Shown one piece after another: positions 1 to 64,000 of a DNA stretch of 64,000 nucleotides (position 1 is the first letter of the stretch; each line of letters starts with the position of its first letter). Below the pieces are notes generated by a model. The model saw nothing but the letters and a program-made list of their open reading frames with translations. It made no database searches and was not told where the DNA came from. This DNA comes from Acidithiobacillus thiooxidans ATCC 19377 (GTDB taxonomy: Bacteria > Pseudomonadota > Gammaproteobacteria > Acidithiobacillales > Acidithiobacillaceae). The DNA is taken from positions 1,300,501 through 1,364,500 of the forward strand of contig NZ_CP045571.1 of assembly GCF_009662475.1 (NCBI RefSeq). The letters run 5' to 3'. Position numbers and translations under genes: made by a program.

Positions 1-370
1 GTGAGCAGGATATTCTGGGTACCCAGGCGCAAGGCCATCGGGTCGGGAATAGGAATAAGGCCAAAGGACGCGAGCAAGTTTTTGCTCAAGGCAAAATCCC
101 GGTTGCCAACCATCACATAGACCCGAATACCTGCTGCAACCAATTGCTGCAGGTGCGCAAACACTTCGGCGTAGGCGCTTTCCCGGGATTGATCGACATG
201 GACCCAGTAATCAAACAAGTCCCCGAGAATAAAAACAGCCTGCCCTTCTTTAGCCCGGGTTTCGCAAAACTGCTGAAAAAGCCGGGTCAGGGCAGGCTGC
301 GGGGGCTCAGGTGCAGATCAGAAATGAACCAGATCGGTCCGTCTTCAAAATCCACATCCAGATAGGGCAT
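1..370 (-). pseudogene. lpxH: UDP-2,3-diacylglucosamine diphosphatase (LpxH), partial and frameshifted
   Basis: LpxH hydrolyses UDP-2,3-diacylglucosamine to lipid X in lipid A synthesis at the inner membrane. Reading leftward from the ATG at 370, the frame gives the metallophosphatase motif ISDLHLSPR and then meets a TGA at 289-287. Shifting one base near 300 restores a clear LpxH reading: QPALTRLFQQF, then ILGDLFDYW, then VGNRDF, open to the window edge. A single base missing in or beside the run of five G at 301-305 explains the break. It is either a real disruption or a sequencing error in a homopolymer. The start follows the ppiB stop by one base, so the two genes form an operon. The gene is essential in most Gram-negatives, which favours an error or a second copy elsewhere. 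The rest of the gene lies outside the window. Confidence 0.75.
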
Positions 371-371
371 G

Positions 372-884
372 TCAGGCCGTAGCGATACGCTCGCCCTTTT
401 CAATGGTGACGGTATCTTTGGGCACATCCTGGTGCATGCCTTTATTGCCGGTAGGCACTTTGGCGATTTCGTCCACTACTTCCATGCCGCTGACGACTTT
501 TCCAAAGACCGCGTAACCCCAACCTGTGCCAGAAGCGGCTTTGAAGTTCAGGAAATCATTATCAGTCAGATTGATGAAAAACTGGGCAGTGGCTGAATGT
601 GGATCATTGGTGCGGGCCATGGCCAAGGTTCCGCGCAGATTTTTCAGACCGTTTTCCGCCTCATTTTGGATGGGCGCATGGGTTTTTTTCTGCTGCATAT
701 CTGCCGTAAAACCGCCGCCCTGAACCATGAAACCGGGAATGACCCGATGAAAAATGGTTTCATCAAAAAAACCTTCATCAACATAGCTCAAAAAGTTTTC
801 GACCGTGTTGGGGGCCTTTTCGGCATCCAGTTCGATGACAATATCGCCCTTGTTGCTATGCAGTACGACTTGTGGATTGGTCAT
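372..884 (-). CDS. ppiB: Peptidyl-prolyl cis-trans isomerase, cyclophilin B type
   Basis: A 170-residue single-domain cyclophilin, a normal length for cytoplasmic PpiB. It catalyses cis-trans isomerisation of X-Pro bonds during folding. The signature [13 protein letters not shown] is present with the catalytic Arg of FHRV and the Gln of MVQGG, followed by [18 protein letters not shown] and a Trp in [10 protein letters not shown]. No signal peptide is visible, so it should be cytoplasmic. Its stop touches the start of lpxH, an arrangement seen in many proteobacteria, so they probably share a transcript. The 133 bases to xseA hold its promoter region. Confidence 0.93.
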
Positions 885-1017
885 GAAGACTCCTCGGAAT
901 TGCAGGGATCCACCCTGTTCAGAATAAATTCACCACTGGGTCAGCGGCAGCGAGTGGGAAGAGTAAAGCGTCAGCCTAGCTTTTGTCGATAGGCGCAAGC
1001 ATCCTGACGCAGGGTAT

Positions 1018-2367
1018 TCATGGATTCTCCGGGTCAGAACGGGTCACTTCACAGTGAATGCGGCCTCTAGCTAAAGTAGCTACCAGTTGTTCACCGGGAT
1101 GGGTGCTCTGACTTTCGAAAATAACTCTTCCGGATGTATCCCGTATTACCGCAAAGCCTCTTTGCAATACTGCCAGAGGATCCAGCAAGCGCAGTGCAGA
1201 CGTAGATTGTTGCTGGCGCAGGTCCGCACGCTGCAAAATATTCAGCATGACTGTTCCCAGATTTTTCTGGCTTTGGCGCAGTTGCTTTTCCAGAATTTGC
1301 AGGCGTTGTCCTGGATCCTGACGCGCCCGTCGCTCCTGGAGATAGGCTAGTTGCTGCGCCTGGGATGACAGTTGCAAGGCCATGGCTCGAGTCAAGTTCT
1401 CACGAGCGAGTTGCAGGCGTCGCTGGGCCGCATCCAAACCTTCTCCAGGATGGCGCAGGCGTATTTGCAAAAAATCGAGGCGCTGGGATTCATCCTGCAT
1501 CTTTCTGAGCATGAGCTTTTCAAGTTGATAATGTTGCGCCTGTACTTTGGGCAACCACTCGTTCCGATCAGGGCTGACTGCTTCGGCAGCGGCGGTGGGA
1601 GTGGCCGCGCGCAGATCACTGGCAAAGTCCGCAATGGTAAAATCAATTTCGTGACCAATTCCGGTGACTACCGGAATGCGCGAGGCGCGAATGGCACGGG
1701 CCACCATTTCTTCATTGAAGCACCAGAGATCTTCCGTGCTGCCACCACCACGGGCAAGAATCAGCACATCTTCGGTGCTGCGCGCATTGGCGCGCCCCAA
1801 GGCTTCGACAATCTGGCCGGCAGCCTGATCCCCCTGAACCAGTACCGGATAAACCAGTACGCTGAGTAATGGCCAGCGTCTGGCCAGGGTTGCCCGGATA
1901 TCGTGCAGGGCTGCACCGGTTGCCGAAGTGATCACGGCCACCCGTTGTGGCCATGTGGGCAGTGGACGCTTTAGATGTGCTTCAAAAAGCCCTTCGGCTG
2001 CAAGTTTTTCTTTTAATGCCAGAAAACGCGCCTGCAAGTCACCTTCGCCGGATTCTTGCAATTGCTCAATAATCAGCTGAAATTCACCCCGACCCTCATA
2101 GAGCGTAGGTTGTGCCAGCACCTGAATTTGCAAGCCGTTTCGTGGTTGCACCCGGCTATATAAATTTCGTTGCCGAAACATGGCGCAACGTACCTGGGCG
2201 CGACTGTCCTTGAGAGAAAAATACCAATGGCCAGAGCCCGGCGCACTGAAATTGGAAATTTCACCCTCGACGCGTAACAGCGGAAAATTGCCTTCAATAA
2301 TTTCCCGGGCCGTACTGTTCAGTGCACTGACTGACAGTACCGGCATAGATTCTTCAGAAATACGCAT
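1018..2367 (-). CDS. xseA: Exodeoxyribonuclease VII large subunit
   Basis: The 449-residue large subunit of exonuclease VII, which degrades single-stranded DNA in both directions and acts in mismatch and damage repair. It has the N-terminal OB-fold (VEGEISNF, GHWYFSLKD), the central catalytic domain with VITSATGAALHDI, RGGGSTEDLWCFNEE and GIGHEIDFTIADFASDLRA, and a long C-terminal coiled coil rich in Gln, Leu and Arg. Length and order match the family. The small subunit xseB is not adjacent but lies 3.4 kb away at 5795 on the other strand. The divergent thioredoxin gene starts 130 bases upstream. Confidence 0.95.
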   Translation of the reverse strand: MRISEESMPVLSVSALNSTAREIIEGNFPLLRVEGEISNFSAPGSGHWYFSLKDSRAQVRCAMFRQRNLYSRVQPRNGLQIQVLAQPTLYEGRGEFQLIIEQLQESGEGDLQARFLALKEKLAAEGLFEAHLKRPLPTWPQRVAVITSATGAALHDIRATLARRWPLLSVLVYPVLVQGDQAAGQIVEALGRANARSTEDVLILARGGGSTEDLWCFNEEMVARAIRASRIPVVTGIGHEIDFTIADFASDLRAATPTAAAEAVSPDRNEWLPKVQAQHYQLEKLMLRKMQDESQRLDFLQIRLRHPGEGLDAAQRRLQLARENLTRAMALQLSSQAQQLAYLQERRARQDPGQRLQILEKQLRQSQKNLGTVMLNILQRADLRQQQSTSALRLLDPLAVLQRGFAVIRDTSGRVIFESQSTHPGEQLVATLARGRIHCEVTRSDPENP

Positions 2368-2497
2368 GTCTTGACCTCATCCCTTGACCCCATCTGCCCT
2401 GCGCTTTAAGGTCAGCATATAACACTTTACTGTCATTCGGGATGGTCCCGTCTGCCGCGCGCGATTCTGCGCAATCCTGTTTACGAGAGGACATAGC

Positions 2498-2875
2498 ATG
2501 GCTGTAGTGGAACTTACCCAGGAAAACTTTGAACAAATAGTTACCGGAAATGACATGGTTATTGTCGATTTCTGGGCCCCTTGGTGTGCGCCTTGCAAGG
2601 CTTTTGCCCCAACTTTTGAGGCTGCAGCCGAAAAATACCCGGATATTGTTTTTGGCAAGGTAAATACGGATGTGGAACAGGAACTGGGTGCTTCCTTCCA
2701 GATTCGTTCCATTCCCACATTGACCATTTTTCGTCAGCAGATTGGTATTTTTTCCCAGGCTGGTTCGCTACCTGCCAGCGCGCTGGAAGAAGTTATCCAG
2801 CAGGCACTCGCACTTGATATGGATAAAGTCCGTGAGGAAATCGCCAGTCAACAGGGCGAAAATACCAGTCATTGA
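2498..2875 (+). CDS. Thioredoxin with WCAPC active site
   Basis: A 125-residue thioredoxin fold with no signal peptide, so probably a cytoplasmic disulfide reductase. The active site is DFWAPWCAPCK where classical TrxA has WCGPC. The cis-proline loop is RSIPTLTIF. The Ala between the cysteines changes a position that tunes redox potential. The protein is about 15 residues longer than TrxA because of an acidic C-terminal tail. The start is supported by a GAGAGGA ribosome-binding site. It stands alone, divergent from xseA and convergent with the DUF3429 gene. Confidence 0.88.
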   Translation: MAVVELTQENFEQIVTGNDMVIVDFWAPWCAPCKAFAPTFEAAAEKYPDIVFGKVNTDVEQELGASFQIRSIPTLTIFRQQIGIFSQAGSLPASALEEVIQQALALDMDKVREEIASQQGENTSH

Positions 2876-2890
2876 GACGTTCACGCCGGC

Positions 2891-3325
2891 CTAAAAACCG
2901 GCGTATAACTGCAGTAGCAGTAATCCCAGCAGGCTAATAACTGCCGCAGTCAAGCCGCTGCGCAACGGCAAAAACCAATTTGGCAAGTTCAAGCGCTTAT
3001 TTATACGATAATCGGCGAACCACTGTGCGATAAAGCCCAGAATCAGCAGGGCCAGCGCTACGGGTGCTGACCACCATAAAGCAAAAAACCCCCATAATGC
3101 CGGAATAACACTCCACATCATCAACATGGGTGCGTCATCGCTGTGTTCACGGTTCATGGCCAGGCCCCAGTGAATGGCACCAAGAAAACTGAGAATAATA
3201 GCGGCGTACATATTACCCAAAGTCAAAGCCACCACACCGTAACCTTTCCAGAATCCCAGATTGGCAAGAATAAGGGGAATAATTCCTGCCCAACCGAGTA
3301 TTTTCGCCATACGCATGCTATCCAT
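2891..3325 (-). CDS. DUF3429 family membrane protein
   Basis: About 144 residues from the start MDSMRMAK. An upstream in-frame extension is open but lacks a better start. It shows four or five hydrophobic segments (ILGWAGIIPLILANLG, AAIILSFLGAIHWGLAM, VIPALWGFFALWWSAPVAL and a C-terminal LISLLGLLLLQLYAGF) and the motif GAIHWGLA typical of DUF3429, a family of unknown function. The start codon overlaps the stop of the small upstream gene by 8 bases, so the two are translationally coupled. A GC-rich hairpin at 2884-2903 overlaps its 3' end, between the convergent genes. Confidence 0.8.
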   Translation of the reverse strand: MDSMRMAKILGWAGIIPLILANLGFWKGYGVVALTLGNMYAAIILSFLGAIHWGLAMNREHSDDAPMLMMWSVIPALWGFFALWWSAPVALALLILGFIAQWFADYRINKRLNLPNWFLPLRSGLTAAVISLLGLLLLQLYAGF

Positions 3326-3491
3326 GATGACCGTCCTTGAGTGCAGATGAGGCGTTGGGAGCAGAAGCTGCGCTACCAATACCCTTCGGCTGAATATTGG
3401 TAAAACCAATGACTACAAGCGCAATCATGGCAGCTGCCCAGAGCACCAGAAACAGCGCGAACAACAGTGGACCCACTTTACGTTTTTTCAA
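3318..3491 (-). CDS. Small single-span membrane protein, TTG start
   Basis: A 57-residue gene too short for standard tracks. It begins at a TTG (3491) preceded by a GAGGAG ribosome-binding site six bases upstream. It reads KKRKVGPLLFALFLVLWAAA at the N-terminus, one membrane segment, and then a polar tail ending in DGHHG. Its stop overlaps the start of the DUF3429 gene. No family is recognised. Its place between the TonB-like gene and the DUF3429 gene suggests a cell-envelope role, which is inference only. Confidence 0.6.
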   Translation of the reverse strand: MKKRKVGPLLFALFLVLWAAAMIALVVIGFTNIQPKGIGSAASAPNASSALKDGHHG

Positions 3492-3512
3492 AGAATTCTC
3501 CTCATCAGTAAA

Positions 3513-4379
3513 TCACCAGGCATTGACCCGGCGCACACCCATGAAATGCATATTCAGCGGAATTTCAATTTTCCGGGTTTGGGCTGCCAGTTGCTTGGAA
3601 AAAGGCATATAGGGAAATGAAAGTCGAATAATGCGCTCAGCCGCTGCATCCAGTTCCTTGTTGCCGGAAGGATCGACCATGATGATGCGCTCCAGTCCGC
3701 CCTGGGGGTTGAGCACCACCTTAACTTTCAACTGACCCACCATAGAGCCGGGATAATTGAGATCGCCAATGCGTTCCAGCTTCTGAATCCAGCCGGCGAT
3801 GTAAAAATCGGCTACCGGTCCTTTGGGGTTCTCGAATTTGGGTAAAGGCGGGCTGGCGGTAGCTTCACGCGCGGCTTGGTCCATTTGTTCCTGCAGCCTT
3901 CCCAAATTGATATGGGGTGGACCTGAGGGCTGGATGCTTTGCAGGGTGGATGGCGCCTGAGAAACAGCAGGTTGCGGTTTTTGCGGCAGCGCACGAGGAT
4001 GAAATACCGGGTGTGGTACGGGGCGTGGCACCGGTCGGGGTACTGGTACTGGTCGCAGCTGCGGCTTTACCGGGTGTGGTTTCACCACCGGCCGGGGATG
4101 AGGTATTACCTGCGGTTTTACCGGACTGGGTGTCACGGCCTTATTGGGTAACGGCATAATATGAAAAGTTTTATTGACTTCAGTCTGGTTGTGCAATGCC
4201 TGCATTTTGGGCTTCTGGACATGAATCAGTAAAAACAGGGCGAGGGCCACCAAGATTGCTGAAACCACCAACCACGGAGCCAGACTTTCACTCCAATGGG
4301 GTTTTTCATCAGGAATCAAAAAGTAAAACTTTTGTTCAGCGAAGGCCAATCGTCCTAACCTCGCGGCAGTGCCGCTCAT
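3513..4379 (-). CDS. TonB-like energy transducer protein
   Basis: A 288-residue protein with one membrane anchor near residues 33-52, a periplasmic Pro/His/Val-rich spacer (repeated PVPRPVPRPVPHP units, about residues 75-150) and a C-terminal TonB-like domain (NYPGSMVGQLKVKVVLNPQGG through SFPYMPF). TonB links the proton-motive force at the inner membrane to outer-membrane receptors. No exbB or exbD is nearby, so it must use partners elsewhere or act in another envelope role. The proline-rich spacer is compositionally extreme and explains the many overlapping false frames here. Confidence 0.8.
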   Translation of the reverse strand: MSGTAARLGRLAFAEQKFYFLIPDEKPHWSESLAPWLVVSAILVALALFLLIHVQKPKMQALHNQTEVNKTFHIMPLPNKAVTPSPVKPQVIPHPRPVVKPHPVKPQLRPVPVPRPVPRPVPHPVFHPRALPQKPQPAVSQAPSTLQSIQPSGPPHINLGRLQEQMDQAAREATASPPLPKFENPKGPVADFYIAGWIQKLERIGDLNYPGSMVGQLKVKVVLNPQGGLERIIMVDPSGNKELDAAAERIIRLSFPYMPFSKQLAAQTRKIEIPLNMHFMGVRRVNAW

Positions 4380-4447
4380 GAAATATGCCCGCGCAAGGCG
4401 GGCGGCAGTACTTAGCTTGTCCTATCAACCGCCACGAGTAAAGCCGG

Positions 4448-5668
4448 TTAATGCGCGCTTTTGTGCGGTGCTGGAATATGCGGAAGCAATGCTGCAAGCA
4501 AGCCCAGCAGCGGCAGGAACGCACAAATCTGGTAAACCACCTGGATACCCCAGACATCCGCGAGCTCACCCAGAACCGCAGCACCCACCCCACCCAGACC
4601 GAAAGCCAGGCCAAAAAACAATCCTGAAATGGTACCAACCTTACCGGGAACCAGCTCCTGGGCGTAAACCACCATGGCCGGAAAGGCCGAAGCCAGCAGA
4701 AAACCAATGACCACTGTTAATAGTGCACTCATGGTGAGGCCGACGTAGGGCAGGGCCAGGGTAAAAGGCGCGATTCCCAAAAGGGAAACCCAGATGACCT
4801 TCTTGCGACCAATGCGGTCACCAATAGGTCCACCCATCAAGGTTCCAGCGGCAACCGCCGCCAGAAAAATAAATAAATGCAACTGGGCTTCCTGGGTGGC
4901 AATGTGAAAACGCTGCATCAGATAAAAAATCAGATAGCTGCTGATACTGGTCAGGTAAAGAAATTTGGAAAACATCAGAGCAACCAGAATGATAATGCTG
5001 CGTTTGACCAGTTTTGCCGTAAGCAGCGCTTCGCGCACTTCGGTACTGTGCTTTTTCGGATGGCGATGCTGATGTTGGTACCAACGCCCCACAAAAGTCA
5101 GAATCACAATGGCCAACAGGGCGGCCAGGGAAAACCAGGACAAGCTGTGCTGGCCATTGGGCATGACAATAAATGCCGCTAACAGCGGACCAACGGCGGT
5201 GCCAACATTACCCCCCACCTGAAAAATGGACTGGGCGAGGCCATGACGACCACCCGAAGCCATTCGCGCCACCCGCGAGGATTCCGGGTGAAACACCGAC
5301 GAACCCAGACCCACCAGTGCGGCTGCAAGCAGGAGTATCAGATAATTGGGTGCAATGGAGAGTAACAATAAACCCGCAAAGGTGGATACCATTCCAATAG
5401 GCAACGAAAAAGGCAGAGGATGTCCATCTGTATAACGCCCGACCAGTGGTTGAATAATGGAGGCCGTCAGCTGGTAAGCCAGGGTAATCAACCCGATCTG
5501 GGCAAAACTCAAGTCGAAATTGCTTTTGAATAATGGGTATACCGCCAACATCAACGATTGAATGCTATCATTGAGGAAATGTGACACGCTGATGGCACCA
5601 AGCACGTCAAAGCGGGTGCCTTCCTGCTTTGACAGGGTGTTTATCTGCGCTGTCTTTTGTATGGACAT
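4448..5668 (-). CDS. fsr: MFS transporter, fosmidomycin-resistance type
   Basis: About 406 residues from MSIQKTAQ, with an AAAGG ribosome-binding site upstream; the open frame extends further to 5719. Twelve hydrophobic segments and close family motifs are seen: GAISVSHFLNDSIQSL near the N-terminus, VGLGSSVFHPESSRVARMAS and GRHGLAQSIFQVGGN. These match the Fsr subfamily, whose E. coli member exports fosmidomycin, an inhibitor of the MEP enzyme Dxr. It is divergent from an operon that contains dxs and ispA, so exporter and target pathway are neighbours. The natural substrate is unknown. Confidence 0.88.
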   Translation of the reverse strand: MSIQKTAQINTLSKQEGTRFDVLGAISVSHFLNDSIQSLMLAVYPLFKSNFDLSFAQIGLITLAYQLTASIIQPLVGRYTDGHPLPFSLPIGMVSTFAGLLLLSIAPNYLILLLAAALVGLGSSVFHPESSRVARMASGGRHGLAQSIFQVGGNVGTAVGPLLAAFIVMPNGQHSLSWFSLAALLAIVILTFVGRWYQHQHRHPKKHSTEVREALLTAKLVKRSIIILVALMFSKFLYLTSISSYLIFYLMQRFHIATQEAQLHLFIFLAAVAAGTLMGGPIGDRIGRKKVIWVSLLGIAPFTLALPYVGLTMSALLTVVIGFLLASAFPAMVVYAQELVPGKVGTISGLFFGLAFGLGGVGAAVLGELADVWGIQVVYQICAFLPLLGLLAALLPHIPAPHKSAH

Positions 5669-5794
5669 GGAGAGAAGAGCCTTTCGGAATGGAAAACCAG
5701 ACGAAATATTAGTGTCCAATTAACCGACCGTCCAGTATGAAATTAAATTTTTGCGCTTGCCCCGAGGATGGGGCCTAGTGTTTAATTGGCAAAC

Positions 5795-6043
5795 ATGGAA
5801 AAAGACATGAATAACGAACCCTCTTCTGCAGACACGCCCGCAGATTTCGCCAGCACCCTTGATGCCCTCGAAGCTACGGTTCGCCGTCTGGAAGGTGGTC
5901 AGCTGGGCCTTGAAGATTCGGTAGCTCTGTTCAAGCAGGGTATGGATCTTGCCAAACGTGCTGAATCACAACTACTGCAGGCGCGCCAGACCGTGGAAAT
6001 ACTGCTGGGAGAGAACGCCACCCCAATGACTCAGGATGAATAA
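5795..6043 (+). CDS. xseB: Exodeoxyribonuclease VII small subunit
   Basis: About 82 residues. The core FASTLDALEATVRRLEGGQLGLEDSVALFKQGM is the conserved XseB helix pair that binds the C-terminal coiled coil of XseA. An ATG at 5807 or a TTG at 5786 are alternative starts; none has a strong ribosome-binding site. It heads the xseB-ispA-dxs run, the usual proteobacterial order, with only 3 bases before ispA. Confidence 0.9.
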   Translation: MEKDMNNEPSSADTPADFASTLDALEATVRRLEGGQLGLEDSVALFKQGMDLAKRAESQLLQARQTVEILLGENATPMTQDE

Positions 6044-6046
6044 TCA

Positions 6047-6967
6047 ATGACCCTGGAAGCCCTGGAGACCACTCAGAATTTTGCGTTATTTCGTCAGCAT
6101 GCTGTGCGACGCATAGAAGCTGTTTTACAAAGCTTGCTGCCCGACGAACATATTTTACCAGCCCGTCTGCACGGCGCTATGCGTTACAGCACCTTGGGTG
6201 GCGGCAAGCGCATACGGCCGCTTCTGGTATATGCTACCGGACTGTGTCTGGACCTTGCCCCGGAAAAACTCGATCGCCCTGCTGCCGCCCTGGAAATGAT
6301 TCATGCCTATTCGCTGGTCCATGATGATCTCCCGGCCATGGACAATGATGATTTGCGGCGGGGGTTACCGACCTGCCACAAAGCTTATGATGAAGCCACG
6401 GCCATTTTGGTGGGTGATGGTTTGCAGGCCCAGGCTTTTGTCGCCCTGTCCGAGCCGGATTGGGGCGTTGATCCTCAATGGCAAGTTCGCATGCTGGCGG
6501 CATTGGCCCTGGCAGCCGGTTCTCGGGGTATGGTTGGCGGTCAGGCCATTGATCTTGCGGCGGTTGGCCATGAGCTGGCTTTGCCAGCTCTTGAGCAAAT
6601 GCATCTGCATAAAACAGGAATGCTGATTCGTTGCGCTATTCAACTGGCTCTTTGTGCCGCAGGCGTTGAAGAAAATTCGGAGCAGGGCGGCATGCTGCTA
6701 CAATATGCGGATCGGGTTGGGCTGGCCTTTCAGGTTCAGGACGACATTCTGGATGAAATCGGTGATCTGCAACAAACCGGCAAAGCCCAGCAAGGCGCAG
6801 ATCGTAGTCGTAACAAACCCAGTTTTATCACCTTGCTGGGCTTGAAAGAAGCCCAGAATTACGCCCAACGGCTTCTGGAAGAGGCTCTTGCTGCCTTGCA
6901 GTCCTGGCAGCATGAGGCGGATCATCTGCGCGCACTGGCGCGCCTTATTGTAGAGCGGAATAAATGA
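6047..6967 (+). CDS. ispA: Farnesyl diphosphate synthase (polyprenyl synthetase)
   Basis: A 306-residue class I prenyltransferase that condenses IPP with DMAPP and GPP to make farnesyl diphosphate. Visible motifs are GGGKRIRP near residue 52, the first aspartate-rich motif [11 protein letters not shown] (about residues 92-102) and the second QVQDDILD near residue 230. Length fits IspA and not the longer octaprenyl synthases. It sits between xseB and dxs, overlaps dxs by 4 bases, and should be co-expressed with it for isoprenoid supply. Confidence 0.94.
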
Positions 6968-8838
6968 CGGACTTGTTGAAGGGCATTCCCATGCCCGAAG
7001 AATTGCGGAGAATGTCTCGCACTGAGTTAAAGGGTGTCGCCAAGACGTTGCGCCAATTTCTCCTGGAAACCGTGAGTCAGACCGGCGGGCATTTGTCTTC
7101 CTGTCTGGGTACAGTAGAGCTGGCGGTTGCCTTGCATACGGTTTTCAACACACCCGATGATCGCTTGGTCTGGGACGTAGGTCATCAAGCCTATCCCCAT
7201 AAAATTCTGACCGGGCGGGGACCCCGCTTTGGCCAACTGCGCATGAAAAACGGGCTTTCCGGGTTTCTTAAACGTGATGAAAGCCCTTACGACAGTTTTG
7301 GGGCTGGTCATTCCAGTACCTCAATCAGCGCCGGACTGGGCATGGCGGTAGCCGCGAAACTGAAAAAAAATGATCGCGAAGTGGTTGCTATTATCGGCGA
7401 TGGTGCTATGACCGCCGGAATGGCTTATGAAGCCCTCAATAATGGGGGCGTACTGGACGCCAACCTGCTGGTGGTCCTGAATGATAATGAAATGTCCATT
7501 TCTCCCAACGTCGGTGCGGTTTCCCAGTATCTCACCCGTATCCTTTCCGGGCGTTTGTACAATACCGTGCGTGATGGTGCCGGGCAGGCACTAAGTCTGT
7601 TGCCACCGCTGCGCGAGCTGGCCAAAAAAGCTGAGGAAGGTGTCAAGGGGTTGGTTACTCCGGGAACTCTTTTTGAGGAAATGGGCTTCAATTATTTTGG
7701 ACCTATAGACGGTCATGATCTGGACGCCCTCATTCCTACCCTGGAAAATCTTAAAAAAATTGAAGGGCCACGTCTTTTGCATGTGATGACCAAAAAAGGC
7801 AAAGGCTACGGACCAGCCGAAGAGGATCCCTGCGGCTATCATGGTGTCACCCCTTTCAATCAGAGTGACGGGCAAATGGCCAAAAAGGCGGGTGGCCCGC
7901 CCAGCTACACCAAAGTTTTTGGCGATTGGCTCTGTGACAAAGGGGCTGCAGAATCCAGTCTGGTCGCCATTACTCCGGCCATGCGCGAAGGTTCGGGCTT
8001 GGTGCGTTTTGAGCAGCTTTATCCGGAACGTTACTATGATGTAGGCATAGCCGAACAGCATGCCGTGACTTTTGCTGCAGGCATGGCTTGTGATGGCATC
8101 CATCCGGTCGTGGCCATTTATTCGACCTTTTTGCAGCGCGCCTATGATCAATTGTTGCATGATGTCGCCATTCAGAATCTGCCCGTATTGTTTGCCATTG
8201 ATCGGGCCGGTTTGGTGGGCGCCGATGGGGCTACCCATCAGGGTGCCTTTGATATGGCCTATGCACGCTGCATTCCCAATCTGGTGGTCATGGCACCCAA
8301 GGATGAGCAGGAACTGCGCGACATGCTCAATACCGGGTTTGCTTATCCCGGTCCGGCGTTGGTTCGCTATCCGCGTGGGACTGGCGTAGGGCTGGAACTG
8401 GATAAAAATCTGGAGCGGACCGTAGCACTAGGCAAGGCTGAGGTAATCCGCTCCGGAAACAAACTGGCCATATTGGCATTTGGTACACGGGCTGCAGCAG
8501 CTTTGCAGGCTGGAGAAGCGTTAGATGCCACAGTTATTAACATGCGCTTCGTCAAACCATTAGATCAAGAGTTGCTCCAGGAGTTGACTCAGACCCATCA
8601 GGCTTTGCTCACCGTAGAGGAGGGAGTGATTGCCGGTGGCGCGGGTTCTGCTGTGGCGGAATACCTGTTGAACCAGGGGCAAATTGTTCCCATGCGCATT
8701 CTCGGGCTTCCCGACCAGTTTATTGAGCAGGGAGATGCCAATCAGTGGCTTGCTGAACTGGGGCTGGATGCTTCTGGAATCACAGCAGCAGGTCGTACTT
8801 TGCTGGATTCTCTTGCCCGGAAGCCGGGTCACGCGTAA
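6964..8838 (+). CDS. dxs: 1-deoxy-D-xylulose-5-phosphate synthase
   Basis: A 624-residue thiamine-diphosphate enzyme that joins pyruvate and glyceraldehyde-3-phosphate in the first step of the MEP pathway. Motifs: [16 protein letters not shown], the thiamine-binding [16 protein letters not shown], the pyrimidine-domain glutamate in [15 protein letters not shown], and the C-terminal transketolase domain ([12 protein letters not shown]). Length is normal for Dxs. The ATG overlaps the ispA stop (ATGA), which implies translational coupling. The product also feeds thiamine and pyridoxal synthesis. Confidence 0.96.
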
Positions 8839-8872
8839 TATCTGACTAAATTGGTCCACTATTCAAAGTGAG

Positions 8873-9673
8873 GTGCGCGTGAGGAATTGCGCTACAGAGA
8901 TTCTTGAAGATGTTCAGGGTCGGGTAGATCCCCGTGCCATTCCCATTCAGCAGGTAGGTATTCGTGCCGTCAGGCACCCTCTGCAGATTGCGGACAGAGA
9001 TGCAGCAGTCCAACCCAGTGTTGCCTTGTGTAACATGTATGTCAGTCTGCCTGCTCATCTCAAGGGTACCCACATGTCGCGTTTCATGGAAATACTCAAT
9101 AACCAGGAAGCGCCGATCAGTGTCGAAGCTTTTCGGGGCATTGTTGAGCAAATGTGCACACGCCTCGAAGCGGATTCGGCACGACTCGAAATGCGTCTGC
9201 CATTTTTCGTGCAAAAAGCGGCACCCGTTTCCGGTGTCAAAAGCATGCTGGATTACGAGGTGGAATTGATTGGCGAAATTACCCCGAAAGGCTATCAATT
9301 AACCTTGGGAGTCATGGTGCCGGTAACCAGCCTCTGTCCCTGTTCAAAAAGCATTTCAGAATACGGGGCGCACAACCAGCGTGCCCATGTTTGGGTGCAT
9401 GTCCGCAGCCAGGAGACTATCTGGGTTCGGGATCTTATTGATTTAATTGAGGCTGAAGCTTCGTGTGAATTGTATGGTTTACTGAAGCGTCCCGATGAAA
9501 AGCATGTGACGGAATATGCTTATGATCATCCCAAATTCGTCGAAGATATGGTTCGGGATGTGGCTCTGCGTCTGCAGGAAGATCCGCGAGTGCGCTGGTT
9601 TTCGGTGTCATCGGAAAACTTTGAATCCATTCATAACCATTCGGCTTACGCCATGATCGAAATGGAAAAATAA
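8873..9673 (+). CDS. folE2: GTP cyclohydrolase FolE2 (type IB)
   Basis: About 266 residues. It converts GTP to 7,8-dihydroneopterin triphosphate for folate or related pterins. The FolE2 signature [23 protein letters not shown] is present with the metal-ligand cysteine, and the SRFMEI motif is near residue 70. FolE2 enzymes can use metals other than zinc, which suits a metal-stressed organism. The start is uncertain: an ATG or GTG near 8873-8878. It is placed 34 bases after dxs and 3 before aroC, so it is part of the same operon. Confidence 0.92.
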
Positions 9674-9676
9674 TTC

Positions 9677-10768
9677 ATGGCTGGCAGCAGTTTTGGGGAG
9701 TGTTTCCGGGTGAGCACCTTTGGCGAAAGTCATGGACCGGCCATTGGCTGTATTATTGATGGTTGCCCGCCGGGAATGCCCCTGGCACCGGAAGATATCC
9801 AGGGTGATCTGGATCGGCGCCGTCCGGGGCAATCGCGCCATACCACTCAACGTCAGGAAAAAGATCAGGTAGAAATTCTCTCGGGCGTATTCGAAGGAGT
9901 GACCACGGGAACACCCATCGGCCTGCTGATTCGCAATACCGACCAACGCTCCCAAGATTACAGTAAAATCAAGGATCTGTTTCGCCCGGGTCATGCAGAT
10001 TATACGTATTTGCAAAAATACGGATTACGGGATTATCGGGGCGGGGGGCGCTCATCGGCTCGCGAAACCGCGACGCGCGTTGCTGCGGGTGCCGTCGCCC
10101 GTAAATTTCTCAAAGATCGACTGGGCATGGAAATCCTTGCCTGGATGGCGCAGATGGGAACTGTGAAGGCCCAGTCGTTTGATGCTGCTGAAATTTCCAA
10201 AAATGACTTTTTTTGTCCAGATGCCAGCGCTGCAGAACAAATGGCAGAATTTCTGGATGCGTTGCGCAAGGAAGGTGATTCCATCGGTGCCCGCGTCGAT
10301 GCCCGGGTTACAGGTATGCCGACAGGACTGGGAGAACCTGTTTTTGATCGCCTGGAAGCTGATATTGCCAAGGCCATGATGAGCATTAACGCGGTGAAGG
10401 CCGTGGCCATGGGGGATGGTTTTGATGTAGTCGAGCAGCGCGGCAGTCAGCACGGCGATGCGCTGACCCCGGACGGTTTTCTGAGTAATCATGCCGGCGG
10501 AGTGCTGGGCGGAATATCTTCCGGTCAGAATCTGACGCTTTCGGTGGCCATCAAACCTACCTCCAGTATTCGTATTCCTCGTCAAAGTATTGATATTCAT
10601 GGTCTGCCACAGGAAGTGGTAACCACCGGTCGCCATGACCCCTGTGTAGGTATTCGTGCGGTACCCATTGTTGAAGCCATGCTGGCTTTGACTTTGATGG
10701 ATCACTGGATGCGCCAGCGCGCCCAGAATGGAGACGTACAGTCTCCACTTCCCCCTATTTCTGCATAA
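9677..10768 (+). CDS. aroC: Chorismate synthase
   Basis: A 363-residue FMN-dependent enzyme that forms chorismate from EPSP in the last shikimate step. Signature motifs are all present: [19 protein letters not shown] at the N-terminus, [16 protein letters not shown], the [13 protein letters not shown] loop and GGISSGQNL. Length is standard. It starts 3 bases after folE2 and ends 3 bases before the MFS gene, giving a tight folE2-aroC-MFS run. Confidence 0.96.
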
Positions 10769-10771
10769 ATA

Positions 10772-11938
10772 ATGGGCATTGAACGGGAAGGGGGCTGGCT
10801 GGCCGCCTTCTATTTTGTTTATTTCTGCGCCTTGGGTGCGTTCATGCCCTACTGGGGACCCTGGTTGCATGCGCAGGGCCAAACGCCGCTGGCCATTGGC
10901 ATCCTCACTGCTGCCGTGCAATTCAGTAAAGTTCTGGCGCCTAATCTCTGGGGGTGGTTATCCCACTTCTGGGGGAGCCGCCGGATTGTGATGCTGGGGA
11001 CTCTGCTCACCGCTGCCGGGTTTCTGGCACTGGAATTCAGCGACGGTCACTTCCTGGTCATTCTGCTTATCACCCTGGCATTTTCTTTTTTCTGGGCCGC
11101 AACGTTGCCATTGGTGGATGCGGCCACGATGGACTGGGCGCAGCGTCGCTCGGCCGCTTATGGTCGCATCCGCTTGTGGGGTTCATTAGGCTTTATTGCC
11201 CTGTCCCTGGGAATGGGGGTGTTCATCAGCAACTGGGGAATGCGCGCATTTTTACCCGGTATCCTCGTGTTTTTAGTGCTTGCCTGGTGGGTAAGCCGTC
11301 ATTTGCCCTACGGAATCCCGACCCATCCGTCACATCAGCTGCGTCCGCGTATGAGTCCGGTCTTGCAGGATGCCGGGCTCTGGTTTTTTTTGTTGGCGGG
11401 CCTGCTCGAACAGGCCAGTCACGGCGTATATTATGCATTTTATTCGATTTATGCCGAGGCGCATGGGCTTAGCAGTAGTAGTGTCGGCATGCTCTGGAGT
11501 TTTGCCGTGCTTTGCGAAGTAGCCTTTTTCTGGTGGGGAGATCGTTTTATCCGTCGCTTTGGTGTGCCACTGGTTTTTACCGCCTCCTTTTTTCTGACTG
11601 CGCTGCGCTGGGGAGTAATTGCCTGGTGGCCGGGCTTACTCTGGATAGTGCTTGTCCAGAGTCTGCATGCAGCCAGTTATGCAGCTTTTCATCTGGCCGC
11701 TGTACACTGGGTATCTGAGCGTTTTCCCGGAGCCTTGCGGGCCCGGGGCATGGCGCTTTATGCCAGTATGGTTTATGGACTGGGCGGCGGCTTGGGTGCC
11801 CTTGCCGCAGGCTGGTCCTGGGCCCAATGGGGTGGGCAGCTGACTTTTGCCGGGGCCGGTCTGGTGGCCTTGCTGGCCAGTGTTTTTCTGATTAAAGGAT
11901 TGCGGGGATCCCCTACCCTTGAAAAAAAGACCAGCTGA
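10772..11938 (+). CDS. MFS transporter, HcaT/PPP-like
   Basis: A 388-residue inner-membrane protein with twelve predicted segments and no extramembrane domain. It resembles the small MFS_1-like family that includes E. coli HcaT (short N-terminus, YFVYFCALGAFMPYWGPWL, RRIVMLGTLL loop, and SLHAASYAAFHLAAV in the tenth helix). The substrate cannot be read from sequence. It follows aroC by 3 bases, and its 3' end contains the heat-shock promoter of clpB. Confidence 0.82.
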   Translation: MGIEREGGWLAAFYFVYFCALGAFMPYWGPWLHAQGQTPLAIGILTAAVQFSKVLAPNLWGWLSHFWGSRRIVMLGTLLTAAGFLALEFSDGHFLVILLITLAFSFFWAATLPLVDAATMDWAQRRSAAYGRIRLWGSLGFIALSLGMGVFISNWGMRAFLPGILVFLVLAWWVSRHLPYGIPTHPSHQLRPRMSPVLQDAGLWFFLLAGLLEQASHGVYYAFYSIYAEAHGLSSSSVGMLWSFAVLCEVAFFWWGDRFIRRFGVPLVFTASFFLTALRWGVIAWWPGLLWIVLVQSLHAASYAAFHLAAVHWVSERFPGALRARGMALYASMVYGLGGGLGALAAGWSWAQWGGQLTFAGAGLVALLASVFLIKGLRGSPTLEKKTS

Positions 11939-11946
11939 TCCCATGT
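11918..11946 (+). promoter_or_regulatory. Sigma-32-type heat-shock promoter for clpB
   Basis: CTTGAAA at 11918-11924, a 15-base spacer and CCCATGT at 11940-11946 match the sigma-32 consensus (CTTGAAA, 11-16 bases, CCCATNT). It lies over the last codons of the upstream MFS gene and about 35 bases before the clpB ATG. Heat-shock control of clpB is well established in proteobacteria. Confidence 0.8.
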
Positions 11947-11978
11947 GATGGTCAACGTTTATTCCATGGAGATTTACC

Positions 11979-14576
11979 ATGCGCACCGATAAATTGACCA
12001 CCAAATTTCAACAGGCCTTTCAGGATGCCCAAAGCCTTGCTCTCGCTCAGGATCATCAACAAATTGAACCCATTCATTTTTTGATCGCTTTTCTGGATCA
12101 GGAGGGGGGAATTGCCCGTCCGGTACTTGCCAAAGCTGGTGTGCAGGTGGATGCCCTGCGCAATCAGCTGAGTCGCGCATTGGAAGGCATGCCCAAAGTA
12201 CATGGTCAGCCCGGCGAAGTACAGGTGAGTCGTGACTTGAACAATATGTTCAATCTGGCCGATAAAATCAGTCAGAAACGCGGAGACAGCTTCATTTCTA
12301 CCGAGCATTTTCTGCTCGCCCTGCTGGACGACAAGGGCGAGGCCGGACGCTTGCTCAAAGCTGCAGGAGCCACCAGCAAGGATCTTGAACAGGCCGTCCA
12401 TGATCTTCATGGTGGCGAAAAAATCAACGATGCCAATGCTGAAGAACAACGTCAGGCGCTGGAAAAATACACCACTGATTACACCGAAAGAGCTAGACAG
12501 GGCAAGCTGGATCCGGTCATTGGGCGCGACGATGAAATCCGCCGCACCATTCAGGTATTGTTGCGACGCAGCAAGAATAATCCGGTGTTGATTGGTGAGC
12601 CGGGCGTCGGCAAAACAGCCATTGTTGAGGGTCTGGCTTTGCGTATGGTCAATGGCGAAGTACCGGAATCCCTGCGCGACAAGCGCCTTTTGGGCCTGGA
12701 TCTGGGAGCCTTGATTGCCGGCGCCAAGTTTCGGGGTGAATTTGAAGAACGTCTGAAGGCCCTTTTAACAGATCTTGAAAAAAGTGAAGGGAAAATCATT
12801 CTTTTCATTGATGAAATTCATACTCTGGTAGGGGCTGGTAAGGCGGAAGGTTCCATGGATGCGGGCAATATGCTCAAACCGGCGTTGGCGCGGGGTGAAC
12901 TGCACTGTATTGGCGCCACTACCCTGGATGAATATCGCAAATACATCGAAAAAGATGCGGCGCTGGAACGCCGCTTCCAGCGGGTGCTGGTGGATGAGCC
13001 CAGTGTCGAAGACAGTATTGCCATTTTGCGGGGCCTCAAGGAGCGTTATGAGGCCCATCATGGGGTACGCATTACCGATCCGGCGTTGGTGGCGGCTGCC
13101 CAGTTATCGCACCGCTATATTCCAGATCGAAACCTTCCCGATAAAGCTATTGATCTGATGGATGAAGCAGCATCGCGTATCAAAATGGAAATTGATTCCA
13201 AACCTCAGGAACTGGATGAACTGGAACGCCGAATCATCCAGTTGAATATTGAGCGGGTCGCGCTGGAAAAAGAAAAAGATGAAGCAAGTCTGAAGCGACT
13301 GGATGTTTTACAGTCGCAAATCAAAGATCTGGATAAAAAATATCAGGATCTGGAAGAAGTCTGGAAAGGTGAAAAACTGACCATTGAAGGCACTTCGCAA
13401 ATTCAGAAAGAACTGGACCGCAAACGCGTGGATCTGGATACAGCGCGTCGCGCCAATGATCTGGAACGCATGGCAGAATTACAATACAGCGTCATTCCTG
13501 CCCTCGAAGCCCAGATCAAAACGGCTGAAACTCAAGGCGAAGGCACAAAGCAGACAAAACTGACTCTGCTGCGCACTGAAGTCGGTGAAGAAGAAATCGC
13601 CGAGGTCGTGGCCCGCTGGACAGGTATTCCCGTTTCGAAAATGCTTGAAGGCGAAAAAGAAAAGTTGTTGAAAATGGAAGAACGCCTGCAGGCGCGGGTA
13701 GTGGGACAAAGCGAGGCAGTGGCTGCAGTTGCCAATGCCATTCGCCGTTCTCGTGCAGGACTTTCTGATCCACGTCGACCCAATGGCTCATTTTTATTTC
13801 TTGGGCCTACTGGGGTGGGTAAAACCGAATTGACCAAGGCATTGGCAGAATTCCTGTTCGACAGTGAAGACCTACTGGTCCGCATTGATATGAGTGAATT
13901 TATGGAGAAGCACTCGGTAGCGCGCTTGATTGGTGCCCCGCCCGGATATGTCGGCTATGAAGAAGGCGGCTATTTGACCGAAGCGGTGCGGCGTAAACCC
14001 TACTCTGTTGTTCTGCTGGATGAAGTGGAAAAAGCCCATGCCGATGTGTTCAACGTCCTTTTGCAGGTGCTCGATGATGGTCGCTTGACGGATGGGCAGG
14101 GTCGCACAGTAGATTTTCGGAATACGGTCATTGTCATGACTTCCAATCTCGGTTCGGACCGGATTCAGGAGTTCAGCCGTAGCGGCAATTATGACGCTAT
14201 GCGCGTCGCCGTCATGGACGTGGTTCAGGATCATTTCCGTCCGGAATTCCTGAATCGTATTGATGAGATGGTCATTTTCCATCCGCTGACAGCCGTGCAA
14301 CTGCGGGAAATCACCAGTCTCCAGATGGGCGGATTGCGGGCGCGCCTGAAAGAGCGGGATATGGATTTGTTGTTAAGTGAGGGGGCATTGGACCGTCTTG
14401 CTGAAGTGGGATATGACCCGGTTTATGGAGCACGTCCCCTGAAACGGGTCATTCAGCGGGAAATTGAAAACCCGCTTGCCCAGCGTTTACTGCGCGGGGA
14501 TTTCAGTCCGGGTGAAATCATTGAAGTGATGCTTGAAGGTGACAATTTTACCTTCACCCCGCGTCGTCTGCACTGA
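11979..14576 (+). CDS. clpB: ATP-dependent disaggregase ClpB
   Basis: An 865-residue AAA+ chaperone that resolubilises aggregated proteins with DnaK. Domains in order: N-domain with two ClpN repeats (about 1-145), first AAA module with Walker [10 protein letters not shown] and Walker [14 protein letters not shown], the long middle coiled coil (about 400-530) that marks ClpB and not ClpA or ClpC, a second AAA module with [14 protein letters not shown] and [11 protein letters not shown], and the C-terminal D2-small domain. The start has a TGGAGA ribosome-binding site. Expression is likely from the sigma-32 promoter at 11918. Confidence 0.97.
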
Positions 14577-14593
14577 TTTATTCTGAATACGGC

Positions 14594-14767
14594 GGATGGC
14601 TTGGAAGCTTTGCCGCGACTTTGGCCCGCGCCGTTGTTGTTCTTGGTGAAATCCTGCGCCCGTCAGGAGAGCTGTTTGAGCCCAAAGGGCGAGTTCTCTC
14701 CTGACAGCAGGATGAGCCTTAGAACAACAGGCAAGGGACGTTGGAGCAAAAAGCTTCCAAGCCATCC
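14594..14767. repeat. Nested inverted repeat, 174 bases, between clpB and acs
   Basis: Four pairs of arms nest around one axis: 17-base perfect arms (14594-14610 with 14751-14767), GTTGTTCT (14636-14643) with AGAACAAC (14721-14728), ATCCTGC (14651-14657) with GCAGGAT (14707-14713), and GTCAGGAGAG (14662-14671) with CTCTCCTGAC (14696-14705). The single-strand form would be one long interrupted hairpin. It lies between the convergent ends of clpB and acs, so it may act as a bidirectional terminator, but it is far longer than needed and lacks a T-run. A small palindromic transposable unit or a structured RNA are alternatives. Confidence 0.75.
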
Positions 14768-14791
14768 GACGTGTTCAGGCTTACGCAGAAC

Positions 14792-16762
14792 TCAGCGTTT
14801 GTCCTGAGCACCCAGTTGCTGCAGGGTACCGGCATCTTCCAGGGTGCTGATGTCCTGCGTTACATCCTCGCCCCGGGCGATAGAGCGTAACAAGCGGCGC
14901 ATGATTTTGCCCGAGCGGGTCTTGGGCAGGGCGTCTGTAAAACGAATATCATCCGGCCGGGCTATGGCGCCAATCAGTTCAGTGACCTGCACCCGTAATG
15001 CTGCACCGAGTTCATCCCGATCATCCCCTTGATGTTGATGCTTCAGTATAACAAAAGCACAAACAGCTTCTCCCTTGATTTCATGGGGAATCCCTACCAC
15101 AGCAGCTTCTGCTACCGCCGGATGGGCGACCAGGGCCGATTCTATTTCGGCCGTGCCCAGGCGATGTCCAGAAACATTGAGCACATCGTCAATGCGGCCC
15201 ATGACCCAATAATAACCGTCCTGATCCCTACGGGCGCTGTCACCGGCTACATAGTAGCGGTTATTGAATTTGGCCCAATAACTTTCAATGTAACGCTCCG
15301 GATTCCCCCAGACCCCACGCAACATGCCCGGCCAGGGCTGCTCAATCACCAGATAACCCCCAGCGTCGGGAGCGCCAACAGGATCTCCCTGGTCATCCAC
15401 AATCCGGGCACTGATACCGGGTAAGGGGAGGGCGCAGGAGCCGGGTTTGCTGGCGGTGACGCCAGGAAGTGGCGCGATCATGTGGCCACCGGTTTCGGTT
15501 TGCCACCAGGTATCCACAATGGGGCAGCGTCCCCCCCCAATTTGCTGGAAGTACCACATCCACGCTTCAGGGTTCATCGGTTCGCCGACGGTACCCAGCA
15601 GGCGCAAGCTCGACAAATCATGTCTGGCCGGCCATTCATCGCCCATTTTCATGAAAGCCCGGACAGCCGTAGGCGCCGTGTAAAGGACGCTGATTCCATG
15701 GCGGGCTATCATTTCCCAGAAACGGTCGGGCTGGGGATACATGGGCGCGCCTTCGTACATGAAAATGGTTGCACCATTAGCGAGAGGGCCATACACCACA
15801 TAACTGTGTCCGGTAATCCAGCCGACATCTGCCGTGCACCAGTACACATCTTCAGGCTTCAGATCAAAAGCCCAGCGGGTGGTCAGCATAGTCCAGAGCA
15901 AATAACCGGCGCTGCTGTGAAACACGCCCTTGGGTTTGCCGGTACTGCCGGAGGTATAGAGAATAAATAGCGGGTCTTCTGCAGCCATGGGCGGGGCGGG
16001 GCAGACGGCGCTTTGTCCGGAAACAGCTTCCTCCCACCAGATGTCGCGCCCTTCCTGCATGTCGATATCCGCACCGGTTCGGCGCAGGACAATGACCCGT
16101 TTCACGGAATGTTCGTGTTCACGCAGTAATGCCTGATCGGCGTGCTGCTTGAGAGGCACTTTTTTGCCGCCACGCCAAGCTCCGTCCGCAGTAATGAGCA
16201 TCACAGCAGACGTATCTTCAAGGCGATCTTTAAGCGCCTCGGCAGAAAAACCGCCAAATACTACCGTATGAATGGCACCAAGACGGGCGCAGGCTAGCAT
16301 GGCCACAACGGCCTCCGAGACCATGGGCATGTAAATGGCGACCCGATCGCCTTTTTTGACACCCTGATGGATGAGCGCATTGGCAAAAATGCTGACTTCC
16401 CGGTGCAATTGCGCGTAGGTGAGGGTGCGGACTTCTCCGGCTTCGCCTTCCCAAATCAGAGCAGCCTTATGGCGCTGTGCGTCATGCAGATGACGATCCA
16501 GGCAGTTATGGGTCACATTGAGCTTGCCGTCGCTGAACCAGCGATAAAACGGCGCGTCACTTGAGTCCAGTACCGTTTTGAACTCCGTGTCCCAGTCCAG
16601 ATGCTGGTGCGCCAGATCAGCCCAAAATTGTTGAGGATCGTGTGCTGCTTTTTGCTGGAGTTCTGCAAACTCATTTGCGGTCAGGTTTGCCTGGGCAGCA
16701 AAATCTGCGGGTACTGCGAAAAGGCGGTTTTCGGTCAGACTGGAATCAATGGCATTATTCAT
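14792..16762 (-). CDS. acs: Acetyl-CoA synthetase
   Basis: A 656-residue AMP-forming synthetase that activates acetate to acetyl-CoA through acetyl-AMP. Motifs: ATP-binding [41 protein letters not shown], and the C-terminal acetylation-site lysine in [14 protein letters not shown]. Length matches Acs. In acidophiles it can also detoxify acetate that enters as the free acid; this is inference. It is monocistronic, with its promoter in the gap before the KefB-type gene. Confidence 0.95.
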
Positions 16763-16868
16763 AAATCACTCTCAAATTTTTTGTGTGGTCCGCATATTCA
16801 GATAATACTTTAACATAGCATAGAGAAAAGCGTTCTTGGACTATTCGGCTACTGGCCAGCTTGAAAAC

Positions 16869-18872
16869 TTATGCGCTGACTGCAGTTTCCTGTGCAGTGT
16901 TACCCTCAAGAACATATAGTTCGGCTTTGGTCAGTGCTGCGGGGCTACCAAATAAAACCAGTACATCTCCAGATTTCAATACGGTATCCGGAGCTGGATC
17001 ACGCCCGCGAATACCGTGCCGCCGCACGGCCACCACAGACACGCCAAAACTGGTCAAATTCAGCTCGCGAAGGCTAAGGCGCAAGCCAAAAGCGGTTTCA
17101 CCCAAAGGGATAGAAGCCAGTCGCGCCGAAGCCTGATCTTCGCCGGGTTCAGAACCGCCCCAGAACGCACCCCGGAAGAACTGGTAGCGCTCCTGACGAA
17201 AACGTCGGACCCGACGTAATACGGTGCTGATAGGGAAACCGATGAGTAATAAGGTCTGAGAAGCGAGCATCAATGCTCCTTCGTTTACCTCCGGCACTAC
17301 TTCATCGGCTCCGGCGGCTTCCAATTTTTCCAGTTGGCTGTCGTCATGAGCACGGACCACCACCGGTAATTCTGGTCTTAGCTCTTTGATTATGGAAAGA
17401 ACCCGCTGACTCGACGCCACATTGGCATAGGTGATCACCACCGCCCGCGCCGAGAAAATCCCCGCCGCCTGCAAAACGTCACGTCGACTGGCATCCCCAT
17501 AAAATATGGACTCTCCTGCAGACTGCGCTTGACGGACCCGCACCGGATCCAGATCCAGGGCAATAAAAGGAATAGCTTCTTCTTCAAGTACCCGGCCTAC
17601 ACTTTGACCAACCCGGCCATATCCACAAAGCACCACGTGGGCCTTGAGATCAGCGGCGCGTATTTCAGTGAGTTGCTGATCGCGATGATTGCGGTAACTT
17701 CCCACCAATTTGCGCGCAATCCAGCCATTACGTTCTACCAGAATGGGTGCCAAGATCATGGATAACAACATACCGCCCAACACCGGCTGCAACACATGCG
17801 CGGGTAACAATTGGTATTGATTGGCCAGTGCCAGCAATACAAAACCAAATTCTCCCGCTTGTGCAAGGACAATGGCAGAGCGTAATGCCACTCCGGGTTC
17901 ATAACCGAATAACCGGCTCAGCCCCCACACCAGAAAGCCTTTTAGAAACACAATCAGCAATAAAACGATGAGCACCCAGGCAATATTCGCCCACCAGGCG
18001 GGCAAATCCACCAACATCCCGATGGTGACAAAAAACAGCCCCAGGAGAATATCGCGAAAGGGCGCAATATCAGCTTCCACCTGATAGCGATAGGCGGTTT
18101 CGGAAATCAGCATGCCCGCTACAAATGCGCCCAAAGCCAAAGAAAGCCCGGCTTGTTCCGTAATCCACGCCAGTGCCAGGGTCACCAGTAACACATTGAG
18201 CATGAACAACTCAGTAGATTTGCGGTTGGCAATCAACTGGAACCAGGGCCGCATTATCGGCCGGCCAATGACCAGCAACACCAATAACACCACCACCGCT
18301 TTAAGACCAGCCATGGCAAGATCATGAGGAAGCTCTTTGGCGGACCCTGCCAGTGCCGGAATCAGAATCAGCAGGGGAACCACGGCCAAATCCTGAAACA
18401 GCAACACACTGACCGCTATGCGGCCATGACGGGACTGCATTTCCATTTTCTCGGCCAGGGCACGGATTACCATGGCCGTAGATGACATGGCCAGAATGCC
18501 CCCGAGAATCACGCCGGTTTTCCAGGAAAGCGGAATAATCAGAGCAATACCCACAAAAATAACACTGGTAAGCAAAACCTGGGCAGCGCCCATACCAAAA
18601 ATCAGTCGTCGCATGCTCATGAATTGTGAAAGACTGAATTCCAGCCCAATGCTGAACATCAGAAACACCACACCAAATGCTGCCAGTTGACGGGTGCTGG
18701 CCAGATCGGGCACGACAGCAAGGGCATGCGGCCCGAGAATGACTCCGGTCAGCAGATAAGCAAATACTGCGGGCAACTGCAAAAAGCGCAGCACCCCCAC
18801 CAGGATCACGCCTGTAGCGAGTAGCAAGATGATGATTAGCAGTCCCTGATCGTGCATAGGTCTCCTCAGCAA
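16869..18872 (-). CDS. Monovalent cation:proton antiporter, KefB/CPA2 type
   Basis: A 667-residue membrane protein (an alternative start MHDQGLLI lies at 18857). The first 380 residues form a CPA2 antiporter domain with about twelve helices (LLFQDLAVVPLLIL, FVAGMLISE, LAQAGEFGFVLLAL). Next is an RCK_N/TrkA-N Rossmann domain (HVVLCGYGRVGQSVGRVLEEE, FYGDASRRDVL), then a TrkA-C domain near residues 580-650. Such proteins export K+ or Na+ in exchange for protons and are gated by nucleotide or glutathione ligands. In an acidophile it may help pH and potassium balance (inference). No KefF/KefG partner is adjacent. Confidence 0.88.
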   Translation of the reverse strand: MLRRPMHDQGLLIIILLLATGVILVGVLRFLQLPAVFAYLLTGVILGPHALAVVPDLASTRQLAAFGVVFLMFSIGLEFSLSQFMSMRRLIFGMGAAQVLLTSVIFVGIALIIPLSWKTGVILGGILAMSSTAMVIRALAEKMEMQSRHGRIAVSVLLFQDLAVVPLLILIPALAGSAKELPHDLAMAGLKAVVVLLVLLVIGRPIMRPWFQLIANRKSTELFMLNVLLVTLALAWITEQAGLSLALGAFVAGMLISETAYRYQVEADIAPFRDILLGLFFVTIGMLVDLPAWWANIAWVLIVLLLIVFLKGFLVWGLSRLFGYEPGVALRSAIVLAQAGEFGFVLLALANQYQLLPAHVLQPVLGGMLLSMILAPILVERNGWIARKLVGSYRNHRDQQLTEIRAADLKAHVVLCGYGRVGQSVGRVLEEEAIPFIALDLDPVRVRQAQSAGESIFYGDASRRDVLQAAGIFSARAVVITYANVASSQRVLSIIKELRPELPVVVRAHDDSQLEKLEAAGADEVVPEVNEGALMLASQTLLLIGFPISTVLRRVRRFRQERYQFFRGAFWGGSEPGEDQASARLASIPLGETAFGLRLSLRELNLTSFGVSVVAVRRHGIRGRDPAPDTVLKSGDVLVLFGSPAALTKAELYVLEGNTAQETAVSA

Positions 18873-19014
18873 ACACGCCAGATTCTGGTCATGGCGCTTG
18901 CGTGGTTTTCATAGGTAGGGTCGACTGAGTATTTTCACTCCCCGAAAGGGATATGGGCTTATGTTCGGCAGCTGCCCACTTTCTGTTATCATAACCGGAA
19001 AAGGAGAATCGCGC

Positions 19015-20004
19015 ATGTATATTGTCACGGGTGGAGCTGGATTCATCGGCGCCAATATTGTTCATTCACTGAATCAACAGGGTATTTCAGACATTCTCGT
19101 GGTCGACCACCTGACTCGCGCTGACAAGTTTCTTAACCTCACCGATCTGGAAATTGCCGACTACATGGAAGCTGAGCGTCTTCTGGAGTTGATTCAGAAT
19201 GATCAGCTGCAAGGCGTTGAAGCCGTTTTCCATGAAGGCGCCTGTTCCGATACCATGGCCACGGATGGTCGTTATGTCATGGAAAACAATTATGCTTTCA
19301 GCAAAGCATTATTGCATTGGTGTCAACGGCACAATATTCCTTTTCTGTATGCATCCAGTGCTTCTGTTTACGGTATGACCGGGAGTTTTACGGAAGAACG
19401 CCAGGCCGAATCCCCCCTGAATATTTATGGTTTCAGCAAGTTTCAGTTTGACCAGTATTTACGGCGTATGTGGAATGAGTTGAAAGCCCCGGTACATGGA
19501 TTTCGCTACTTCAATGTCTATGGTCCCCGGGAGTTTCATAAGGGCCGTATGGCTTCTGTGGCTATGCATTTTTACAGGCAATATCGGCTGGATGGGCACG
19601 TGCACCTGTTCGCAGGTAGTGCCGGTTATGCGGATGGTGAGCAACGGCGAGATTTTATTCACGTAGATGACGTGGTGTCCGTCAATATGCACTTTCTGGA
19701 TCATCCACGCAGCGGTATTTATAACGTGGGTACAGGGCAGGCTCAAAGCTTCAATGATGTGGCTGTCACCGTAGTCAACAGTATGCGGCGCATGGCCGGT
19801 GAGGAAACTCACGATTTACCCGGCCTGCAAAAATCTCAAACCATTCGCTATATCAGCATGCCAGAAGCACTGCATGGTAAATATCAAAGTTTCACACAGG
19901 CAGATATTCGCCAATTACGCGCTGCCGGTTATAGCAAAACCTTTCTCTCTGTAGAACAGGGAGTGGAACGATACATCGACTGGCTGGCTGAACGGGACCA
20001 ATGA
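19015..20004 (+). CDS. hldD: ADP-L-glycero-D-manno-heptose-6-epimerase
   Basis: About 329 residues from MYIVTGGAG, chosen because AAAGGAGA lies just upstream; the frame is open to 18961. HldD epimerises ADP-D,D-heptose to ADP-L,D-heptose for the LPS inner core. It has the NAD(P)-binding GGAGFIGANIV, FHEGACSDT, the catalytic YGFSK (Y-x3-K) and FRYFNVYGPRE, which together separate HldD from other SDR epimerases. It overlaps the next epimerase gene by a few bases. Confidence 0.93.
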   Translation: MYIVTGGAGFIGANIVHSLNQQGISDILVVDHLTRADKFLNLTDLEIADYMEAERLLELIQNDQLQGVEAVFHEGACSDTMATDGRYVMENNYAFSKALLHWCQRHNIPFLYASSASVYGMTGSFTEERQAESPLNIYGFSKFQFDQYLRRMWNELKAPVHGFRYFNVYGPREFHKGRMASVAMHFYRQYRLDGHVHLFAGSAGYADGEQRRDFIHVDDVVSVNMHFLDHPRSGIYNVGTGQAQSFNDVAVTVVNSMRRMAGEETHDLPGLQKSQTIRYISMPEALHGKYQSFTQADIRQLRAAGYSKTFLSVEQGVERYIDWLAERDQ

Positions 20005-21014
20005 TGGAAACGCGGGTACTTATCACCGGCGTTGCCGGATTCATTGGGTTTCACCTGGCGCGGCGTTTGCTGGCCGATGGATGGATTGTGCAGGGGATTG
20101 ATAATCTTAACGACTATTATGATCCTAACCTCAAAAAAGATCGTCTCGCGCAACTGGAAGGTCATCCAGCTTTTCAGTTTAAAAAAATCGATCTGGCAGA
20201 TCGCTCCGCTATGGAAACACTTTTTGCGGGATCGCATTTTGATGTGGTAATCCATCTGGCCGCTCAGGCTGGTGTGCGTTATTCATTGCAGGCTCCACAC
20301 AGTTATGTGGACAGTAATGTGACCGGTTTCTTGCACATCCTTGAGGGATGTCGGGCACAAAAAGTCGGGCATCTGCTTTTTGCGTCTTCCAGCTCTGTAT
20401 ATGGAGCCAATAGTCAACTCCCTTACAGTGTTCACGATCCGGTGGATCATCCAGTCAGCCTCTATGCGGCCACCAAGCGGGCAGGGGAGTTGATGGCTCA
20501 CAGTTATGCGCACCTGTATGGCATTCCCTGTACGGGTCTGCGTTTTTTTACCGTTTATGGTCCCTGGGGAAGGCCGGATATGGCGTATTTCAGCTTCACC
20601 CGCAAAATTCTTGCCGGTGAAAAAATTCCGGTATTCAATCATGGAAAAATGCAGCGGGATTTTACGTATATTGACGATATTATAGAAGGGATCACCCGTC
20701 TTGTTCCGAAAATCCCCGGTCCACAGGCAAACTGGCCTGCGGATCCGGCATCAAGTGCCGCGCCTTTTCAGATACACAATATCGGTAATCATACACCAGT
20801 AGCCCTGACGGACTTTATTCAAACGCTGGAAGAGTGTCTGGATAAAAAAGCAGAAATCGAATGGCTGCCCATGCAGGATGGCGATGTGGTGGCTACTTAC
20901 GCGGATGTCTCTGCTCTTCAGGAGGCCGTCGCTTTCGCTCCGGACACGCCCTTGCGTGCAGGATTGCAGCAATTTGTGGACTGGTACCGTCGGTATTATG
21001 GCAATGCCCAATAG
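20001..21014 (+). CDS. NAD-dependent sugar epimerase, UDP-glucuronate 4-epimerase-like
   Basis: About 336 residues in the extended SDR family. It shows GVAGFIGFHLARRLL (nucleotide binding), GIDNLNDYYDPNLKKDRL, HLAAQAGVRYSL, the catalytic SLYAATKRAGE (Y-x3-K) and RFFTVYGPWGRPDMA, features of UDP-glucuronate 4-epimerases (CapI/WbnF-like). Such enzymes make UDP-galacturonate for surface polysaccharide. The start overlaps the hldD stop, so LPS core and surface sugar synthesis are coupled. Confidence 0.87.
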   Translation: MMETRVLITGVAGFIGFHLARRLLADGWIVQGIDNLNDYYDPNLKKDRLAQLEGHPAFQFKKIDLADRSAMETLFAGSHFDVVIHLAAQAGVRYSLQAPHSYVDSNVTGFLHILEGCRAQKVGHLLFASSSSVYGANSQLPYSVHDPVDHPVSLYAATKRAGELMAHSYAHLYGIPCTGLRFFTVYGPWGRPDMAYFSFTRKILAGEKIPVFNHGKMQRDFTYIDDIIEGITRLVPKIPGPQANWPADPASSAAPFQIHNIGNHTPVALTDFIQTLEECLDKKAEIEWLPMQDGDVVATYADVSALQEAVAFAPDTPLRAGLQQFVDWYRRYYGNAQ

Positions 21015-21417
21015 GTATAAACCACTTCATCTGCAAAGCATCCGTCTGCGCAGTCGAACGGAGTTTATTTGGCACCAGCTCCGCTACACCGCCATTGGTT
21101 TGGGTTTTATGACCATCTCTTTGGGGGTCGGTATCCTGGGTTACCATTTTCTGGGGAAAATCAATTGGATCAACAGCCTGCTCAATGCCAGCATGATTCT
21201 CAGTGGCATGGGGCCGGTGTCCAGTCTGCATGGGACTGTCGCCAAGCTTTTTGCAAGCGCCTTCGCTTTGTACTCGGGCATTGTCTATCTGGCGGTATCT
21301 GCTGTTCTTCTTTACCCGATCGTCATGCGGCTCCTGAAGATTTTACATCTTCAGGCTCTGAACACCGCTTCGGATAATTTGCATGCAAAGCAGAACGTCT
21401 ATGCAGATGACGAATAA
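20998..21417 (+). CDS. Small two-helix membrane protein
   Basis: About 139 residues from the ATG at 20998 (or 137 from 21004), overlapping the epimerase 3' end. It has two hydrophobic segments (IGLGFMTISLGVGILGYHFL and the later GIVYLAVSAVLLYPIVM) and basic flanks. The loop INSLLNASMILSGMGPVS resembles the pore-like turn of small ion-channel families, but no family is assigned. Its function in the LPS gene cluster is unknown. Confidence 0.65.
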   Translation: MAMPNRYKPLHLQSIRLRSRTEFIWHQLRYTAIGLGFMTISLGVGILGYHFLGKINWINSLLNASMILSGMGPVSSLHGTVAKLFASAFALYSGIVYLAVSAVLLYPIVMRLLKILHLQALNTASDNLHAKQNVYADDE

Positions 21418-22530
21418 TCAATAAGCCGTTTTTCCGGGGTAAACGCTGGCATCTCTCGAAACACTCCTCTCAGTGGCTTTTTGTTCAATCCAGCTGCGTC
21501 CGGAACGGAAGCTCATCCATTGCTTTGCGTCATAATCATAGAGTTTGCAGGTGCTGAATATCCGGCGCACGGATCTAAAACTAAAACGCATTTCATGTAG
21601 GTAGATACCATAGGCCGAGCGCAGGTCTTCATAAGCTGCTTCAAGATGATAATAGGGGATACGCGGATCTACATGATGCGGCGCATGAATCAGGATGTTA
21701 TGAATAAGCATCTCGCTGATTTTTGAACAACGCACGACCGTACTGCAATATAGTTGCCCAATACTCTGACTCCATTCTTCTTTTTCCATAAAAAAAGGAA
21801 TGTCAGGATGCGTGTGATGCAGATAAACAAAAAGGGCAATGTAGTAATTGAAAACCAGAAAGGGGAGCAGCACCGCTGCGATAAAACCCAGCGGACCTGC
21901 CGCCCACCAGGAGAATGCCGAAAATGCCAGGAAAAACAGTGCAGTAATGATTTTACTTAAGGTAAAAGCGCGTCTGTTTTTCTGGTCTGCCTTGAAACGC
22001 ACCATTCCGGGCCACCATACGCGCAGCAGATAATGCAAGGCACAGGTATAGGGGCTCCGCTCCAGACGATATATCCATTTTTGAAAGATGCTTTTTTGGC
22101 GATATTCCTGGGGGGTTAATGGTTTCCAGATCCAGTCAATGGGGCTCAGACTGGTAAACCCATGATGCACGCGATTATGTCCAAAAGCCCATAGGCGATA
22201 CATGTTGAAGGAAGGCAACATGAACAGCGTGCCCAAGACTTCGGCCAGGTGCCGATTTTCGAACAAGGCGCCATGTGCGGCATCGTGGGCCCAGACAAAC
22301 ATGAAGGCAACCGCAGATCCCGCCACCAGACCGAGCAGCAACTGAGCCCACCAATGATGAATCAGCAATATGCCGGTAATCGCCGCTAGATAAAGCACAG
22401 CGTCAAAAGCATAACTGAACAAAGCCTTACTGATATCACGCTGATAGCATTCCGGCCGAATAGCTTGACGAACTGTCTGAATTTTCAGCGATTTCAATGC
22501 ATCATATAGCTTTTTCGGATCTGCTTCCAT
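21418..22530 (-). CDS. Membrane fatty acid desaturase
   Basis: About 370 residues from MEADPKKLYD; the frame extends to 22566. The three histidine boxes of a di-iron acyl desaturase or hydroxylase are present: HDAAH, HNRVHH and a late HAPHH. Four or more membrane segments surround them. It would insert a double bond into membrane acyl chains and adjust fluidity. A related hydroxylase cannot be excluded. It is convergent with the LPS cluster and stands alone. The upstream gap is AT-rich and probably holds its promoter. Confidence 0.87.
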   Translation of the reverse strand: MEADPKKLYDALKSLKIQTVRQAIRPECYQRDISKALFSYAFDAVLYLAAITGILLIHHWWAQLLLGLVAGSAVAFMFVWAHDAAHGALFENRHLAEVLGTLFMLPSFNMYRLWAFGHNRVHHGFTSLSPIDWIWKPLTPQEYRQKSIFQKWIYRLERSPYTCALHYLLRVWWPGMVRFKADQKNRRAFTLSKIITALFFLAFSAFSWWAAGPLGFIAAVLLPFLVFNYYIALFVYLHHTHPDIPFFMEKEEWSQSIGQLYCSTVVRCSKISEMLIHNILIHAPHHVDPRIPYYHLEAAYEDLRSAYGIYLHEMRFSFRSVRRIFSTCKLYDYDAKQWMSFRSGRSWIEQKATERSVSRDASVYPGKTAY

Positions 22531-22763
22531 TGGAGTCGCTCCTATATAAATATAATAGTACATCATTATACATAATAAACCGCGATCACCAAGTGTTTTT
22601 GAGTATCCGGGCGAGCCAGTCTTGGATCTCGCTACCCGCCCAGCGGGCGGTACCGGTATTTGGCATGGGAAAAATTAGTGCTAACATGGTGCGGTCATTT
22701 GCGCTATAAATGATGTGTAACTGAAGCTGTCATCCTGTATTAACTATTAGGAGAGTGAAAGAA

Positions 22764-23054
22764 ATGTTGGATATCGCTAAGATCAAACCTATTGCCCGTA
22801 TTGTTCTGGTTGCTGGCGCCATTGCTCTGGCATCTGCCTGCGCCAAGAAAGAAGACACCACTGCTGCAGCGGATAGTAGTGCGACCACCACGACGGAATC
22901 TGCTGCTCCGGCAAGCACGACCAGCACTGACACCAGTGCTGCCGCTGCGCCTATGGAATCAGCTGCGCCCGACAGCAGTGCTGCGGCTGACACCAGCAGT
23001 GCCGATTCTTCGGATACGGCTGCCAGCGACAGCTCCGGAGCCTCTACAGACTAA
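22764..23054 (+). CDS. Ala/Ser/Thr-rich small lipoprotein
   Basis: About 96 residues. The N-terminus is a lipoprotein signal: basic start, hydrophobic IVLVAGAIALAS and lipobox LASAC. The mature part begins CAKKEDTT and is then almost only Ala, Ser, Thr, Asp and Pro, with no folded domain visible. The first 30 residues resemble those of the next gene, so the two look like a tandem duplication. The ATG at 22764 follows an AGGAG site; a GTG at 22755 is possible. Confidence 0.75.
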   Translation: MLDIAKIKPIARIVLVAGAIALASACAKKEDTTAAADSSATTTTESAAPASTTSTDTSAAAAPMESAAPDSSAAADTSSADSSDTAASDSSGASTD

Positions 23055-23101
23055 GTTGTTACAAGGGTAGTCCATAACCAGAAAATGGAGGAGGCGTATT
23101 T

Positions 23102-23656
23102 ATGATGAACGTACGTAATATCAACCCAGTCATGCGTCTTCTGGTACTCGCCAGCGTGGTAACTCTCGCTGCTGCCTGTGCCAAGAAGGAAGAGTCCACC
23201 ACCGCGCCCAGTGATAGCTCTGCTACCAGTTCGGCCATGAGTAGTGACCAGGGTTCTGGATCTACCCAAAGTGATGACAGCACTGGATCTACCACCTCGC
23301 CATCCAGTTTTGATGTGCAGGGAGGGAGCGGGCACTTTGTGAAAGTGGCTGCATCAGCGGCTACTATGAATACGGATCAGATGGCTAAAGCAAAATCCTT
23401 GGCAGAAGCCAAGGGCTGTTTTGCCTGTCATCAGGTGGAAGCCAAGGTTGTTGGGCCGGCTTTTGCTTGGGTTGCCTATAAATACAAGGGTAATCCCAAG
23501 GCGGTTGACACCCTGAGTCATGCCATTGAACACGGTGTATCGGGTGTATGGGGTGGAATGCCGATGCCAGCACAAAGCGTGACACCGGCTCAGGCTAAAG
23601 AGTTGGCTGCCTGGGTACTGGCGCAAAAGCCTATTGCTCCGCCGAAATCAGCCTGA
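23102..23656 (+). CDS. Lipoprotein c-type cytochrome
   Basis: A 184-residue protein with a lipobox signal (VVTLAAAC at about residue 26), a Ser/Thr/Asp-rich linker (30-85) and a C-terminal class I cytochrome c domain. The domain has the haem motif CFACH near residue 117 and a later Met ligand in GGMPMPAQSV. It should be a single-haem electron carrier tethered to a membrane on the periplasmic side. It sits 47 bases after the short lipoprotein with a similar N-terminus. A strong terminator follows at 23678. Confidence 0.88.
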   Translation: MMNVRNINPVMRLLVLASVVTLAAACAKKEESTTAPSDSSATSSAMSSDQGSGSTQSDDSTGSTTSPSSFDVQGGSGHFVKVAASAATMNTDQMAKAKSLAEAKGCFACHQVEAKVVGPAFAWVAYKYKGNPKAVDTLSHAIEHGVSGVWGGMPMPAQSVTPAQAKELAAWVLAQKPIAPPKSA

Positions 23657-23677
23657 CATTTTTCAGGCCCGTTAAAA

Positions 23678-23700
23678 CCCCCGCCCAGCGGGGGTTTTTT
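23678..23700 (+). terminator. Rho-independent terminator after the cytochrome gene
   Basis: A seven-base stem CCCCCGC (23678-23684), loop CCA and GCGGGGG (23688-23694) are followed by six T. It ends the lipoprotein-cytochrome unit only 3 bases before the ampG start, so ampG must depend on read-through or on an internal promoter. Confidence 0.9.
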
Positions 23701-23702
23701 AT

Positions 23703-24926
23703 ATGGAAAATGCTGTGGCTATAAAATTTAAAAAACTATCCTGGATTGCCAGTACTTACTATGCCGAAGGACTGCCCTATTCTTTGGTGCAACAGGTTTC
23801 TGTGCAGTTTTTTACTTATGCTGGTGCCAGTCTTCAGGTTATTGGCTTGCTCTCATTTTTTGGACTGCCCTGGAATCTGAAACTATTCTGGAGTCCGGTC
23901 ATTGATTTATTCGGGAATAAAAAACGCTGGCTGGTAGTCATGGAGTTGATTTTAGGGGCTGTAGCCGCCTTGCTGATATGGCCCGCACAGCATCTTAATC
24001 TGGATCTGGCCGCAAAAATTTTTATTCTGATGGCTTTTATGTCAGCAACACATGATATGTCCGTCGATGGTTATTATATTCAGACCCTTGATACGGCTGA
24101 TCAGGCAGGTTTTTCCGGGCTTAGGGTGGCCGCTTATCGGGTGGCGATGCTCGTAGGAAATGGCGCACTCGTCATTTTAGCGGGATGGATATCATGGACA
24201 GTCTGTTTTTTGACTGCTGCATTCATGATGTGGGGACTGGCTGCTTTTCATAAATGGATACTGCCAGAGCCGCCTCCCGCCAATACGCAACATCAAGGTC
24301 ATCGTTGGGCAGCAGTACGTGAAGCTTTTCAAACCTATTTGGCGCAGCCTGGCATTGTTTGGGCTTTGGCCTTCATTCTCTTGTTTAGAGCCGGGGATGC
24401 CATGATGTTCGCCATGGTTACCCCTTTCCTGAACCATCTGGGTTACGGATTAATTGCGCGCGGAATTCTCACTGGCAGTGTCGGTACGGTGACTGGTATT
24501 GGAGGGGCATTACTGGGTGGTCTCATTATTTCGCGTTGGGGTTTAAAAAGGGCCCTTTTTCCGCTTACCTTAATTCAGTCTCTGGCCATACCAGCCTATG
24601 CCTGGCTGGCCTGGGCAGATCCATCTATCTGGTGGGTGGGCGTCACCATTGCCTTTGAACAAGGTTCAGCCGGATTGGGTACGGCTGTACTTATGGTTTT
24701 TTTAATGCAACGCTGTCAGGAAAATTATCAAGCCACCCATTTTGCCATCGGTTCGGCTTTGATGTCTGTGGCGGCCACCGTAGTAGGAGGTTTTAGTGGT
24801 TTTCTTGCAGCAAAAGTTGGATTCGTCGAATTTTTTCTTTTGGCATTTGTGGCCGCGATCCCCAGCCTTTTACTGGCAATAGGGATGCCGGACAAGCTCT
24901 ATCAGGACAAGAAATCCCCAATATAA
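23703..24926 (+). CDS. ampG: AmpG-like muropeptide permease
   Basis: A 407-residue MFS permease with about twelve helices. AmpG imports GlcNAc-anhydroMurNAc peptides for murein recycling. The N-terminus WIASTYYAEGLPYSLVQQVS and the loop LPWNLKLFWSPVIDLFG, plus MSATHDMSVDGYYIQTL, are AmpG signatures. The first ATG lies 3 bases after the terminator T-run, and the G-rich terminator arm is the only possible ribosome-binding site. A GTG a few codons inside is an alternative start. A PBP4-type peptidase follows, which supports a cell-wall role. Confidence 0.87.
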   Translation: MENAVAIKFKKLSWIASTYYAEGLPYSLVQQVSVQFFTYAGASLQVIGLLSFFGLPWNLKLFWSPVIDLFGNKKRWLVVMELILGAVAALLIWPAQHLNLDLAAKIFILMAFMSATHDMSVDGYYIQTLDTADQAGFSGLRVAAYRVAMLVGNGALVILAGWISWTVCFLTAAFMMWGLAAFHKWILPEPPPANTQHQGHRWAAVREAFQTYLAQPGIVWALAFILLFRAGDAMMFAMVTPFLNHLGYGLIARGILTGSVGTVTGIGGALLGGLIISRWGLKRALFPLTLIQSLAIPAYAWLAWADPSIWWVGVTIAFEQGSAGLGTAVLMVFLMQRCQENYQATHFAIGSALMSVAATVVGGFSGFLAAKVGFVEFFLLAFVAAIPSLLLAIGMPDKLYQDKKSPI

Positions 24927-24950
24927 AATAATCAAAAAGAAGCGTTAGAC

Positions 24951-26477
24951 ATGTTGCTTAATGGGTTGAAGGAAAAAACATCAGACTGGTTGTTAGACAT
25001 GATTAGTTTGGGTTTATTTTTGGGGATGCTGGGACTGTGCGGAGTCAGTCAGGCGGAAACTAATGGAAATAATGAGTCCAGCGCCAATGGCGAGCATTGG
25101 AGTATTGCACTGCGCAGCATTCATGATGCCCACCTTTTGCTGAATCAGGAAGCTACGCATAGTCAATTGCCTGCATCGACGGCCAAGTTGTTGACCACAG
25201 CCTATATTTTGCAGGTATTAGGGGCGGAGGCCAGACAACATACTCTGGTTTTAGGAACAGTTGAATCGACCGGCACAGTAATTGGACCACTGATTGTGCT
25301 GGGTGATGGAGATCCTGACATTTCCAGTCGTCATTTTCCGTTTGTCAAAAAAACCGAGCGCGGTGATCCTATGCTGCCGATGCGGAGCATCGCCAAAAGT
25401 CTCTACGCACGGGGCGTTCGTTATGCTCCCGACGGTATGGTCGTGGATGCTGGAAAGTTTCCAGAAGATCACCATATACCAGGTTGGACAGCAGATGATC
25501 AGCGTTTCTGGTTTGGAGCACCGGTCAGCGCATTGATGTTCAACGACGCCATGGTCAGTGTTGAGCTGCTTCCCGCACGCCGGGCGGGTAGACTCGCCAC
25601 CGTAAAAATTACGCCTGATCCACTGAATGTCATCATTAACAAGGTGCAAACCGTTGGTCAACACGGAGAAGAACGACCTGTCCAGCTCATTCAATCCGGA
25701 AACCAATATCAGCTTATTGGTAGCGTACGTGCCAACACTGGAAATTTTTCTGCATTGTTGGCTCAACCCGATCCACCTTATTTTGCAGCTTTAGCCCTGC
25801 GGCAAGCTGCAGAAGAGGAGGGGATAGTGGTTGGACCGACAATCAGCGTTGATCGTCGCCCAAGGTCTCCAGGTGCTTGGCGTAGCAGATATCCAAGCAC
25901 TACGGTTCTTGCCGAAAGAGTGTCACCATCCCTTGCAGAAGAGATAACAGTAGCCAACAAAGTCAGTGAAAATACGCATGTAGAGGTTTTACTGAGAGAT
26001 GCGGATTTGCGTCGAGGAGGTGATGGCAGTCGTGCCTCTGCCATGCAGGGATTACATAACTGGTTACTACAATCAGGCATACTGAACAATGGGTCTTCTC
26101 AACTCGTGGATGGTTCCGGTTTATCGCGGCTAGATCGCCTTAGTGCCAAAGAGTTAGTGTCAGCATTGGCGTATTCTTATCAGCAATCCTGGGGCAAGAT
26201 CTGGCGTGATTCTTTGCCCGTTGCGGCAGTAGATGGCACCTTAAGGCATCGTTTTCTTGATCTGCCAAAAGGCACCATAAGAGCCAAGACAGGAACTTTA
26301 CGCAATGCAGTCACGCTCGCCGGATTACTCCGCAATAAGTCAGGGGAAGCTTATGTCTTTGCGATTATGGTCGATCATTTCCAGGGCACGGACGCTGAGG
26401 CCAGAGCCCGGGTGGACCAAGTCGTGCGGGACATCATTCTGGGGAAAAGCCAATTATCGCCTTCAAGAGACTCATAA
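24951..26477 (+). CDS. dacB: D-alanyl-D-alanine carboxypeptidase/endopeptidase, PBP4 type
   Basis: A 508-residue serine peptidase (S13) that trims or cuts murein cross-links in the periplasm. Active-site motifs: SxxK in LPASTAKLLTTAYIL (about residue 79), SEN in VSENTHVEVLLRD and KTG in RAKTGTLRNAV. An N-terminal hydrophobic stretch (about 17-40, ending VSQAE) serves as signal peptide. The inserted domains between SxxK and SEN fit the PBP4 architecture. It follows ampG by 24 bases. Confidence 0.92.
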   Translation: MLLNGLKEKTSDWLLDMISLGLFLGMLGLCGVSQAETNGNNESSANGEHWSIALRSIHDAHLLLNQEATHSQLPASTAKLLTTAYILQVLGAEARQHTLVLGTVESTGTVIGPLIVLGDGDPDISSRHFPFVKKTERGDPMLPMRSIAKSLYARGVRYAPDGMVVDAGKFPEDHHIPGWTADDQRFWFGAPVSALMFNDAMVSVELLPARRAGRLATVKITPDPLNVIINKVQTVGQHGEERPVQLIQSGNQYQLIGSVRANTGNFSALLAQPDPPYFAALALRQAAEEEGIVVGPTISVDRRPRSPGAWRSRYPSTTVLAERVSPSLAEEITVANKVSENTHVEVLLRDADLRRGGDGSRASAMQGLHNWLLQSGILNNGSSQLVDGSGLSRLDRLSAKELVSALAYSYQQSWGKIWRDSLPVAAVDGTLRHRFLDLPKGTIRAKTGTLRNAVTLAGLLRNKSGEAYVFAIMVDHFQGTDAEARARVDQVVRDIILGKSQLSPSRDS

Positions 26478-26493
26478 ACTCGCCGCAGATGCT

Positions 26494-26841
26494 TTGGATT
26501 CGGTCTACCGAAACAGTCATTATCTGATTCCCGGTCAGCTTAACCTCCATATCGGTGGCCCGGCTTATGGAGTGCGTGCCGCAATTATTACGGCCTGGAA
26601 TCCCCAGTCAGAGCCATTGAGTCCATGGCAAAACAGAATAAGACAACGTCGTTTGGTCAGGTTGTTGGATGCAAACGGCTATCGATTTTTACGATCCTGT
26701 TGCGGTGTTGATGCGTGGTGGGAGGAAAGTCTGATGGTGTTTACTATGAATGAGTCAGCGGCAGTCAAGCTTGCTCGTCAATTTGGACAAAAGGCTTTTG
26801 TCTATCTGGATGGAAGACGTGTATGGCTGGTGTATGTCTGA
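26494..26841 (+). CDS. DUF3293 domain protein
   Basis: About 115 residues if it starts at the TTG at 26494; the frame is open upstream inside dacB, so the start is uncertain. The motif IITAWNPQSEPLSPWQNRIRQ, followed by GYRFLRSCCGVD and WWEESLMVF, matches DUF3293, a small family of unknown function. No signal peptide is visible. It lies 16 bases after dacB and may be on the same transcript. Confidence 0.7.
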   Translation: MDSVYRNSHYLIPGQLNLHIGGPAYGVRAAIITAWNPQSEPLSPWQNRIRQRRLVRLLDANGYRFLRSCCGVDAWWEESLMVFTMNESAAVKLARQFGQKAFVYLDGRRVWLVYV

Positions 26842-26942
26842 TAGTTTGGTTCGCATAATGTTTATTATGTTAAATAATGAAATGAACTTCAAACGGGGAT
26901 CATGGTCACACAAAGTAACACAGTAATTTCAGAGGGAGCGCG

Positions 26943-27203
26943 ATGACACACTACTCTTTTTCCGGCAATCGGGCACCTTGGTGGGTGCGTTTGCTGACCG
27001 CCATGGTCGGTATGGTCTTATTGATTGGTTTGTTTTTTTTCGCCATTTTCGCATTTATTGCGGTGGCGATCTTAGGTGCAAGCGGCATGATTTTCCTCTG
27101 GTGGCAAAGACGGAAAATGCGCAAAAGCACCAATCAGGACATTGTGGTCACCCAGTATCGGGAAATCCACCAAAATACCTCTCCTTTCGATAGAGAGAAA
27201 TAG
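26943..27203 (+). CDS. Small membrane protein
   Basis: An 86-residue protein with two closely spaced hydrophobic segments (LLTAMVGMVLLIGLFFFAIF and AVAILGASGMIFLWW), a basic RRKMRK after the second and a polar tail. The ribosome-binding site is GAGGGAG. No family is recognised. It precedes the tam genes but is separated by about 100 bases, so a functional link is not shown. Confidence 0.6.
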   Translation: MTHYSFSGNRAPWWVRLLTAMVGMVLLIGLFFFAIFAFIAVAILGASGMIFLWWQRRKMRKSTNQDIVVTQYREIHQNTSPFDREK

Positions 27204-27307
27204 TTTCCTTCAAAGCTTGTTCGCGCTCCCCTGCATTTGCCGAAAATCATGTTAGAATCATTAAGATCGACAAGGTAAGTTCAGCACATGGAGATGCAGG
27301 GGGGCTT

Positions 27308-29116
27308 CTGAAAAAAACAAATTCAAGAACAAAGCGTTATTCAAAAGCTAAAAATCGTGCCTCGTCAAGATCCAGGGGGGCAATTGTCTTGTTGCTGGGA
27401 TTTTTTTCGTTCCCGGCTCTGGCGGACGTGGTTCATTTTGGCTTTGAGGATGTTCCTACTTCCATGGCAGAAAAGCTGAACAAAGCCTTACCCACCGTGA
27501 CCATTGACGACAAGGCGGACCGTCTTGAAGAAACAGAAATGTCTGCCAACCTTCGGCTCAAAGATGCATTACAGGCCTATGGATACTACGACGCAACATG
27601 GAAAATCAGTAAAAAAATTATCAGTCCAAAAAATTATCTGTTGCAATTCTCAATTTCACTGGGTAAGCCAATTATTGTTCGTAAAATTGACCTCCAAAAA
27701 TCCGGAACAGGCAGTAATATCCCATCCATAATCCATCTTTACAAAGCTTTTCCAATAAAAGATGGGGCTGTGCTTAATCAAGTCGATTATGAGGAGTGGA
27801 AAGGTAAAGCACTGGAAGCGTTAAATAGACAAGGCTACGCCAAGGCAGAATATACTCGCCATGAAATATTAATCGATAAAAAAGAATTTTGGTCGGATAT
27901 TTATTTATGGTTAAATACCGGACCTCGTTTTCGTTTTGGTTCTATCACTGTCCATGGTGCAGAGCATTATCCTCGATGGTTTGTTGAGCGTTATGTTTCT
28001 TTCAAAGAAGGGGACTGGTACGCACCGGCAGCCTTGGCGGTTACTCAAAGTAATTTGCGTAACGCGGATCGTTTTTCAGATATCTCAGTTCAGGGTGACT
28101 TGAACGCAGAAAAAAATGATCTCGTTCCTGTCAGCATTAATTTGAAAAGTATGCCAGCACAACATATTAAGGTTGGTGCTGGTTATAGTACAGATATTGG
28201 CCCTAATGCAGCATTGATTTATGATAATTACAATGCTTTTGATGAAGCTCAGCATGTGCGTGTCTCTATTTTGGCGGCGCAGCTTAACCGAAACGTCAGC
28301 ATACTTTATAAGTGGCCTATCGGAAAAAATATAGGATCCGAATATATGGCACAAGCCAGTTATCAGAATCAAACGCTCACTGCTTACGATAGTAATGAGA
28401 TGCTGGCAAGTGTTGGGCGACAGTGGTCATTGCGCGATGATAATAGCCGCAATAAAACCACCTCCCTGGAAGCTCTGGTTAATTTTGAGCAAGCTAATTA
28501 TACGGTCGCAGATGAAGTGAATAACAGTTTTTATATTTACCCTTCCCTACAATATACGATCCAGGATTTCCGCAATATATTACGGCCTATATCCGGTTAC
28601 TCGCTGACGGCTCGCGCCGAGGGCGCCAGTAAAGTATGGGGGAGCACCGCTAATTTTGTAAGATTCAGTGCCCGTGGCAGCTGGAATGTACGAATTAATC
28701 GGCAATGGGTCATAGGTACAAGAGCCAAAGTGGGTGCGATGTGGTTGAATGGCCCCATTAGTGATTTACCGCCCAACTTGCGTTTTTTTGCAGGTGGACA
28801 AAACAGTCTTCCTGGTTACGCCTTTCAGTCACAGGGTCCGGTAGATAGCGATGGAGCAGTGGAAGGTGGCAGATTACTGGCTGTCGCTGGCTTCAATATT
28901 CAACGCTTTGTCAGTAAAAATTGGGCAGTTGTTGCTTTTTATGATGCGGGTAATGCTTTTAACAGCTTCTCGAATGTGCACGTACTTCAGGATGTAGGAA
29001 TTGGGTTCCGCTGGTATTCTCCAGTCGGGCCTATTCGTTTTGATTTGGCACATCCTTTAGTGAATCCTAAGGCTCCGGCTGTACGAATTGCTTTTTCAGT
29101 GGGATTTAGCCTGTGA
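27308..29116 (+). CDS. tamA: Translocation and assembly module TamA
   Basis: An Omp85-family outer-membrane protein that works with TamB to insert outer-membrane proteins and move phospholipids. It has an N-terminal signal region, three POTRA-like domains (about 50-250) and a C-terminal 16-strand barrel ending in AFSVGFSL, with the lid-type motif FFAGGQNSLPGY. The start is unusual: no in-frame ATG exists. A TTG at 27389 would leave too short a signal peptide. The open frame reaches a CTG at 27308, which supplies a basic N-terminus (KKTNSRTKRYSK) before LLLGFFSFPALA and has a G-rich site upstream. Coupled to tamB by a stop-start overlap. Confidence 0.85.
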   Translation: MKKTNSRTKRYSKAKNRASSRSRGAIVLLLGFFSFPALADVVHFGFEDVPTSMAEKLNKALPTVTIDDKADRLEETEMSANLRLKDALQAYGYYDATWKISKKIISPKNYLLQFSISLGKPIIVRKIDLQKSGTGSNIPSIIHLYKAFPIKDGAVLNQVDYEEWKGKALEALNRQGYAKAEYTRHEILIDKKEFWSDIYLWLNTGPRFRFGSITVHGAEHYPRWFVERYVSFKEGDWYAPAALAVTQSNLRNADRFSDISVQGDLNAEKNDLVPVSINLKSMPAQHIKVGAGYSTDIGPNAALIYDNYNAFDEAQHVRVSILAAQLNRNVSILYKWPIGKNIGSEYMAQASYQNQTLTAYDSNEMLASVGRQWSLRDDNSRNKTTSLEALVNFEQANYTVADEVNNSFYIYPSLQYTIQDFRNILRPISGYSLTARAEGASKVWGSTANFVRFSARGSWNVRINRQWVIGTRAKVGAMWLNGPISDLPPNLRFFAGGQNSLPGYAFQSQGPVDSDGAVEGGRLLAVAGFNIQRFVSKNWAVVAFYDAGNAFNSFSNVHVLQDVGIGFRWYSPVGPIRFDLAHPLVNPKAPAVRIAFSVGFSL

Positions 29117-32100
29117 TGCGCTTCAGAAACCTGGCTATTTTGATTTTTATCTGTACTTTAGGGATTATTTTTTCTGGACTATTTTGGTTATTGAATACCA
29201 ACAACGGTGCACGCTGGGCATTGGCCCAAGTTCCGCATTTAAGTGCAAAAAAAATCAGTGGAACTTTAATGGATGGTTTAAAAATATCAGAGTTGAACTG
29301 GTCCAGTAGATCTTCCCGCTTTACTGCTCAGAACTTGCAATGGGTATTGCATCCTAGTCATTTATTATGGGGAGAGCTTGACGTTGTAGACCTTAAAATT
29401 ATTAATGGTCAACTATATTTACCAAAATCCTCCTCAAAACCAAATAACCTGAATCTTGCTTGGCCAGCTGTACCGCTGTGGTCACGATTCATCTCAATAC
29501 ATGTTGGGCCAACTACTATTGAAAAATTACAGGTGTGGCAAGGACAGAAAAATGCGTTTAGATTAAGGAGTGGCACTCTTAAAAATATCTCATGGAATCA
29601 TGGGAATATCCATATTAACGAACTTTTATCAGATCTTTCCACTGGCCAGTTGAAATTTTCTGCGCAAGTCCAAATGGAAAAACGAAGTCTCACCACCACG
29701 GGGGACTGGATTGAGTCCTCTCCTGCGCATACTAGCCTCCGTTGGAGTGCGGCGTGGCATGGTTTAAGCGACAATACATTTGGTGGGCCAATTAAGCTAC
29801 TATTTAATCAGAAAAATTCACTGAGTAGCATCAGCAGCCTGATTCGGATAGCTCCGCACCAAATTTTATTGAATTCTATGGAGTTAAAAAATCCATCTCT
29901 CAGTACAACCACCACCGGATTCTGGAAAATAGACCTTCCAGAGAATAGCGCTGGTGACTTCACCATATATGGAAAACTGAACAACATCGTTGTTAAAGAT
30001 ATCCCGAAGTCTGTACCGGCCGGTCCTTTATCATTTAAATTGCACCTGCATGGGAATTTTAATCATTATATTGGTGCATTTGCGATGAATGGATCGCCAG
30101 GTTTTGGTGGCATTCAAGGGAATATTGAAGGAAGCAGTACCGGCCTACAATATGATTATACGGGAAATATGCTCGGTGCCAAACTGCTACCTGCAAAGTT
30201 AAAAATAGATTGGCAACCGTTGATGAATGTACAGGGTGAATTGCGGCTTAGAGGTTTACAAAATCAACGTTTTTTTTCTACTGTTCCCGGCCAGTTGTCC
30301 TGTAATATGATCATAAATGCTGCGCAAGCAGCAAAAAACATCAATGGGCGTATCCAATTGCAGGTGTTACCTAGTCAAATATATAAAACCAATCTGGTGG
30401 GTAATGCTGATCTGAAATTCTCTGGAAATCAGTGGGATTTGCAAGAGGCGAATATTCGTGGGTCAGGGTTAACCGTCACTGCTTCTGGTAACTTGCAGAA
30501 ACATTTGTCATTTTCTTTGAATGTTGACAATTGGCAAATGTTGACTCCTGATGCCCGTGGTTCAACAAGTGCTCATGGCTGGATTGCGCAGGCCAATCAG
30601 AACTGGGTGGGTAGTATAAAAGCACATGCCCATAAAGTGCTCTATGCAGGCATTGCAATCCGAAAACTTGATGCCCAGGCCTCTCTTCTTACTAACAATA
30701 AGCTGCTAGCCAATCTGCATATCGAAGGCGCAGAATACAAACAGTATCTGATCAACCTACAATCACAAGCTCATGGTACTCTGGGGCACTTTGGAATGGA
30801 TGTTGAAGCACAATCAACGGGTAATCAATTTACTCTGCATAGTTTAGTCCAACATTCTCATTCAACTTGGAATCTCTTATTAAATCAAAGCCATTTTCAA
30901 AGCAAGCGCCTCGGATTTTGGCAACTGGAGCATCCTTCGACATTATCCTGGAATTCCGGTGTCATTCGAATCACTCCACTCGTATTCAATGATTCTCATG
31001 GATCAAAGATCGGCGCTCAAGGGTTTTATAACCCGGCGCAAAACCTGGCCAGTTTAAATTTGAATATTTTATCTCTTCCTCTTGATTTTAAACAAAAAAA
31101 TAATGATATATCTCTTGATGGATATTTAAATACCCATTTACAGGCACAATGTGATGGTATTTGTCATGCTGATGGTAATTGGAATTTTGAGAAAACCCAG
31201 TTGCATTGGTTATCTGATAACGTATCTCAATCCATTGATTTGCAGAAGTTCAGCGGCCAGGTGCGTTGGCAACCCAAAAATCTAAACTTAACGTCATATC
31301 TGGAATTGCCAAAAAATTGGGGCTCTGCGCAAATACACCTGCATAGTCCAGTTACCCTCGCCCTGCCCTGGCGATGGAATGAGCAAGCAGCAATTCAAGC
31401 GACTGTTCAGGCAAAACTGGGGGCTCCTCTTTTTGCGGCTTTGCCTATCGGAGCCCTGAAAATGCGAGCCCAAGGTGGTGGTAATATAGAAGGAGATATC
31501 ACCGGAACCTGGGCAGATCCCAAATGGCACGGCACTGCTGAGTTACAAGGTCTTGGTTTGTATGTTCCTCAAGCCGGGCTCGATTTACAAGATGTCGGGG
31601 CCAAACTGCTAGGCAATGGTCAAGAGTTGCAAATCAGTGACATGCACGCAACTTCGGGAACAGGTCGTATTTCCGGAAACGGTACCATCTACCTGCGACC
31701 CGAAACACATTTTGCCCTACACATAGCTGGCCATGCATTTACGGCTTTGAATCTTCCTCAAGTACAGGCGGCCGTCAGTCCCGATCTTCATATTGATGGC
31801 ACCTTACAAAAAATAAATATTGGGGGTGCCATTCATACGAATCGCCTGCGTATTCTCGGCACAGATTTTAACGGACCAAAACCGTCCAGTGATGTTGTTT
31901 TTGTTAAAAATATCAAGAAAAATAATGCAGGTCCTGCTCTAAGTGTGAATTTGCAGGTCACTCTGGGTAACGATGCCAAAGTCTTCATTAGTGGCTTACG
32001 TGCCGATTTGGTTGGGGCCCTGGATGTCAGGATGCAGGATGGACATAGTCCTGCTGTAAAAGGAATATTGCGTATGGTCAATGGTCATTATGATATTTAT

Positions 32101-32667
32101 GGCCATAGCCTTGATTTTGAAAGAGGCTCAATCAACTTTCATGGGGCCGCCAGTCAGGCTAATCTCGATGTACTCGTAGTACGCACCATCAAAAACTCTG
32201 ACAGCTTTGCCGTGGATAATACGCCGGTAAAAGCTGGTGTTCAGGTAACGGGGACTTTGCAGGTACCACAAGTGAATCTCTATTCCAATCCATCCATGTC
32301 TCAGGCCGATATTTTGTCTTATCTACTTCTCGGCACGCCTTCAAGTGGTCTGGGTAATCAGGATGAATTACTTTCGGCTGCGGCAGGCACTCTCTTTTCT
32401 GCCAGTCGTGCGGCGCTTTTCGGAAATAGTCTGAGTAATACTGGTATTGATGTTGGCGTAACCTCTAATGGACAACAAGGTTTGTCTGGAGCCATGGTTA
32501 CCTTGGGCCATTATTTGACGCCAGATTTATATTTGAGCGTAGGACAATCGGTGATGGGAAACGGAACAGTTGCCAGGTTGCGTTATCGTGTAAGTAAGCA
32601 TATAGAGTTACAAACTGAAAATGGCACCCAGAATGGTGCAAACATATTTTATCGGATAGATTTTTAA
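29116..32667 (+). CDS. tamB: Translocation and assembly module TamB
   Basis: About 1183 residues, normal for TamB. One N-terminal signal anchor (LAILIFICTLGIIFSGLFWLL) is followed by a very long repetitive beta-rich region that forms a periplasmic groove for lipid transport. The C-terminal DUF490/TamB domain is clear: GHYDIYGHSLDFERGSINF, TLQVPQVNLYSNPSMSQADILSYLLLG and the terminal ENGTQNGANIFYRIDF. The ATG overlaps the tamA TGA. The tam pair is visibly more AT-rich than its neighbours. Confidence 0.92.
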   Translation: MRFRNLAILIFICTLGIIFSGLFWLLNTNNGARWALAQVPHLSAKKISGTLMDGLKISELNWSSRSSRFTAQNLQWVLHPSHLLWGELDVVDLKIINGQLYLPKSSSKPNNLNLAWPAVPLWSRFISIHVGPTTIEKLQVWQGQKNAFRLRSGTLKNISWNHGNIHINELLSDLSTGQLKFSAQVQMEKRSLTTTGDWIESSPAHTSLRWSAAWHGLSDNTFGGPIKLLFNQKNSLSSISSLIRIAPHQILLNSMELKNPSLSTTTTGFWKIDLPENSAGDFTIYGKLNNIVVKDIPKSVPAGPLSFKLHLHGNFNHYIGAFAMNGSPGFGGIQGNIEGSSTGLQYDYTGNMLGAKLLPAKLKIDWQPLMNVQGELRLRGLQNQRFFSTVPGQLSCNMIINAAQAAKNINGRIQLQVLPSQIYKTNLVGNADLKFSGNQWDLQEANIRGSGLTVTASGNLQKHLSFSLNVDNWQMLTPDARGSTSAHGWIAQANQNWVGSIKAHAHKVLYAGIAIRKLDAQASLLTNNKLLANLHIEGAEYKQYLINLQSQAHGTLGHFGMDVEAQSTGNQFTLHSLVQHSHSTWNLLLNQSHFQSKRLGFWQLEHPSTLSWNSGVIRITPLVFNDSHGSKIGAQGFYNPAQNLASLNLNILSLPLDFKQKNNDISLDGYLNTHLQAQCDGICHADGNWNFEKTQLHWLSDNVSQSIDLQKFSGQVRWQPKNLNLTSYLELPKNWGSAQIHLHSPVTLALPWRWNEQAAIQATVQAKLGAPLFAALPIGALKMRAQGGGNIEGDITGTWADPKWHGTAELQGLGLYVPQAGLDLQDVGAKLLGNGQELQISDMHATSGTGRISGNGTIYLRPETHFALHIAGHAFTALNLPQVQAAVSPDLHIDGTLQKINIGGAIHTNRLRILGTDFNGPKPSSDVVFVKNIKKNNAGPALSVNLQVTLGNDAKVFISGLRADLVGALDVRMQDGHSPAVKGILRMVNGHYDIYGHSLDFERGSINFHGAASQANLDVLVVRTIKNSDSFAVDNTPVKAGVQVTGTLQVPQVNLYSNPSMSQADILSYLLLGTPSSGLGNQDELLSAAAGTLFSASRAALFGNSLSNTGIDVGVTSNGQQGLSGAMVTLGHYLTPDLYLSVGQSVMGNGTVARLRYRVSKHIELQTENGTQNGANIFYRIDF

Positions 32668-32684
32668 CTCACCATGGAGCCTTT

Positions 32685-33779
32685 TTGGTGCTGAAAAAAC
32701 GAGAAAGCATCGTCCTGATCGGGGCTGGAGTCATTGGCATGCTTGCCGCCGTTCGGCTTGCTGAGGAAGGTTTTGCCATAACCATTGTGGATCAGGGACA
32801 AACTGGCAGGGAGGCATCCTGGGCTGGCGGTGGCATTCTCAGTCCTCTTTATCCTTGGCATTATCCCCCGGAACTTCTTCGACTGTCATTTTATAGTATG
32901 TCACTTCATCGTGCTCTTTCTTCGGAGTTGGCTTCTTTCACCAATATTGATCCGCAGTGGGCCTTGTCCGGGTTACGCATTATTGAGGGAGAAAATGAAG
33001 TTTTTCGAGATGATGTCAGCCACTGGGGACAAAATTGGGGCCTGAACTGGCAAGTCTCTGGCGGCAAAGCTACAACCAAAAAAAACCTCTGGTGCCCTGA
33101 GGTGGCACAGGTTCGGAATCCTCGCCTGCTATCTGCCCTGGCTGAACGCTGTCGACAGCTTGATATCCAACTCATTGAACAAACTGAAATTACGGGCTTT
33201 AAACGCAAAAATGAACAACTACTCGGCGTGGAAAGCAATCAGGGATTTATCGCTTCAGACAAGGCTATAGTGACAGCTGGAGCATGGACCGGAAAATTAC
33301 TTGAACAAATTGATATTCATCTGCAAATTTATCCGGTACGTGGCCAAATGCTGTTGCTGCAGGGGTCTCCAGGCATGCTTGATTCCATGTTGATGCAAGA
33401 TAATCACTACCTGGTACAAAGACAGGATGGTCTCATTCTGGCTGGCAGCACCAGTGAGAACGTGCAATTTGACAAGTCTGTTACGCCGCTAGCACGGCAA
33501 ACCTTGTGGAATTTTGCGCGTGACCAGCTTTCTGGCCTAACTAGTTCCAGCATCATCAGACAATGGTCGGGACTGCGACCCGGCAGCCCTGAGAGTGTTC
33601 CCTATATAGGCCCCCTACCCGGCTGGAACGGCCTGTATGTTGCTGCGGGTCATTTTCGTTATGGCCTCACCAATGCACCGGCAACAGCAGAAATACTTAC
33701 TTGCCTGCTCACCGACAAGGCCCCTCCCATTGATGCCACCCCTTATGCTCCAGCAACACATTATCAGAAAGGGACTTGA
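32685..33779 (+). CDS. thiO: Glycine oxidase ThiO-like FAD oxidoreductase
   Basis: A 364-residue flavoprotein of the DAO family. The FAD-binding Rossmann motif is VLIGAGVIGMLAAVRLAEEG. GQTGREASWAGGGILSPLYPW is typical of ThiO, as is the late GLRPGSPESVPYIGPLPGWNGLYVAAGHFR. ThiO oxidises glycine to iminoacetate for thiazole synthesis. No other thi gene is near, so a different amine substrate is possible. The start is a TTG (32685) or the adjoining GTG, 6 bases after a GGAG site. It follows tamB by 17 bases. Confidence 0.83.
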   Translation: MVLKKRESIVLIGAGVIGMLAAVRLAEEGFAITIVDQGQTGREASWAGGGILSPLYPWHYPPELLRLSFYSMSLHRALSSELASFTNIDPQWALSGLRIIEGENEVFRDDVSHWGQNWGLNWQVSGGKATTKKNLWCPEVAQVRNPRLLSALAERCRQLDIQLIEQTEITGFKRKNEQLLGVESNQGFIASDKAIVTAGAWTGKLLEQIDIHLQIYPVRGQMLLLQGSPGMLDSMLMQDNHYLVQRQDGLILAGSTSENVQFDKSVTPLARQTLWNFARDQLSGLTSSSIIRQWSGLRPGSPESVPYIGPLPGWNGLYVAAGHFRYGLTNAPATAEILTCLLTDKAPPIDATPYAPATHYQKGT

Positions 33780-33848
33780 TCAGGTCTTCCCCTGGTAACT
33801 AGATAAAGCTACAATTATACCCAGTTTAGAATTATAGAGGGACCATAC

Positions 33849-34274
33849 ATGGATAATCAGGATTGGAATAAGCAGCGTGTTTTGGAAACGTTACGAGATG
33901 CAGGTGTTAATCCCACCAGCCAGCGTGTGGAGATTGGCTATGCCCTCTTCTCTTCTTGTGCCCATCTTTCTGCTGAAGAAATCATGCAGCGGGTCAACGC
34001 AGATTATCCCGTGGTCTCCAAGGCTACAGTATACAATACATTAGGTTTATTTGCAGACCACTCCTTGGTTCGTGAAGTCATTGTAGAACCAGGTAAGGTC
34101 TTCTACGATCCCAATGTGTCCATGCACCACCACTTCTATCATGTGGATACCGGCCAATTACAGGATATTCCTGCAAGCTCCTTGCAAATCAGTAAGCTTC
34201 CTGATATACCCGCTGAAACCGAAGTGGAAAATGTCGAGGTCGTCATCCGTCTCCGTCAACGCGTGGCCCATTAG
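33849..34274 (+). CDS. Fur-family regulator, PerR/Irr-like
   Basis: A 141-residue winged-helix metalloregulator. The DNA-binding half has NPTSQRVEIGYALFS, HLSAEEIMQRV and SKATVYNTLGLFADHSLV. The C-terminal half has the histidine cluster MHHHFYHVDTGQLQDI but no CxxC structural zinc pairs, which points to the Irr or zinc-free PerR branch and away from Fur or Zur. Two direct AATTATA copies (33813, 33830) in the upstream gap could be its operator. Targets are unknown. It is the last core gene before the tRNA fragment. Confidence 0.85.
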   Translation: MDNQDWNKQRVLETLRDAGVNPTSQRVEIGYALFSSCAHLSAEEIMQRVNADYPVVSKATVYNTLGLFADHSLVREVIVEPGKVFYDPNVSMHHHFYHVDTGQLQDIPASSLQISKLPDIPAETEVENVEVVIRLRQRVAH

Positions 34275-34290
34275 ATTGATTAGCCGCCTC

Positions 34291-34318
34291 TTGCCTTCCT
34301 TTTCTAAATCCTTATAAT
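34291..34318 (+). promoter_or_regulatory. Promoter of the tRNA-Lys gene
   Basis: TTGCCT (34291-34296) and a perfect TATAAT (34313-34318) are separated by 16 bases and lie 11 bases before the tRNA 5' end. Since the tRNA is interrupted, transcription from here would run into the integrase region. Confidence 0.75.
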
Positions 34319-34329
34319 GCGTTTTCCTT

Positions 34330-34370
34330 GGGTTGTTAGCTCAGTTGGTAGAGCAGCTGACTCTTAATCA
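34330..34370 (+). tRNA. tRNA-Lys(CTT) 5' half, interrupted
   Basis: The sequence from the acceptor strand GGGTTGT through the D-arm (GCTC-AGTTGGTA-GAGC) and the anticodon arm (GCTGA, loop CTCTTAA, then TCA) is a canonical tRNA-Lys with CTT anticodon. After TCA the pairing partner GC, the variable loop, T-arm and acceptor 3' strand are missing; AT-rich DNA follows, then an integrase. This is a probable attachment-site remnant. No matching 3' half was seen in the window. Confidence 0.85.
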
Positions 34371-34522
34371 CATAAAATCTCAATCATAGCCTTTTATGTT
34401 CTCTCATTAAATTCTTTGTCTGCTGAAAAATATAGGATTTGCTCTCATGCTCTATCATGAGGCATCATGCAAGCGCAACCTCAATAGTAAACGTAAAAGT
34501 AAACGTACTTTCAGGAGCGCCC

Positions 34523-35836
34523 ATGCAAAAACTAACCACTCGCGCTATTGAAGCAGCCCGGCCTGACTCTTCCAAAAAAGATATTTACTTGCGTGATGGC
34601 GACGGTCTGGAGTTGCGCGTCCTTCCTTCTGGTAAAAAAGTCTGGCAATTCCGATATACGTTCTCTGGGAAACGCCGAGTCCTAACCTTCGGCGATTACG
34701 CTGTATGCTCTCTACGGGAGGCTCGTTTACGTGCCCAAGATGCCCGCAAGTTTCTTTCAATAGGGCAAGATCCGGCCGATGAAATCAAAACCAAGGTCGT
34801 GAAGCATGCTGCACCACTGAATAATTCTCCATCCCCCAGGCAAGCCGAAGCTGCGAATGCAGATGGTTTTCCTGAACCAACCCATAGGCTTATTGATCTT
34901 ATGCTGGCCTATGCACAGTGGAAGGAAGAAAGCGGCAAGCCTGCGTATGCCCATGATGTGCGCAACAACACTCGCCTCTACCTTAAGGAAAACGCCCCGG
35001 ACCTCGCTATTAAGCCTGCCAGCGAATGCACCTCAGAGGATATTGCCGCCCTACTCCGCCCTATCCACGAAAGGGGCAAATTGCGCACGACAGGGAAATT
35101 ACGCAGTATACTCTCCGCCGCATTTCAAACCGCACTGCAGGCTCCCTACCATCCGGCTATTCCAAAAAACTTGCTAGGGTTCAATGTAAAATCCAACCCA
35201 GTATTGGCTATTCCGGCCATCCATACAGAGCCACGCGAACACGTACTGACACAAGCGGAATTAGGTCAATATGCGTCTGCTGTCCTAGCTGGTACTGGTA
35301 TCACTTATTACTGTCTTGCCTTGTCCCTTTTTGCCGGTGGGCAACGACCAACGCAAGTCTCCAGAATCCGAGAGGAAGATTATTCCAAAAACGAAAGTAT
35401 CCTGCTTATTAAGGACCCCAAAGGAAAACGCAGTAAACCCCGATTACATTACTTACCCTTGGGAAATTTCGCCACTCAGCTTATAGCGCAATGGCATATG
35501 CCAGGATCCTTGTTGAAAAACCCCATCTGGTTCAGTGTAGATGGCGACACAGTGATGGAGTCTACGAGCCTGTCTCATCAATGCAAGCGCATTCAAAAAA
35601 CTTTTGGCTTGGAACCATTCGAAATGCGCGACATCCGTCGCACCGTTGAAACCGAAATGGCCCGCCTTGGTTTTTCCAAAGATCTTCGTGCCCATCTCCT
35701 CTCTCACGGACTCGGCGGAATCCAGGATCGTCACTACGACCGCTACGACCGTATTGACGAAAAAAGAGAAGCCTTGGAAAAGTGGGAAAAATACCTTTTG
35801 GAACTCATGGAACCTTACCACAACAAACAGGCCTGA
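34523..35836 (+). CDS. int: Tyrosine recombinase/integrase, P4 type
   Basis: A 437-residue integrase, with the start set by a CAGGAGC site before the ATG. It has an N-terminal DUF4102 arm-binding domain (residues 1-90, LTTRAIEAARPDS, DGDGLELRVLPSG, LTFGDYAVCSLREAR), a central core-binding domain (about 120-220) and a catalytic domain. Candidate catalytic residues are Arg275 (GGQRPTQV), Arg369/Arg372 in MRDIRRT (Arg replaces the usual His of HxxR), His395 (LLSHG) and Tyr405 (RHYDRYD). It lies 150 bases after the broken tRNA, the standard place for an integrative element. Confidence 0.92.
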   Translation: MQKLTTRAIEAARPDSSKKDIYLRDGDGLELRVLPSGKKVWQFRYTFSGKRRVLTFGDYAVCSLREARLRAQDARKFLSIGQDPADEIKTKVVKHAAPLNNSPSPRQAEAANADGFPEPTHRLIDLMLAYAQWKEESGKPAYAHDVRNNTRLYLKENAPDLAIKPASECTSEDIAALLRPIHERGKLRTTGKLRSILSAAFQTALQAPYHPAIPKNLLGFNVKSNPVLAIPAIHTEPREHVLTQAELGQYASAVLAGTGITYYCLALSLFAGGQRPTQVSRIREEDYSKNESILLIKDPKGKRSKPRLHYLPLGNFATQLIAQWHMPGSLLKNPIWFSVDGDTVMESTSLSHQCKRIQKTFGLEPFEMRDIRRTVETEMARLGFSKDLRAHLLSHGLGGIQDRHYDRYDRIDEKREALEKWEKYLLELMEPYHNKQA

Positions 35837-36375
35837 TGTATACGCAAAATCGGGACCTATTTCTCTGGTAAAATGAAAATCACGGCGGCAATCAAAGCAC
35901 CTGTTTTGCGCCTATGTTTCTCTTTAGTATCGTAATGGCATTATTATGCTGCGTAATACTACCTAAACTGTCACAGGCCGATGAAATCACCACCGGCCTG
36001 AGATTGGCGTCAAAAATTTCCATGGCTGTACTCAGATGTTCACGGACAATAAAGTTTCATCGTAGCGTCGCCCTGAATTAGGGGGGCTGGATCTGCTTGA
36101 CAGGCGTCGACCCGACTCTACCGCGAATAATGCAGGCATGATCTGGGGTGGCGGTACTCGGCGAAGCCATTGCTAACGGACGACTGGTTGCCATAGTATT
36201 CTCTATGATCTGATGGCTGGTAAAGACTGAAAGCGGACGTTGAATTTAACTCGAATTTTGCATTAATCTTAATCCTGCGAAGGTTGCCTGTTCCCCCAAT
36301 CGCGCCTAAAAGAATCCGGTCCCCAGTCAACATACATGGTGGTAGTCTATCCGCTGGCTCATCTGCTGTGTGAGC
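35837..36375. other. Non-coding stretch between integrase and the lnt-like gene
   Basis: About 540 bases without a convincing gene; short frames are interrupted. It contains a 24-base motif at 36044-36067 that recurs inverted at 52347 (described separately). Composition is mixed, with several stop codons in every frame, and it looks like decayed element or insertion-sequence DNA. Confidence 0.5.
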
Positions 36376-37884
36376 TTATTGCACGTCATTCTCCACGCCT
36401 GTCCGCTGGATCGGACGAAAGGCCTGAATAATCAGAGCAAAAAGGCAGATAATTAAGAATGGCAAGTCACCTAACATTCCAAATGGTGTTTTTCCTTTTC
36501 TCGGGTTTATTTTCCCATTCAAGGCTCCGCTAACAAACTCCGGAAGCTTCGCTTGCACTCTCCCGTTTGGCGAAATGATTGCAGTCACTCCGGTATTTGT
36601 AGCGCGAATATCCGGTTTCTCCTCTTCCCGTGCTTGCATGGCAGCCATTTGAAGACTCTGCGGTAACGCAGTGCTATGCCCAAACCAGGAGTAATCACTA
36701 ATATTCGTTAGAAATGTTGCCCCTTCCACTACTCCTTTCCTGACATCTCGGGAAAAAGATTCCTCATAGCAAATCGTCATGCCATCTCGCAGCCCATCCA
36801 CTTGCAGGGTCGATGACCCATCCCCAGGTGTGAAGCTACCCAAGCCCGGGAGAAAATGATGTACTAAAGGACCTAATAAGTGCGGAAAGGGGATGTATTC
36901 ACCAAAAGGGACTAAATGTTGTTTGCGATACCACTGCCGGGGAGATGTACCATCAATATCCAAAGCCGCATTATAATAGTGCTGATGTGCATATTGAACG
37001 ATACCCAAAATAATTTGCGTGTGATGATGTGCGGACCACACTCGTAAACCCTGAAGTAACTCTGGAATCTGGGTTTGAAAAACAGGAAAAGCCGTCTCCG
37101 GCAAAACATCCAGCATGGTACCCTTGGGGGTGGCAAGAATGAGTTTCACATAACGATTCAGCACAGAATCCAGTTGATGGGTATTCCATTTTTCTGTGAC
37201 GGGAATATCCCCCTGAATAAGTCGTACCGAAAGCAGATGGCGAATGGGCTGGGTCCAGTTAATCTCCGCACTGACGGCAGCTCCTGCGTAAAGAAGCATT
37301 ATTGCACCGACCGTACTCATGACCATGCGGCGCTCGGACCGATGGCGGTAGAGCAATAGGATCAGAGAGGCTACGCAGGCCGTAGCCAGTCCGACACCAT
37401 ACTGACCTAGTAACGGAGCCCACCCCCCTAGAATACTCCAGGTCTGGCTATACCCGGTGGCCAGCCAGGGAAATCCCGTAAAAAGATGTGCGCGTAGCCA
37501 TTCGGAAAGCACCCAGACAAATGGAAGTGCAAATAGACCCTTTCGTGGCCACCATTTCCTCGCAATCCATAGAGCGAGCGCTGGATATAATGCGCAATAA
37601 AACGCCAGCAATAAGACTGCTGTGCCGGATAGTACCCAGTCCATATGGGCAAAATTGTGCAGCGGAATTGCGAGCCAATATATGCCCACAGCAAAGGCAG
37701 ATAAGCCGAAGGTGAATCCTGTCCACGCAGCAAGGCGCGGTGATGCGCGATCCGCTATCGCAAATAAACCCACCAGTAAAATGATCGCCAGATACGATTG
37801 GTCAAAGGGGGCAAATGCCAGTGGCCAACAGGCACCAAGAACCAAACCGGCAATCCACACCAATCGGGAGAACGCCATACCCAC
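36376..37884 (-). CDS. Second apolipoprotein N-acyltransferase (Lnt-like)
   Basis: A 502-residue membrane enzyme. Six or so N-terminal helices (residues 10-200) are followed by a periplasmic nitrilase-type domain. The catalytic triad is visible: Glu263 (VLPETAFP), Lys321 (YRKQHLVPFGEYIP) and Cys372 (MTICYEESF), with VRATNTG-like DIRATNTGVTAII later. Lnt adds the third acyl chain to the N-terminal Cys of lipoproteins. Since it lies in an accessory operon, it is probably an extra copy beside the housekeeping lnt. It is the last gene of the MNIO operon, starting 1 base after the upstream stop. A role in lipidating the operon's own precursor is possible. Confidence 0.88.
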   Translation of the reverse strand: MGMAFSRLVWIAGLVLGACWPLAFAPFDQSYLAIILLVGLFAIADRASPRLAAWTGFTFGLSAFAVGIYWLAIPLHNFAHMDWVLSGTAVLLLAFYCALYPALALWIARKWWPRKGLFALPFVWVLSEWLRAHLFTGFPWLATGYSQTWSILGGWAPLLGQYGVGLATACVASLILLLYRHRSERRMVMSTVGAIMLLYAGAAVSAEINWTQPIRHLLSVRLIQGDIPVTEKWNTHQLDSVLNRYVKLILATPKGTMLDVLPETAFPVFQTQIPELLQGLRVWSAHHHTQIILGIVQYAHQHYYNAALDIDGTSPRQWYRKQHLVPFGEYIPFPHLLGPLVHHFLPGLGSFTPGDGSSTLQVDGLRDGMTICYEESFSRDVRKGVVEGATFLTNISDYSWFGHSTALPQSLQMAAMQAREEEKPDIRATNTGVTAIISPNGRVQAKLPEFVSGALNGKINPRKGKTPFGMLGDLPFLIICLFALIIQAFRPIQRTGVENDVQ

Positions 37885-38523
37885 TCAGGAAATCGTCGCC
37901 ATGATTTCCTGGAGACCATGGGGCCCCAAACCATGCTGGATGACCCACTGTTTCTGTCTGGTCCGATACAGCAGTGTGGGGGTAGCCTCTTCTCCCGTGC
38001 GAATCAGCAATTGGGTGTTGCGGTGTACCGCCCGACGAATGGACACTGGGGCGTTGACTGCGGGATGTATTCCGCCTTCTTCAGTGATCACATTAAAATG
38101 AGACTCATCAAAAGCCATGGCTTGCGTTGGGTGTTTTGCCATGAGGACTGCTTCTGCCTTAGCCGCACTGCTGGGCTTCAGGAAACCCACTAACACCACG
38201 CGCAAATGGAGTTTTCCAGTATGAATCAGCGGCAATGCCTTTTCATAGAACCTATGGCACCAGATACAATTGGGGTCCATAAAGGCGATCAATTCTGGAC
38301 CGTGGTATCCAATCCAAAACGTATCCGCGCGTTTCAGGGCGATCGCGATAGCACTTGGAGACCATGGTCTAGGTAATTTCCTAAATGCCCGGACACTGTG
38401 TGTGAATGCCGCTCGGGTCTGCGCCGGGGCATGTGCAGCAGAGTTTATTGCTGCCATGGACGGCACTGGCAAGGCTGCAAGGAGGAGCATGCAAAGCATA
38501 CCAAGAAAATTCTGTTTCCGCAT
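37885..38523 (-). CDS. Periplasmic thioredoxin-fold protein with CIWC motif
   Basis: A 212-residue DsbC/DsbG-like protein with a signal peptide (MRKQNFLGMLCMLLLAALPVPSMAA). The active site is DPNCIWCHRFYEKA (Cys86 and Cys89), and the cis-Pro loop is EEATPTLLYR. It lacks the normal DsbC dimerisation domain length. Ile-Trp between the cysteines is rare; the two other DsbC-like proteins of this operon have CPYC. It sits between the DUF2063 gene and the lnt-like gene, and its job is probably reduction or isomerisation of disulfides in an operon client (inference). Confidence 0.82.
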   Translation of the reverse strand: MRKQNFLGMLCMLLLAALPVPSMAAINSAAHAPAQTRAAFTHSVRAFRKLPRPWSPSAIAIALKRADTFWIGYHGPELIAFMDPNCIWCHRFYEKALPLIHTGKLHLRVVLVGFLKPSSAAKAEAVLMAKHPTQAMAFDESHFNVITEEGGIHPAVNAPVSIRRAVHRNTQLLIRTGEEATPTLLYRTRQKQWVIQHGLGPHGLQEIMATIS

Positions 38524-38562
38524 TTTATCTCCTTTTAAAAAGCGTGGGTAAAGAATCAGAGC

Positions 38563-39366
38563 TTATTCAGATGGCCGGATACTCAGGATTCCTCCGTTTT
38601 GAAAGCCCTGAAGGATGAGATTAAATCTTCCATCTGGCTGGCTATACAGCCCCCACAACAGCGCATCTTCCAGCGAATTGCCAACACGCGTGAGCAGTCG
38701 AATGAACGCATATTCACCTGCCGACAGGGCCAAGAAACGGGGCCATCCAGGATGGTTCACCGCACAAATTCCAAATATAGTGGGTGCGTCATTGGCATCC
38801 TCACCCAGAGATTCTAACTCCACATCATGATGTAAGATCACAGACATTATGATTGGTTTGCTTGTACGTAACAGCGGGGGTTGTTGATCCAGATAGAGGG
38901 TTTTCCCTGACAGGTTCCCTAGAGGAATAGGCGCACCAGATTCATACAGATCAAAAGGATGCTCATAGACAAAGGCGCTCATATGGAAAAACCACTCCAG
39001 GCGCGCGAGACCTGCAAAGTCATGCTGGATTCTGTCGTAGTGGACTCCGCCCTGGACGGTCAGAAAGGATGCCAAGTGCTCACCATACCGCATGAGATCC
39101 GGATCAGTGGGTAGATCTGCGGCGATAAAGGTACTGACCAGTTCAGCGAATAACTCCTCACCCATCGCTGTGAGCAGGGCGGGATAAATAAACGCCAGAG
39201 ATTCGGTAAGATGCTGTTGAATATTGTTTTGATAGATGCGAAAAGCTGACTGATGTTGGGCCATCAAGGAGTCTTCAGGCAGCGCTCCAACCGACGGGCC
39301 CACCTTCTGTAGTCGCGCTATCCATTGACGCTGCCATTGACGCAGCATGAGGCTATCGTCCTTCAT
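38563..39366 (-). CDS. DUF2063 partner protein of the MNIO enzyme (BufC/HvfC-like)
   Basis: About 267 residues from MKDDSLMLRQW. The N-terminal part, AFRIYQNNIQQHLTESLAFIYPALLTAMGEELFAELVSTFI, and RYGEHLASFL with YDRIQHDFAGLARLEWFFH, are typical of DUF2063. In bufferin and Hvf systems this protein binds the DUF692 enzyme and presents the precursor peptide. The ATG overlaps the MNIO stop (ATGA at 39366-39363), so the two are translationally coupled and probably made in equal amounts. Confidence 0.88.
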   Translation of the reverse strand: MKDDSLMLRQWQRQWIARLQKVGPSVGALPEDSLMAQHQSAFRIYQNNIQQHLTESLAFIYPALLTAMGEELFAELVSTFIAADLPTDPDLMRYGEHLASFLTVQGGVHYDRIQHDFAGLARLEWFFHMSAFVYEHPFDLYESGAPIPLGNLSGKTLYLDQQPPLLRTSKPIIMSVILHHDVELESLGEDANDAPTIFGICAVNHPGWPRFLALSAGEYAFIRLLTRVGNSLEDALLWGLYSQPDGRFNLILQGFQNGGILSIRPSE

Positions 39367-40187
39367 TGGATCATACCGGAGACACAGCATTGGGCTGTCG
39401 CTAACAAGATCGGTAATGCCGGCAGGTCAGCATCCCACTCCAATATGCGGAGCGCGTTGGGAAAGCGATCACTGGCTTGGCGGAACAGGCTCTGGGTCGC
39501 AGGGCTGGGTTCGCGGCTGTGCGTGTCGACATGTACAGTGGATCCATTCAGAGTAACCTGTTCGCCGCCGGCCAAATGAATTTCTGTCACGGCATTCCGG
39601 GGTAAACTTTCGATAAAGGTAGCTGGATCCCCACCATGATTCAGAACATTGATGGATAGGTTCTCAACATCCAGCAGCAGCTCGCACCCCGCTTGTTCTA
39701 CCAACTCGATCAGAAAATCCGTTTCCGAATATTCGTCCGCCCAATCAGGTTTCAGATAGGTGGCAATATTTTCCAATAAAATTGGTCGTCTCAGAAAATC
39801 CTGGACCTTATGCACACGCGATACCAGATGTCTTAAAACAAAGCGCCGCCGTGGAACGGGATACTGATCACTGAAATAGCGATTATTCAGGGAACACCAA
39901 GCGAGATGATCCGATACTCGTAATGGCTCATATCGATCGATCAGGGCGCGCAGCCTGCGCAGATAATTCATATTCAGGCTGTCCGCAGAAGCAATGGACA
40001 GACCAACGCCATGAAGACTTAGGGGATAAGCAGAGCGAATGTGATCCAGCGCATTAAGCCAGGAAACTCCCGCACTCATGTAATCTTCGCTATACACCTC
40101 ACATGCCCCGATATCCGGTTTGGTATCGAGGACTTCATCCACGTGCGGGGCACGTAGACCAATCCCCATGGGGAGGTTCGCGGTCAT
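39363..40187 (-). CDS. DUF692 multinuclear non-haem iron oxidase (MNIO, BufB/HvfB-like)
   Basis: A 274-residue TIM-barrel enzyme. Family members oxidise Cys of RiPP precursors to thiooxazoles, oxazolone/thioamide pairs or related groups. Conserved positions: GIGLR at 8-12, His59 (LSLHGVGLS), His94 (VSDHLAW), Glu139 (LLENIATYL), Asp173 (LLLDVEN), His184 (LNHGGD), His204 (EIHLAGG), Asp221/His223 (VDTHS) and Glu250 (LEWDADLP), enough for a two- or three-iron site. Differences from the usual pattern are Glu175 where DVNN has Asn and Gly where HLAGH has its second His. It is downstream of the precursor gene and coupled to the DUF2063 gene. Confidence 0.92.
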   Translation of the reverse strand: MTANLPMGIGLRAPHVDEVLDTKPDIGACEVYSEDYMSAGVSWLNALDHIRSAYPLSLHGVGLSIASADSLNMNYLRRLRALIDRYEPLRVSDHLAWCSLNNRYFSDQYPVPRRRFVLRHLVSRVHKVQDFLRRPILLENIATYLKPDWADEYSETDFLIELVEQAGCELLLDVENLSINVLNHGGDPATFIESLPRNAVTEIHLAGGEQVTLNGSTVHVDTHSREPSPATQSLFRQASDRFPNALRILEWDADLPALPILLATAQCCVSGMIQ

Positions 40188-40243
40188 GTCTTTTCTACCC
40201 GGGAGGTACCGGATCTCTTCTAGAGACCCGGAGGACCGATTGG

Positions 40244-40510
40244 TTACATGCCGGACTTGTGCGTTTGGGTCTTGCTACTACACCCATGACCCATCATGGA
40301 GTCCTTTTTCTTTTGTGTATGGCTTTTGCCACTGCAGCCATGACGCATCATTCCTCCACCGGCTTTGGCATTGGACTGGGTTTTCGCCGCGGGTGGGTTC
40401 ATCATGGTCTCTGCATGAGCGACTGTTATCATGGTGCCGCCGGCCAGACAACTGGCCAGAAAGGCTCCAGCAATAGCTTTTGCTACGTTACGCTGATCTT
40501 GGTTATACAT
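40244..40510 (-). CDS. Candidate RiPP precursor with two HGC repeats (BufA/HvfA-like role)
   Basis: An 88-residue peptide. The start is the ATG at 40510 because AAGGAG lies 7 bases upstream; an earlier in-frame ATG would place that site inside the gene. Residues 1-33 form a signal peptide ending TVAHA, with a second possible processing site LASC at residues 18-21 (lipobox-like). Two repeat units follow, 18 residues apart: MMRHGCSGKSH (54-64) and MMGHGCSSKTQTH (72-84). Cys59 and Cys77 are the only cysteines of the mature region after AHA cleavage. Known bufferins have DUF2282 or EGKCG repeats; this one is different. Position just before the MNIO gene makes it the likely substrate. Confidence 0.8.
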   Translation of the reverse strand: MYNQDQRNVAKAIAGAFLASCLAGGTMITVAHAETMMNPPAAKTQSNAKAGGGMMRHGCSGKSHTQKKKDSMMGHGCSSKTQTHKSGM

Positions 40511-40576
40511 CTTCAATCTCCTTGTCATCAGACATGATATAACGACTTCTTTGCATGGCGATCAGCCACGCAAATT

Positions 40577-41194
40577 TTATTGCAAATGCGGCAACAATTC
40601 GGTGAGCTGCTTTTCTGAAATCATTCCTGGAATGCGACCCAGTTGCCCGTTTTTAACCCGATAAAGGATGGCTGGAGTCCCCTCAAAGCCCAGAGCACTC
40701 ATCATGTCGAGGTTCTGTTTTAATTCTGCTGTCGTTTTGGCCGTGGGGGTGGCCTTGGGCAGCTGGCGGTAGCTACCACTGCGAAGTGCAGGACCCACAA
40801 TAGTCTCGAAGTGTTTTAACGCCCTCAAGGGATGGGGTGACTGGAGCCAGGCGGCCGCTTCTGCGGGACTCTGGGGTGTCAGGAACGCAACGGGAACATA
40901 GCGCACTGTGAGCTTTCCCGCTTTGATCAGGGGTGCTTCATGCTCATACATGACATGACAGTAGGGGCAATTGGGGTCTTGAAAATCATAGATCACGGGA
41001 CCGCTATGCCCTTCTTGAATGTAGGTGATGTGATGGGCCAGAATTTGGTTCCAGAGAATGGCTGCCGTCATTTTCTTGGGTGGTGCGGTCGGAGTCTGCG
41101 CAATGGCGAAAGGCATACCAGATAGCAACAAGCTACAACCCAGTATTCCGGTAAATAGCCATTTCTGGGCTTTTGTTCTGAAGCGGTTTTTCAT
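40577..41194 (-). CDS. DsbC-like periplasmic thiol protein (CPYC), copy 2
   Basis: A 205-residue protein with signal peptide (ending FAIAQ), a short alpha-helical N-terminal part and one thioredoxin fold. The active site is QDPNCPYCHVMYE (Cys76, Cys79), and the cis-Pro loop is EGTPAILYR. It is a close paralogue of the next gene upstream (ITYIQEGHSGPVIYDF and IPGMISEKQLTELLP align). CPYC is close to the CGYC of DsbC and is expected to be an isomerase or reductase fed by DsbD. It precedes the precursor gene by 67 bases. Confidence 0.86.
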   Translation of the reverse strand: MKNRFRTKAQKWLFTGILGCSLLLSGMPFAIAQTPTAPPKKMTAAILWNQILAHHITYIQEGHSGPVIYDFQDPNCPYCHVMYEHEAPLIKAGKLTVRYVPVAFLTPQSPAEAAAWLQSPHPLRALKHFETIVGPALRSGSYRQLPKATPTAKTTAELKQNLDMMSALGFEGTPAILYRVKNGQLGRIPGMISEKQLTELLPHLQ

Positions 41195-41219
41195 GCCTAC
41201 GGATTCTCCTGTACGTCGT

Positions 41220-41825
41220 TCATTTCAGATTCGGGAGCATAGTCAGCAGTTCCCCATGGGAGACCATGCCCGGAATTAATCCTGTGCTGCCATTTTTGTG
41301 CTCATACAGTATGGCTGGTACGCCCATGGAATGGGTGGTCTGCAGTATAGCCATATTGGTCTTCAGAGCCTGAATCGTGGGGGCTGTTGCTTTGGCCTGA
41401 GGTAAGCCAACCGGGCCGCTGGCCGTCATCGGTGCTGCGAAACTTTTTCCCGCCAGCGCTTCAAAATGCTGCAGTGTGGCGACGCGATCCGAAGACTGCA
41501 TTAGAGCAGCGGCCTCGGGCGTGCTGCTGGGCATCAGGTAAGCGACTGGAACATACCTTACGGTAAGTTGGCCTGCCTTGATCAGTGACTGCTCTTCGTC
41601 ATACATGCTGTGACAATAGGGACAATTTGGATCAAAAAAATCATAAATGACAGGACCTTTGTGTCCCTCCTGGATATAGGTCAGGCGCTGACCTATATCC
41701 TTCCAATAACTGTTTTGAGACATTTTGGGTAAAGGCGGAAGTGCAGTCGTTGCCATGGCCGCTCCTGCCCACAGGACACCGACTAAAATACCGAATACCT
41801 TTGTTCGTTTTACAATGTGGTGCAT
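41220..41825 (-). CDS. DsbC-like periplasmic thiol protein (CPYC), copy 1
   Basis: A 201-residue paralogue of the downstream gene. It has a signal peptide (ending GAAMATT), LTYIQEGHKGPVIYDFFDPNCPYCHSMYDEE (broken here into family motif and active site, Cys68 and Cys71) and MGVPAILYEHKNG as the cis-Pro loop. A classic DsbC dimerisation domain is not seen. The tandem copies suggest duplication within the operon, possibly with different clients. It follows the dsbD gene by 41 bases. Confidence 0.86.
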   Translation of the reverse strand: MHHIVKRTKVFGILVGVLWAGAAMATTALPPLPKMSQNSYWKDIGQRLTYIQEGHKGPVIYDFFDPNCPYCHSMYDEEQSLIKAGQLTVRYVPVAYLMPSSTPEAAALMQSSDRVATLQHFEALAGKSFAAPMTASGPVGLPQAKATAPTIQALKTNMAILQTTHSMGVPAILYEHKNGSTGLIPGMVSHGELLTMLPNLK

Positions 41826-41866
41826 AGGAATTTCCTCATCAGGTTCTTAGGGATAATGATCCGTCA

Positions 41867-43822
41867 TCAATTGACCAGCTTTTGTTGCAGATGCTGTAGC
41901 AACGTTTCTGGTCCTTCATAACCTTCATATTGCGCAACCATGCGCCCATCTGGATTGACCAGCAAAACGGCCGGCGGTCCGAAAAGCTGAAAATGATGCA
42001 ACAGTTCTCTGGACGCAGCATTACTGGCGGTGACATCCACCCGAATCAGGGTTAGAGGCTGCAAGGCGTGCTCAACGCGTGGATTATCGTAGGTTTCGAC
42101 GTCCATACGCTGGCACTCAACGCACCACTTTGCCCAAAAGTCCACCAACACCGGATGCCCTTTTGCAGCGGTCAGTGCGGCTTGTAATTGAGGCAGGCTG
42201 CGAACCATTGTGAAGTGGGGGGTTGCGTTCTGCGGAGTGGTTGCTGTCACGTCCCGATCGACAAAAGGCGCCAAAGGTTCAAGCACCAGAGTACCGCCAG
42301 CCAATGCCCCTATGCCCAGTGCGATGCCATACGCAAAGACCAGCAATCCGAATCCCTGCGCAAAGTGTTTCCAGCCGCCATGCTCACGGTTTTGCGCGTT
42401 GGAAGCAGAATGGAATGCCCCCATGTACACACTGGAAATGATAGCCAGAGCTGCCCACAATGCGAGCGTAAGCGGACCGGGTAGGATTCGGGATAGAAAC
42501 CAGATGGCCACCCCAAGCAAGACGACCCCAAAAATGGCCTTAACGCCATTCATCCAGGAACCGGCCTTCGGTAGAAAATGTCCGGCAGAGGTGCCAATAA
42601 CCAGTAAAGGAACGCCCATCCCCAGTGCCAGAAGGAACAAGGCTATCCCGCCCAGGAGCAGGTTGCCGGTGTGGGCAATGAATAGCAAAGCGCCGGCCAG
42701 CGGTGCTGCCACGCAGGGGCCAACAATCAGGGCAGACAGGATGCCCATAATAAAGGCGCTGGAAAAGTGTCCCCCTTTCCCATACCGGGAGAGGCGCGAT
42801 TGTATGGCCGTTGGCATCTGCAATTCATAAAAGCCAAACATGGAAAGTGCCAGCAGCACAAACAGCGCACTGAATCCGCTCAACACCCAGGGATTTTGGA
42901 AAAATGCCTGCAGGTAGGAGCCTGTTACGGCAGCGGCCACGCCGGCCACCGCATAGGTGAGTGCCATACCGAGCACATAGGCCAATGAAATCCAGAATGC
43001 GTGCCTACGCGATTGTCGAGTCGTCATCTGTGCGTCCCCATGACCAACCACGAGCGACGACAAAATTGGAATCATCGGGAAAATGCAGGGTGTGAAGGCC
43101 AAGCCCAATCCGGCGATAAAAAACAACAAGAGCGTGAGGGGAATCTCTGAACCATTTAATCCAGCAGCGAACTGGCTGTATTGACCGGATGCGCGTGCCG
43201 GATGGATTTGCATCGCTGGCGATGCGGTTGGGTGTGGAGGCGTACTGGATGTCGTGGCCATTGTGGCCGTGTTGCGAGTGACGGCTGTCGGTATGAGCGT
43301 ATAGGCCTTGGTCTCCAATGGGTAACACACTCCGGCATTGGCACAACCCTGAAAACTGCTGGTCACCTGGATATGTTTTGGCGGACTGCCGGTGAAATGC
43401 ACGGGTACCCGAATGGTGGTGGTGTCTCCTTCATACACAGCCAGTGTGCCCACTCCTGGAATGTGCATGGGTTTGCCCGGTGGCAAGGTATAAGGTCCTA
43501 GCTGCGCGGATGACGGTGTAAGGTGTACCGTGATGCGGTTACGGTAGAGGTGGTACTTCGGCGCCGCGATCCATTGAAGAACCACAATATTGTTGGGCGC
43601 CATGTGCGCTTTGAAGCGAAAGGCCTTGGCCGGCGCCAGAAACGGTGAAGCACTCGCCATCGGGGACAAAAAAGGCGCATTGGCCCATGCCGGCTGAGAT
43701 GGGAGCAACATAGCGGCCAGTAACGGCCAGAACCATAAAAGAAGGGGGAGGGATCGCTGTCTGGTTTTCCGCATACGCTGCGGTCGTTTCTGAAAAGGAC
43801 CACCTAAAAACTCAAGCAACAT
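41867..43822 (-). CDS. dsbD: Thiol:disulfide interchange protein DsbD
   Basis: About 651 residues from the ATG at 43822 (GGAG five bases upstream); a later Met at 43774 would also give a good signal peptide. Three modules are seen: periplasmic nDsbD with Cys160/Cys166 (FQGCANAGVC), an eight-helix membrane domain with Cys246 (LAFTPCIFPMIP) and Cys370 (LIVGPCVAAPLAG), and a C-terminal thioredoxin domain with Cys567/Cys570 (DFWAKWCVECQ). It moves electrons from cytoplasmic thioredoxin to periplasmic thiol proteins. As first gene of the operon it can power the three thioredoxin-fold proteins encoded with it. Confidence 0.93.
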   Translation of the reverse strand: MLLEFLGGPFQKRPQRMRKTRQRSLPLLLWFWPLLAAMLLPSQPAWANAPFLSPMASASPFLAPAKAFRFKAHMAPNNIVVLQWIAAPKYHLYRNRITVHLTPSSAQLGPYTLPPGKPMHIPGVGTLAVYEGDTTTIRVPVHFTGSPPKHIQVTSSFQGCANAGVCYPLETKAYTLIPTAVTRNTATMATTSSTPPHPTASPAMQIHPARASGQYSQFAAGLNGSEIPLTLLLFFIAGLGLAFTPCIFPMIPILSSLVVGHGDAQMTTRQSRRHAFWISLAYVLGMALTYAVAGVAAAVTGSYLQAFFQNPWVLSGFSALFVLLALSMFGFYELQMPTAIQSRLSRYGKGGHFSSAFIMGILSALIVGPCVAAPLAGALLFIAHTGNLLLGGIALFLLALGMGVPLLVIGTSAGHFLPKAGSWMNGVKAIFGVVLLGVAIWFLSRILPGPLTLALWAALAIISSVYMGAFHSASNAQNREHGGWKHFAQGFGLLVFAYGIALGIGALAGGTLVLEPLAPFVDRDVTATTPQNATPHFTMVRSLPQLQAALTAAKGHPVLVDFWAKWCVECQRMDVETYDNPRVEHALQPLTLIRVDVTASNAASRELLHHFQLFGPPAVLLVNPDGRMVAQYEGYEGPETLLQHLQQKLVN

Positions 43823-43921
43823 CTGCACTCCAAATCACCACAGTAAATTTATCAAACCGCCCACTGCGGCTTGAATTCTCATTGTAAAGGCAGAAAACAT
43901 GCCAGAAGGTGCGACACGCGT

Positions 43922-44485
43922 TCAGATTTCGCGCACAAACTTCACATGCACGGGCGTGGGATGACGCACCATGTCCGTGACCGGCGATGTTTTTTGAACG
44001 TGGTCGAGCAGATCTGCGATGGCTGAATCCGATGCGTCGCTTTTCATGTGACAGGCAATGTTGATGTCGTGGCATCCCGCTCGAATCGTTTCCGACAGAC
44101 CCAAAAAGCCGTGCAAGTCGATGTCACCGGTGACATCCAGCCTCATCGCTTCGATGGCAATACCCCGTGCGGCAGCATTGTAGGCGATCCCCACCGAAAG
44201 GCAGGCTGTTAGACCAGCGAGTAATAATTCAACCGCATTGGCCCCCTGATTACTGCCGAGCAATACGGGCGGCTCATCACCTTCCAACACAAAGGGCTGT
44301 TGTCGCGATTGATCTTCCTGTTTGACACCGTGGAAGCTCTGAATATGAGTTTGTACATGGGCTCCAGAGTGCCATTCTGTGCGGGCACGGAACTGAAATG
44401 CGGCCAAGGCAGGATCATTTTTTACGGCCTCAATGGTGGCCACGAGCTTCTGTACGTCCACTCCGTTGGGATGCTGTTGCGTCAT
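43922..44485 (-). CDS. OsmC/Ohr-family protein
   Basis: A 187-residue OsmC-like protein. Most of the fold is visible: VLLGSNQGANAVELLLAGLTACLSVGIAYNAAARG carries the first conserved Cys (TACLS). The usual second reactive Cys is replaced by context around AGCHDINIACHM, which has two Cys. Classical OsmC and Ohr reduce hydroperoxides; YhfA-like members with altered cysteines may bind persulfides. Neighbours (DsrE, sulfur dioxygenase) favour a sulfur role. It is transcribed in the same direction as the MNIO operon but 100 bases before it. Confidence 0.82.
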   Translation of the reverse strand: MTQQHPNGVDVQKLVATIEAVKNDPALAAFQFRARTEWHSGAHVQTHIQSFHGVKQEDQSRQQPFVLEGDEPPVLLGSNQGANAVELLLAGLTACLSVGIAYNAAARGIAIEAMRLDVTGDIDLHGFLGLSETIRAGCHDINIACHMKSDASDSAIADLLDHVQKTSPVTDMVRHPTPVHVKFVREI

Positions 44486-44559
44486 GATCGTTCCTCCAGA
44501 TTTTGTTGGTTTAGGAAGTTGTTAATTTTTGGAGTTAGAAATCCTTGAATGGTTCCCCG

Positions 44560-44898
44560 TCAGAAACACACGATTTCGTCTGCCGCGCTGATCCAGGTAG
44601 AGAGACCTTTCATGGAGCTTTTGTGGACTCCAGGCGGCAATGTTTCCATGGCTTGCGCTTTTAAAGAGCTTCCGCAGCACTGGACCTCCAGGCCCAATTC
44701 CAGCAATTCCCCCAGCAACGCGCGGGTGCTGTCGTTGGCCATAGGACTGGGTCGCAGAAGTTGTACCCCTTGTCCCGCAAGAAACAATCGGACGTCCTTA
44801 TTGTCTGCCAACATGGCCCCGGCGAGTCGTACCGCCGTATCGGCGCGGGGGTTTTCCAAGTCTGGACCCGCATGCAGGATAATTAAAGCTTGGGTCAT
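44560..44898 (-). CDS. DsrE-family sulfur-trafficking protein
   Basis: A 112-residue DsrE/DsrF-like protein. The fold starts TQALIILHAGPD, and a Cys pair is at LEVQCCGSSLKAQ, the position of the active cysteine in TusD/DsrE relatives; a third Cys is near the C-terminus (DEIVCF). Such proteins carry persulfide sulfur between enzymes in the cytoplasm. It lies between an OsmC-type gene and a MFS gene; the upstream sulfur dioxygenase makes a sulfane-sulfur context likely. Confidence 0.85.
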   Translation of the reverse strand: MTQALIILHAGPDLENPRADTAVRLAGAMLADNKDVRLFLAGQGVQLLRPSPMANDSTRALLGELLELGLEVQCCGSSLKAQAMETLPPGVHKSSMKGLSTWISAADEIVCF

Positions 44899-44913
44899 GA
44901 GTATGCTCCCATT

Positions 44914-46185
44914 CTAGAGGCTGCGAGGGTGGGTTTCCTGGACGGCAAAAGCAATCCATATACCCGATATGGCAACAATGGCTGCTGTCAGCCAGATTGC
45001 CGGCAGAATTTTATCGCTCCACTGGGCGACCAGACCGAGAATCAGTCCGCCAATGGCGTAGCCCGTATCGCGCCAGTACCGATAGGTGCCAAGGATCCGG
45101 CCGCGTTCCAGAGGGGGTGCCACATCGGACATGGCGGCGATCAGGTTGGGATAGAGAAGGGCCATGCCCAGGCCCATGACCGCCGCCGTAGCAATCCACG
45201 CGGTGAAGTGGCCGACCAGCGCAGTGCCTGCAAGCCCCGCAGCCAGCAGGGCGAAGCCTGCCAGGATGGGCGGTCTGCGACCGATGCGATCCGCTAGATG
45301 TCCGGTCCCAAATTGACCGAGCCCCCAGACCATCGCATAGATACCGGTGATCCAGCCGATTTGCACGACGCTCAAGCCGTGAAAACGGAAAAAGACCGGG
45401 AAGAGGACCCAAACTAGGGTATCGGCAATCTTGTTGGCGACCCCACCCTGGCAGAGGGCCCGATAGGTGGCGTCCCGAAAAGAAACGTGCAGGAAAGTCG
45501 CCCAGGTGCTGGCCTGAGAAGCCGTCTTTGAGGTTTCGGTCGATGGCTGACGCTGTGCATGCTCTGCGCGAACCCAATGGATAGTATCCTGGATCCCCAA
45601 TAGCAGGAGTAGCGCAAGCGCAATGACCACGAGTCCGAAAGCCAACAGTGTCCAACGGGGACCGTAGACGACGGCAAGATAGCCCGTTGCGAGGCCCGCC
45701 AAACCTACCGCGATATACCCCACTGCCTCATTGATGCCGACCGCAAGGCCGCGCTGGTGGTTATCGGCTAGATCGATTTGGCTCGTGACGGTCATGGTCC
45801 AGGTAAAGGCCTGGTTTACCCCCAAAAAGACATTGGCGGCGATGATCCACCACCAGTTGGGAGCAAAAAAGATCATTAGCGGAATAGGAATCCCCGCCAA
45901 CCAGCCCAGGAATAACACCCGCCTGCGACCGATTCGATCGGATAGCCCGCCGGCGACAAAGTTTAGAGCCCCTTTTACCAGGCCAAAGGAAATCACAAAG
46001 GAGGCGAGAAAAAGGAAGGCGTGGCTATCTACGCCAAAACGGTGACTCATGGCGGGAAGGACATTTCTCTCCATGCCGATGATCAAGCCTACGAAAAAGA
46101 CCTGAACCGTTTGCAGGAGGAACTGACCTCGATTGACGCCAATTCCTCGAGTATAGGTCGCGGTCTCCTGAGACCCGGAGTTCAT
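44914..46185 (-). CDS. MFS transporter, third gene of the sulfur dioxygenase operon
   Basis: About 423 residues from the ATG at 46185, which overlaps the ArsR stop (ATGA). Twelve helices and MFS loop motifs are visible (GGLSDRIGRRRVLFLGW and GTGHLADRIGRRPPILAG). The substrate is not known. Because it is coupled to a sulfide- or persulfide-type regulator and a sulfur dioxygenase, export of a sulfur anion such as sulfite is a reasonable guess, and nothing more. Confidence 0.85.
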   Translation of the reverse strand: MNSGSQETATYTRGIGVNRGQFLLQTVQVFFVGLIIGMERNVLPAMSHRFGVDSHAFLFLASFVISFGLVKGALNFVAGGLSDRIGRRRVLFLGWLAGIPIPLMIFFAPNWWWIIAANVFLGVNQAFTWTMTVTSQIDLADNHQRGLAVGINEAVGYIAVGLAGLATGYLAVVYGPRWTLLAFGLVVIALALLLLLGIQDTIHWVRAEHAQRQPSTETSKTASQASTWATFLHVSFRDATYRALCQGGVANKIADTLVWVLFPVFFRFHGLSVVQIGWITGIYAMVWGLGQFGTGHLADRIGRRPPILAGFALLAAGLAGTALVGHFTAWIATAAVMGLGMALLYPNLIAAMSDVAPPLERGRILGTYRYWRDTGYAIGGLILGLVAQWSDKILPAIWLTAAIVAISGIWIAFAVQETHPRSL

Positions 46186-46541
46186 CCCTGATGCTCCTTG
46201 CGTAGAGGCACCACCGTCGCTAATGCCTCTTGAAGCTGGGTAGTGGTCTGCATTTGGTCCAGGATGAGATCGCGGACGATCTCGCACGTTTCCAAAACCT
46301 TGGGGCTGGTTAGACGATAGTGACAGAAGGTCCCGCACTTTTCGCAATGCACCAAGCCCCGAGCTTTCAGTACGCTCAGGTGCTGGGAAAGGTTGGCTTT
46401 GGAGAGGCTGATGAGTTCTGCCAATTCACCGGCATTTTTCTGTCCCTCGCCCAGATAATGGATGATTTCCAGGCGTTTTGGGTGCGCCAGGGCGGCAAAT
46501 ACCTCAGAAAATAGCGCATACCGAACCGTATCGTTCTTCAT
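46182..46541 (-). CDS. ArsR-family repressor, BigR/SqrR-like context
   Basis: A 119-residue winged-helix repressor from MKNDTVRYAL (ATGA overlap with the stop of the sulfur dioxygenase gene). Core: FAALAHPKRLEIIHYLGEGQ, LSKANLSQHLSVLKARGLV. It has four Cys: 66, 69 and 73 around VHCEKCGTFCHYRL and Cys86 in LETCEIV. The As/Sb CxC box of ArsR is absent. Pairs of cysteines in this region are used by BigR and SqrR to sense sulfide or persulfide, and the genetic link to a sulfur dioxygenase supports that. It most likely represses its own operon. Confidence 0.85.
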   Translation of the reverse strand: MKNDTVRYALFSEVFAALAHPKRLEIIHYLGEGQKNAGELAELISLSKANLSQHLSVLKARGLVHCEKCGTFCHYRLTSPKVLETCEIVRDLILDQMQTTTQLQEALATVVPLRKEHQG

Positions 46542-47275
46542 GCTGCTTTCCCCAGATTGATGGCAACCATGCGCGCCATATCGGCGGGCTTTTCGGGAAT
46601 GTCCGCGGTAAGCGAACGAACGAAAGCCTCGCGCTTCATGGTGAGGTAAGGGTCCCAACGTTTTTCAAAACCCAGAGTCGAAGAGGGCTTCCCGGACAGG
46701 CCCGCACCGCAGACGCTCCCGGCCGCGTGCCCCGGGAAAATCTCCAAGTCATCGGGCAGGGTGAGCAGTTTTTGGTGAAGGCTGTCGAAGAGTTTTCCCG
46801 CCATTTCCTCCGGCGTTCCACCCAGATCGGGGCGTCCCACTCCGCCAACAAAGAGCGTGTCACCGGTTAGGGCAAACCAGGGGTCGGCACTTCTCCGCCG
46901 ATCGCTGACCAGAAGACAGAGGCTGTCCAGGGTATGGCCGGGGGTGTAGAGCACTTGCGTTACGACATTTCCAGTTTTCAGGACTTCGCCGTCGTGAAGG
47001 CCGCGAATCGCAAACTGCACCAAGTCTACATCGCTTTCGTGCATGCAGTACGGTGCGCCAACCCGTTCCGCCAAGGCCCGCCCGCCAGATAGGTGATCCG
47101 CGTGAATGTGGGTGTCGATGACGAAGCTAATGGCAACTGCAGCCTTCTGTGCCTCTTCGAGGAACCAGTCCTCGTCGCCCGCTACCACATCCACGGCTAC
47201 TGCGAAGCCCTTGCCTCCACATCCGTAGAAGTAGGACAAGGTACCGTCGGCGCTTGCGCGTTGTTTGAAGAACAT
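46538..47275 (-). CDS. Sulfur (persulfide) dioxygenase, ETHE1-like
   Basis: A 245-residue metallo-beta-lactamase-fold protein with no rhodanese domain. Motif THIHADHLSGG gives His56, His58, Asp60 and His61; later ligands are in TPGHTLDSL, LTGDTLFVGG and FPGHAAG. The signature CGAGLSGKPSSTLGFEKRW is typical of ETHE1/SDO enzymes, which oxidise glutathione persulfide to sulfite using mononuclear iron. Function: sulfane-sulfur oxidation or detoxification. It leads an operon SDO-ArsR-MFS. AGAAGTT and AACTTCT (47295 and 47332) form a spaced inverted pair in its upstream region. Confidence 0.9.
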   Translation of the reverse strand: MFFKQRASADGTLSYFYGCGGKGFAVAVDVVAGDEDWFLEEAQKAAVAISFVIDTHIHADHLSGGRALAERVGAPYCMHESDVDLVQFAIRGLHDGEVLKTGNVVTQVLYTPGHTLDSLCLLVSDRRRSADPWFALTGDTLFVGGVGRPDLGGTPEEMAGKLFDSLHQKLLTLPDDLEIFPGHAAGSVCGAGLSGKPSSTLGFEKRWDPYLTMKREAFVRSLTADIPEKPADMARMVAINLGKAA

Positions 47276-47519
47276 GGTTCACCTCCAGCATTCAGAAGTT
47301 AAGAAATATTGCAACTAAAAGGTAGATAAGAACTTCTCCCCTGTCAAGATCGCGCCCTATGCTGCCAGTGGTGCTATAGGTGGCCGCCGATATCCAAACA
47401 GAGATGGAGCGCTGTCCCGGTGAGGACTACAGGGCAGCGAACGGTAGAGTGCAATCGACAATGCCGTCGCGCCAGACATCCCTATCAGGAACATGCGCAC
47501 GTTGCTTGATGGATACTCT

Positions 47520-48053
47520 CTAAACCCAAGTCCACAACAACTTCCAAACAATCACGGGTAGCGCTATGGCCCCGACATAGCGTCCCACGATTCGCCCCTT
47601 CCCATTGACGAGTATACTGGTGGGAGTCAGGACCACGCCGCCTAGCGCCTGGCTGACACCCTGGCCGGCGGCCAGATACTCTGGATAGTTGATGCCCAAC
47701 TCGCGCATCCTCGCACGTACGGCTTTCGCTGTACTTCCATTTACGCCAATTCCAATAATGCTAAAGGACTTCCCGCCGAACCACTGCTGCAGTTGCACCA
47801 ACGCTGGGGTCTCGGCCAGGCAAGCCGGACAGTCTGGTGCCCAGAAGTTGATAAGGATCATTCTCTTCGGCACCGCTGGCAGTTCAATAGGCCGACCACT
47901 CAGGCTTCGGACAATTAAACTCGGTAGTTGTTGGGGGGCTTTTACCGCCATAGGGCTGCCTCGCCACTGCGTAAACGCATAGACTCCAATCAGCAGCCCG
48001 ATCCAGATAACAAACTCTATCCAAAACTTTCTTTTTTTCAGTAAAGAAAGCAT
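47520..48053 (-). CDS. Membrane-anchored TlpA/ResA-like thioredoxin
   Basis: About 177 residues from MLSLLKKRKFW (an upstream extension is open). One N-terminal membrane anchor (IEFVIWIGLLIGVYAFTQW) holds a periplasmic thioredoxin domain with active site NFWAPDCPACLAETP (CPAC) and cis-Pro LTPTSILV. This is the TlpA/ScsD type, which reduces protein thiols in cytochrome maturation or copper resistance. It could connect to DsbD of the neighbouring operon. A second hydrophobic stretch at the C-terminus (ALPVIVWKLLWTWV) is unusual. Confidence 0.82.
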   Translation of the reverse strand: MLSLLKKRKFWIEFVIWIGLLIGVYAFTQWRGSPMAVKAPQQLPSLIVRSLSGRPIELPAVPKRMILINFWAPDCPACLAETPALVQLQQWFGGKSFSIIGIGVNGSTAKAVRARMRELGINYPEYLAAGQGVSQALGGVVLTPTSILVNGKGRIVGRYVGAIALPVIVWKLLWTWV

Positions 48054-48161
48054 GGTGGATATCCTCGCCAAGAGGCGCCTGGGCAAATATCAAGAGTCAG
48101 TACCCATTTCCCCGGGATATCCACCAAGTAGTTGAACCGACACATACGTCCACCTGAGAAA

Positions 48162-48647
48162 TCAAGATGCCCTGACACTCTCCGCTTTGAGATGGATCTT
48201 TCCCTGGTTTTGTAGGCGAGCCAGTAATACCGTCACACTTGCCGAACTCAGGGAAAGCATCCCCGCCAGGGCGTCTGGATCCTGGCTACCGGCTTGTTCA
48301 ATCCGATGGAGAACTTCATCCTCTCGGGCCGCGAGCCATTCTTCAAAAAGTTGGTGCAGCTCCGGCTGGGCATAGGCCGCGAGCGCGGTGGTGCGCTGCA
48401 TGGTTTCCAGCATTTCCGAGCACATCGCCATGCACGATCCCATCATTTGTTGCATGGGATTGCCACCTTCCGCGCCTTCCCCGTGCTGGTTCATCATCTT
48501 CTGCATCATCGCCATGGGACTCCCACCGCCTTGTCCCATCATTTTTTTCATCATTCCCATACCCATGGAGTTTCCACCCCTGGACTTTGCAGAATCGCCT
48601 TTTTCGTTGCCACTTTTTTCCGGTTCATCGGGTTTTGCTGATTCCAT
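48162..48647 (-). CDS. Methionine-rich protein with C-terminal helical domain
   Basis: A 161-residue protein. The first 80 residues are Met/Gly-rich with clusters MGMGMMKKMMG, MAMMQKMMNQ and MQQMMGSCMAMC (a C-x3-C pair), typical of copper(I) or silver binding by thioethers. The C-terminal half is a normal helical region (LHQLFEEWLAAREDEVLHRI, ASVTVLLARLQNQGKI). No signal peptide, so it is cytoplasmic unless exported by another route. No named family is recognised. It follows a methyltransferase and SHOCT protein in a metal-type cluster. Confidence 0.7.
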   Translation of the reverse strand: MESAKPDEPEKSGNEKGDSAKSRGGNSMGMGMMKKMMGQGGGSPMAMMQKMMNQHGEGAEGGNPMQQMMGSCMAMCSEMLETMQRTTALAAYAQPELHQLFEEWLAAREDEVLHRIEQAGSQDPDALAGMLSLSSASVTVLLARLQNQGKIHLKAESVRAS

Positions 48648-48715
48648 GATTACTCTCCTAAATTACTCAGATTTGTCACTGCCAACAGAATTCCTGGGCA
48701 GTTCCGGTTTCTCCG

Positions 48716-49324
48716 TTATCCACGAAGTCGAAAAAGGCTACCGTAGTGATAGGGGGGCAACGTAATCACGTCTACCTGTCGGAAGCCAGCGGGTTCTACC
48801 ACAGTTCGCACCTGCTCCGGCGTCATGCGCAGTTCCGTGCGCGGTCCGCGTGCCTGTCCCAGCACCGGTGTTTCTTCCCGCGGGCGGGCATGCCAGTTGA
48901 CGACGGCGAAAAGACCACCTGGTTTCAGGACGCGGGCGATCTCCCGGGCCAGGGCCGTCTGCTCGGGCACGCCGTGAAAGGTATTGGCCATGAGGCAATA
49001 ATCTACCGGCTTCGGGAGCAGTTGATGCAGATCCATGGCGTCGCCTTGCAAAAAAGAACAGTTCCGCAACCCGGCGCACGCCGATTCCGCGGCAGCAAGC
49101 ATTTGCTCGTCGAGATCAAGACCGAAGACTTCACCGTTTTCCACCTGTTTGGCGAGGGCAGCAGTGAAATAACCATCGCCGCAGCAAAGGTCCAAGACCG
49201 ACATTCCTGTTGTTACGCCAAGATCCTGAACGACCCTCAAGGGATCGGGCCACAGCGCTTGCCACCAGTCTGGGTCAGGCATGATTGTCGCTGGGAATAA
49301 AGCCTCTTGCTTATCAACGTTCAT
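48716..49324 (-). CDS. Class I SAM-dependent methyltransferase
   Basis: About 202 residues from the ATG at 49324 with GGAGGA upstream; a longer frame to 49486 is not needed. The SAM motif VLDLCCGDGYFTAAL and the later RVLKPGGLFAVVNWHARP are clear. CysCys in the glycine-rich loop (LCCGDG) and the position in an ArsR cluster resemble small-metalloid methyltransferases, but the substrate is unknown. It follows the SHOCT gene by 13 bases, so they share a transcript. Confidence 0.82.
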   Translation of the reverse strand: MNVDKQEALFPATIMPDPDWWQALWPDPLRVVQDLGVTTGMSVLDLCCGDGYFTAALAKQVENGEVFGLDLDEQMLAAAESACAGLRNCSFLQGDAMDLHQLLPKPVDYCLMANTFHGVPEQTALAREIARVLKPGGLFAVVNWHARPREETPVLGQARGPRTELRMTPEQVRTVVEPAGFRQVDVITLPPYHYGSLFRLRG

Positions 49325-49337
49325 GTAATCTTCCTCC

Positions 49338-49586
49338 TTACCCTTCCAGATCCTTGCGCATTTGCTGGTACTCTTCTCGAGTGATCTCCCCCCGGGCATA
49401 GCGCCGGTCCAGGGTTTCTCGCGGCGTTTCTGCGGATCCGGACGTTTTGTGGGAACCACCGCACATGGGGCCGCCGCCCATGCCACCGCGCATCATGAAA
49501 ACCATAAAAACCACCATCAGCACCAAAAAAATCAGCGGAAAGATCCACCCCCATGGCATCCAGCCCCACCCTCCATTCATCCACAT
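49338..49586 (-). CDS. Small membrane protein with SHOCT domain
   Basis: An 82-residue protein: Trp/Gly/Met-rich start (MWMNGGWGWMPWGW), one membrane helix (IFPLIFLVLMVVFMVFMM), a Gly-rich linker with one Cys, and a C-terminal SHOCT helix hairpin (RETLDRRYARGEITREEYQQMRKDLEG). SHOCT segments are short oligomerisation motifs often found next to metal-resistance genes. It begins inside the last codons of the upstream ArsR gene. Confidence 0.82.
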   Translation of the reverse strand: MWMNGGWGWMPWGWIFPLIFLVLMVVFMVFMMRGGMGGGPMCGGSHKTSGSAETPRETLDRRYARGEITREEYQQMRKDLEG

Positions 49587-49942
49587 GACCTTGTCCTCCG
49601 GTCTAATGGGGAAGTACTGCCGTCAACATCCTCATCGGGGCTGAGCAACGGAGTATGAGCCCCTACCCAAGCCTGCAACGACTCCAGAATCCCTAACAAT
49701 TCTGGGTCGGGAAGGCAGTAGTATACGAAGCTCCCGCGCCGTTCGGCGCGCACCAGTCCAGCCTCCCGTAGAATGCGCAAGTGGAAGGAGACATTGGTTT
49801 GGGGTAGCTCGGTGGCACGGATGATGTCGGTGACTGGTCGGCATTCCGTCCCCAACGCACAAAGGATGGACAGCCGGTTCGGTTCGGCCAGGACTTTGAA
49901 AATCGGGCTGAGCAATCGAGCGGGGCAGGACGCTTCCGGCAT
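49577..49942 (-). CDS. ArsR-family repressor 2
   Basis: A 121-residue repressor from MPEASCPARLL, with the start fixed by AAGGAG six bases upstream. Winged-helix core: IFKVLAEPNRLSILCAL, LPQTNVSFHLRILREAGLVRAERRG. Cysteines at 6, 28, 34 and 76 could form a metal or redox site, but the ArsR CxC and CadC patterns are absent. It heads ArsR-SHOCT-methyltransferase. A perfect palindrome lies 15 bases before its start. The divergent GST gene probably shares the control. Confidence 0.85.
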   Translation of the reverse strand: MPEASCPARLLSPIFKVLAEPNRLSILCALGTECRPVTDIIRATELPQTNVSFHLRILREAGLVRAERRGSFVYYCLPDPELLGILESLQAWVGAHTPLLSPDEDVDGSTSPLDRRTRSCG

Positions 49943-49956
49943 AACATTCTCCTTGA

Positions 49957-49972
49957 TATGAGCACGCTCATA
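49957..49972. promoter_or_regulatory. Palindromic operator for ArsR 2
   Basis: TATGAGC and GCTCATA are perfect inverted arms separated by AC. The site lies in the 112-base gap between the divergent ArsR 2 and GST genes, just upstream of the ArsR ribosome-binding site. A minus-strand TTGACA (50011-50016) with a CAATAT 17 bases on makes a promoter that this site would block. Binding is inferred. Confidence 0.6.
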
Positions 49973-50054
49973 CATGTATAGTTGCTTATATTGATGATAA
50001 CGCATGCGGTTGTCAATAGGTTCGACTTTCGTGCTGCCATCTGGGAGGATTTTC

Positions 50055-50720
50055 ATGCTGACGCTCATTCATTTTGACTTCTGCCCTTTCTGCCAGCGGG
50101 TGCGTTTGGCACTGGGTTACAAGGGAATCGTTTTTAATGAGCAGCCAGCACGCTTTTATGGTCCAGAGCACTTCCAATCGATTAGCGGTTTTGATCGACT
50201 ACCTGTTGTCGAGTACCCCGATGGAAGTCGCCAGGGCGAATCTCTGGAGATCATCGCAGAACTGGATCGCCGTTTTCCGGAGACACCGCCGCTCTGGCGC
50301 GGAGCCATTAGCGACAAGGAGTGGGAAGGGGTGCAGGCATGGCGCGCGCGCATCAGTGGCCTGCTATTTCGACTGATCGCGCCCACATTGCCGCAATATG
50401 CCAGTCTCGGACAGGATTCCCGCGCAATGACCTATTACCGGGACCGTATGGAGAGTTGGCTGGGAGATACGCTGGAGGGGCTGCAGGAGCGTCGTAAGGA
50501 GTGGTATGCCGGAATGGAGGCCGATCTCCAGGAAGTTACCGAGCGCGTCGCCCACCATGGCTTCTATAATCCCGTGTTTTCTGTGGCCGACACGCTCATT
50601 ACCGGGGATTTGACCGGCTTACGCCTATTGGAGGACATCCTGTTGCCACCGGAACTCACCACATACTTCGCACGCGTGGAAGCGGCTGCCCAGACCACGC
50701 TTCTGCCCACCGGGGGATAG
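50055..50720 (+). CDS. Glutathione S-transferase-like protein with CPFC motif
   Basis: About 221 residues from MLTLIHFDFCPFCQRVRLALG, following GGGAGG. The N-terminal glutaredoxin-like fold has Cys-Pro-Phe-Cys and the cis-Pro motif RLPVVEYPDGSRQGESLEI, as in GrxB or omega-class GSTs. The C-terminal helical domain covers about residues 90-215. It can form mixed disulfides with glutathione, so thiol repair or persulfide handling is likely. It is divergent from the ArsR 2 operon with a shared regulatory gap. Confidence 0.82.
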   Translation: MLTLIHFDFCPFCQRVRLALGYKGIVFNEQPARFYGPEHFQSISGFDRLPVVEYPDGSRQGESLEIIAELDRRFPETPPLWRGAISDKEWEGVQAWRARISGLLFRLIAPTLPQYASLGQDSRAMTYYRDRMESWLGDTLEGLQERRKEWYAGMEADLQEVTERVAHHGFYNPVFSVADTLITGDLTGLRLLEDILLPPELTTYFARVEAAAQTTLLPTGG

Positions 50721-50810
50721 CAACGACCGCCCTGGCTTTGTTCGTGAATCATCGGTAGTCGTCAAAACGGACCTCAGGCGCCCGGTAAGTAAGGGGGTGC
50801 TGCCCGCAGG

Positions 50811-50839
50811 TTGACAAGTGATCCTATCATTACTACATT
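50811..50839 (+). promoter_or_regulatory. Promoter of the cadC-like gene, leaderless arrangement
   Basis: TTGACA (50811-50816), a 17-base spacer and TACATT (50834-50839) form a near-consensus sigma-70 promoter. The ATG of the regulator is at 50847, where transcription should begin, so the mRNA would have little or no leader. Confidence 0.65.
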
Positions 50840-50846
50840 GCTTCAA

Positions 50847-51236
50847 ATGAACATAGAAGATAATGATCCGCGTTGTCTCGTCAGCTGCTTCGAACCAGCC
50901 AAAGTCGCTGCCGTGCGCATGCGTCTGGAACAAGATGAATCCGATATCAAAGCCGTTGTGCGCATATTTGATGTGCTGGGAAATCGAACGCGTCTGCGCA
51001 TCCTGCTTGCTTTGGCGTCCGAAGAGCTTTGTGTCTGTGACATTGCGCACGTGCTCAACCTCAGTATCAGTGCAGCTTCTCATCAATTACGTGCATTACA
51101 CGACCGGGACTGGTTGCGCATGCGTAATGATGGAAAGATGGTCTACTACCGCACCGATCCTCAGAAAGTAAAACAACTGCTCAGCATGACAAACGCCTTC
51201 CTGGAAGCCCGGATTGCGCAGCAGAAAGCAGGATAG
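50847..51236 (+). CDS. CadC-type metal-sensing ArsR repressor
   Basis: A 129-residue repressor. The metal site matches CadC: Cys10 and Cys14 in the N-terminal arm (CLVSCFEP) and Cys62/Cys64 in the ELCVCDIAHVL helix. CadC uses exactly this Cys4 set to bind Cd(II), Pb(II) or Bi(III) and release DNA. The DNA-reading helix is LSISAASHQLRALHD. The C-terminal alpha5 zinc ligands of CadC are not conserved. I chose the ATG at 50847 because an upstream TTG in frame is the promoter -35 box. It precedes a permease by 8 bases, which it should regulate. Confidence 0.9.
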   Translation: MNIEDNDPRCLVSCFEPAKVAAVRMRLEQDESDIKAVVRIFDVLGNRTRLRILLALASEELCVCDIAHVLNLSISAASHQLRALHDRDWLRMRNDGKMVYYRTDPQKVKQLLSMTNAFLEARIAQQKAG

Positions 51237-51244
51237 GGGGCTGC

Positions 51245-52198
51245 ATGGATTGGTTGGGTACAGTACTCGATTATTCCAAAGAGTTCGGAGAAGTCGCGGT
51301 TTTTGGATTCTTGTTTGCAGGTTTTTTGCAGGCTGTGGCAAGACCTACGGTGGTGGCCAGGTACCTATCGGGATACTCTTTGTGGCGCGCCAATGCGATC
51401 GGCGCTACGGTTGGATTTTTTACCCCCTTGTGTTGTTGCACGGCGATTCCTACCGCACTGGCACTTTGGCGTGGAGGTAGTCGCCCCGGGCCTGCCTGCG
51501 CCTTCTTAATTGCGACCCCTTGGTTCAATTGGTACGGACTGGTCGCGCTATGGATATTTCTGGGATGGCAAATGGCATTAGTCGTCGCTGGATCGGGAGT
51601 GTTCATCGCTTTTCTCACGGGAATGATCATCGATTGGCAGTCTCCCAATGAGCGTGCTCCTCGACCCTTGCCAACAGATGTGCCAGAAACGGTCTGTACG
51701 ACAACATCCTGTTCCGTCAAAAGTGGTTCCGCCTGTTGTTCTACGGTGGATACTGATGGGAGTGGGGAGTTCTTCGATTTCTCTCACCTGTGGCAAAAAC
51801 TACAGATGGCCGGGACTAACGCCTGGGCCTTGGCACGGGAGCTTTTACCCTGGATTGCTGCGGGAATATTAATTGGTGCTACGGTCAAGACCTGGCTTCC
51901 CACTGCGTGGATCAGCGCCCTGGAGATCCGTGGCTGGCTGACCCCCGTGCTGGCTCTGGTGCTCGCAACGCTCCTCTATGCAGATAGCCTGGGATCGTTA
52001 CCGCTGGTCAACGCGCTGTTGCAAAAAGGATTGGGGCCTGGGAATGGTATGATTCTGCTCATTGCCGGCGTGGGCTCAAACATCGCCACGCTCGGCCCCA
52101 TTTATCGCGAAATGGGGACCCGTGTTGCCATTCTATACGCCTGCTGTGTCATGACCCTGGCGCTTCTATTGGGGATATTGTGGAATCTCTTTCTGTAG
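51245..52198 (+). CDS. ArsP/DUF318-type permease with Cys-rich loop
   Basis: A 317-residue membrane protein with about eight helices in two homologous halves. The family motif FFTPLCCCTAIPTAL has three consecutive Cys where ArsP has CSC, and the second half has LLYADSLGSLPLVNAL. ArsP exports trivalent methyl- and aromatic arsenicals. The middle cytoplasmic loop is Cys-rich (CTTTSCSVKSGSACC) and may hand metal to the pore. Regulation by a CadC-like sensor points to a soft metal or metalloid cargo. Confidence 0.85.
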   Translation: MDWLGTVLDYSKEFGEVAVFGFLFAGFLQAVARPTVVARYLSGYSLWRANAIGATVGFFTPLCCCTAIPTALALWRGGSRPGPACAFLIATPWFNWYGLVALWIFLGWQMALVVAGSGVFIAFLTGMIIDWQSPNERAPRPLPTDVPETVCTTTSCSVKSGSACCSTVDTDGSGEFFDFSHLWQKLQMAGTNAWALARELLPWIAAGILIGATVKTWLPTAWISALEIRGWLTPVLALVLATLLYADSLGSLPLVNALLQKGLGPGNGMILLIAGVGSNIATLGPIYREMGTRVAILYACCVMTLALLLGILWNLFL

Positions 52199-52346
52199 TT
52201 TAAAAGCGAATAAATAAAGGACACTCTGATTTAGCTTCCTGATATAATGTAAGTACTCCTGAGTCGATAATGTGGATCTCGTGAACGACTGCTTTCGCTG
52301 CTTATGTGTCATTGGGTGTAGCGCAAACACAAGTGATGTCAGTAGG

Positions 52347-52490
52347 CGCCAGGATGAAACTTTATTGTCCACCATCACCGGGTCGGCAAAGGCGGTGGGG
52401 CTACTCAGGATGATACTTCGTGAAACGTGGAAATTGTTCAAAACGTAGAATCAATGGGATACGGCTGATCCAAGATGATACTCTATTGAC
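52347..52490 (-). repeat. Three related 20-base motifs, transposon-end-like
   Basis: On the minus strand, copies share the pattern CAATA-A/G-AGT-T/A-TCATC: 52370-52347 (GGACAATAAAGTTTCATC), about 52425-52405 (GAAGTATCATCCTGAG) and 52490-52470 (GTCAATAGAGTATCATC). Spacing is 56 and 65 bases. Multiple spaced end repeats are seen in IS21-type and Tn7-like ends. The first copy recurs inverted at 36044-36067 with 22 of 24 bases the same. Confidence 0.55.
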
Positions 52491-52868
52491 CGTTAACATC
52501 AGAACGCATGCATCCGTGTCCAAGCCGCAGAAATGGACATCCTGAATTTTCAAATCTAAAAAAGTTTTCTTAAGCCCAGGGGTCAAACAACTGTAGCTAG
52601 ACTTTTGGAAAATCATGCTCCTATCTGGCAAGTCTAGAGCCAGCGAAAAACCAGGCTCATGCTTTCCGCAATCTTTCCAATGGAGAAGCTTGCGGTAATT
52701 TGATGTAGTTGGATTGAAAAACTGAGTGGCCGCAACGTGCGCATAACCAGGTAGCAACTCCTGTATTTTTGGCAATATATGTTGTGTTTCAAAAGAGATA
52801 AATGCTTGCTGCACATCCACAATTAGGAGTAGTACAGAAGAATCAACTCCATATTTGAATTCATGCAT
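52401..52868 (-). pseudogene. Isochorismatase-family hydrolase with replaced C-terminus
   Basis: A 155-residue frame. The first 128 residues read as a cysteine hydrolase of the isochorismatase family: LLIVDVQQAFIS (catalytic Asp), a conserved Lys region MIFQKSSYSCL and the nucleophile Cys in CGLDTDACVLMLTVN. After that, the sequence leaves the family and runs through the transposon-end-like repeats to a chance stop. The missing part holds the last helices and strands, so the protein is probably inactive. It appears cut by insertion or deletion at about 52490. Confidence 0.7.
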
Positions 52869-52876
52869 TTTATACC

Positions 52877-53167
52877 CTATGACTGGTAACGCTTCAGATA
52901 ATACAGCGCATCCCGCAAGGCCACCTGCACTTCCTCTAACTGGTTCGCCAAAAATGGGGGCGGTAACGTGCGGAGTTGCGGGTCGAGCAAAGAACGCCAG
53001 TAATCCATGAGCATCTTTAAATCAGGTTCCTGCTCATAATCAGAATCCTGATTCCAATGCAATCCAATAACGGGCATGGAAGTGACCATACCTCCAACTT
53101 CTTTTCGCTGGCCAGGCTGATTCAATGATTGATATGGCTCCACAGGATTTCTTTGCACAGAGGACAT
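52877..53167 (-). CDS. Hypothetical protein, element backbone
   Basis: A 96-residue soluble protein with no signal, Cys or membrane segment: MPVIGLHWNQDSDYE, then MLMDYWRSLLDPQLRTLPPPFLANQLEEVQVALRDALYYLK, a probable amphipathic helix. It is between the broken hydrolase and the YbjQ-like gene, 5 bases from the latter, so it is likely co-transcribed. No family is recognised. Confidence 0.55.
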   Translation of the reverse strand: MSSVQRNPVEPYQSLNQPGQRKEVGGMVTSMPVIGLHWNQDSDYEQEPDLKMLMDYWRSLLDPQLRTLPPPFLANQLEEVQVALRDALYYLKRYQS

Positions 53168-53172
53168 GATCG

Positions 53173-53514
53173 TTACCCTTCGCCTTTCTTCACTAAATAC
53201 ACCGCCGTTCCATACGCGACCACTTCTTGCATGATATTCCCATTGCCCGAGTCAAACTCGCCAGAATCAAACCGCATAGCCAGGACAGCATTTGCACTCA
53301 AGGCTTCGGCATTATTTCCCAGTTCCTGCAGGGCATCTTCCCGGGTCTGATTCGCCATGTTCGTATCGCCCCGCTGCTTGCCGCCAAAAGCCGACGCGAT
53401 ATTACCCAGGCTGCGTCCAATCATGTTACGTGAGCGAATAACCGTACCAAACACCGTCCCGAAGTTTTTCTCAATGGTCATCCCTTCAACACTATCTGTC
53501 GTAAAAATGTGCAT
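53173..53514 (-). CDS. YbjQ/UPF0145-family protein
   Basis: A 113-residue protein of the YbjQ fold: TTDSVEGMTIEKNFGTVFGTVIRSRNM, the central helix ALQELGNNAEALSANAVLAMRFDSG and the final strand VVAYGTAVYLVK. The family forms pentamers and has been called heavy-metal-binding on weak evidence; no Cys or His cluster is seen here. It lies 1 base from the AlpA-like gene. It is probably element cargo. Confidence 0.85.
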   Translation of the reverse strand: MHIFTTDSVEGMTIEKNFGTVFGTVIRSRNMIGRSLGNIASAFGGKQRGDTNMANQTREDALQELGNNAEALSANAVLAMRFDSGEFDSGNGNIMQEVVAYGTAVYLVKKGEG

Positions 53515-53515
53515 G

Positions 53516-53731
53516 TCACACCTCCTGTTGTCTCACAAAATATCGATCCGCAAAGCGTTTCAACTCCGGCTGCGTCCAGCCACGAATGCCTGCAGAGACC
53601 TGCATGGGCTTCGCCAACTTTCCTTCTTTCACCCATCGATATAAAGTCGCTTCTGAAATTCCCAGGTATTTAGCGGCCGTCTTAGGTCGCATAAATACCG
53701 GCCATCCATCCGTCTGGTACGCTTCGCTCAT
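53516..53731 (-). CDS. AlpA-like helix-turn-helix regulator
   Basis: A 71-residue MerR-type or AlpA-like protein: FMRPKTAAKYLGISEATLYRWVKEGKLAKPM followed by a wing and a short helix (TQPELKRFADRYF). AlpA proteins act as excisionases or activate P4-type integrases. Its presence on the same side as a P4-type integrase makes excision control a plausible role, although the two genes are 18 kb apart. Confidence 0.82.
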   Translation of the reverse strand: MSEAYQTDGWPVFMRPKTAAKYLGISEATLYRWVKEGKLAKPMQVSAGIRGWTQPELKRFADRYFVRQQEV

Positions 53732-53767
53732 CGCCTCACCTCACTTACATTCACTGAATCGCTTATC

Positions 53768-54421
53768 TTATGAAGTAGTAGCCACATGCGGTTCCGTTTC
53801 CACGGAGTGCGGTTGCTCCTCACCAGGACCAGACAGGGTTTTCGTCGGCTTTTCCTGGTACCGGTCGATAAACTCCTCGATCAATCCCAGAATCTTTTGC
53901 TGCCCCTGTTTTAATGCCTGCTCTTTGGCACGTAGATCCTTACGCAACTGCAACACCCGATCCGCTGACTCCGCCATCCCTCTTGCTGCCTCAGCGGCCG
54001 CCTTGTACTGTTCCACCGCCTTTTTTCCGGAAAACCATTTACGCTCTAATTCCATGCCCAGATGCACGGCGTGATCGTAAGCTTCCTCATAGTCTTCACG
54101 GTCCGCATGCGCCGCGATGAGTTTTTGTGTCAGTTCGTCCATCCCACTAAAAATACCCTGCACACGGACCTCAAAATCATGGAACACGTCATCCACCGCC
54201 ACCCGCGCCGCATCTGATGGAATGCAGCGCATCAAGCTGTGGTCCACCAAAATTCTTCTTTGCATTTCACGCAATATATTCAATCGGTTCTGCGCCAGTT
54301 CCACGACTAACCGATGTTGGGCATTTTCAAGTTGCTGTTCCTGCTCGAGAATGAGTTTATCCAACATATTGCCGGTATCCATTGACACCTCTGTTTGCTC
54401 AAAATCCATGACCGCTGCCAT
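53768..54421 (-). CDS. Coiled-coil protein of the element backbone
   Basis: About 217 residues from MAAVMDFEQTEVSMD. It is almost entirely helical: LDKLILEQEQQLENAQHRLVVE, YEEAYDHAVHLGMELERKW and LRKDLRAKEQALKQGQQKI are heptad-rich coiled-coil segments. The tail is Pro/Glu/Thr-rich. No signal or membrane helix. It lies 11 bases after the TraP/PilP-like gene. Function is unknown; a structural part of a conjugation apparatus is possible. Confidence 0.6.
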   Translation of the reverse strand: MAAVMDFEQTEVSMDTGNMLDKLILEQEQQLENAQHRLVVELAQNRLNILREMQRRILVDHSLMRCIPSDAARVAVDDVFHDFEVRVQGIFSGMDELTQKLIAAHADREDYEEAYDHAVHLGMELERKWFSGKKAVEQYKAAAEAARGMAESADRVLQLRKDLRAKEQALKQGQQKILGLIEEFIDRYQEKPTKTLSGPGEEQPHSVETEPHVATTS

Positions 54422-54432
54422 ATTCCTCTCCT

Positions 54433-55290
54433 TTATTTCGGGGGATACACCCAATGCTGATGATTCAGAACCACCGCCTTGTTACGGGCATCAATCCGTG
54501 TAATCAGGGCGCCATCCAATCGACTGCCGACATGCACCAAGGCCACCTGCCCTGCTGGCGTTTGTACGACGGCATGGGTTCCATGTACCGCAATCGTGAG
54601 CCAGCCTTTTGCCGTAACGGCGGGCGCGGGCGGGGTAACTTCCTTGCCTTTCGATGGCGGAACGGCCTTTCTCGCCAGGGCTACAATTCCGTTGGGTCCC
54701 GTTGCCGAAGTGGCCTTCATTGCGGCTAAACCACTCTGTACAGGTGCTGGCACGGCACGTTCACGCAGCGCCAGTCTTGCATCGGCCGCAGATTGTTCCG
54801 CCTGACGGATCTGCACTTTCAGTTGCATGTTTTCCGCTGTCAGATTCCCCACGGTTTTTTGAAGCCGCGCCCTCCCCTTATCCAGGCTGGTGATAGAGGC
54901 CTGGGCAGATGCCAGTTTTTTACGCACCTGTTCCAACTGGCTCTGGGACGACGCCAATTGCTTTGTGGTATGCACTATGCCCAATTCCATCCATTTGGGC
55001 AGTTGCTGCACCGACGCCCTCTCCTTTTTTGCCAGTGCTGCTGAATCGGTCTTCCCACTGCTTCGGTGTACCCCTTGCGAAGCAAACCAGATCGGCCCCT
55101 GCCAAACGAGGTACTCATAGGCCAGCACCATGCAGCCCATCATAGACACCACGCCTAGAACCACCACGGCGCGCCCTCGCCAGGAGCGAGCCCCGGAATG
55201 GCCTTGCCTGGATTCTGGGGCTGATGGTGACCTTTCATTTTTTGCAGGGGATGGCGTTATGGGCCTTCCCGGTAAATGTTCGGTCAACAT
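54433..55290 (-). CDS. TraP/PilP-like bitopic membrane protein
   Basis: About 285 residues; the start could also be upstream at 55341. Layout: cytoplasmic Pro/Ser-rich N-terminus (1-38), one helix (RAVVVLGVVSMMGCMVLAYEYL, about 39-60), a coiled coil (about 105-180), a linker and a C-terminal beta domain (GWLTIAVHGTHAVVQTP, LVHVGSRLDGALITRID, VVLNHQHWVYPP) of the type seen in PilP and in TraP/DotF-like proteins of I-type conjugation systems. No other conjugation gene is certain in the window, so the assignment is tentative. It overlaps the upstream periplasmic gene slightly or abuts it. Confidence 0.6.
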   Translation of the reverse strand: MLTEHLPGRPITPSPAKNERSPSAPESRQGHSGARSWRGRAVVVLGVVSMMGCMVLAYEYLVWQGPIWFASQGVHRSSGKTDSAALAKKERASVQQLPKWMELGIVHTTKQLASSQSQLEQVRKKLASAQASITSLDKGRARLQKTVGNLTAENMQLKVQIRQAEQSAADARLALRERAVPAPVQSGLAAMKATSATGPNGIVALARKAVPPSKGKEVTPPAPAVTAKGWLTIAVHGTHAVVQTPAGQVALVHVGSRLDGALITRIDARNKAVVLNHQHWVYPPK

Positions 55291-55294
55291 GCTC

Positions 55295-55645
55295 TCATGC
55301 ACCTTTTTTGAGCCCATCATAGACATGAGGTACGGAACCACGCACGGGTTTCAACAGCATGACGTCTGGATGGGATGCGCCCTTTTTAAGCACATACAAC
55401 ACCGCTTTTTTATACAGATTATGGCCGGTATGCAGTATCAACACGGTACGATCCCCCAAAAGCTTCGCGTGATAATGGTTTCCCACATCCACAACGTCGG
55501 CTTGCGCGATCTTCCCTTTGAATGTCACCGCCGTACCACCACTGTTGACTTTCACCACTTGAAAGGGAACCGTGCCTGCCCAACTGGCAGGCGCCATCGC
55601 AAACATCACCGCCATGACTGCCGATACACACATCGCTTTTTTCAT
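55295..55645 (-). CDS. Small periplasmic protein
   Basis: About 116 residues from MKKAMCVSAVMAVMFAMA, a clear signal peptide ending ASWAG. The mature part is a small beta-rich domain (VPFQVVKVNSGGTAVTFKGKIAQADVVDVG) with no Cys. No family is recognised. It sits directly before the TraP/PilP-like gene and is probably co-transcribed, suggesting a periplasmic partner of that protein. Confidence 0.6.
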   Translation of the reverse strand: MKKAMCVSAVMAVMFAMAPASWAGTVPFQVVKVNSGGTAVTFKGKIAQADVVDVGNHYHAKLLGDRTVLILHTGHNLYKKAVLYVLKKGASHPDVMLLKPVRGSVPHVYDGLKKGA

Positions 55646-55661
55646 ATTGCACACCCCTTGT

Positions 55662-55856
55662 TTATCCACGTTTAAACCGTTGACCAAACCATCCCCTCAC
55701 AGATAACCCAACCATCCGAAAATTACCGCGCATCAGGCGCCGATAATTCGTCACCCAAAAACTACCGATATCATTGCGTAACTCAGCTTCCACAGCCTCG
55801 TGGCAAGCATTTAATAACCGCTTCTTACTATCCCCTACATAATCCTTCATCTTCAT
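55662..55856 (-). CDS. Hypothetical basic protein
   Basis: A 64-residue protein rich in Arg, Lys and Phe, beginning MKMKDYVGDSKKRLLNACHEAVEAEL and ending in a strongly basic GWFGQRFKRG. There is no recognised family. It lies between the FlhC-like gene and the periplasmic gene, in the same direction and with short gaps, which supports it being real. Confidence 0.45.
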   Translation of the reverse strand: MKMKDYVGDSKKRLLNACHEAVEAELRNDIGSFWVTNYRRLMRGNFRMVGLSVRGWFGQRFKRG

Positions 55857-55882
55857 TTCCTCACTATTTATCCTGGAGACTT

Positions 55883-56458
55883 TTATTGTATCAGTGAGGT
55901 TTTCGCATTTTTTTTCGCAAAAGTGCTGGACTGTTTAAGTAATCGGCAAAAAGTACAGTTGCGCATCGTGTCGCTGGCGTCCGGCTGCATCGTATAAAGA
56001 TAACTCCCTTTACACTGGCTACAGTGATTCAAGACGACCAATTTGCGGTGATAATCCCGCCACAGGTAAAAAGCTTTTTCCATTTGCAGATCTTCCACCC
56101 AGGGCACCAACTCTCTGAATCGTTGGTACGCCATCAGGAAAATCTCAGGGCTCTTAATATCCTCGCTCAATTCGTACATCTGGAGGATTTTGACAAAAGC
56201 GATACCTTCTCTGACCGCCCGGTGGGACCGCAAATACACAGAGGAATAAATAGGCGTCTGGCCCTTGGCGGGGAAACCATGTACATTTTTCCAAAGTGCG
56301 TTGAGTTGGGCGCGGTTAATCCGCGTTACCGCTTCCACATTGATAGGACGAACCCCTCCGGCAATGAGGAAATGCGCTATTTGCCATCCATGTAAGCGGC
56401 TACCTTCCAGGCATTTAATACCCAATGGCAATTCTGTTAGCTGCATCCGGGTTTTCAT
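55883..56458 (-). CDS. FlhC-like transcriptional activator
   Basis: A 191-residue protein resembling FlhC: an N-terminal helical DNA-binding region (GWQIAHFLIAGGVRPINVEAV, LNALWKNVHGFPAKGQTP) and a C-terminal zinc site, CSQC and CTFC with 23 residues between. The FlhC zinc site uses four Cys in this layout. In SXT/R391-type ICEs the FlhDC homologues SetCD switch on integrase and transfer genes. Its ATG overlaps the stop of the FlhD-like gene, as in flhDC, so they should form the complex. No flagellar gene is present nearby. Confidence 0.83.
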   Translation of the reverse strand: MKTRMQLTELPLGIKCLEGSRLHGWQIAHFLIAGGVRPINVEAVTRINRAQLNALWKNVHGFPAKGQTPIYSSVYLRSHRAVREGIAFVKILQMYELSEDIKSPEIFLMAYQRFRELVPWVEDLQMEKAFYLWRDYHRKLVVLNHCSQCKGSYLYTMQPDASDTMRNCTFCRLLKQSSTFAKKNAKTSLIQ

Positions 56459-56814
56459 CGACTACCACCTGCGATGCTGATGACATAGCTGCCCAATTCT
56501 TCCGCCTGAATTTCACCGGAGATAACCCCTTCCATCAGTGTCCAGGCGGTATCCGGCATGTCCGATCTAAGTACGGGCATAACGGTCAGCACCTTGGCTA
56601 TTTCTGCGAGAGTTTGATAGGGCGCTGCTGCTATTTTTTCAATGACCGGTCGCGGCAGTTTGAACATGCCCATAGCCATATTCATATCGACCTCGCCAAC
56701 ACTTTTTAGGAGCATCAGATAACCGAGATTCAGGTTGTTCAGGTTTCTGCGAATATGTTTGATGGAGGGCGGCAATGTTACCGGCTTGGCATCTATATCC
56801 TGTGCGCGGGCCAT
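56455..56814 (-). CDS. FlhD-like transcriptional regulator
   Basis: A 119-residue helical protein from MARAQDIDAKP, with GGAG eight bases before the ATG. The region NLNLGYLMLLKSVGEVDMNMAMGMFKLPRPVIEKIA matches the FlhD core (INLSYLLLAQ in E. coli, then a Met/Phe-x-Leu-Gly helix). FlhD gives the ring onto which FlhC binds. It begins 3 bases after ParB, so ParB-FlhD-FlhC is one transcription unit. Confidence 0.8.
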   Translation of the reverse strand: MARAQDIDAKPVTLPPSIKHIRRNLNNLNLGYLMLLKSVGEVDMNMAMGMFKLPRPVIEKIAAAPYQTLAEIAKVLTVMPVLRSDMPDTAWTLMEGVISGEIQAEELGSYVISIAGGSR

Positions 56815-56816
56815 GG

Positions 56817-57857
56817 TTACGCTCCGTTGATATGATGGGAGAGCTTGGCAAACCATTCTGCCGCCTCTGTAATGGATGGCTGAACCTGCTCCTTGATATA
56901 TTTCGGCAAAGTTTCCCAAAGGGTGTCCGGTTCGACATTTTTCAGCAGGTCGAAGCACACAAAGCATTGCAAGATATTGGACTGAATCTCAATCGGAGAG
57001 GGTTCTGAATTGCGCAGTTCCTGGGTAGCCGCCGCTGCTTTTTCTACGGAGTCGAAAAACGCATCATCGTATTCCCCGCCAATCCCGGTCCCGGCCATGA
57101 CCTGCCGGTAAGCAGACATCTCCTCTGTGGATTCAGTGGGTTGATTATTCACCGATTCTACGCCCACAGAAGGAGTGATGGTGTGTATTTTGGGTTTGGG
57201 CTTCGGGAACACTTCACGCACTTTTCTAGCACCATCCGCCAACCCATCAGCCAATGCCTGGAAGTTTTCTGGGTGCGATTTATATACCGCCGGAAGCTCG
57301 GTCATGGCATCCTTAATCTCTCCTTTCAGAACCCGTGTCGCGGCCACTTCCCCCGATTCGCCGCAGGTCTTCAGGAGCGCTATGGCTGAGGCAAAATCAC
57401 TGGACCGTTTGACCGTACCAGAACTGAGATTCCATTCTTCTGCCACTTTATCTGCTGTTCTTCCTTGCTCCTTTTCTTCTGTATTTTCTGAGTTGGCCCT
57501 GATGGATGATCTATGGTCACGAACGCGTTGATAAATGCGTCCTAGTGTTAAAGCTCTTTCTTCATCCGTCAGGTTACGTCGTCCTAACTGGTTTTTATCG
57601 ACCCAATCTAATACGGCATCCAGACTATCAAAATGCCTACTGATCGTTTTGAATTCCAGATGATGTTTTTGGGTAATGGCATATCTATGGTGACCATCAA
57701 CGAGTATTTTTTCATGCTCTCTTTCCCATACCATCAGCGCATCACGAACCCCTTCATTAAGGATGCTGGCTTCCAGGTTGGCGAGTTCTTCTGGTTTGAG
57801 GGGATACAGCAGATCTTCTATTTCCGGCAAGATGATCAGGCCCGTCGAATCCATCAA
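56817..57857 (-). CDS. ParB-like partition/nuclease-fold protein
   Basis: A 346-residue protein with an N-terminal ParB/Srx domain (LYPLKPEELANLEASILNEG, then ILVDGHHRYAI), a linker helix region, a helix-turn-helix (TADKVAEEWNLSSGTVKRSSDFASAI, about residues 140-165) and a C-terminal part without known motifs that holds two Cys (LQCFVCFDLL). No ParA gene is next to it. The region upstream has three 21-22-base spaced repeats and a palindrome that may be its binding site. It suits a plasmid or ICE backbone. Confidence 0.82.
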   Translation of the reverse strand: MMDSTGLIILPEIEDLLYPLKPEELANLEASILNEGVRDALMVWEREHEKILVDGHHRYAITQKHHLEFKTISRHFDSLDAVLDWVDKNQLGRRNLTDEERALTLGRIYQRVRDHRSSIRANSENTEEKEQGRTADKVAEEWNLSSGTVKRSSDFASAIALLKTCGESGEVAATRVLKGEIKDAMTELPAVYKSHPENFQALADGLADGARKVREVFPKPKPKIHTITPSVGVESVNNQPTESTEEMSAYRQVMAGTGIGGEYDDAFFDSVEKAAAATQELRNSEPSPIEIQSNILQCFVCFDLLKNVEPDTLWETLPKYIKEQVQPSITEAAEWFAKLSHHINGA

Positions 57858-57957
57858 GCTTTCTCCATGAGCGAATCATGCCTGAAAAACTATATGCGCT
57901 TTTATGTCTTGTCAAACTATTTTTTTAATGCGTTTAATTACGGTTAATTTAAGCATG

Positions 57958-58007
57958 AAAACGATTATAAATAATCGTAAAAACGATGATATCTATTATA
58001 AAAACGG
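57958..58007. repeat. Palindrome and three phased repeats upstream of parB
   Basis: ACGATTAT-AA-ATAATCGT (57961-57978) is a perfect palindrome. AAAACG-A/G occurs at 57958, 57980 and 58001, spaced 22 and 21 bases (two helical turns). It lies 100 bases upstream of the parB start and may be an operator or centromere. Confidence 0.65.
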
Positions 58008-58228
58008 TTATATATATCTTCAATCTATTCTGTTACGAAATAACTTTTATTGACACTTTGCATAAAACGATCGACTAAGCGGTGTCGTACCATCCACCCT
58101 GAGAGTTCCATCTGTTTTTTGGACGCGATAGCCAAAATGGATCACAGCAAGACTCCTTTTAAACCGTTCCACCGCTTCTCTACCCTGCTTTTTCCACAAA
58201 CATAACCAAAACCAAGATAGAAAACGTG

Positions 58229-58383
58229 GATACCTCTTTTATTCCTCGTATTCTGGCACAAGCTGCAGCTATTGCAGCATAAACATTAGTGATACCTCTT
58301 TTATTCCTCGTTTATCCCTCGTATTCGCGCACAAGCTATAGCTAACGCTTCATAACCCTTAGTGATACCTCGTTTATTCCTCT
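58229..58383 (+). repeat. Iteron-like direct repeats
   Basis: GATACCTCTTTTATTCCTCG at 58229-58248 and at 58291-58310 is identical; a variant GATACCTCGTTTATTCCTC begins at 58364. Extra copies of TTTATTCCTCG and TTTATCC follow. AGCTATAGCTAACGCTTCAT-type sequences between the repeats are also partly repeated. Such arrays act as replication initiator sites in plasmids. Confidence 0.65.
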
Positions 58384-58747
58384 TTTATTCCTCGTTTATC
58401 CGCACGGATAAAAAATTGCTGCAGACAAATAGGGCAAGACCGCCTTTCCCCAGCGTAGGCACCCGCTTTTCCCCGCATTTTATGGTTATCGGCGAAATCC
58501 GCCCTTCAGACGTTTAGATTTCTCTGGAATCGGGGTTGTCGGCATTCTCCCTCTCCGACCCCTATCCTGCGGTCATCAAAACCTGGTTACTCACCCAGAA
58601 TGTTCCCCATCCCATGCGCATCTTCACGTGGTTACCCGCTCCTTTTTTGCTTAAGCAAACGGCGCTCTGCATTTTGGTGTCCGGCTGGATTTTCAAGCCA
58701 TTAGACGGCGCGACACCCCAAAACGATCTGTTCTAACATCGCACCTG

Positions 58748-58838
58748 TGATCTCTAAATACTATGTATATATAAAGGGACAAAAAACGCGAATGTGATCT
58801 ATTAGAGAACAAAACCTGTTTTGATCTCTAAATACTAT
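58748..58838 (+). repeat. Pair of 17-base direct repeats
   Basis: TGATCTCTAAATACTAT is identical at 58748-58764 and 58822-58838, 74 bases apart, each followed by TATA-like bases. Its role is unknown; a duplicated promoter or binding site is possible. Confidence 0.6.
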
Positions 58839-59060
58839 ATGTAGAGCCACAATTGCGATTCTTGCCATCGAGGTAAAAAACCGCGACGAAGCTACGCCAA
58901 AGGTGGGCACATAGGGCAAGGAAAGGCGAGAAATACAGCCAAGCCCAGAGGCTCATGCAGAGAAACCTGTCGAAGGCCATGTCACGAACAGGGATAGGGA
59001 ATAGGGACAACAAGCACGCTGTGGAACATCATCAGCAGACGGGTAATGGGGTTCTAGCAG

Positions 59061-59097
59061 TCAACAACTCCGCCCTAATAAAGGACGGAGCTTGCAT
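59061..59097 (-). ncRNA. Right-end hairpin/3' part of omega RNA of the IS200/IS605-type TnpB
   Basis: On the minus strand, immediately beyond the tnpB stop, CTCCGTCC and GGGCGGAG pair around TTTATTA (59090-59069), followed by TTGTTGA. In IS605 elements the right-end hairpin is the 3' end of the omega RNA scaffold and the bases just beyond it serve as guide. The 5' end of the RNA would lie inside the tnpB 3' region and is not defined here. Confidence 0.6.
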
Positions 59098-60411
59098 CTA
59101 GCTCCACCGCAACTCTGCATACTTTTGCAAGCGTGCAGCTTTGGCTTCGTTGCCTGATGTTTCAGGGACGGCTGACAATCGCCCCGTCCTTGCCCAGACC
59201 TGCCGGACAAGAAGCGTTCTCATACTGATATTCCTGCTTGCCACTAAATCGGCATGAAGTGTATGACCACATTTTGCACAGACAAAGAGTAAGCCGTTAT
59301 TTGGCCTATTCTCTCGTCCAATATGTCCACATATTGGGCATGTCTTACTCGTGTAATCTGCATCGACCCAAATCGGTACGCCACCCGACAAACGGGTTTT
59401 GTACGCGGTTTTGGCCTGCACCTCCGCAAAACTCCAACTGCTGACTTTGCGGTTGGCCTTACGCCGTTTCACCGAAGCCTTCTTTGAGTGACGACGCTCG
59501 GTACGATCACGGATGTCTTTTAACCACTCCAAACCGACCATCGCGTGTGGCTCCGCGATGGCCTTACCGACGCAGTGTGCTGTATCTGCATTTAGCCGTC
59601 TTTCTCGCAGGGCCAGTTTTCTTAAAACGGCTTTGGCTCCGCGAGTGCCCTTTGCTTGCAGCGCACTCCGTGTACTGGCGGCACGTTCGGCTAAATGCCT
59701 TTGATGCCCACCATGATAAAAACGACATTTGCCTAACGTGTTAGATTCAACTGCGATATTCCTACGGTTCAAATCTACACCCTTGACGGTGGTAATGTTA
59801 TCCGTCGCTTTGGTGTTCAACGCTTTTTCGACAGAAACCAGCAGATACCATGCTTTGGATACCGGGTCCTGCCAGAGTTTGGCGGCACCCAAAGTGATCC
59901 CATGATCCAGTGTGTGTTCTAGCCATTCCAAATGGCGATTCCATCCTTCGTATCGGCACCGGATGCGGCCCTGCAAAGTACCGATGCTGACCGTTTGTTC
60001 TTTCCCCAAAGCCCAATCCCGGCGATGGTTCAAGGTCACGGTCATGGCGGTGAACTTCGGGGCCTTGTCGAGCCCTTTGTAGCGCCGCTTCGTCCAGCCT
60101 TTCGCCTTGTGTGCGGCATTGGATTTGTCACGCTCCCAGAGGGTTTTGTACGCCGCCGCCACCTGCCGTGGCGCGTTGCAGGCCATTTGAGAAGGCAGTC
60201 CGAATTTCTCTCGCAAATCCTGGTACACCAACGTCTGCAGTTTCATGCCTTGCGACATCTTTCCATTGGCAAAAGCCACGGCGGATGCATGGTTCAAAGC
60301 ATTACGGTAAGCCAACGCCGTGCTATGCACCGCTTCTGCCTGTTCTTTGGTCAGCAGCAGTTTTAACTTGCACGTCAGTGCCTGGGTGGTTGGCAATTTA
60401 TCCATATTCAC
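59098..60411 (-). CDS. tnpB: TnpB, IS200/IS605-type RNA-guided nuclease
   Basis: A 437-residue TnpB with complete catalytic and structural residues: RuvC Asp213 (VKGVDLNRRNIAV), Glu295 (VGLEWLKDI), Asp388 (LHADLVASRNIS), and the zinc finger CPIC (358/361) with CAKC (378/381). The basic N-terminal half contains the bridge and REC-like segment. TnpB cuts DNA next to a target-adjacent motif using omega RNA and keeps the element in the population. No tnpA (Y1 transposase) is next to it, so the element would move only with help in trans. Flanking hairpins at both ends look intact. Confidence 0.92.
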   Translation of the reverse strand: MNMDKLPTTQALTCKLKLLLTKEQAEAVHSTALAYRNALNHASAVAFANGKMSQGMKLQTLVYQDLREKFGLPSQMACNAPRQVAAAYKTLWERDKSNAAHKAKGWTKRRYKGLDKAPKFTAMTVTLNHRRDWALGKEQTVSIGTLQGRIRCRYEGWNRHLEWLEHTLDHGITLGAAKLWQDPVSKAWYLLVSVEKALNTKATDNITTVKGVDLNRRNIAVESNTLGKCRFYHGGHQRHLAERAASTRSALQAKGTRGAKAVLRKLALRERRLNADTAHCVGKAIAEPHAMVGLEWLKDIRDRTERRHSKKASVKRRKANRKVSSWSFAEVQAKTAYKTRLSGGVPIWVDADYTSKTCPICGHIGRENRPNNGLLFVCAKCGHTLHADLVASRNISMRTLLVRQVWARTGRLSAVPETSGNEAKAARLQKYAELRWS

Positions 60412-60471
60412 ATCAATACGCTATCACTTGCTATTTGTGAAGCATAGCCGCTACGCGGCGGCGCTATCCCT

Positions 60472-60491
60472 CCCCGCCCTGAACGGCGGGG
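60472..60491. repeat. Left-end hairpin of the IS200/IS605-type element
   Basis: CCCCGCC (60472-60478), CTGAAC loop and GGCGGGG (60485-60491) form a perfect seven-base stem 60 bases upstream of tnpB. GC-rich sub-terminal hairpins at the element ends are recognised by Y1 transposases in this family. Confidence 0.65.
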
Positions 60492-60778
60492 ATTCCCGCG
60501 CAAAATGGTTGAACCAAGGGCTGAGGTGATGCAACCATGCACTTCAGGTATCTAAGGCGGTTACAGGGCAAACATGGGGCATAAAAAGGCATCTGCAAGA
60601 AACAGAGGCAATGTCCATGCTGAACATCGCATACAGGACGGCATAGAGAGGCTACAGAAGGCAAATTGATGAAGAGAGCTACCCAAGCACCAACAGAGCA
60701 ACAAAATGACGTGCAGGGCAAATATGGGGCATTCCTGAAAGCAAGTGGCTCTTGCCCTGATGAAAAGGTTTGGAATCG

Positions 60779-60842
60779 CCCATGCCGGGAGCAACCCATG
60801 CCGGGAGCAACCCATGCCGGGAGTAACCCATGCTGGGAGCAA
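60779..60842 (+). repeat. Four tandem 16-base repeats
   Basis: CCCATGCCGGGAGCAA is repeated at 60779, 60795, 60811 (one change, GAGTAA) and 60827 (one change, GCTGGG). Head-to-tail without spacers, so not a CRISPR array. Each unit contains CCCATGCCGGG. It lies about 105 bases before the IS607 recombinase gene. Confidence 0.9.
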
Positions 60843-60946
60843 GCCTTCAGGATGTGCTTGGGCTTACAGCAACCTTCAGTGATGGGGTTAACAACTGTTG
60901 CCGATAATACGGAACTTTATGAATAAATATACAGTCATATTGTGGT

Positions 60947-61537
60947 ATGAAATTAAGCGCATGGGCAAAAAGTCAGGGTGTGTCGTATCGCACCGCATGT
61001 GAGTGGTTCAAAAACGGGGCATTGCCCGTACCTGCCCGCCAGTTGGCGACAGGGACTATTCTGGTGGACGTGTCAGAAGTATCCATAGGCAAGACCGTCG
61101 TGTATGCGCGGGTTTCCAGTCATGACCAGAAACCGCAACTGGATGGGCAGGTGGCACGCTGTGTGACCTTTGCAAACGCGCGCGGGTTCTCTGTGAGCGA
61201 AACCATCACCGAAGTAGGGTCCGGCATGAATGGGCACCGAAAAAAGTTGTTGCGTTTGCTCGGAGATCAGACCGTGGAGCGCATTGTCGTGGAACACCGT
61301 GACCGACTGATGCGCTTTGGCGCGGAATATGTAGAAGCGGCCCTGGCTGCACGAGGCGGAACCTTGCTGGTCGTGGAGGCATCAGAACTCAAAGACGATC
61401 TGGTTCAGGATATGATTTCCGTCCAGACCTCTTTCTGTGCCCGATTGTATGGGCGGCGCTCCGCAAAACATCGGGCGGAAAAGGCGATGGCAGTGATGGC
61501 AGCGGGCGGCATAGCCCCAGTAATGAGGGCTGAATGA
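60947..61537 (+). CDS. tnpA: IS607-type serine recombinase TnpA
   Basis: A 196-residue transposase. An N-terminal MerR-like helix-turn-helix (LSAWAKSQGVSYRTACEWFKNGALP) is followed by a serine recombinase domain with the catalytic Ser in VYARVSSHDQK (about residue 58) and downstream Arg residues in EHRDRLMRFGAEYVEAAL. IS607 elements move by a circular intermediate with little target specificity. The stop overlaps the tnpB ATG (ATGA), the usual IS607 order. Confidence 0.93.
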   Translation: MKLSAWAKSQGVSYRTACEWFKNGALPVPARQLATGTILVDVSEVSIGKTVVYARVSSHDQKPQLDGQVARCVTFANARGFSVSETITEVGSGMNGHRKKLLRLLGDQTVERIVVEHRDRLMRFGAEYVEAALAARGGTLLVVEASELKDDLVQDMISVQTSFCARLYGRRSAKHRAEKAMAVMAAGGIAPVMRAE

Positions 61538-63258
61538 TTACGCTGCACACCCGTATTCGCAACCTCACGCCGGAGCAGGATGCGGCCTTATCCACCTATG
61601 CAGAACGCTTCAATCGCGTAGCCCATCATCTTGCGACGGATATGGCCAAGGAAAAACGTACCGGTGCATCGTTCAAAAAGGCGTATCTACGCCGTTTTAC
61701 GTTGACCGCCCGCCAATTCAATGCGATATGTCTGTCTGTGGAGGGTCTCGCTAGTAACCGCCTGGAAAACTTGAAAAACCAGGAAAATATGCTGAGTGAT
61801 AAAATCCTTGCGCTCCAAAAACTCTTGCCCAAGATAGTGTTGCAAATACAAAAAGCCGGAGCGGAACAAAAGCCGGATACGGTCATACAGCGGCTGAAAA
61901 ATCGTTTGCACCAAAAGAAACGAAAGCTCGTAAATCTGTTGGAGAGACAATCTCAGGTCATTCATGAACAGCAACGGCCACTCGGATCCGGGCTCTGCTT
62001 CGGCGGGAGGAAGCTGTTTCATGCACAACATCATTTGCAGGAAAATGGTTACCAAAACCACGCGGAATGGCTGGCGGACTGGAAATTGGCGCGGTCTCGC
62101 CAGTTTTTCGTGCTGGGATCCAATGATGAAACGGCAGGATGTCAGGGATGTGTCGCCCGAATACAGAGCGACGGGACTTTTCTGCTGGACCTGCGGCTGC
62201 CGGGAACAGAAGAAAAGCGGGTGACCATCGGGCCGCTCCAGTTCCCCTACGAAGCAGAAAAACTCCGTAATGTCGTAGCGCTACATGCCCAATTATCCAA
62301 AGAGAACCTGCCTCGAATCACGAAACAGTCCAAGGCCGGTAAACCGTATTCCCGTATTGTGTATCCCGAAGCACTCAGCGCGTTGTCCTGGCGTTTTCAG
62401 CGGGGCAAGGATCAAAAAGGCTGGCGGGTGATGGTGAGTTTTCAACAACCCTTGCAGGGTGCGAACCCCGCTGCTGCCGTTCAAACCCATATTCAGGCCG
62501 GAGCCATTGGTGTTGACCTGAATGCGGACCATTTGGCCTGGGCGGAACTGGACCGTTTTGGTAACCCCCTGGAAACAGGCAATATCCCTTGTGTGACTTA
62601 TGGGAAAACCGCAACGCAGGCAGAAGCGCTCATTGAGGCGGCGGCCATCGCGCTCACCCAACGGGCCAAACAGACAGGCAAGCAGCTGGTTTTGGAAAAG
62701 CTGGACTTCTCCCAAAAGAAAACGCAACTCAGTGAAGTGGACGGCCCGCGTTACGCACGCATGCTGTCCAGTCTGTCTTATCGAAAGATTCATGATGCCA
62801 TTGCTGCACGTGCCGCCAAAGACGGGGTGGAAATAAAAACCGTCAATCCCAAATTCACTTCTGTGTTGGGACGCATCAACTATGCGGCGCGTTATGGACT
62901 GACCGTGCATCAGGGCGCAGCCGTGGTCATCGGGCGCAGGGCTTTCGACCGGTTTGCGAAGAACCCGCATACCGGGAAAAATTTCAAGGAATTCGGACTT
63001 CGGGAAATGCCGATAGGTCGAACAGGGCGTGATGGCCGCAAGACCATCACCGCACCGGATGGACGTGGTGCGCAGGTCACCTTCTCTTATCCCGCGTGGA
63101 ATGAGCAGAAGCATGTGTGGACCCTGTTAGGCAAAGTTTCCCGGAAGATGAAAGCGGCGCTTGCAGCGCAGCGTGTGGCGGGGCAATCCGACCATCCGGA
63201 ACGTATGGTGAAGTCCGCAAGGAGGAAGCCAGAGGTCCCGGTTGCGGCGGCGGTTTAG
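61534..63258 (+). CDS. tnpB: Large atypical TnpB of an IS607 element
   Basis: A 574-residue TnpB-related protein, much longer than the usual 400. RuvC motifs I and II are visible: Asp328 (AIGVDLNADHLAWAE) and Glu388 (LVLEKLDFSQKK). At motif III the expected D-x-N-A-A reads HQGAA, with His459 at the Asp position, in YAARYGLTVHQGAAVVIGRRAF. The C-terminal zinc finger CxxC pairs are absent; only CQGC occurs, near residue 203. It thus belongs to the TnpB-related accessory branch. Whether it cuts DNA is unclear. It is coupled to tnpA, and its 3' end merges with a candidate omega RNA. Confidence 0.85.
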   Translation: MITLHTRIRNLTPEQDAALSTYAERFNRVAHHLATDMAKEKRTGASFKKAYLRRFTLTARQFNAICLSVEGLASNRLENLKNQENMLSDKILALQKLLPKIVLQIQKAGAEQKPDTVIQRLKNRLHQKKRKLVNLLERQSQVIHEQQRPLGSGLCFGGRKLFHAQHHLQENGYQNHAEWLADWKLARSRQFFVLGSNDETAGCQGCVARIQSDGTFLLDLRLPGTEEKRVTIGPLQFPYEAEKLRNVVALHAQLSKENLPRITKQSKAGKPYSRIVYPEALSALSWRFQRGKDQKGWRVMVSFQQPLQGANPAAAVQTHIQAGAIGVDLNADHLAWAELDRFGNPLETGNIPCVTYGKTATQAEALIEAAAIALTQRAKQTGKQLVLEKLDFSQKKTQLSEVDGPRYARMLSSLSYRKIHDAIAARAAKDGVEIKTVNPKFTSVLGRINYAARYGLTVHQGAAVVIGRRAFDRFAKNPHTGKNFKEFGLREMPIGRTGRDGRKTITAPDGRGAQVTFSYPAWNEQKHVWTLLGKVSRKMKAALAAQRVAGQSDHPERMVKSARRKPEVPVAAAV

Positions 63259-63345
63259 GCCGCCCTATACGCTTACCGGTGGGAGTCCGGTACGTGAGCC
63301 GACAACATCGTTCGGTCGGCGGGATTTCGGTCCTTTGGGTCCGTG
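63249..63345 (+). ncRNA. Candidate omega RNA 3' region of the IS607 element
   Basis: Three consecutive hairpins overlap and follow the tnpB stop: GGCGG/CCGCC (63249-63264), TACCGG/CCGGTA (63274-63292) and GCCGAC/GTCGGC (63298-63320). The sequence between (GGGAGTCC, ACGTGAGCC) is of the kind conserved at TnpB element right ends. The RNA would start inside tnpB and end near the element boundary, after which the guide begins; the boundary is not precisely visible. Confidence 0.6.
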
Positions 63346-63425
63346 GAATATTTTTCTATGGATTGAGCAACGGTAATATAGGGACAGGATGTAAGCGGTT
63401 CCATTCACAACGGAGAACAGGCGCA

Positions 63426-63707
63426 ATGTTGCATTGGCTTTTTGGGACGCCGACAGGTTTTGTGTTTTTGCTGGTTGCAGGTATTCTCGTCGGTTTGGCG
63501 ATTTATGCTCTACCGGTGTTACTGGCCTGGAGCCTGGGGAGTCCTTACTTTTTAGGAATAACCTTGCTGTGTTTACTGCTCGGCTGGACGGTCATTGGCT
63601 GGATAGCGGCGTTGGTATGGGCGATGGCGTCGGGCAGAGATGTGGCTTTTGATGAAGAAGCTGATGACGCAGTAAATGCAGACCGGCATTCGCATTCCCG
63701 GTTCTAG
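63426..63707 (+). CDS. Superinfection-immunity-like membrane protein
   Basis: A 93-residue protein with GGAG before the ATG. Two hydrophobic segments (FVFLLVAGILVGLAIYALPVLLAW and GITLLCLLLGWTVIGWIAALVWAMA) and the motif LLGWTVIGWIAALVWA match the superinfection immunity family, named after phage T4 Imm, which blocks DNA entry of related phages. Bacterial members are common in mobile elements; a defence role is not shown. It is placed between the IS607 element and an IS1182-like end. Confidence 0.82.
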   Translation: MLHWLFGTPTGFVFLLVAGILVGLAIYALPVLLAWSLGSPYFLGITLLCLLLGWTVIGWIAALVWAMASGRDVAFDEEADDAVNADRHSHSRF

Positions 63708-63867
63708 TTTTCTGTTGCTGGCCGCGTATCCGGTGCAAACCATGATTTCGGCGTAATTCATCATTATTCAGGATCCCCTTGCCCGTGTGATGAAAATCTG
63801 ACCCTAGCAGCTTGTCGGACTTTCATTTTGCCTAAAATTATCATATAATTACTTATAATTCAATGTG

Positions 63868-64000
63868 ATGAGTGATTTCATGGCCCGCTTCCTCGATGCT
63901 AACCGCAAGACCGATTATCTTCTGCCCCCCTCCATGGACGACTGGCTCCCGGAAGGGCACCTGGCCCGTTTTATTGTGGAAGTCATTGATCAGCTCGATC
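63868..64000 (+). CDS. IS1182-like transposase, 5' part
   Basis: The frame reads MSDFMARFLDANRKTDYLLPPSMDDWLPEGHLARF and continues past the window edge. This is the typical start of IS1182-family DDE transposases (YLLPPSxxDWLPExHLARF). The start could also be the second ATG at 63880. The upstream 63800-63830 sequence with GCTTGTCGGACTTTC is likely the left terminal repeat. Only about 44 codons are visible. Confidence 0.85.
   Translation, partial: MSDFMARFLDANRKTDYLLPPSMDDWLPEGHLARFIVEVIDQLD

Follow-up and report, generated by a model that had tools for sequence, protein, structure and literature searches.

A run of eight genes in Acidithiobacillus thiooxidans ATCC 19377 joins an MNIO-RiPP cluster to a DsbD electron carrier and three DsbG-like proteins, and this linkage recurs within the genus. 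The operon may direct the synthesis of a metal-buffering RiPP of the bufferin/captophorin type whose lone thiols are kept reduced by a DsbD-to-DsbG relay, a reading for which we consider the chances to be even. The gene set, the conserved catalytic motifs, the conserved precursor motif and the repeated pairing of the Dsb set with bufferin cassettes of different kinds are seen directly in the genomes.

The genes lie in the window, the whole 64,000-nucleotide stretch that was analysed (contig NZ_CP045571.1, positions 1,300,501 to 1,364,500; coordinates below are those of the window). The ORF list of the window confirms the coordinates of all eight, each on the minus strand, and agrees with the earlier note, which had described them as co-directional with short gaps or overlaps. 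Domain and family profiles identify the most upstream as DsbD, a membrane thiol electron carrier (41867..43828; 653 aa from the GTG at 43828, the previously given start, 43822, being the next in-frame ATG). It is followed by DsbG1 (41220..41825) and DsbG2 (40577..41194), recognised by profile and structure-chain matches, each with a CPYC DsbG-like catalytic domain and with V-P and T-P, respectively, at the presumed cis-Pro loop. Next are the HGC precursor, an ORF of 88 aa (40244..40510), and, all from profile matches, a BufB-like MNIO (39363..40187), a DUF2063 partner protein (PME type 1; 38563..39390), the DsbG-like protein DsbG3 with a CIWC active site (37885..38523) and a paralogue of the apolipoprotein N-acyltransferase Lnt, intact in the window (36376..37884). 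Gaps calculated from the ORF coordinates are 41 nt (DsbD-DsbG1), 25 nt (DsbG1-DsbG2), 66 nt (DsbG2-precursor, with the start at 40510), 56 nt (precursor-MNIO), 39 nt (DUF2063-CIWC) and 0 nt (CIWC-Lnt); MNIO and DUF2063 overlap by 28 nt, counted from the first ATG of the latter. The eight genes would form one operon.

The gene run is probably longer. Upstream of DsbD it extends on the same strand to 47275 via an OsmC-like protein identified by profile (43922..44485; Acidithiobacillus sp. YTS05 has one too) and the recurrent neighbours: a DsrE-like sulfur-carrier protein (44560..44898; match split in YTS05), an MFS transporter (44914..46179; a longer ORF reaches 46347) and an ArsR-family regulator (46182..46544; a longer ORF reaches 46658). 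The last gene of the run is an MBL-fold hydrolase (46538..47275) that is probably a persulfide/sulfur dioxygenase. These sulfur-related genes point to a different potential client, which counts against the relay. A scan of the window for tRNAs gave none, and those for promoter-like sites (4 versus 10.6 expected) and terminator-like sites (14 versus 10.4 expected) were uninformative.

Assignment as an MNIO-RiPP cluster, already made in the earlier note, is supported by a PF05114 MNIO, a DUF2063 partner and a Cys-motif precursor, all in place. The MNIO scores 262.9 bits with PF05114 (cut-off 25) and the DUF2063 protein directly after it 50.9 bits (cut-off 27.2). Residues H59, H94, E139, D173, H204, D221, H223 and E250, which we take to be the MNIO metal ligands, are invariant in 7/7 aligned MNIOs. 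The enzyme fails the curated BufB model NF050167, with 285.7 bits for a cut-off of 310 (268.7 for the YTS05 MNIO). MNIOs were found in 12 of the 17 genus genomes, and all 16 places outside the A. thiooxidans genome best matched an MNIO type other than that of the window. Across the phylum, 112 of 398 genomes (own included) match the window MNIO at 1e-40, and among the places listed outside the own genome none exceeds 43% identity. The YTS05 form is matched at 1e-60 in 12/369 genomes of the class, none above 45% outside the own genome, and the 345 plasmid records matching MNIO are all below 60% identity.

The precursor starts at 40510 behind an AAGGAG box and contains Cys21, Cys59 and Cys77, the latter two in a repeated M-M-x-[HN]-G-C-S motif; it is located directly before the MNIO gene. 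Its N-terminus has a hydrophobic stretch, as judged by eye, followed by an A-H-A site, and an A-x-A signal peptidase I site is kept in all three family members examined. Both GCS motifs are present in the window, in a second copy in the same genome and in YTS05, whose precursor is 61% identical to that of the window. The protein has no match in Pfam or NCBIfam and is therefore neither DUF2282 nor BufA2; these profiles, which include none for EGKCG, gave no assignment to that family either. With hits accepted as far as E 10, 8 of the 17 genus genomes gave a match of some kind, the convincing relatives being the two A. thiooxidans copies and a remnant in A. montserratensis; the YTS05 precursor came from a collection other than this set.

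DsbD scores 521 bits with PRK00293 (cut-off 330) and contains DsbD_N, DsbD_TM and thioredoxin domains, that is, the alpha, transmembrane and gamma domains. It is 52% identical to the core DsbD of the genome. The thioredoxin-fold active sites reported earlier for the thiol proteins (CPYC, CPYC and CIWC) hold, but the naming of the two CPYC proteins as DsbC-like does not: DsbG is the best NCBIfam match of all three thiol proteins, with NF008657 scores of 117.1 (DsbG2), 91.7 (DsbG1) and 101.4 bits (CIWC), all under the cut-off of 124. Comparison of the two CPYC proteins with solved structures also points to DsbG (E 4.7e-19 for DsbG chains with a DsbG1/DsbG2 alignment, 3.7e-05 for the best ScsC chain). 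The profile matches cover the catalytic part only, beginning at position 97-122 of the DsbG model, and the match of both CPYC proteins to DsbG chains begins at residue 79 of the chain. The N-terminal dimerisation domain of DsbG is absent from all three proteins (201-212 aa), which counts against the relay.

In the proposed pathway, modification in the cytoplasm comes first: the MNIO and its DUF2063 partner would oxidise the precursor at Cys59 and Cys77, the probable products being 5-thiooxazoles. The modified peptide would then be exported by Sec and cut by signal peptidase I at AHA/ET. Its lone thiols, now in an acidic periplasm rich in Fe(III) and metals, would be converted to sulfenates or disulfides, with loss of metal affinity. 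The three single-domain DsbG-like proteins would receive electrons that DsbD draws from cytoplasmic thioredoxin and would re-reduce the peptide, as E. coli DsbG does for single-cysteine proteins. We infer the modification chemistry, the metal (Cu or another soft metal) and the electron transfer to the peptide. In E. coli, DsbG shields single cysteines and depends on DsbD for its reduced state. Thiooxazole RiPPs seem to oxidise, since TCEP reduction of a Microbulbifer thiooxazole peptide pointed to a disulfide and the authors who observed aggregation of fontiphorin suspected disulfides. Two reports count against the relay: a Campylobacter DsbG-like protein gave no protection against copper, and treatment of Caulobacter with peroxides, paraquat or diamide failed to induce two genes belonging to its sigmaF/bufferin system.

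Linkage in related genomes, proposed in the earlier note as a check, was found for the DsbD/DsbG part. The order DsbD-DsbG1-DsbG2-HGC-MNIO-DUF2063-CIWC-Lnt is repeated in YTS05, where Lnt is truncated and identity to the window is 61% (MNIO) and 75% (DsbD) in local matches, or 72% for DsbD end to end. Because the full gene order recurs in a second species, the linkage is more than chance, and the possibility of chance neighbours in one genome was rejected. A. montserratensis contains a decayed remnant, DsbD-DsbG1-DsbG2-HGC. In A. thiooxidans itself, five of the six MNIO loci have a DsbD no more than about 2 kb away, and two cassette types (HGC and DUF2282) are accompanied by DsbDs that are 73-78% identical, the window DsbD among them, but have MNIOs only 39% identical. 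A DsbG is located close downstream of DUF2282-bufferin genes and in the same direction in A. concretivorus, A. marinus, YTS05 and STE_117, and the relatives of DsbG2 are those near bufferin genes in other species. Among its 18 closest relatives, five have an MNIO in the examined flanks and eight an MNIO or a precursor-like gene, which is counted against the relay, as is the full DsbD-DsbG1-DsbG2-CIWC array of A. sulfurivorans, which adjoins the beginning of a divergently oriented MBL gene on a 5.9-kb contig that lacks an MNIO.

The Dsb set might instead serve sulfur/persulfide handling together with the MBL hydrolase, ArsR, MFS, DsrE and OsmC, the MNIO cassette being inserted cargo. The Dsb set is indeed constant while MNIO cassettes vary, the ArsR-MFS-DsrE block stands next to the Dsb array of A. 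montserratensis, and the MAG clean429 has the MBL-ArsR-MFS-DsrE block next to DsbG2 without any MNIO. This explanation nevertheless appears improbable: in A. marinus, DsbG lies behind DUF2282-MNIO-DUF2063, with no match to MBL, ArsR or DsrE in the 17.5-kb locus.

Another possibility, which we regard as somewhat unlikely, is that the peptide and the Dsb proteins are parallel arms of a metal-stress response, with shared regulation and no contact, the peptide binding metal and DsbD/DsbG carrying out repair or sequestering metal themselves, like ScsB/ScsC. DsbD and DsbG were upregulated under metal load when A. ferridurans leached residues rich in metal, an observation that speaks for the relay as well. 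In other bacteria, ScsB/ScsC are part of copper tolerance and bind Cu(I), and several genomes have the Dsb genes without an MNIO. However, the better structural match to DsbG than to ScsC argues against it, and DsbG2-type genes adjoin three precursor kinds (DUF2282, HGC and EGKCG-like), beyond what co-regulation by itself requires.

Beyond the genus, Dsb-MNIO linkage is rare. DsbG-type genes are present in none of 60 MNIO stretches scanned across the phylum, a result counted against the relay, and only one of the other 62 DsbG loci, in an unplaced MAG, is linked to an MNIO; DsbG2 matches 14 plasmid records, none covering 80%. CcdA-type thiol carriers occur near 5 of 66 MNIOs, where 0.6 would be expected. 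It may tentatively be proposed that MNIO-made thiol metallophores need active upkeep by a thiol relay dedicated to them, running from membrane to periplasm and made up of DsbD and DsbG-like proteins in Acidithiobacillus or of CcdA and thioredoxin-fold proteins in certain other proteobacteria, so that the peptides would be rechargeable and not single-use and HGC would be the first of a new relay-tied precursor family. The main text of the 2025 MNIO landscape paper contains none of the terms 'thioredoxin', 'Dsb', 'CcdA' or 'thiol', in keeping with the view of the earlier note that the electron chain is a novelty among MNIO clusters.

The status of Lnt differs from that of the Dsb genes. The protein scores 289.3 bits with TIGR00546 (cut-off 132.9), contains LNT_N and CN_hydrolase domains and, as previously noted, is an extra copy, a second full-length Lnt being encoded at C1:696605 of the same genome. 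Its proposed place as a needed part of the system is not borne out: two of the three operon copies are broken (the YTS05 match spans only residues 7-197 of 502, and that of the second A. thiooxidans copy has an in-frame stop), and no Lnt match was obtained beside the three DUF2282-type loci of the A. thiooxidans genome, at other linked loci or in the 60 phylum stretches. Lnt as an essential component was therefore rejected; it looks dispensable or optional.

That signal peptidase II cuts at Cys21 and the Lnt of the operon N-acylates the product, anchoring the metal peptide in a membrane as the earlier note had proposed for the envelope, is highly doubtful. MNIO RiPPs with lipid are known, and the precursors of the window, YTS05 and the A. 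montserratensis remnant share an identical FLASC. When the window Lnt is aligned with the second Lnt in the genome, it retains E, K and C, presumably the catalytic triad positions. However, the strict lipobox, in the form that we assumed for the precursor test, passes in the A. montserratensis remnant and fails in both intact precursors (window and YTS05), which fit a relaxed pattern only; the A-x-A site is present in 3/3, two of three Lnt copies are broken, and the signal-peptide conservation may instead stem from recognition by the MNIO-partner complex.

Thiooxazole RiPPs are a widespread and recently recognised class of copper-handling peptides, and the literature passages on this class offered no explanation of how thiols so prone to oxidation persist in the periplasm. 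The recurrent DsbD/DsbG link supplies defined genes with which this question can be tested, in a genus that serves in bioleaching. A new precursor motif is a further gain, as is the finding that, within a single genome, Dsb sets of one kind accompany two precursor-enzyme cassettes that differ greatly.

The order secreted Cys-motif precursor, MNIO, DUF2063 partner is common to the bufferins Buf1/Buf2 and the EGKCG oxazolins, for which the name captophorins has been proposed (PMC12452194, PMC12668002). In contrast to these, the window precursor has no DUF2282, BufA2 or other Pfam/NCBIfam match and carries M-M-x-[HN]-G-C-S motifs, and the operon has no DoxX match and is flanked by DsbD, three DsbG-like genes and Lnt. 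MNIO-lipoprotein hybrids such as DybA (PMC12636315) likewise combine an MNIO-modified precursor with a possible lipobox, but DybA uses the ubiquitous lipoprotein pathway, whereas the window operon has an extra Lnt, broken in two of three operon copies, and only a relaxed lipobox. ScsABCD (suppressor of copper sensitivity), which is tied to copper tolerance, similarly consists of a DsbD-like membrane donor and periplasmic thioredoxin-fold proteins; the window donor, however, passes the DsbD model, and its partners are DsbG-like, not ScsC-like, and coupled to a RiPP cluster. The donor and catalytic-domain family are those of the single-cysteine DsbD-DsbG pathway of E. coli, from which the window set differs in lacking the dimerisation domain, in having three paralogues and in its proposed client, a small modified peptide.

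The eight genes form a minus-strand run from DsbD (43828) to Lnt (36376), in the order DsbD, DsbG1, DsbG2, HGC precursor, MNIO, DUF2063, CIWC and Lnt, separated by 0-66 nt apart from a single overlap of 28 nt. The three-domain DsbD, the MNIO iron oxidase (PF05114), its DUF2063 partner and Lnt were all confirmed by Pfam and NCBIfam, and the top NCBIfam match of the three thioredoxin-fold proteins (DsbG1 and DsbG2 with CPYC, and the CIWC protein) was DsbG, each below cut-off. Judging from the sequence, the same-strand run probably extends upstream via OsmC, DsrE, an MFS transporter, an ArsR regulator and an MBL-fold hydrolase to 47275. The adjoining genes at 47520-52198 encode a redoxin/TlpA-like protein, a methyltransferase, a second ArsR and an ArsP-type permease, a content which suggests metalloid resistance.

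The operon and these adjoining genes lie in a stretch of about 16 kb that occurs twice, inverted, in the genome (window 36217-52301 and G000:C1:1541762-1560822, G000 being this genome). Just outside one end of the stretch, a tyrosine recombinase with an Arm DNA-binding domain (34439-35836) is a possible mobile element. The window operon and its inverted copy, locus L007, are 99.88% identical over 9,101 bp, with 96-97% identity on both flanks of that block. An insertion with an ORF reading as a transposase separates DUF2063 from the CIWC gene in L007; beyond it, identity to the window is 96% and Lnt is interrupted by an in-frame stop.

The single 3.42-Mb contig of this genome carries six MNIO loci, and DsbD lies within about 2 kb of MNIO at five of them. 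Besides the window operon and L007, these include two near-identical loci with DUF2282-type (bufferin family) precursors, L012 and L013, arranged MNIO-DUF2063-DsbD-DsbG1-DsbG2-CIWC. In a further DUF2282-type locus, L011, a transposase-like ORF lies between DUF2063 and DsbD, followed by DsbG1-DsbG2 with no CIWC match nearby. The sixth, L014, has a different precursor type and no Dsb match within the 12 kb fetched. The DsbD proteins of the window and DUF2282 loci are 73-78% identical, as against 39% for the MNIOs of the same loci; both cassette types thus have the same kind of Dsb partner even though their MNIOs are not closely related. Elsewhere the genome also encodes a core DsbD, with 52-56% identity to the others, and another full-length Lnt.

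The same linkage is found in other Acidithiobacillus. On the YTS05 chromosome (L145) the window order is kept from the MBL-fold gene to Lnt, with local identities of 75% for DsbD, 69% for both DsbG1 and DsbG2, 61% for MNIO, 63% for CIWC and 35% for DUF2063; upstream, OsmC reaches 77%, MFS 95% and ArsR 97%. The DsrE match is broken in two by about 1.2 kb and that of Lnt is confined to residues 7-197 of 502. The identity of MFS and ArsR (95-97%) versus that of the downstream genes (35-77%) suggests recombination within this neighbourhood. A. montserratensis has ArsR-MFS-DsrE-DsbD-DsbG1-DsbG2 with DsbD spread over two frames and a frameshifted HGC gene; no MNIO is present at this locus, the sole one of the genome being on another contig. 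A DUF2282-MNIO-DUF2063-DsbG arrangement occurs in A. concretivorus and, with a stretch of about 1.4-2 kb ahead of DsbG, in STE_117 and a second YTS05 locus (L151). That of A. marinus reads DUF2282-DoxX-DUF2282-MNIO-DUF2063-DsbG, followed by a gene named, by reading only, as an ECF-type sigma factor. In A. ferriphilus (L150) a DsbG2-type gene adjoins a divergent gene for a small secreted peptide whose motifs are EGHC and DGKCG. A similar match has the same position in A. ferrivorans (L149); no MNIO was found in the flanks examined of either. One contig filed under a Vampirovibrio MAG (L144) carries a DsbD-DsbG1-DsbG2-CIWC array laid out as on an A. sulfurivorans contig, and is probably a binning error.

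The extent of the linkage was examined from both sides. Among the 80 DsbG-relative loci kept of 308 confirmed, MNIO was present (profile limits 1e-5 and 1e-4) in the flanks examined of five of the 18 closest (L138-L155, 52-79% identity), namely L142, L145, L146, L147 and L151; counting precursor-like genes adds L141, L149 and L150 (8/18), with L143, L144 and L155 limited by contig ends. The remaining 62 (L156-L217), which include more distant Acidithiobacillus paralogues, gave a single case, the DUF2282-MNIO-DUF2063-DsbG locus L216 of an unplaced proteobacterial MAG. In the stretches around the 60 MNIO places that scored best in the phylum outside this genome, several of them shortened by contig ends, DUF2063-type genes were present at 57 and DsbG, CIWC or Lnt types at none. 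DsbD-profile matches occurred at five (L086, L096, L098, L100, L102); on reading, the last four hold proteins of CcdA type and proteins with thioredoxin domains, which Pfam bears out for L096 and L098. In an independent Pfam search of 58 genomes, five of 106 DsbD_TM matches had one of the 66 MNIOs no more than 10 kb away, versus 0.62 expected (Poisson P ~0.0005, or 0.025 for three events; three of the five come from one genus). One of these pairs, L129, had been missed by the DsbD profile. Close to the CcdA-type gene, L096, L098 and L129 each have a gene for a thioredoxin-fold protein, named by reading only in L129. The CcdA-type carriers of L096, L098, L100, L102 and L129 lie by MNIO clusters of proteobacteria from another class of the phylum.

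The 88-aa HGC precursor (start 40510) matched no Pfam or NCBIfam family. The window and YTS05 precursors share VAKxIAxAFLASCLAGGT, an A-x-A site and two M-M-x-x-G-C-S motifs. A lipobox could cause this strong signal-peptide conservation, but neither intact precursor fits the strict pattern; moreover, preliminary results reported in the 2025 MNIO landscape paper indicate that recognition by the enzyme complex extends to the signal peptide. The second-copy precursor has one HGC to NGC change. Across 9,101 bp the copies differ at 11 bases; three of these sites are within the 267-bp precursor gene (40244-40510), each of them altering the protein.

The landscape paper describes cluster cores of precursor, MNIO, DUF2063 and DoxX, with further conserved genes at extremely low proportions; its main text mentions no Dsb, thioredoxin, CcdA, thiol, apolipoprotein or acyltransferase. 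Literature consisting mostly of freely accessible main texts gave no combination of DUF692 with DsbD and copper or with Acidithiobacillus, nor any pairing of 'multinuclear non-heme iron' with thioredoxin. Thiooxazole was absent among the matches listed for thiooxazole with thioredoxin, DsbG and DsbD, and in one paper with both DUF2282 and thioredoxin, the latter figures solely as a metal-induced gene (PMC3511200). Relative to the literature covered (main texts, few subscription papers) the MNIO-Dsb linkage appears new; an earlier notice is possible.

Gene linkage, together with published evidence on peptide thiols, DsbG and ScsB, makes a reductive relay the likeliest reading, with roughly an even chance of being right: DsbD and the DsbG proteins would pass reducing power to the modified peptide. 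Among related peptides, fontiphorin aggregates, and its authors suspected disulfides formed by its own thiols (PMC12668002); TCEP reduction of a Microbulbifer thiooxazole-type peptide indicated a possible disulfide (PMC12538549). The main rival is a parallel repair arm acting beside the peptide rather than a relay to it. DsbG is maintained in the reduced state by DsbD and shields single cysteines, though the Campylobacter protein of the same study gave no protection against copper (PMC7089426). Evidence against a trigger by thiol oxidation comes from the Caulobacter sigmaF/bufferin system, in which two genes showed no induction by peroxides, paraquat or diamide (PMC3511200). DsbD and DsbG are reported to be upregulated in A. 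ferridurans during metal-rich leaching (PMC12053936). In the Scs system, ScsC is maintained in reduced form by ScsB, and both proteins are tied to copper (PMC8900818).
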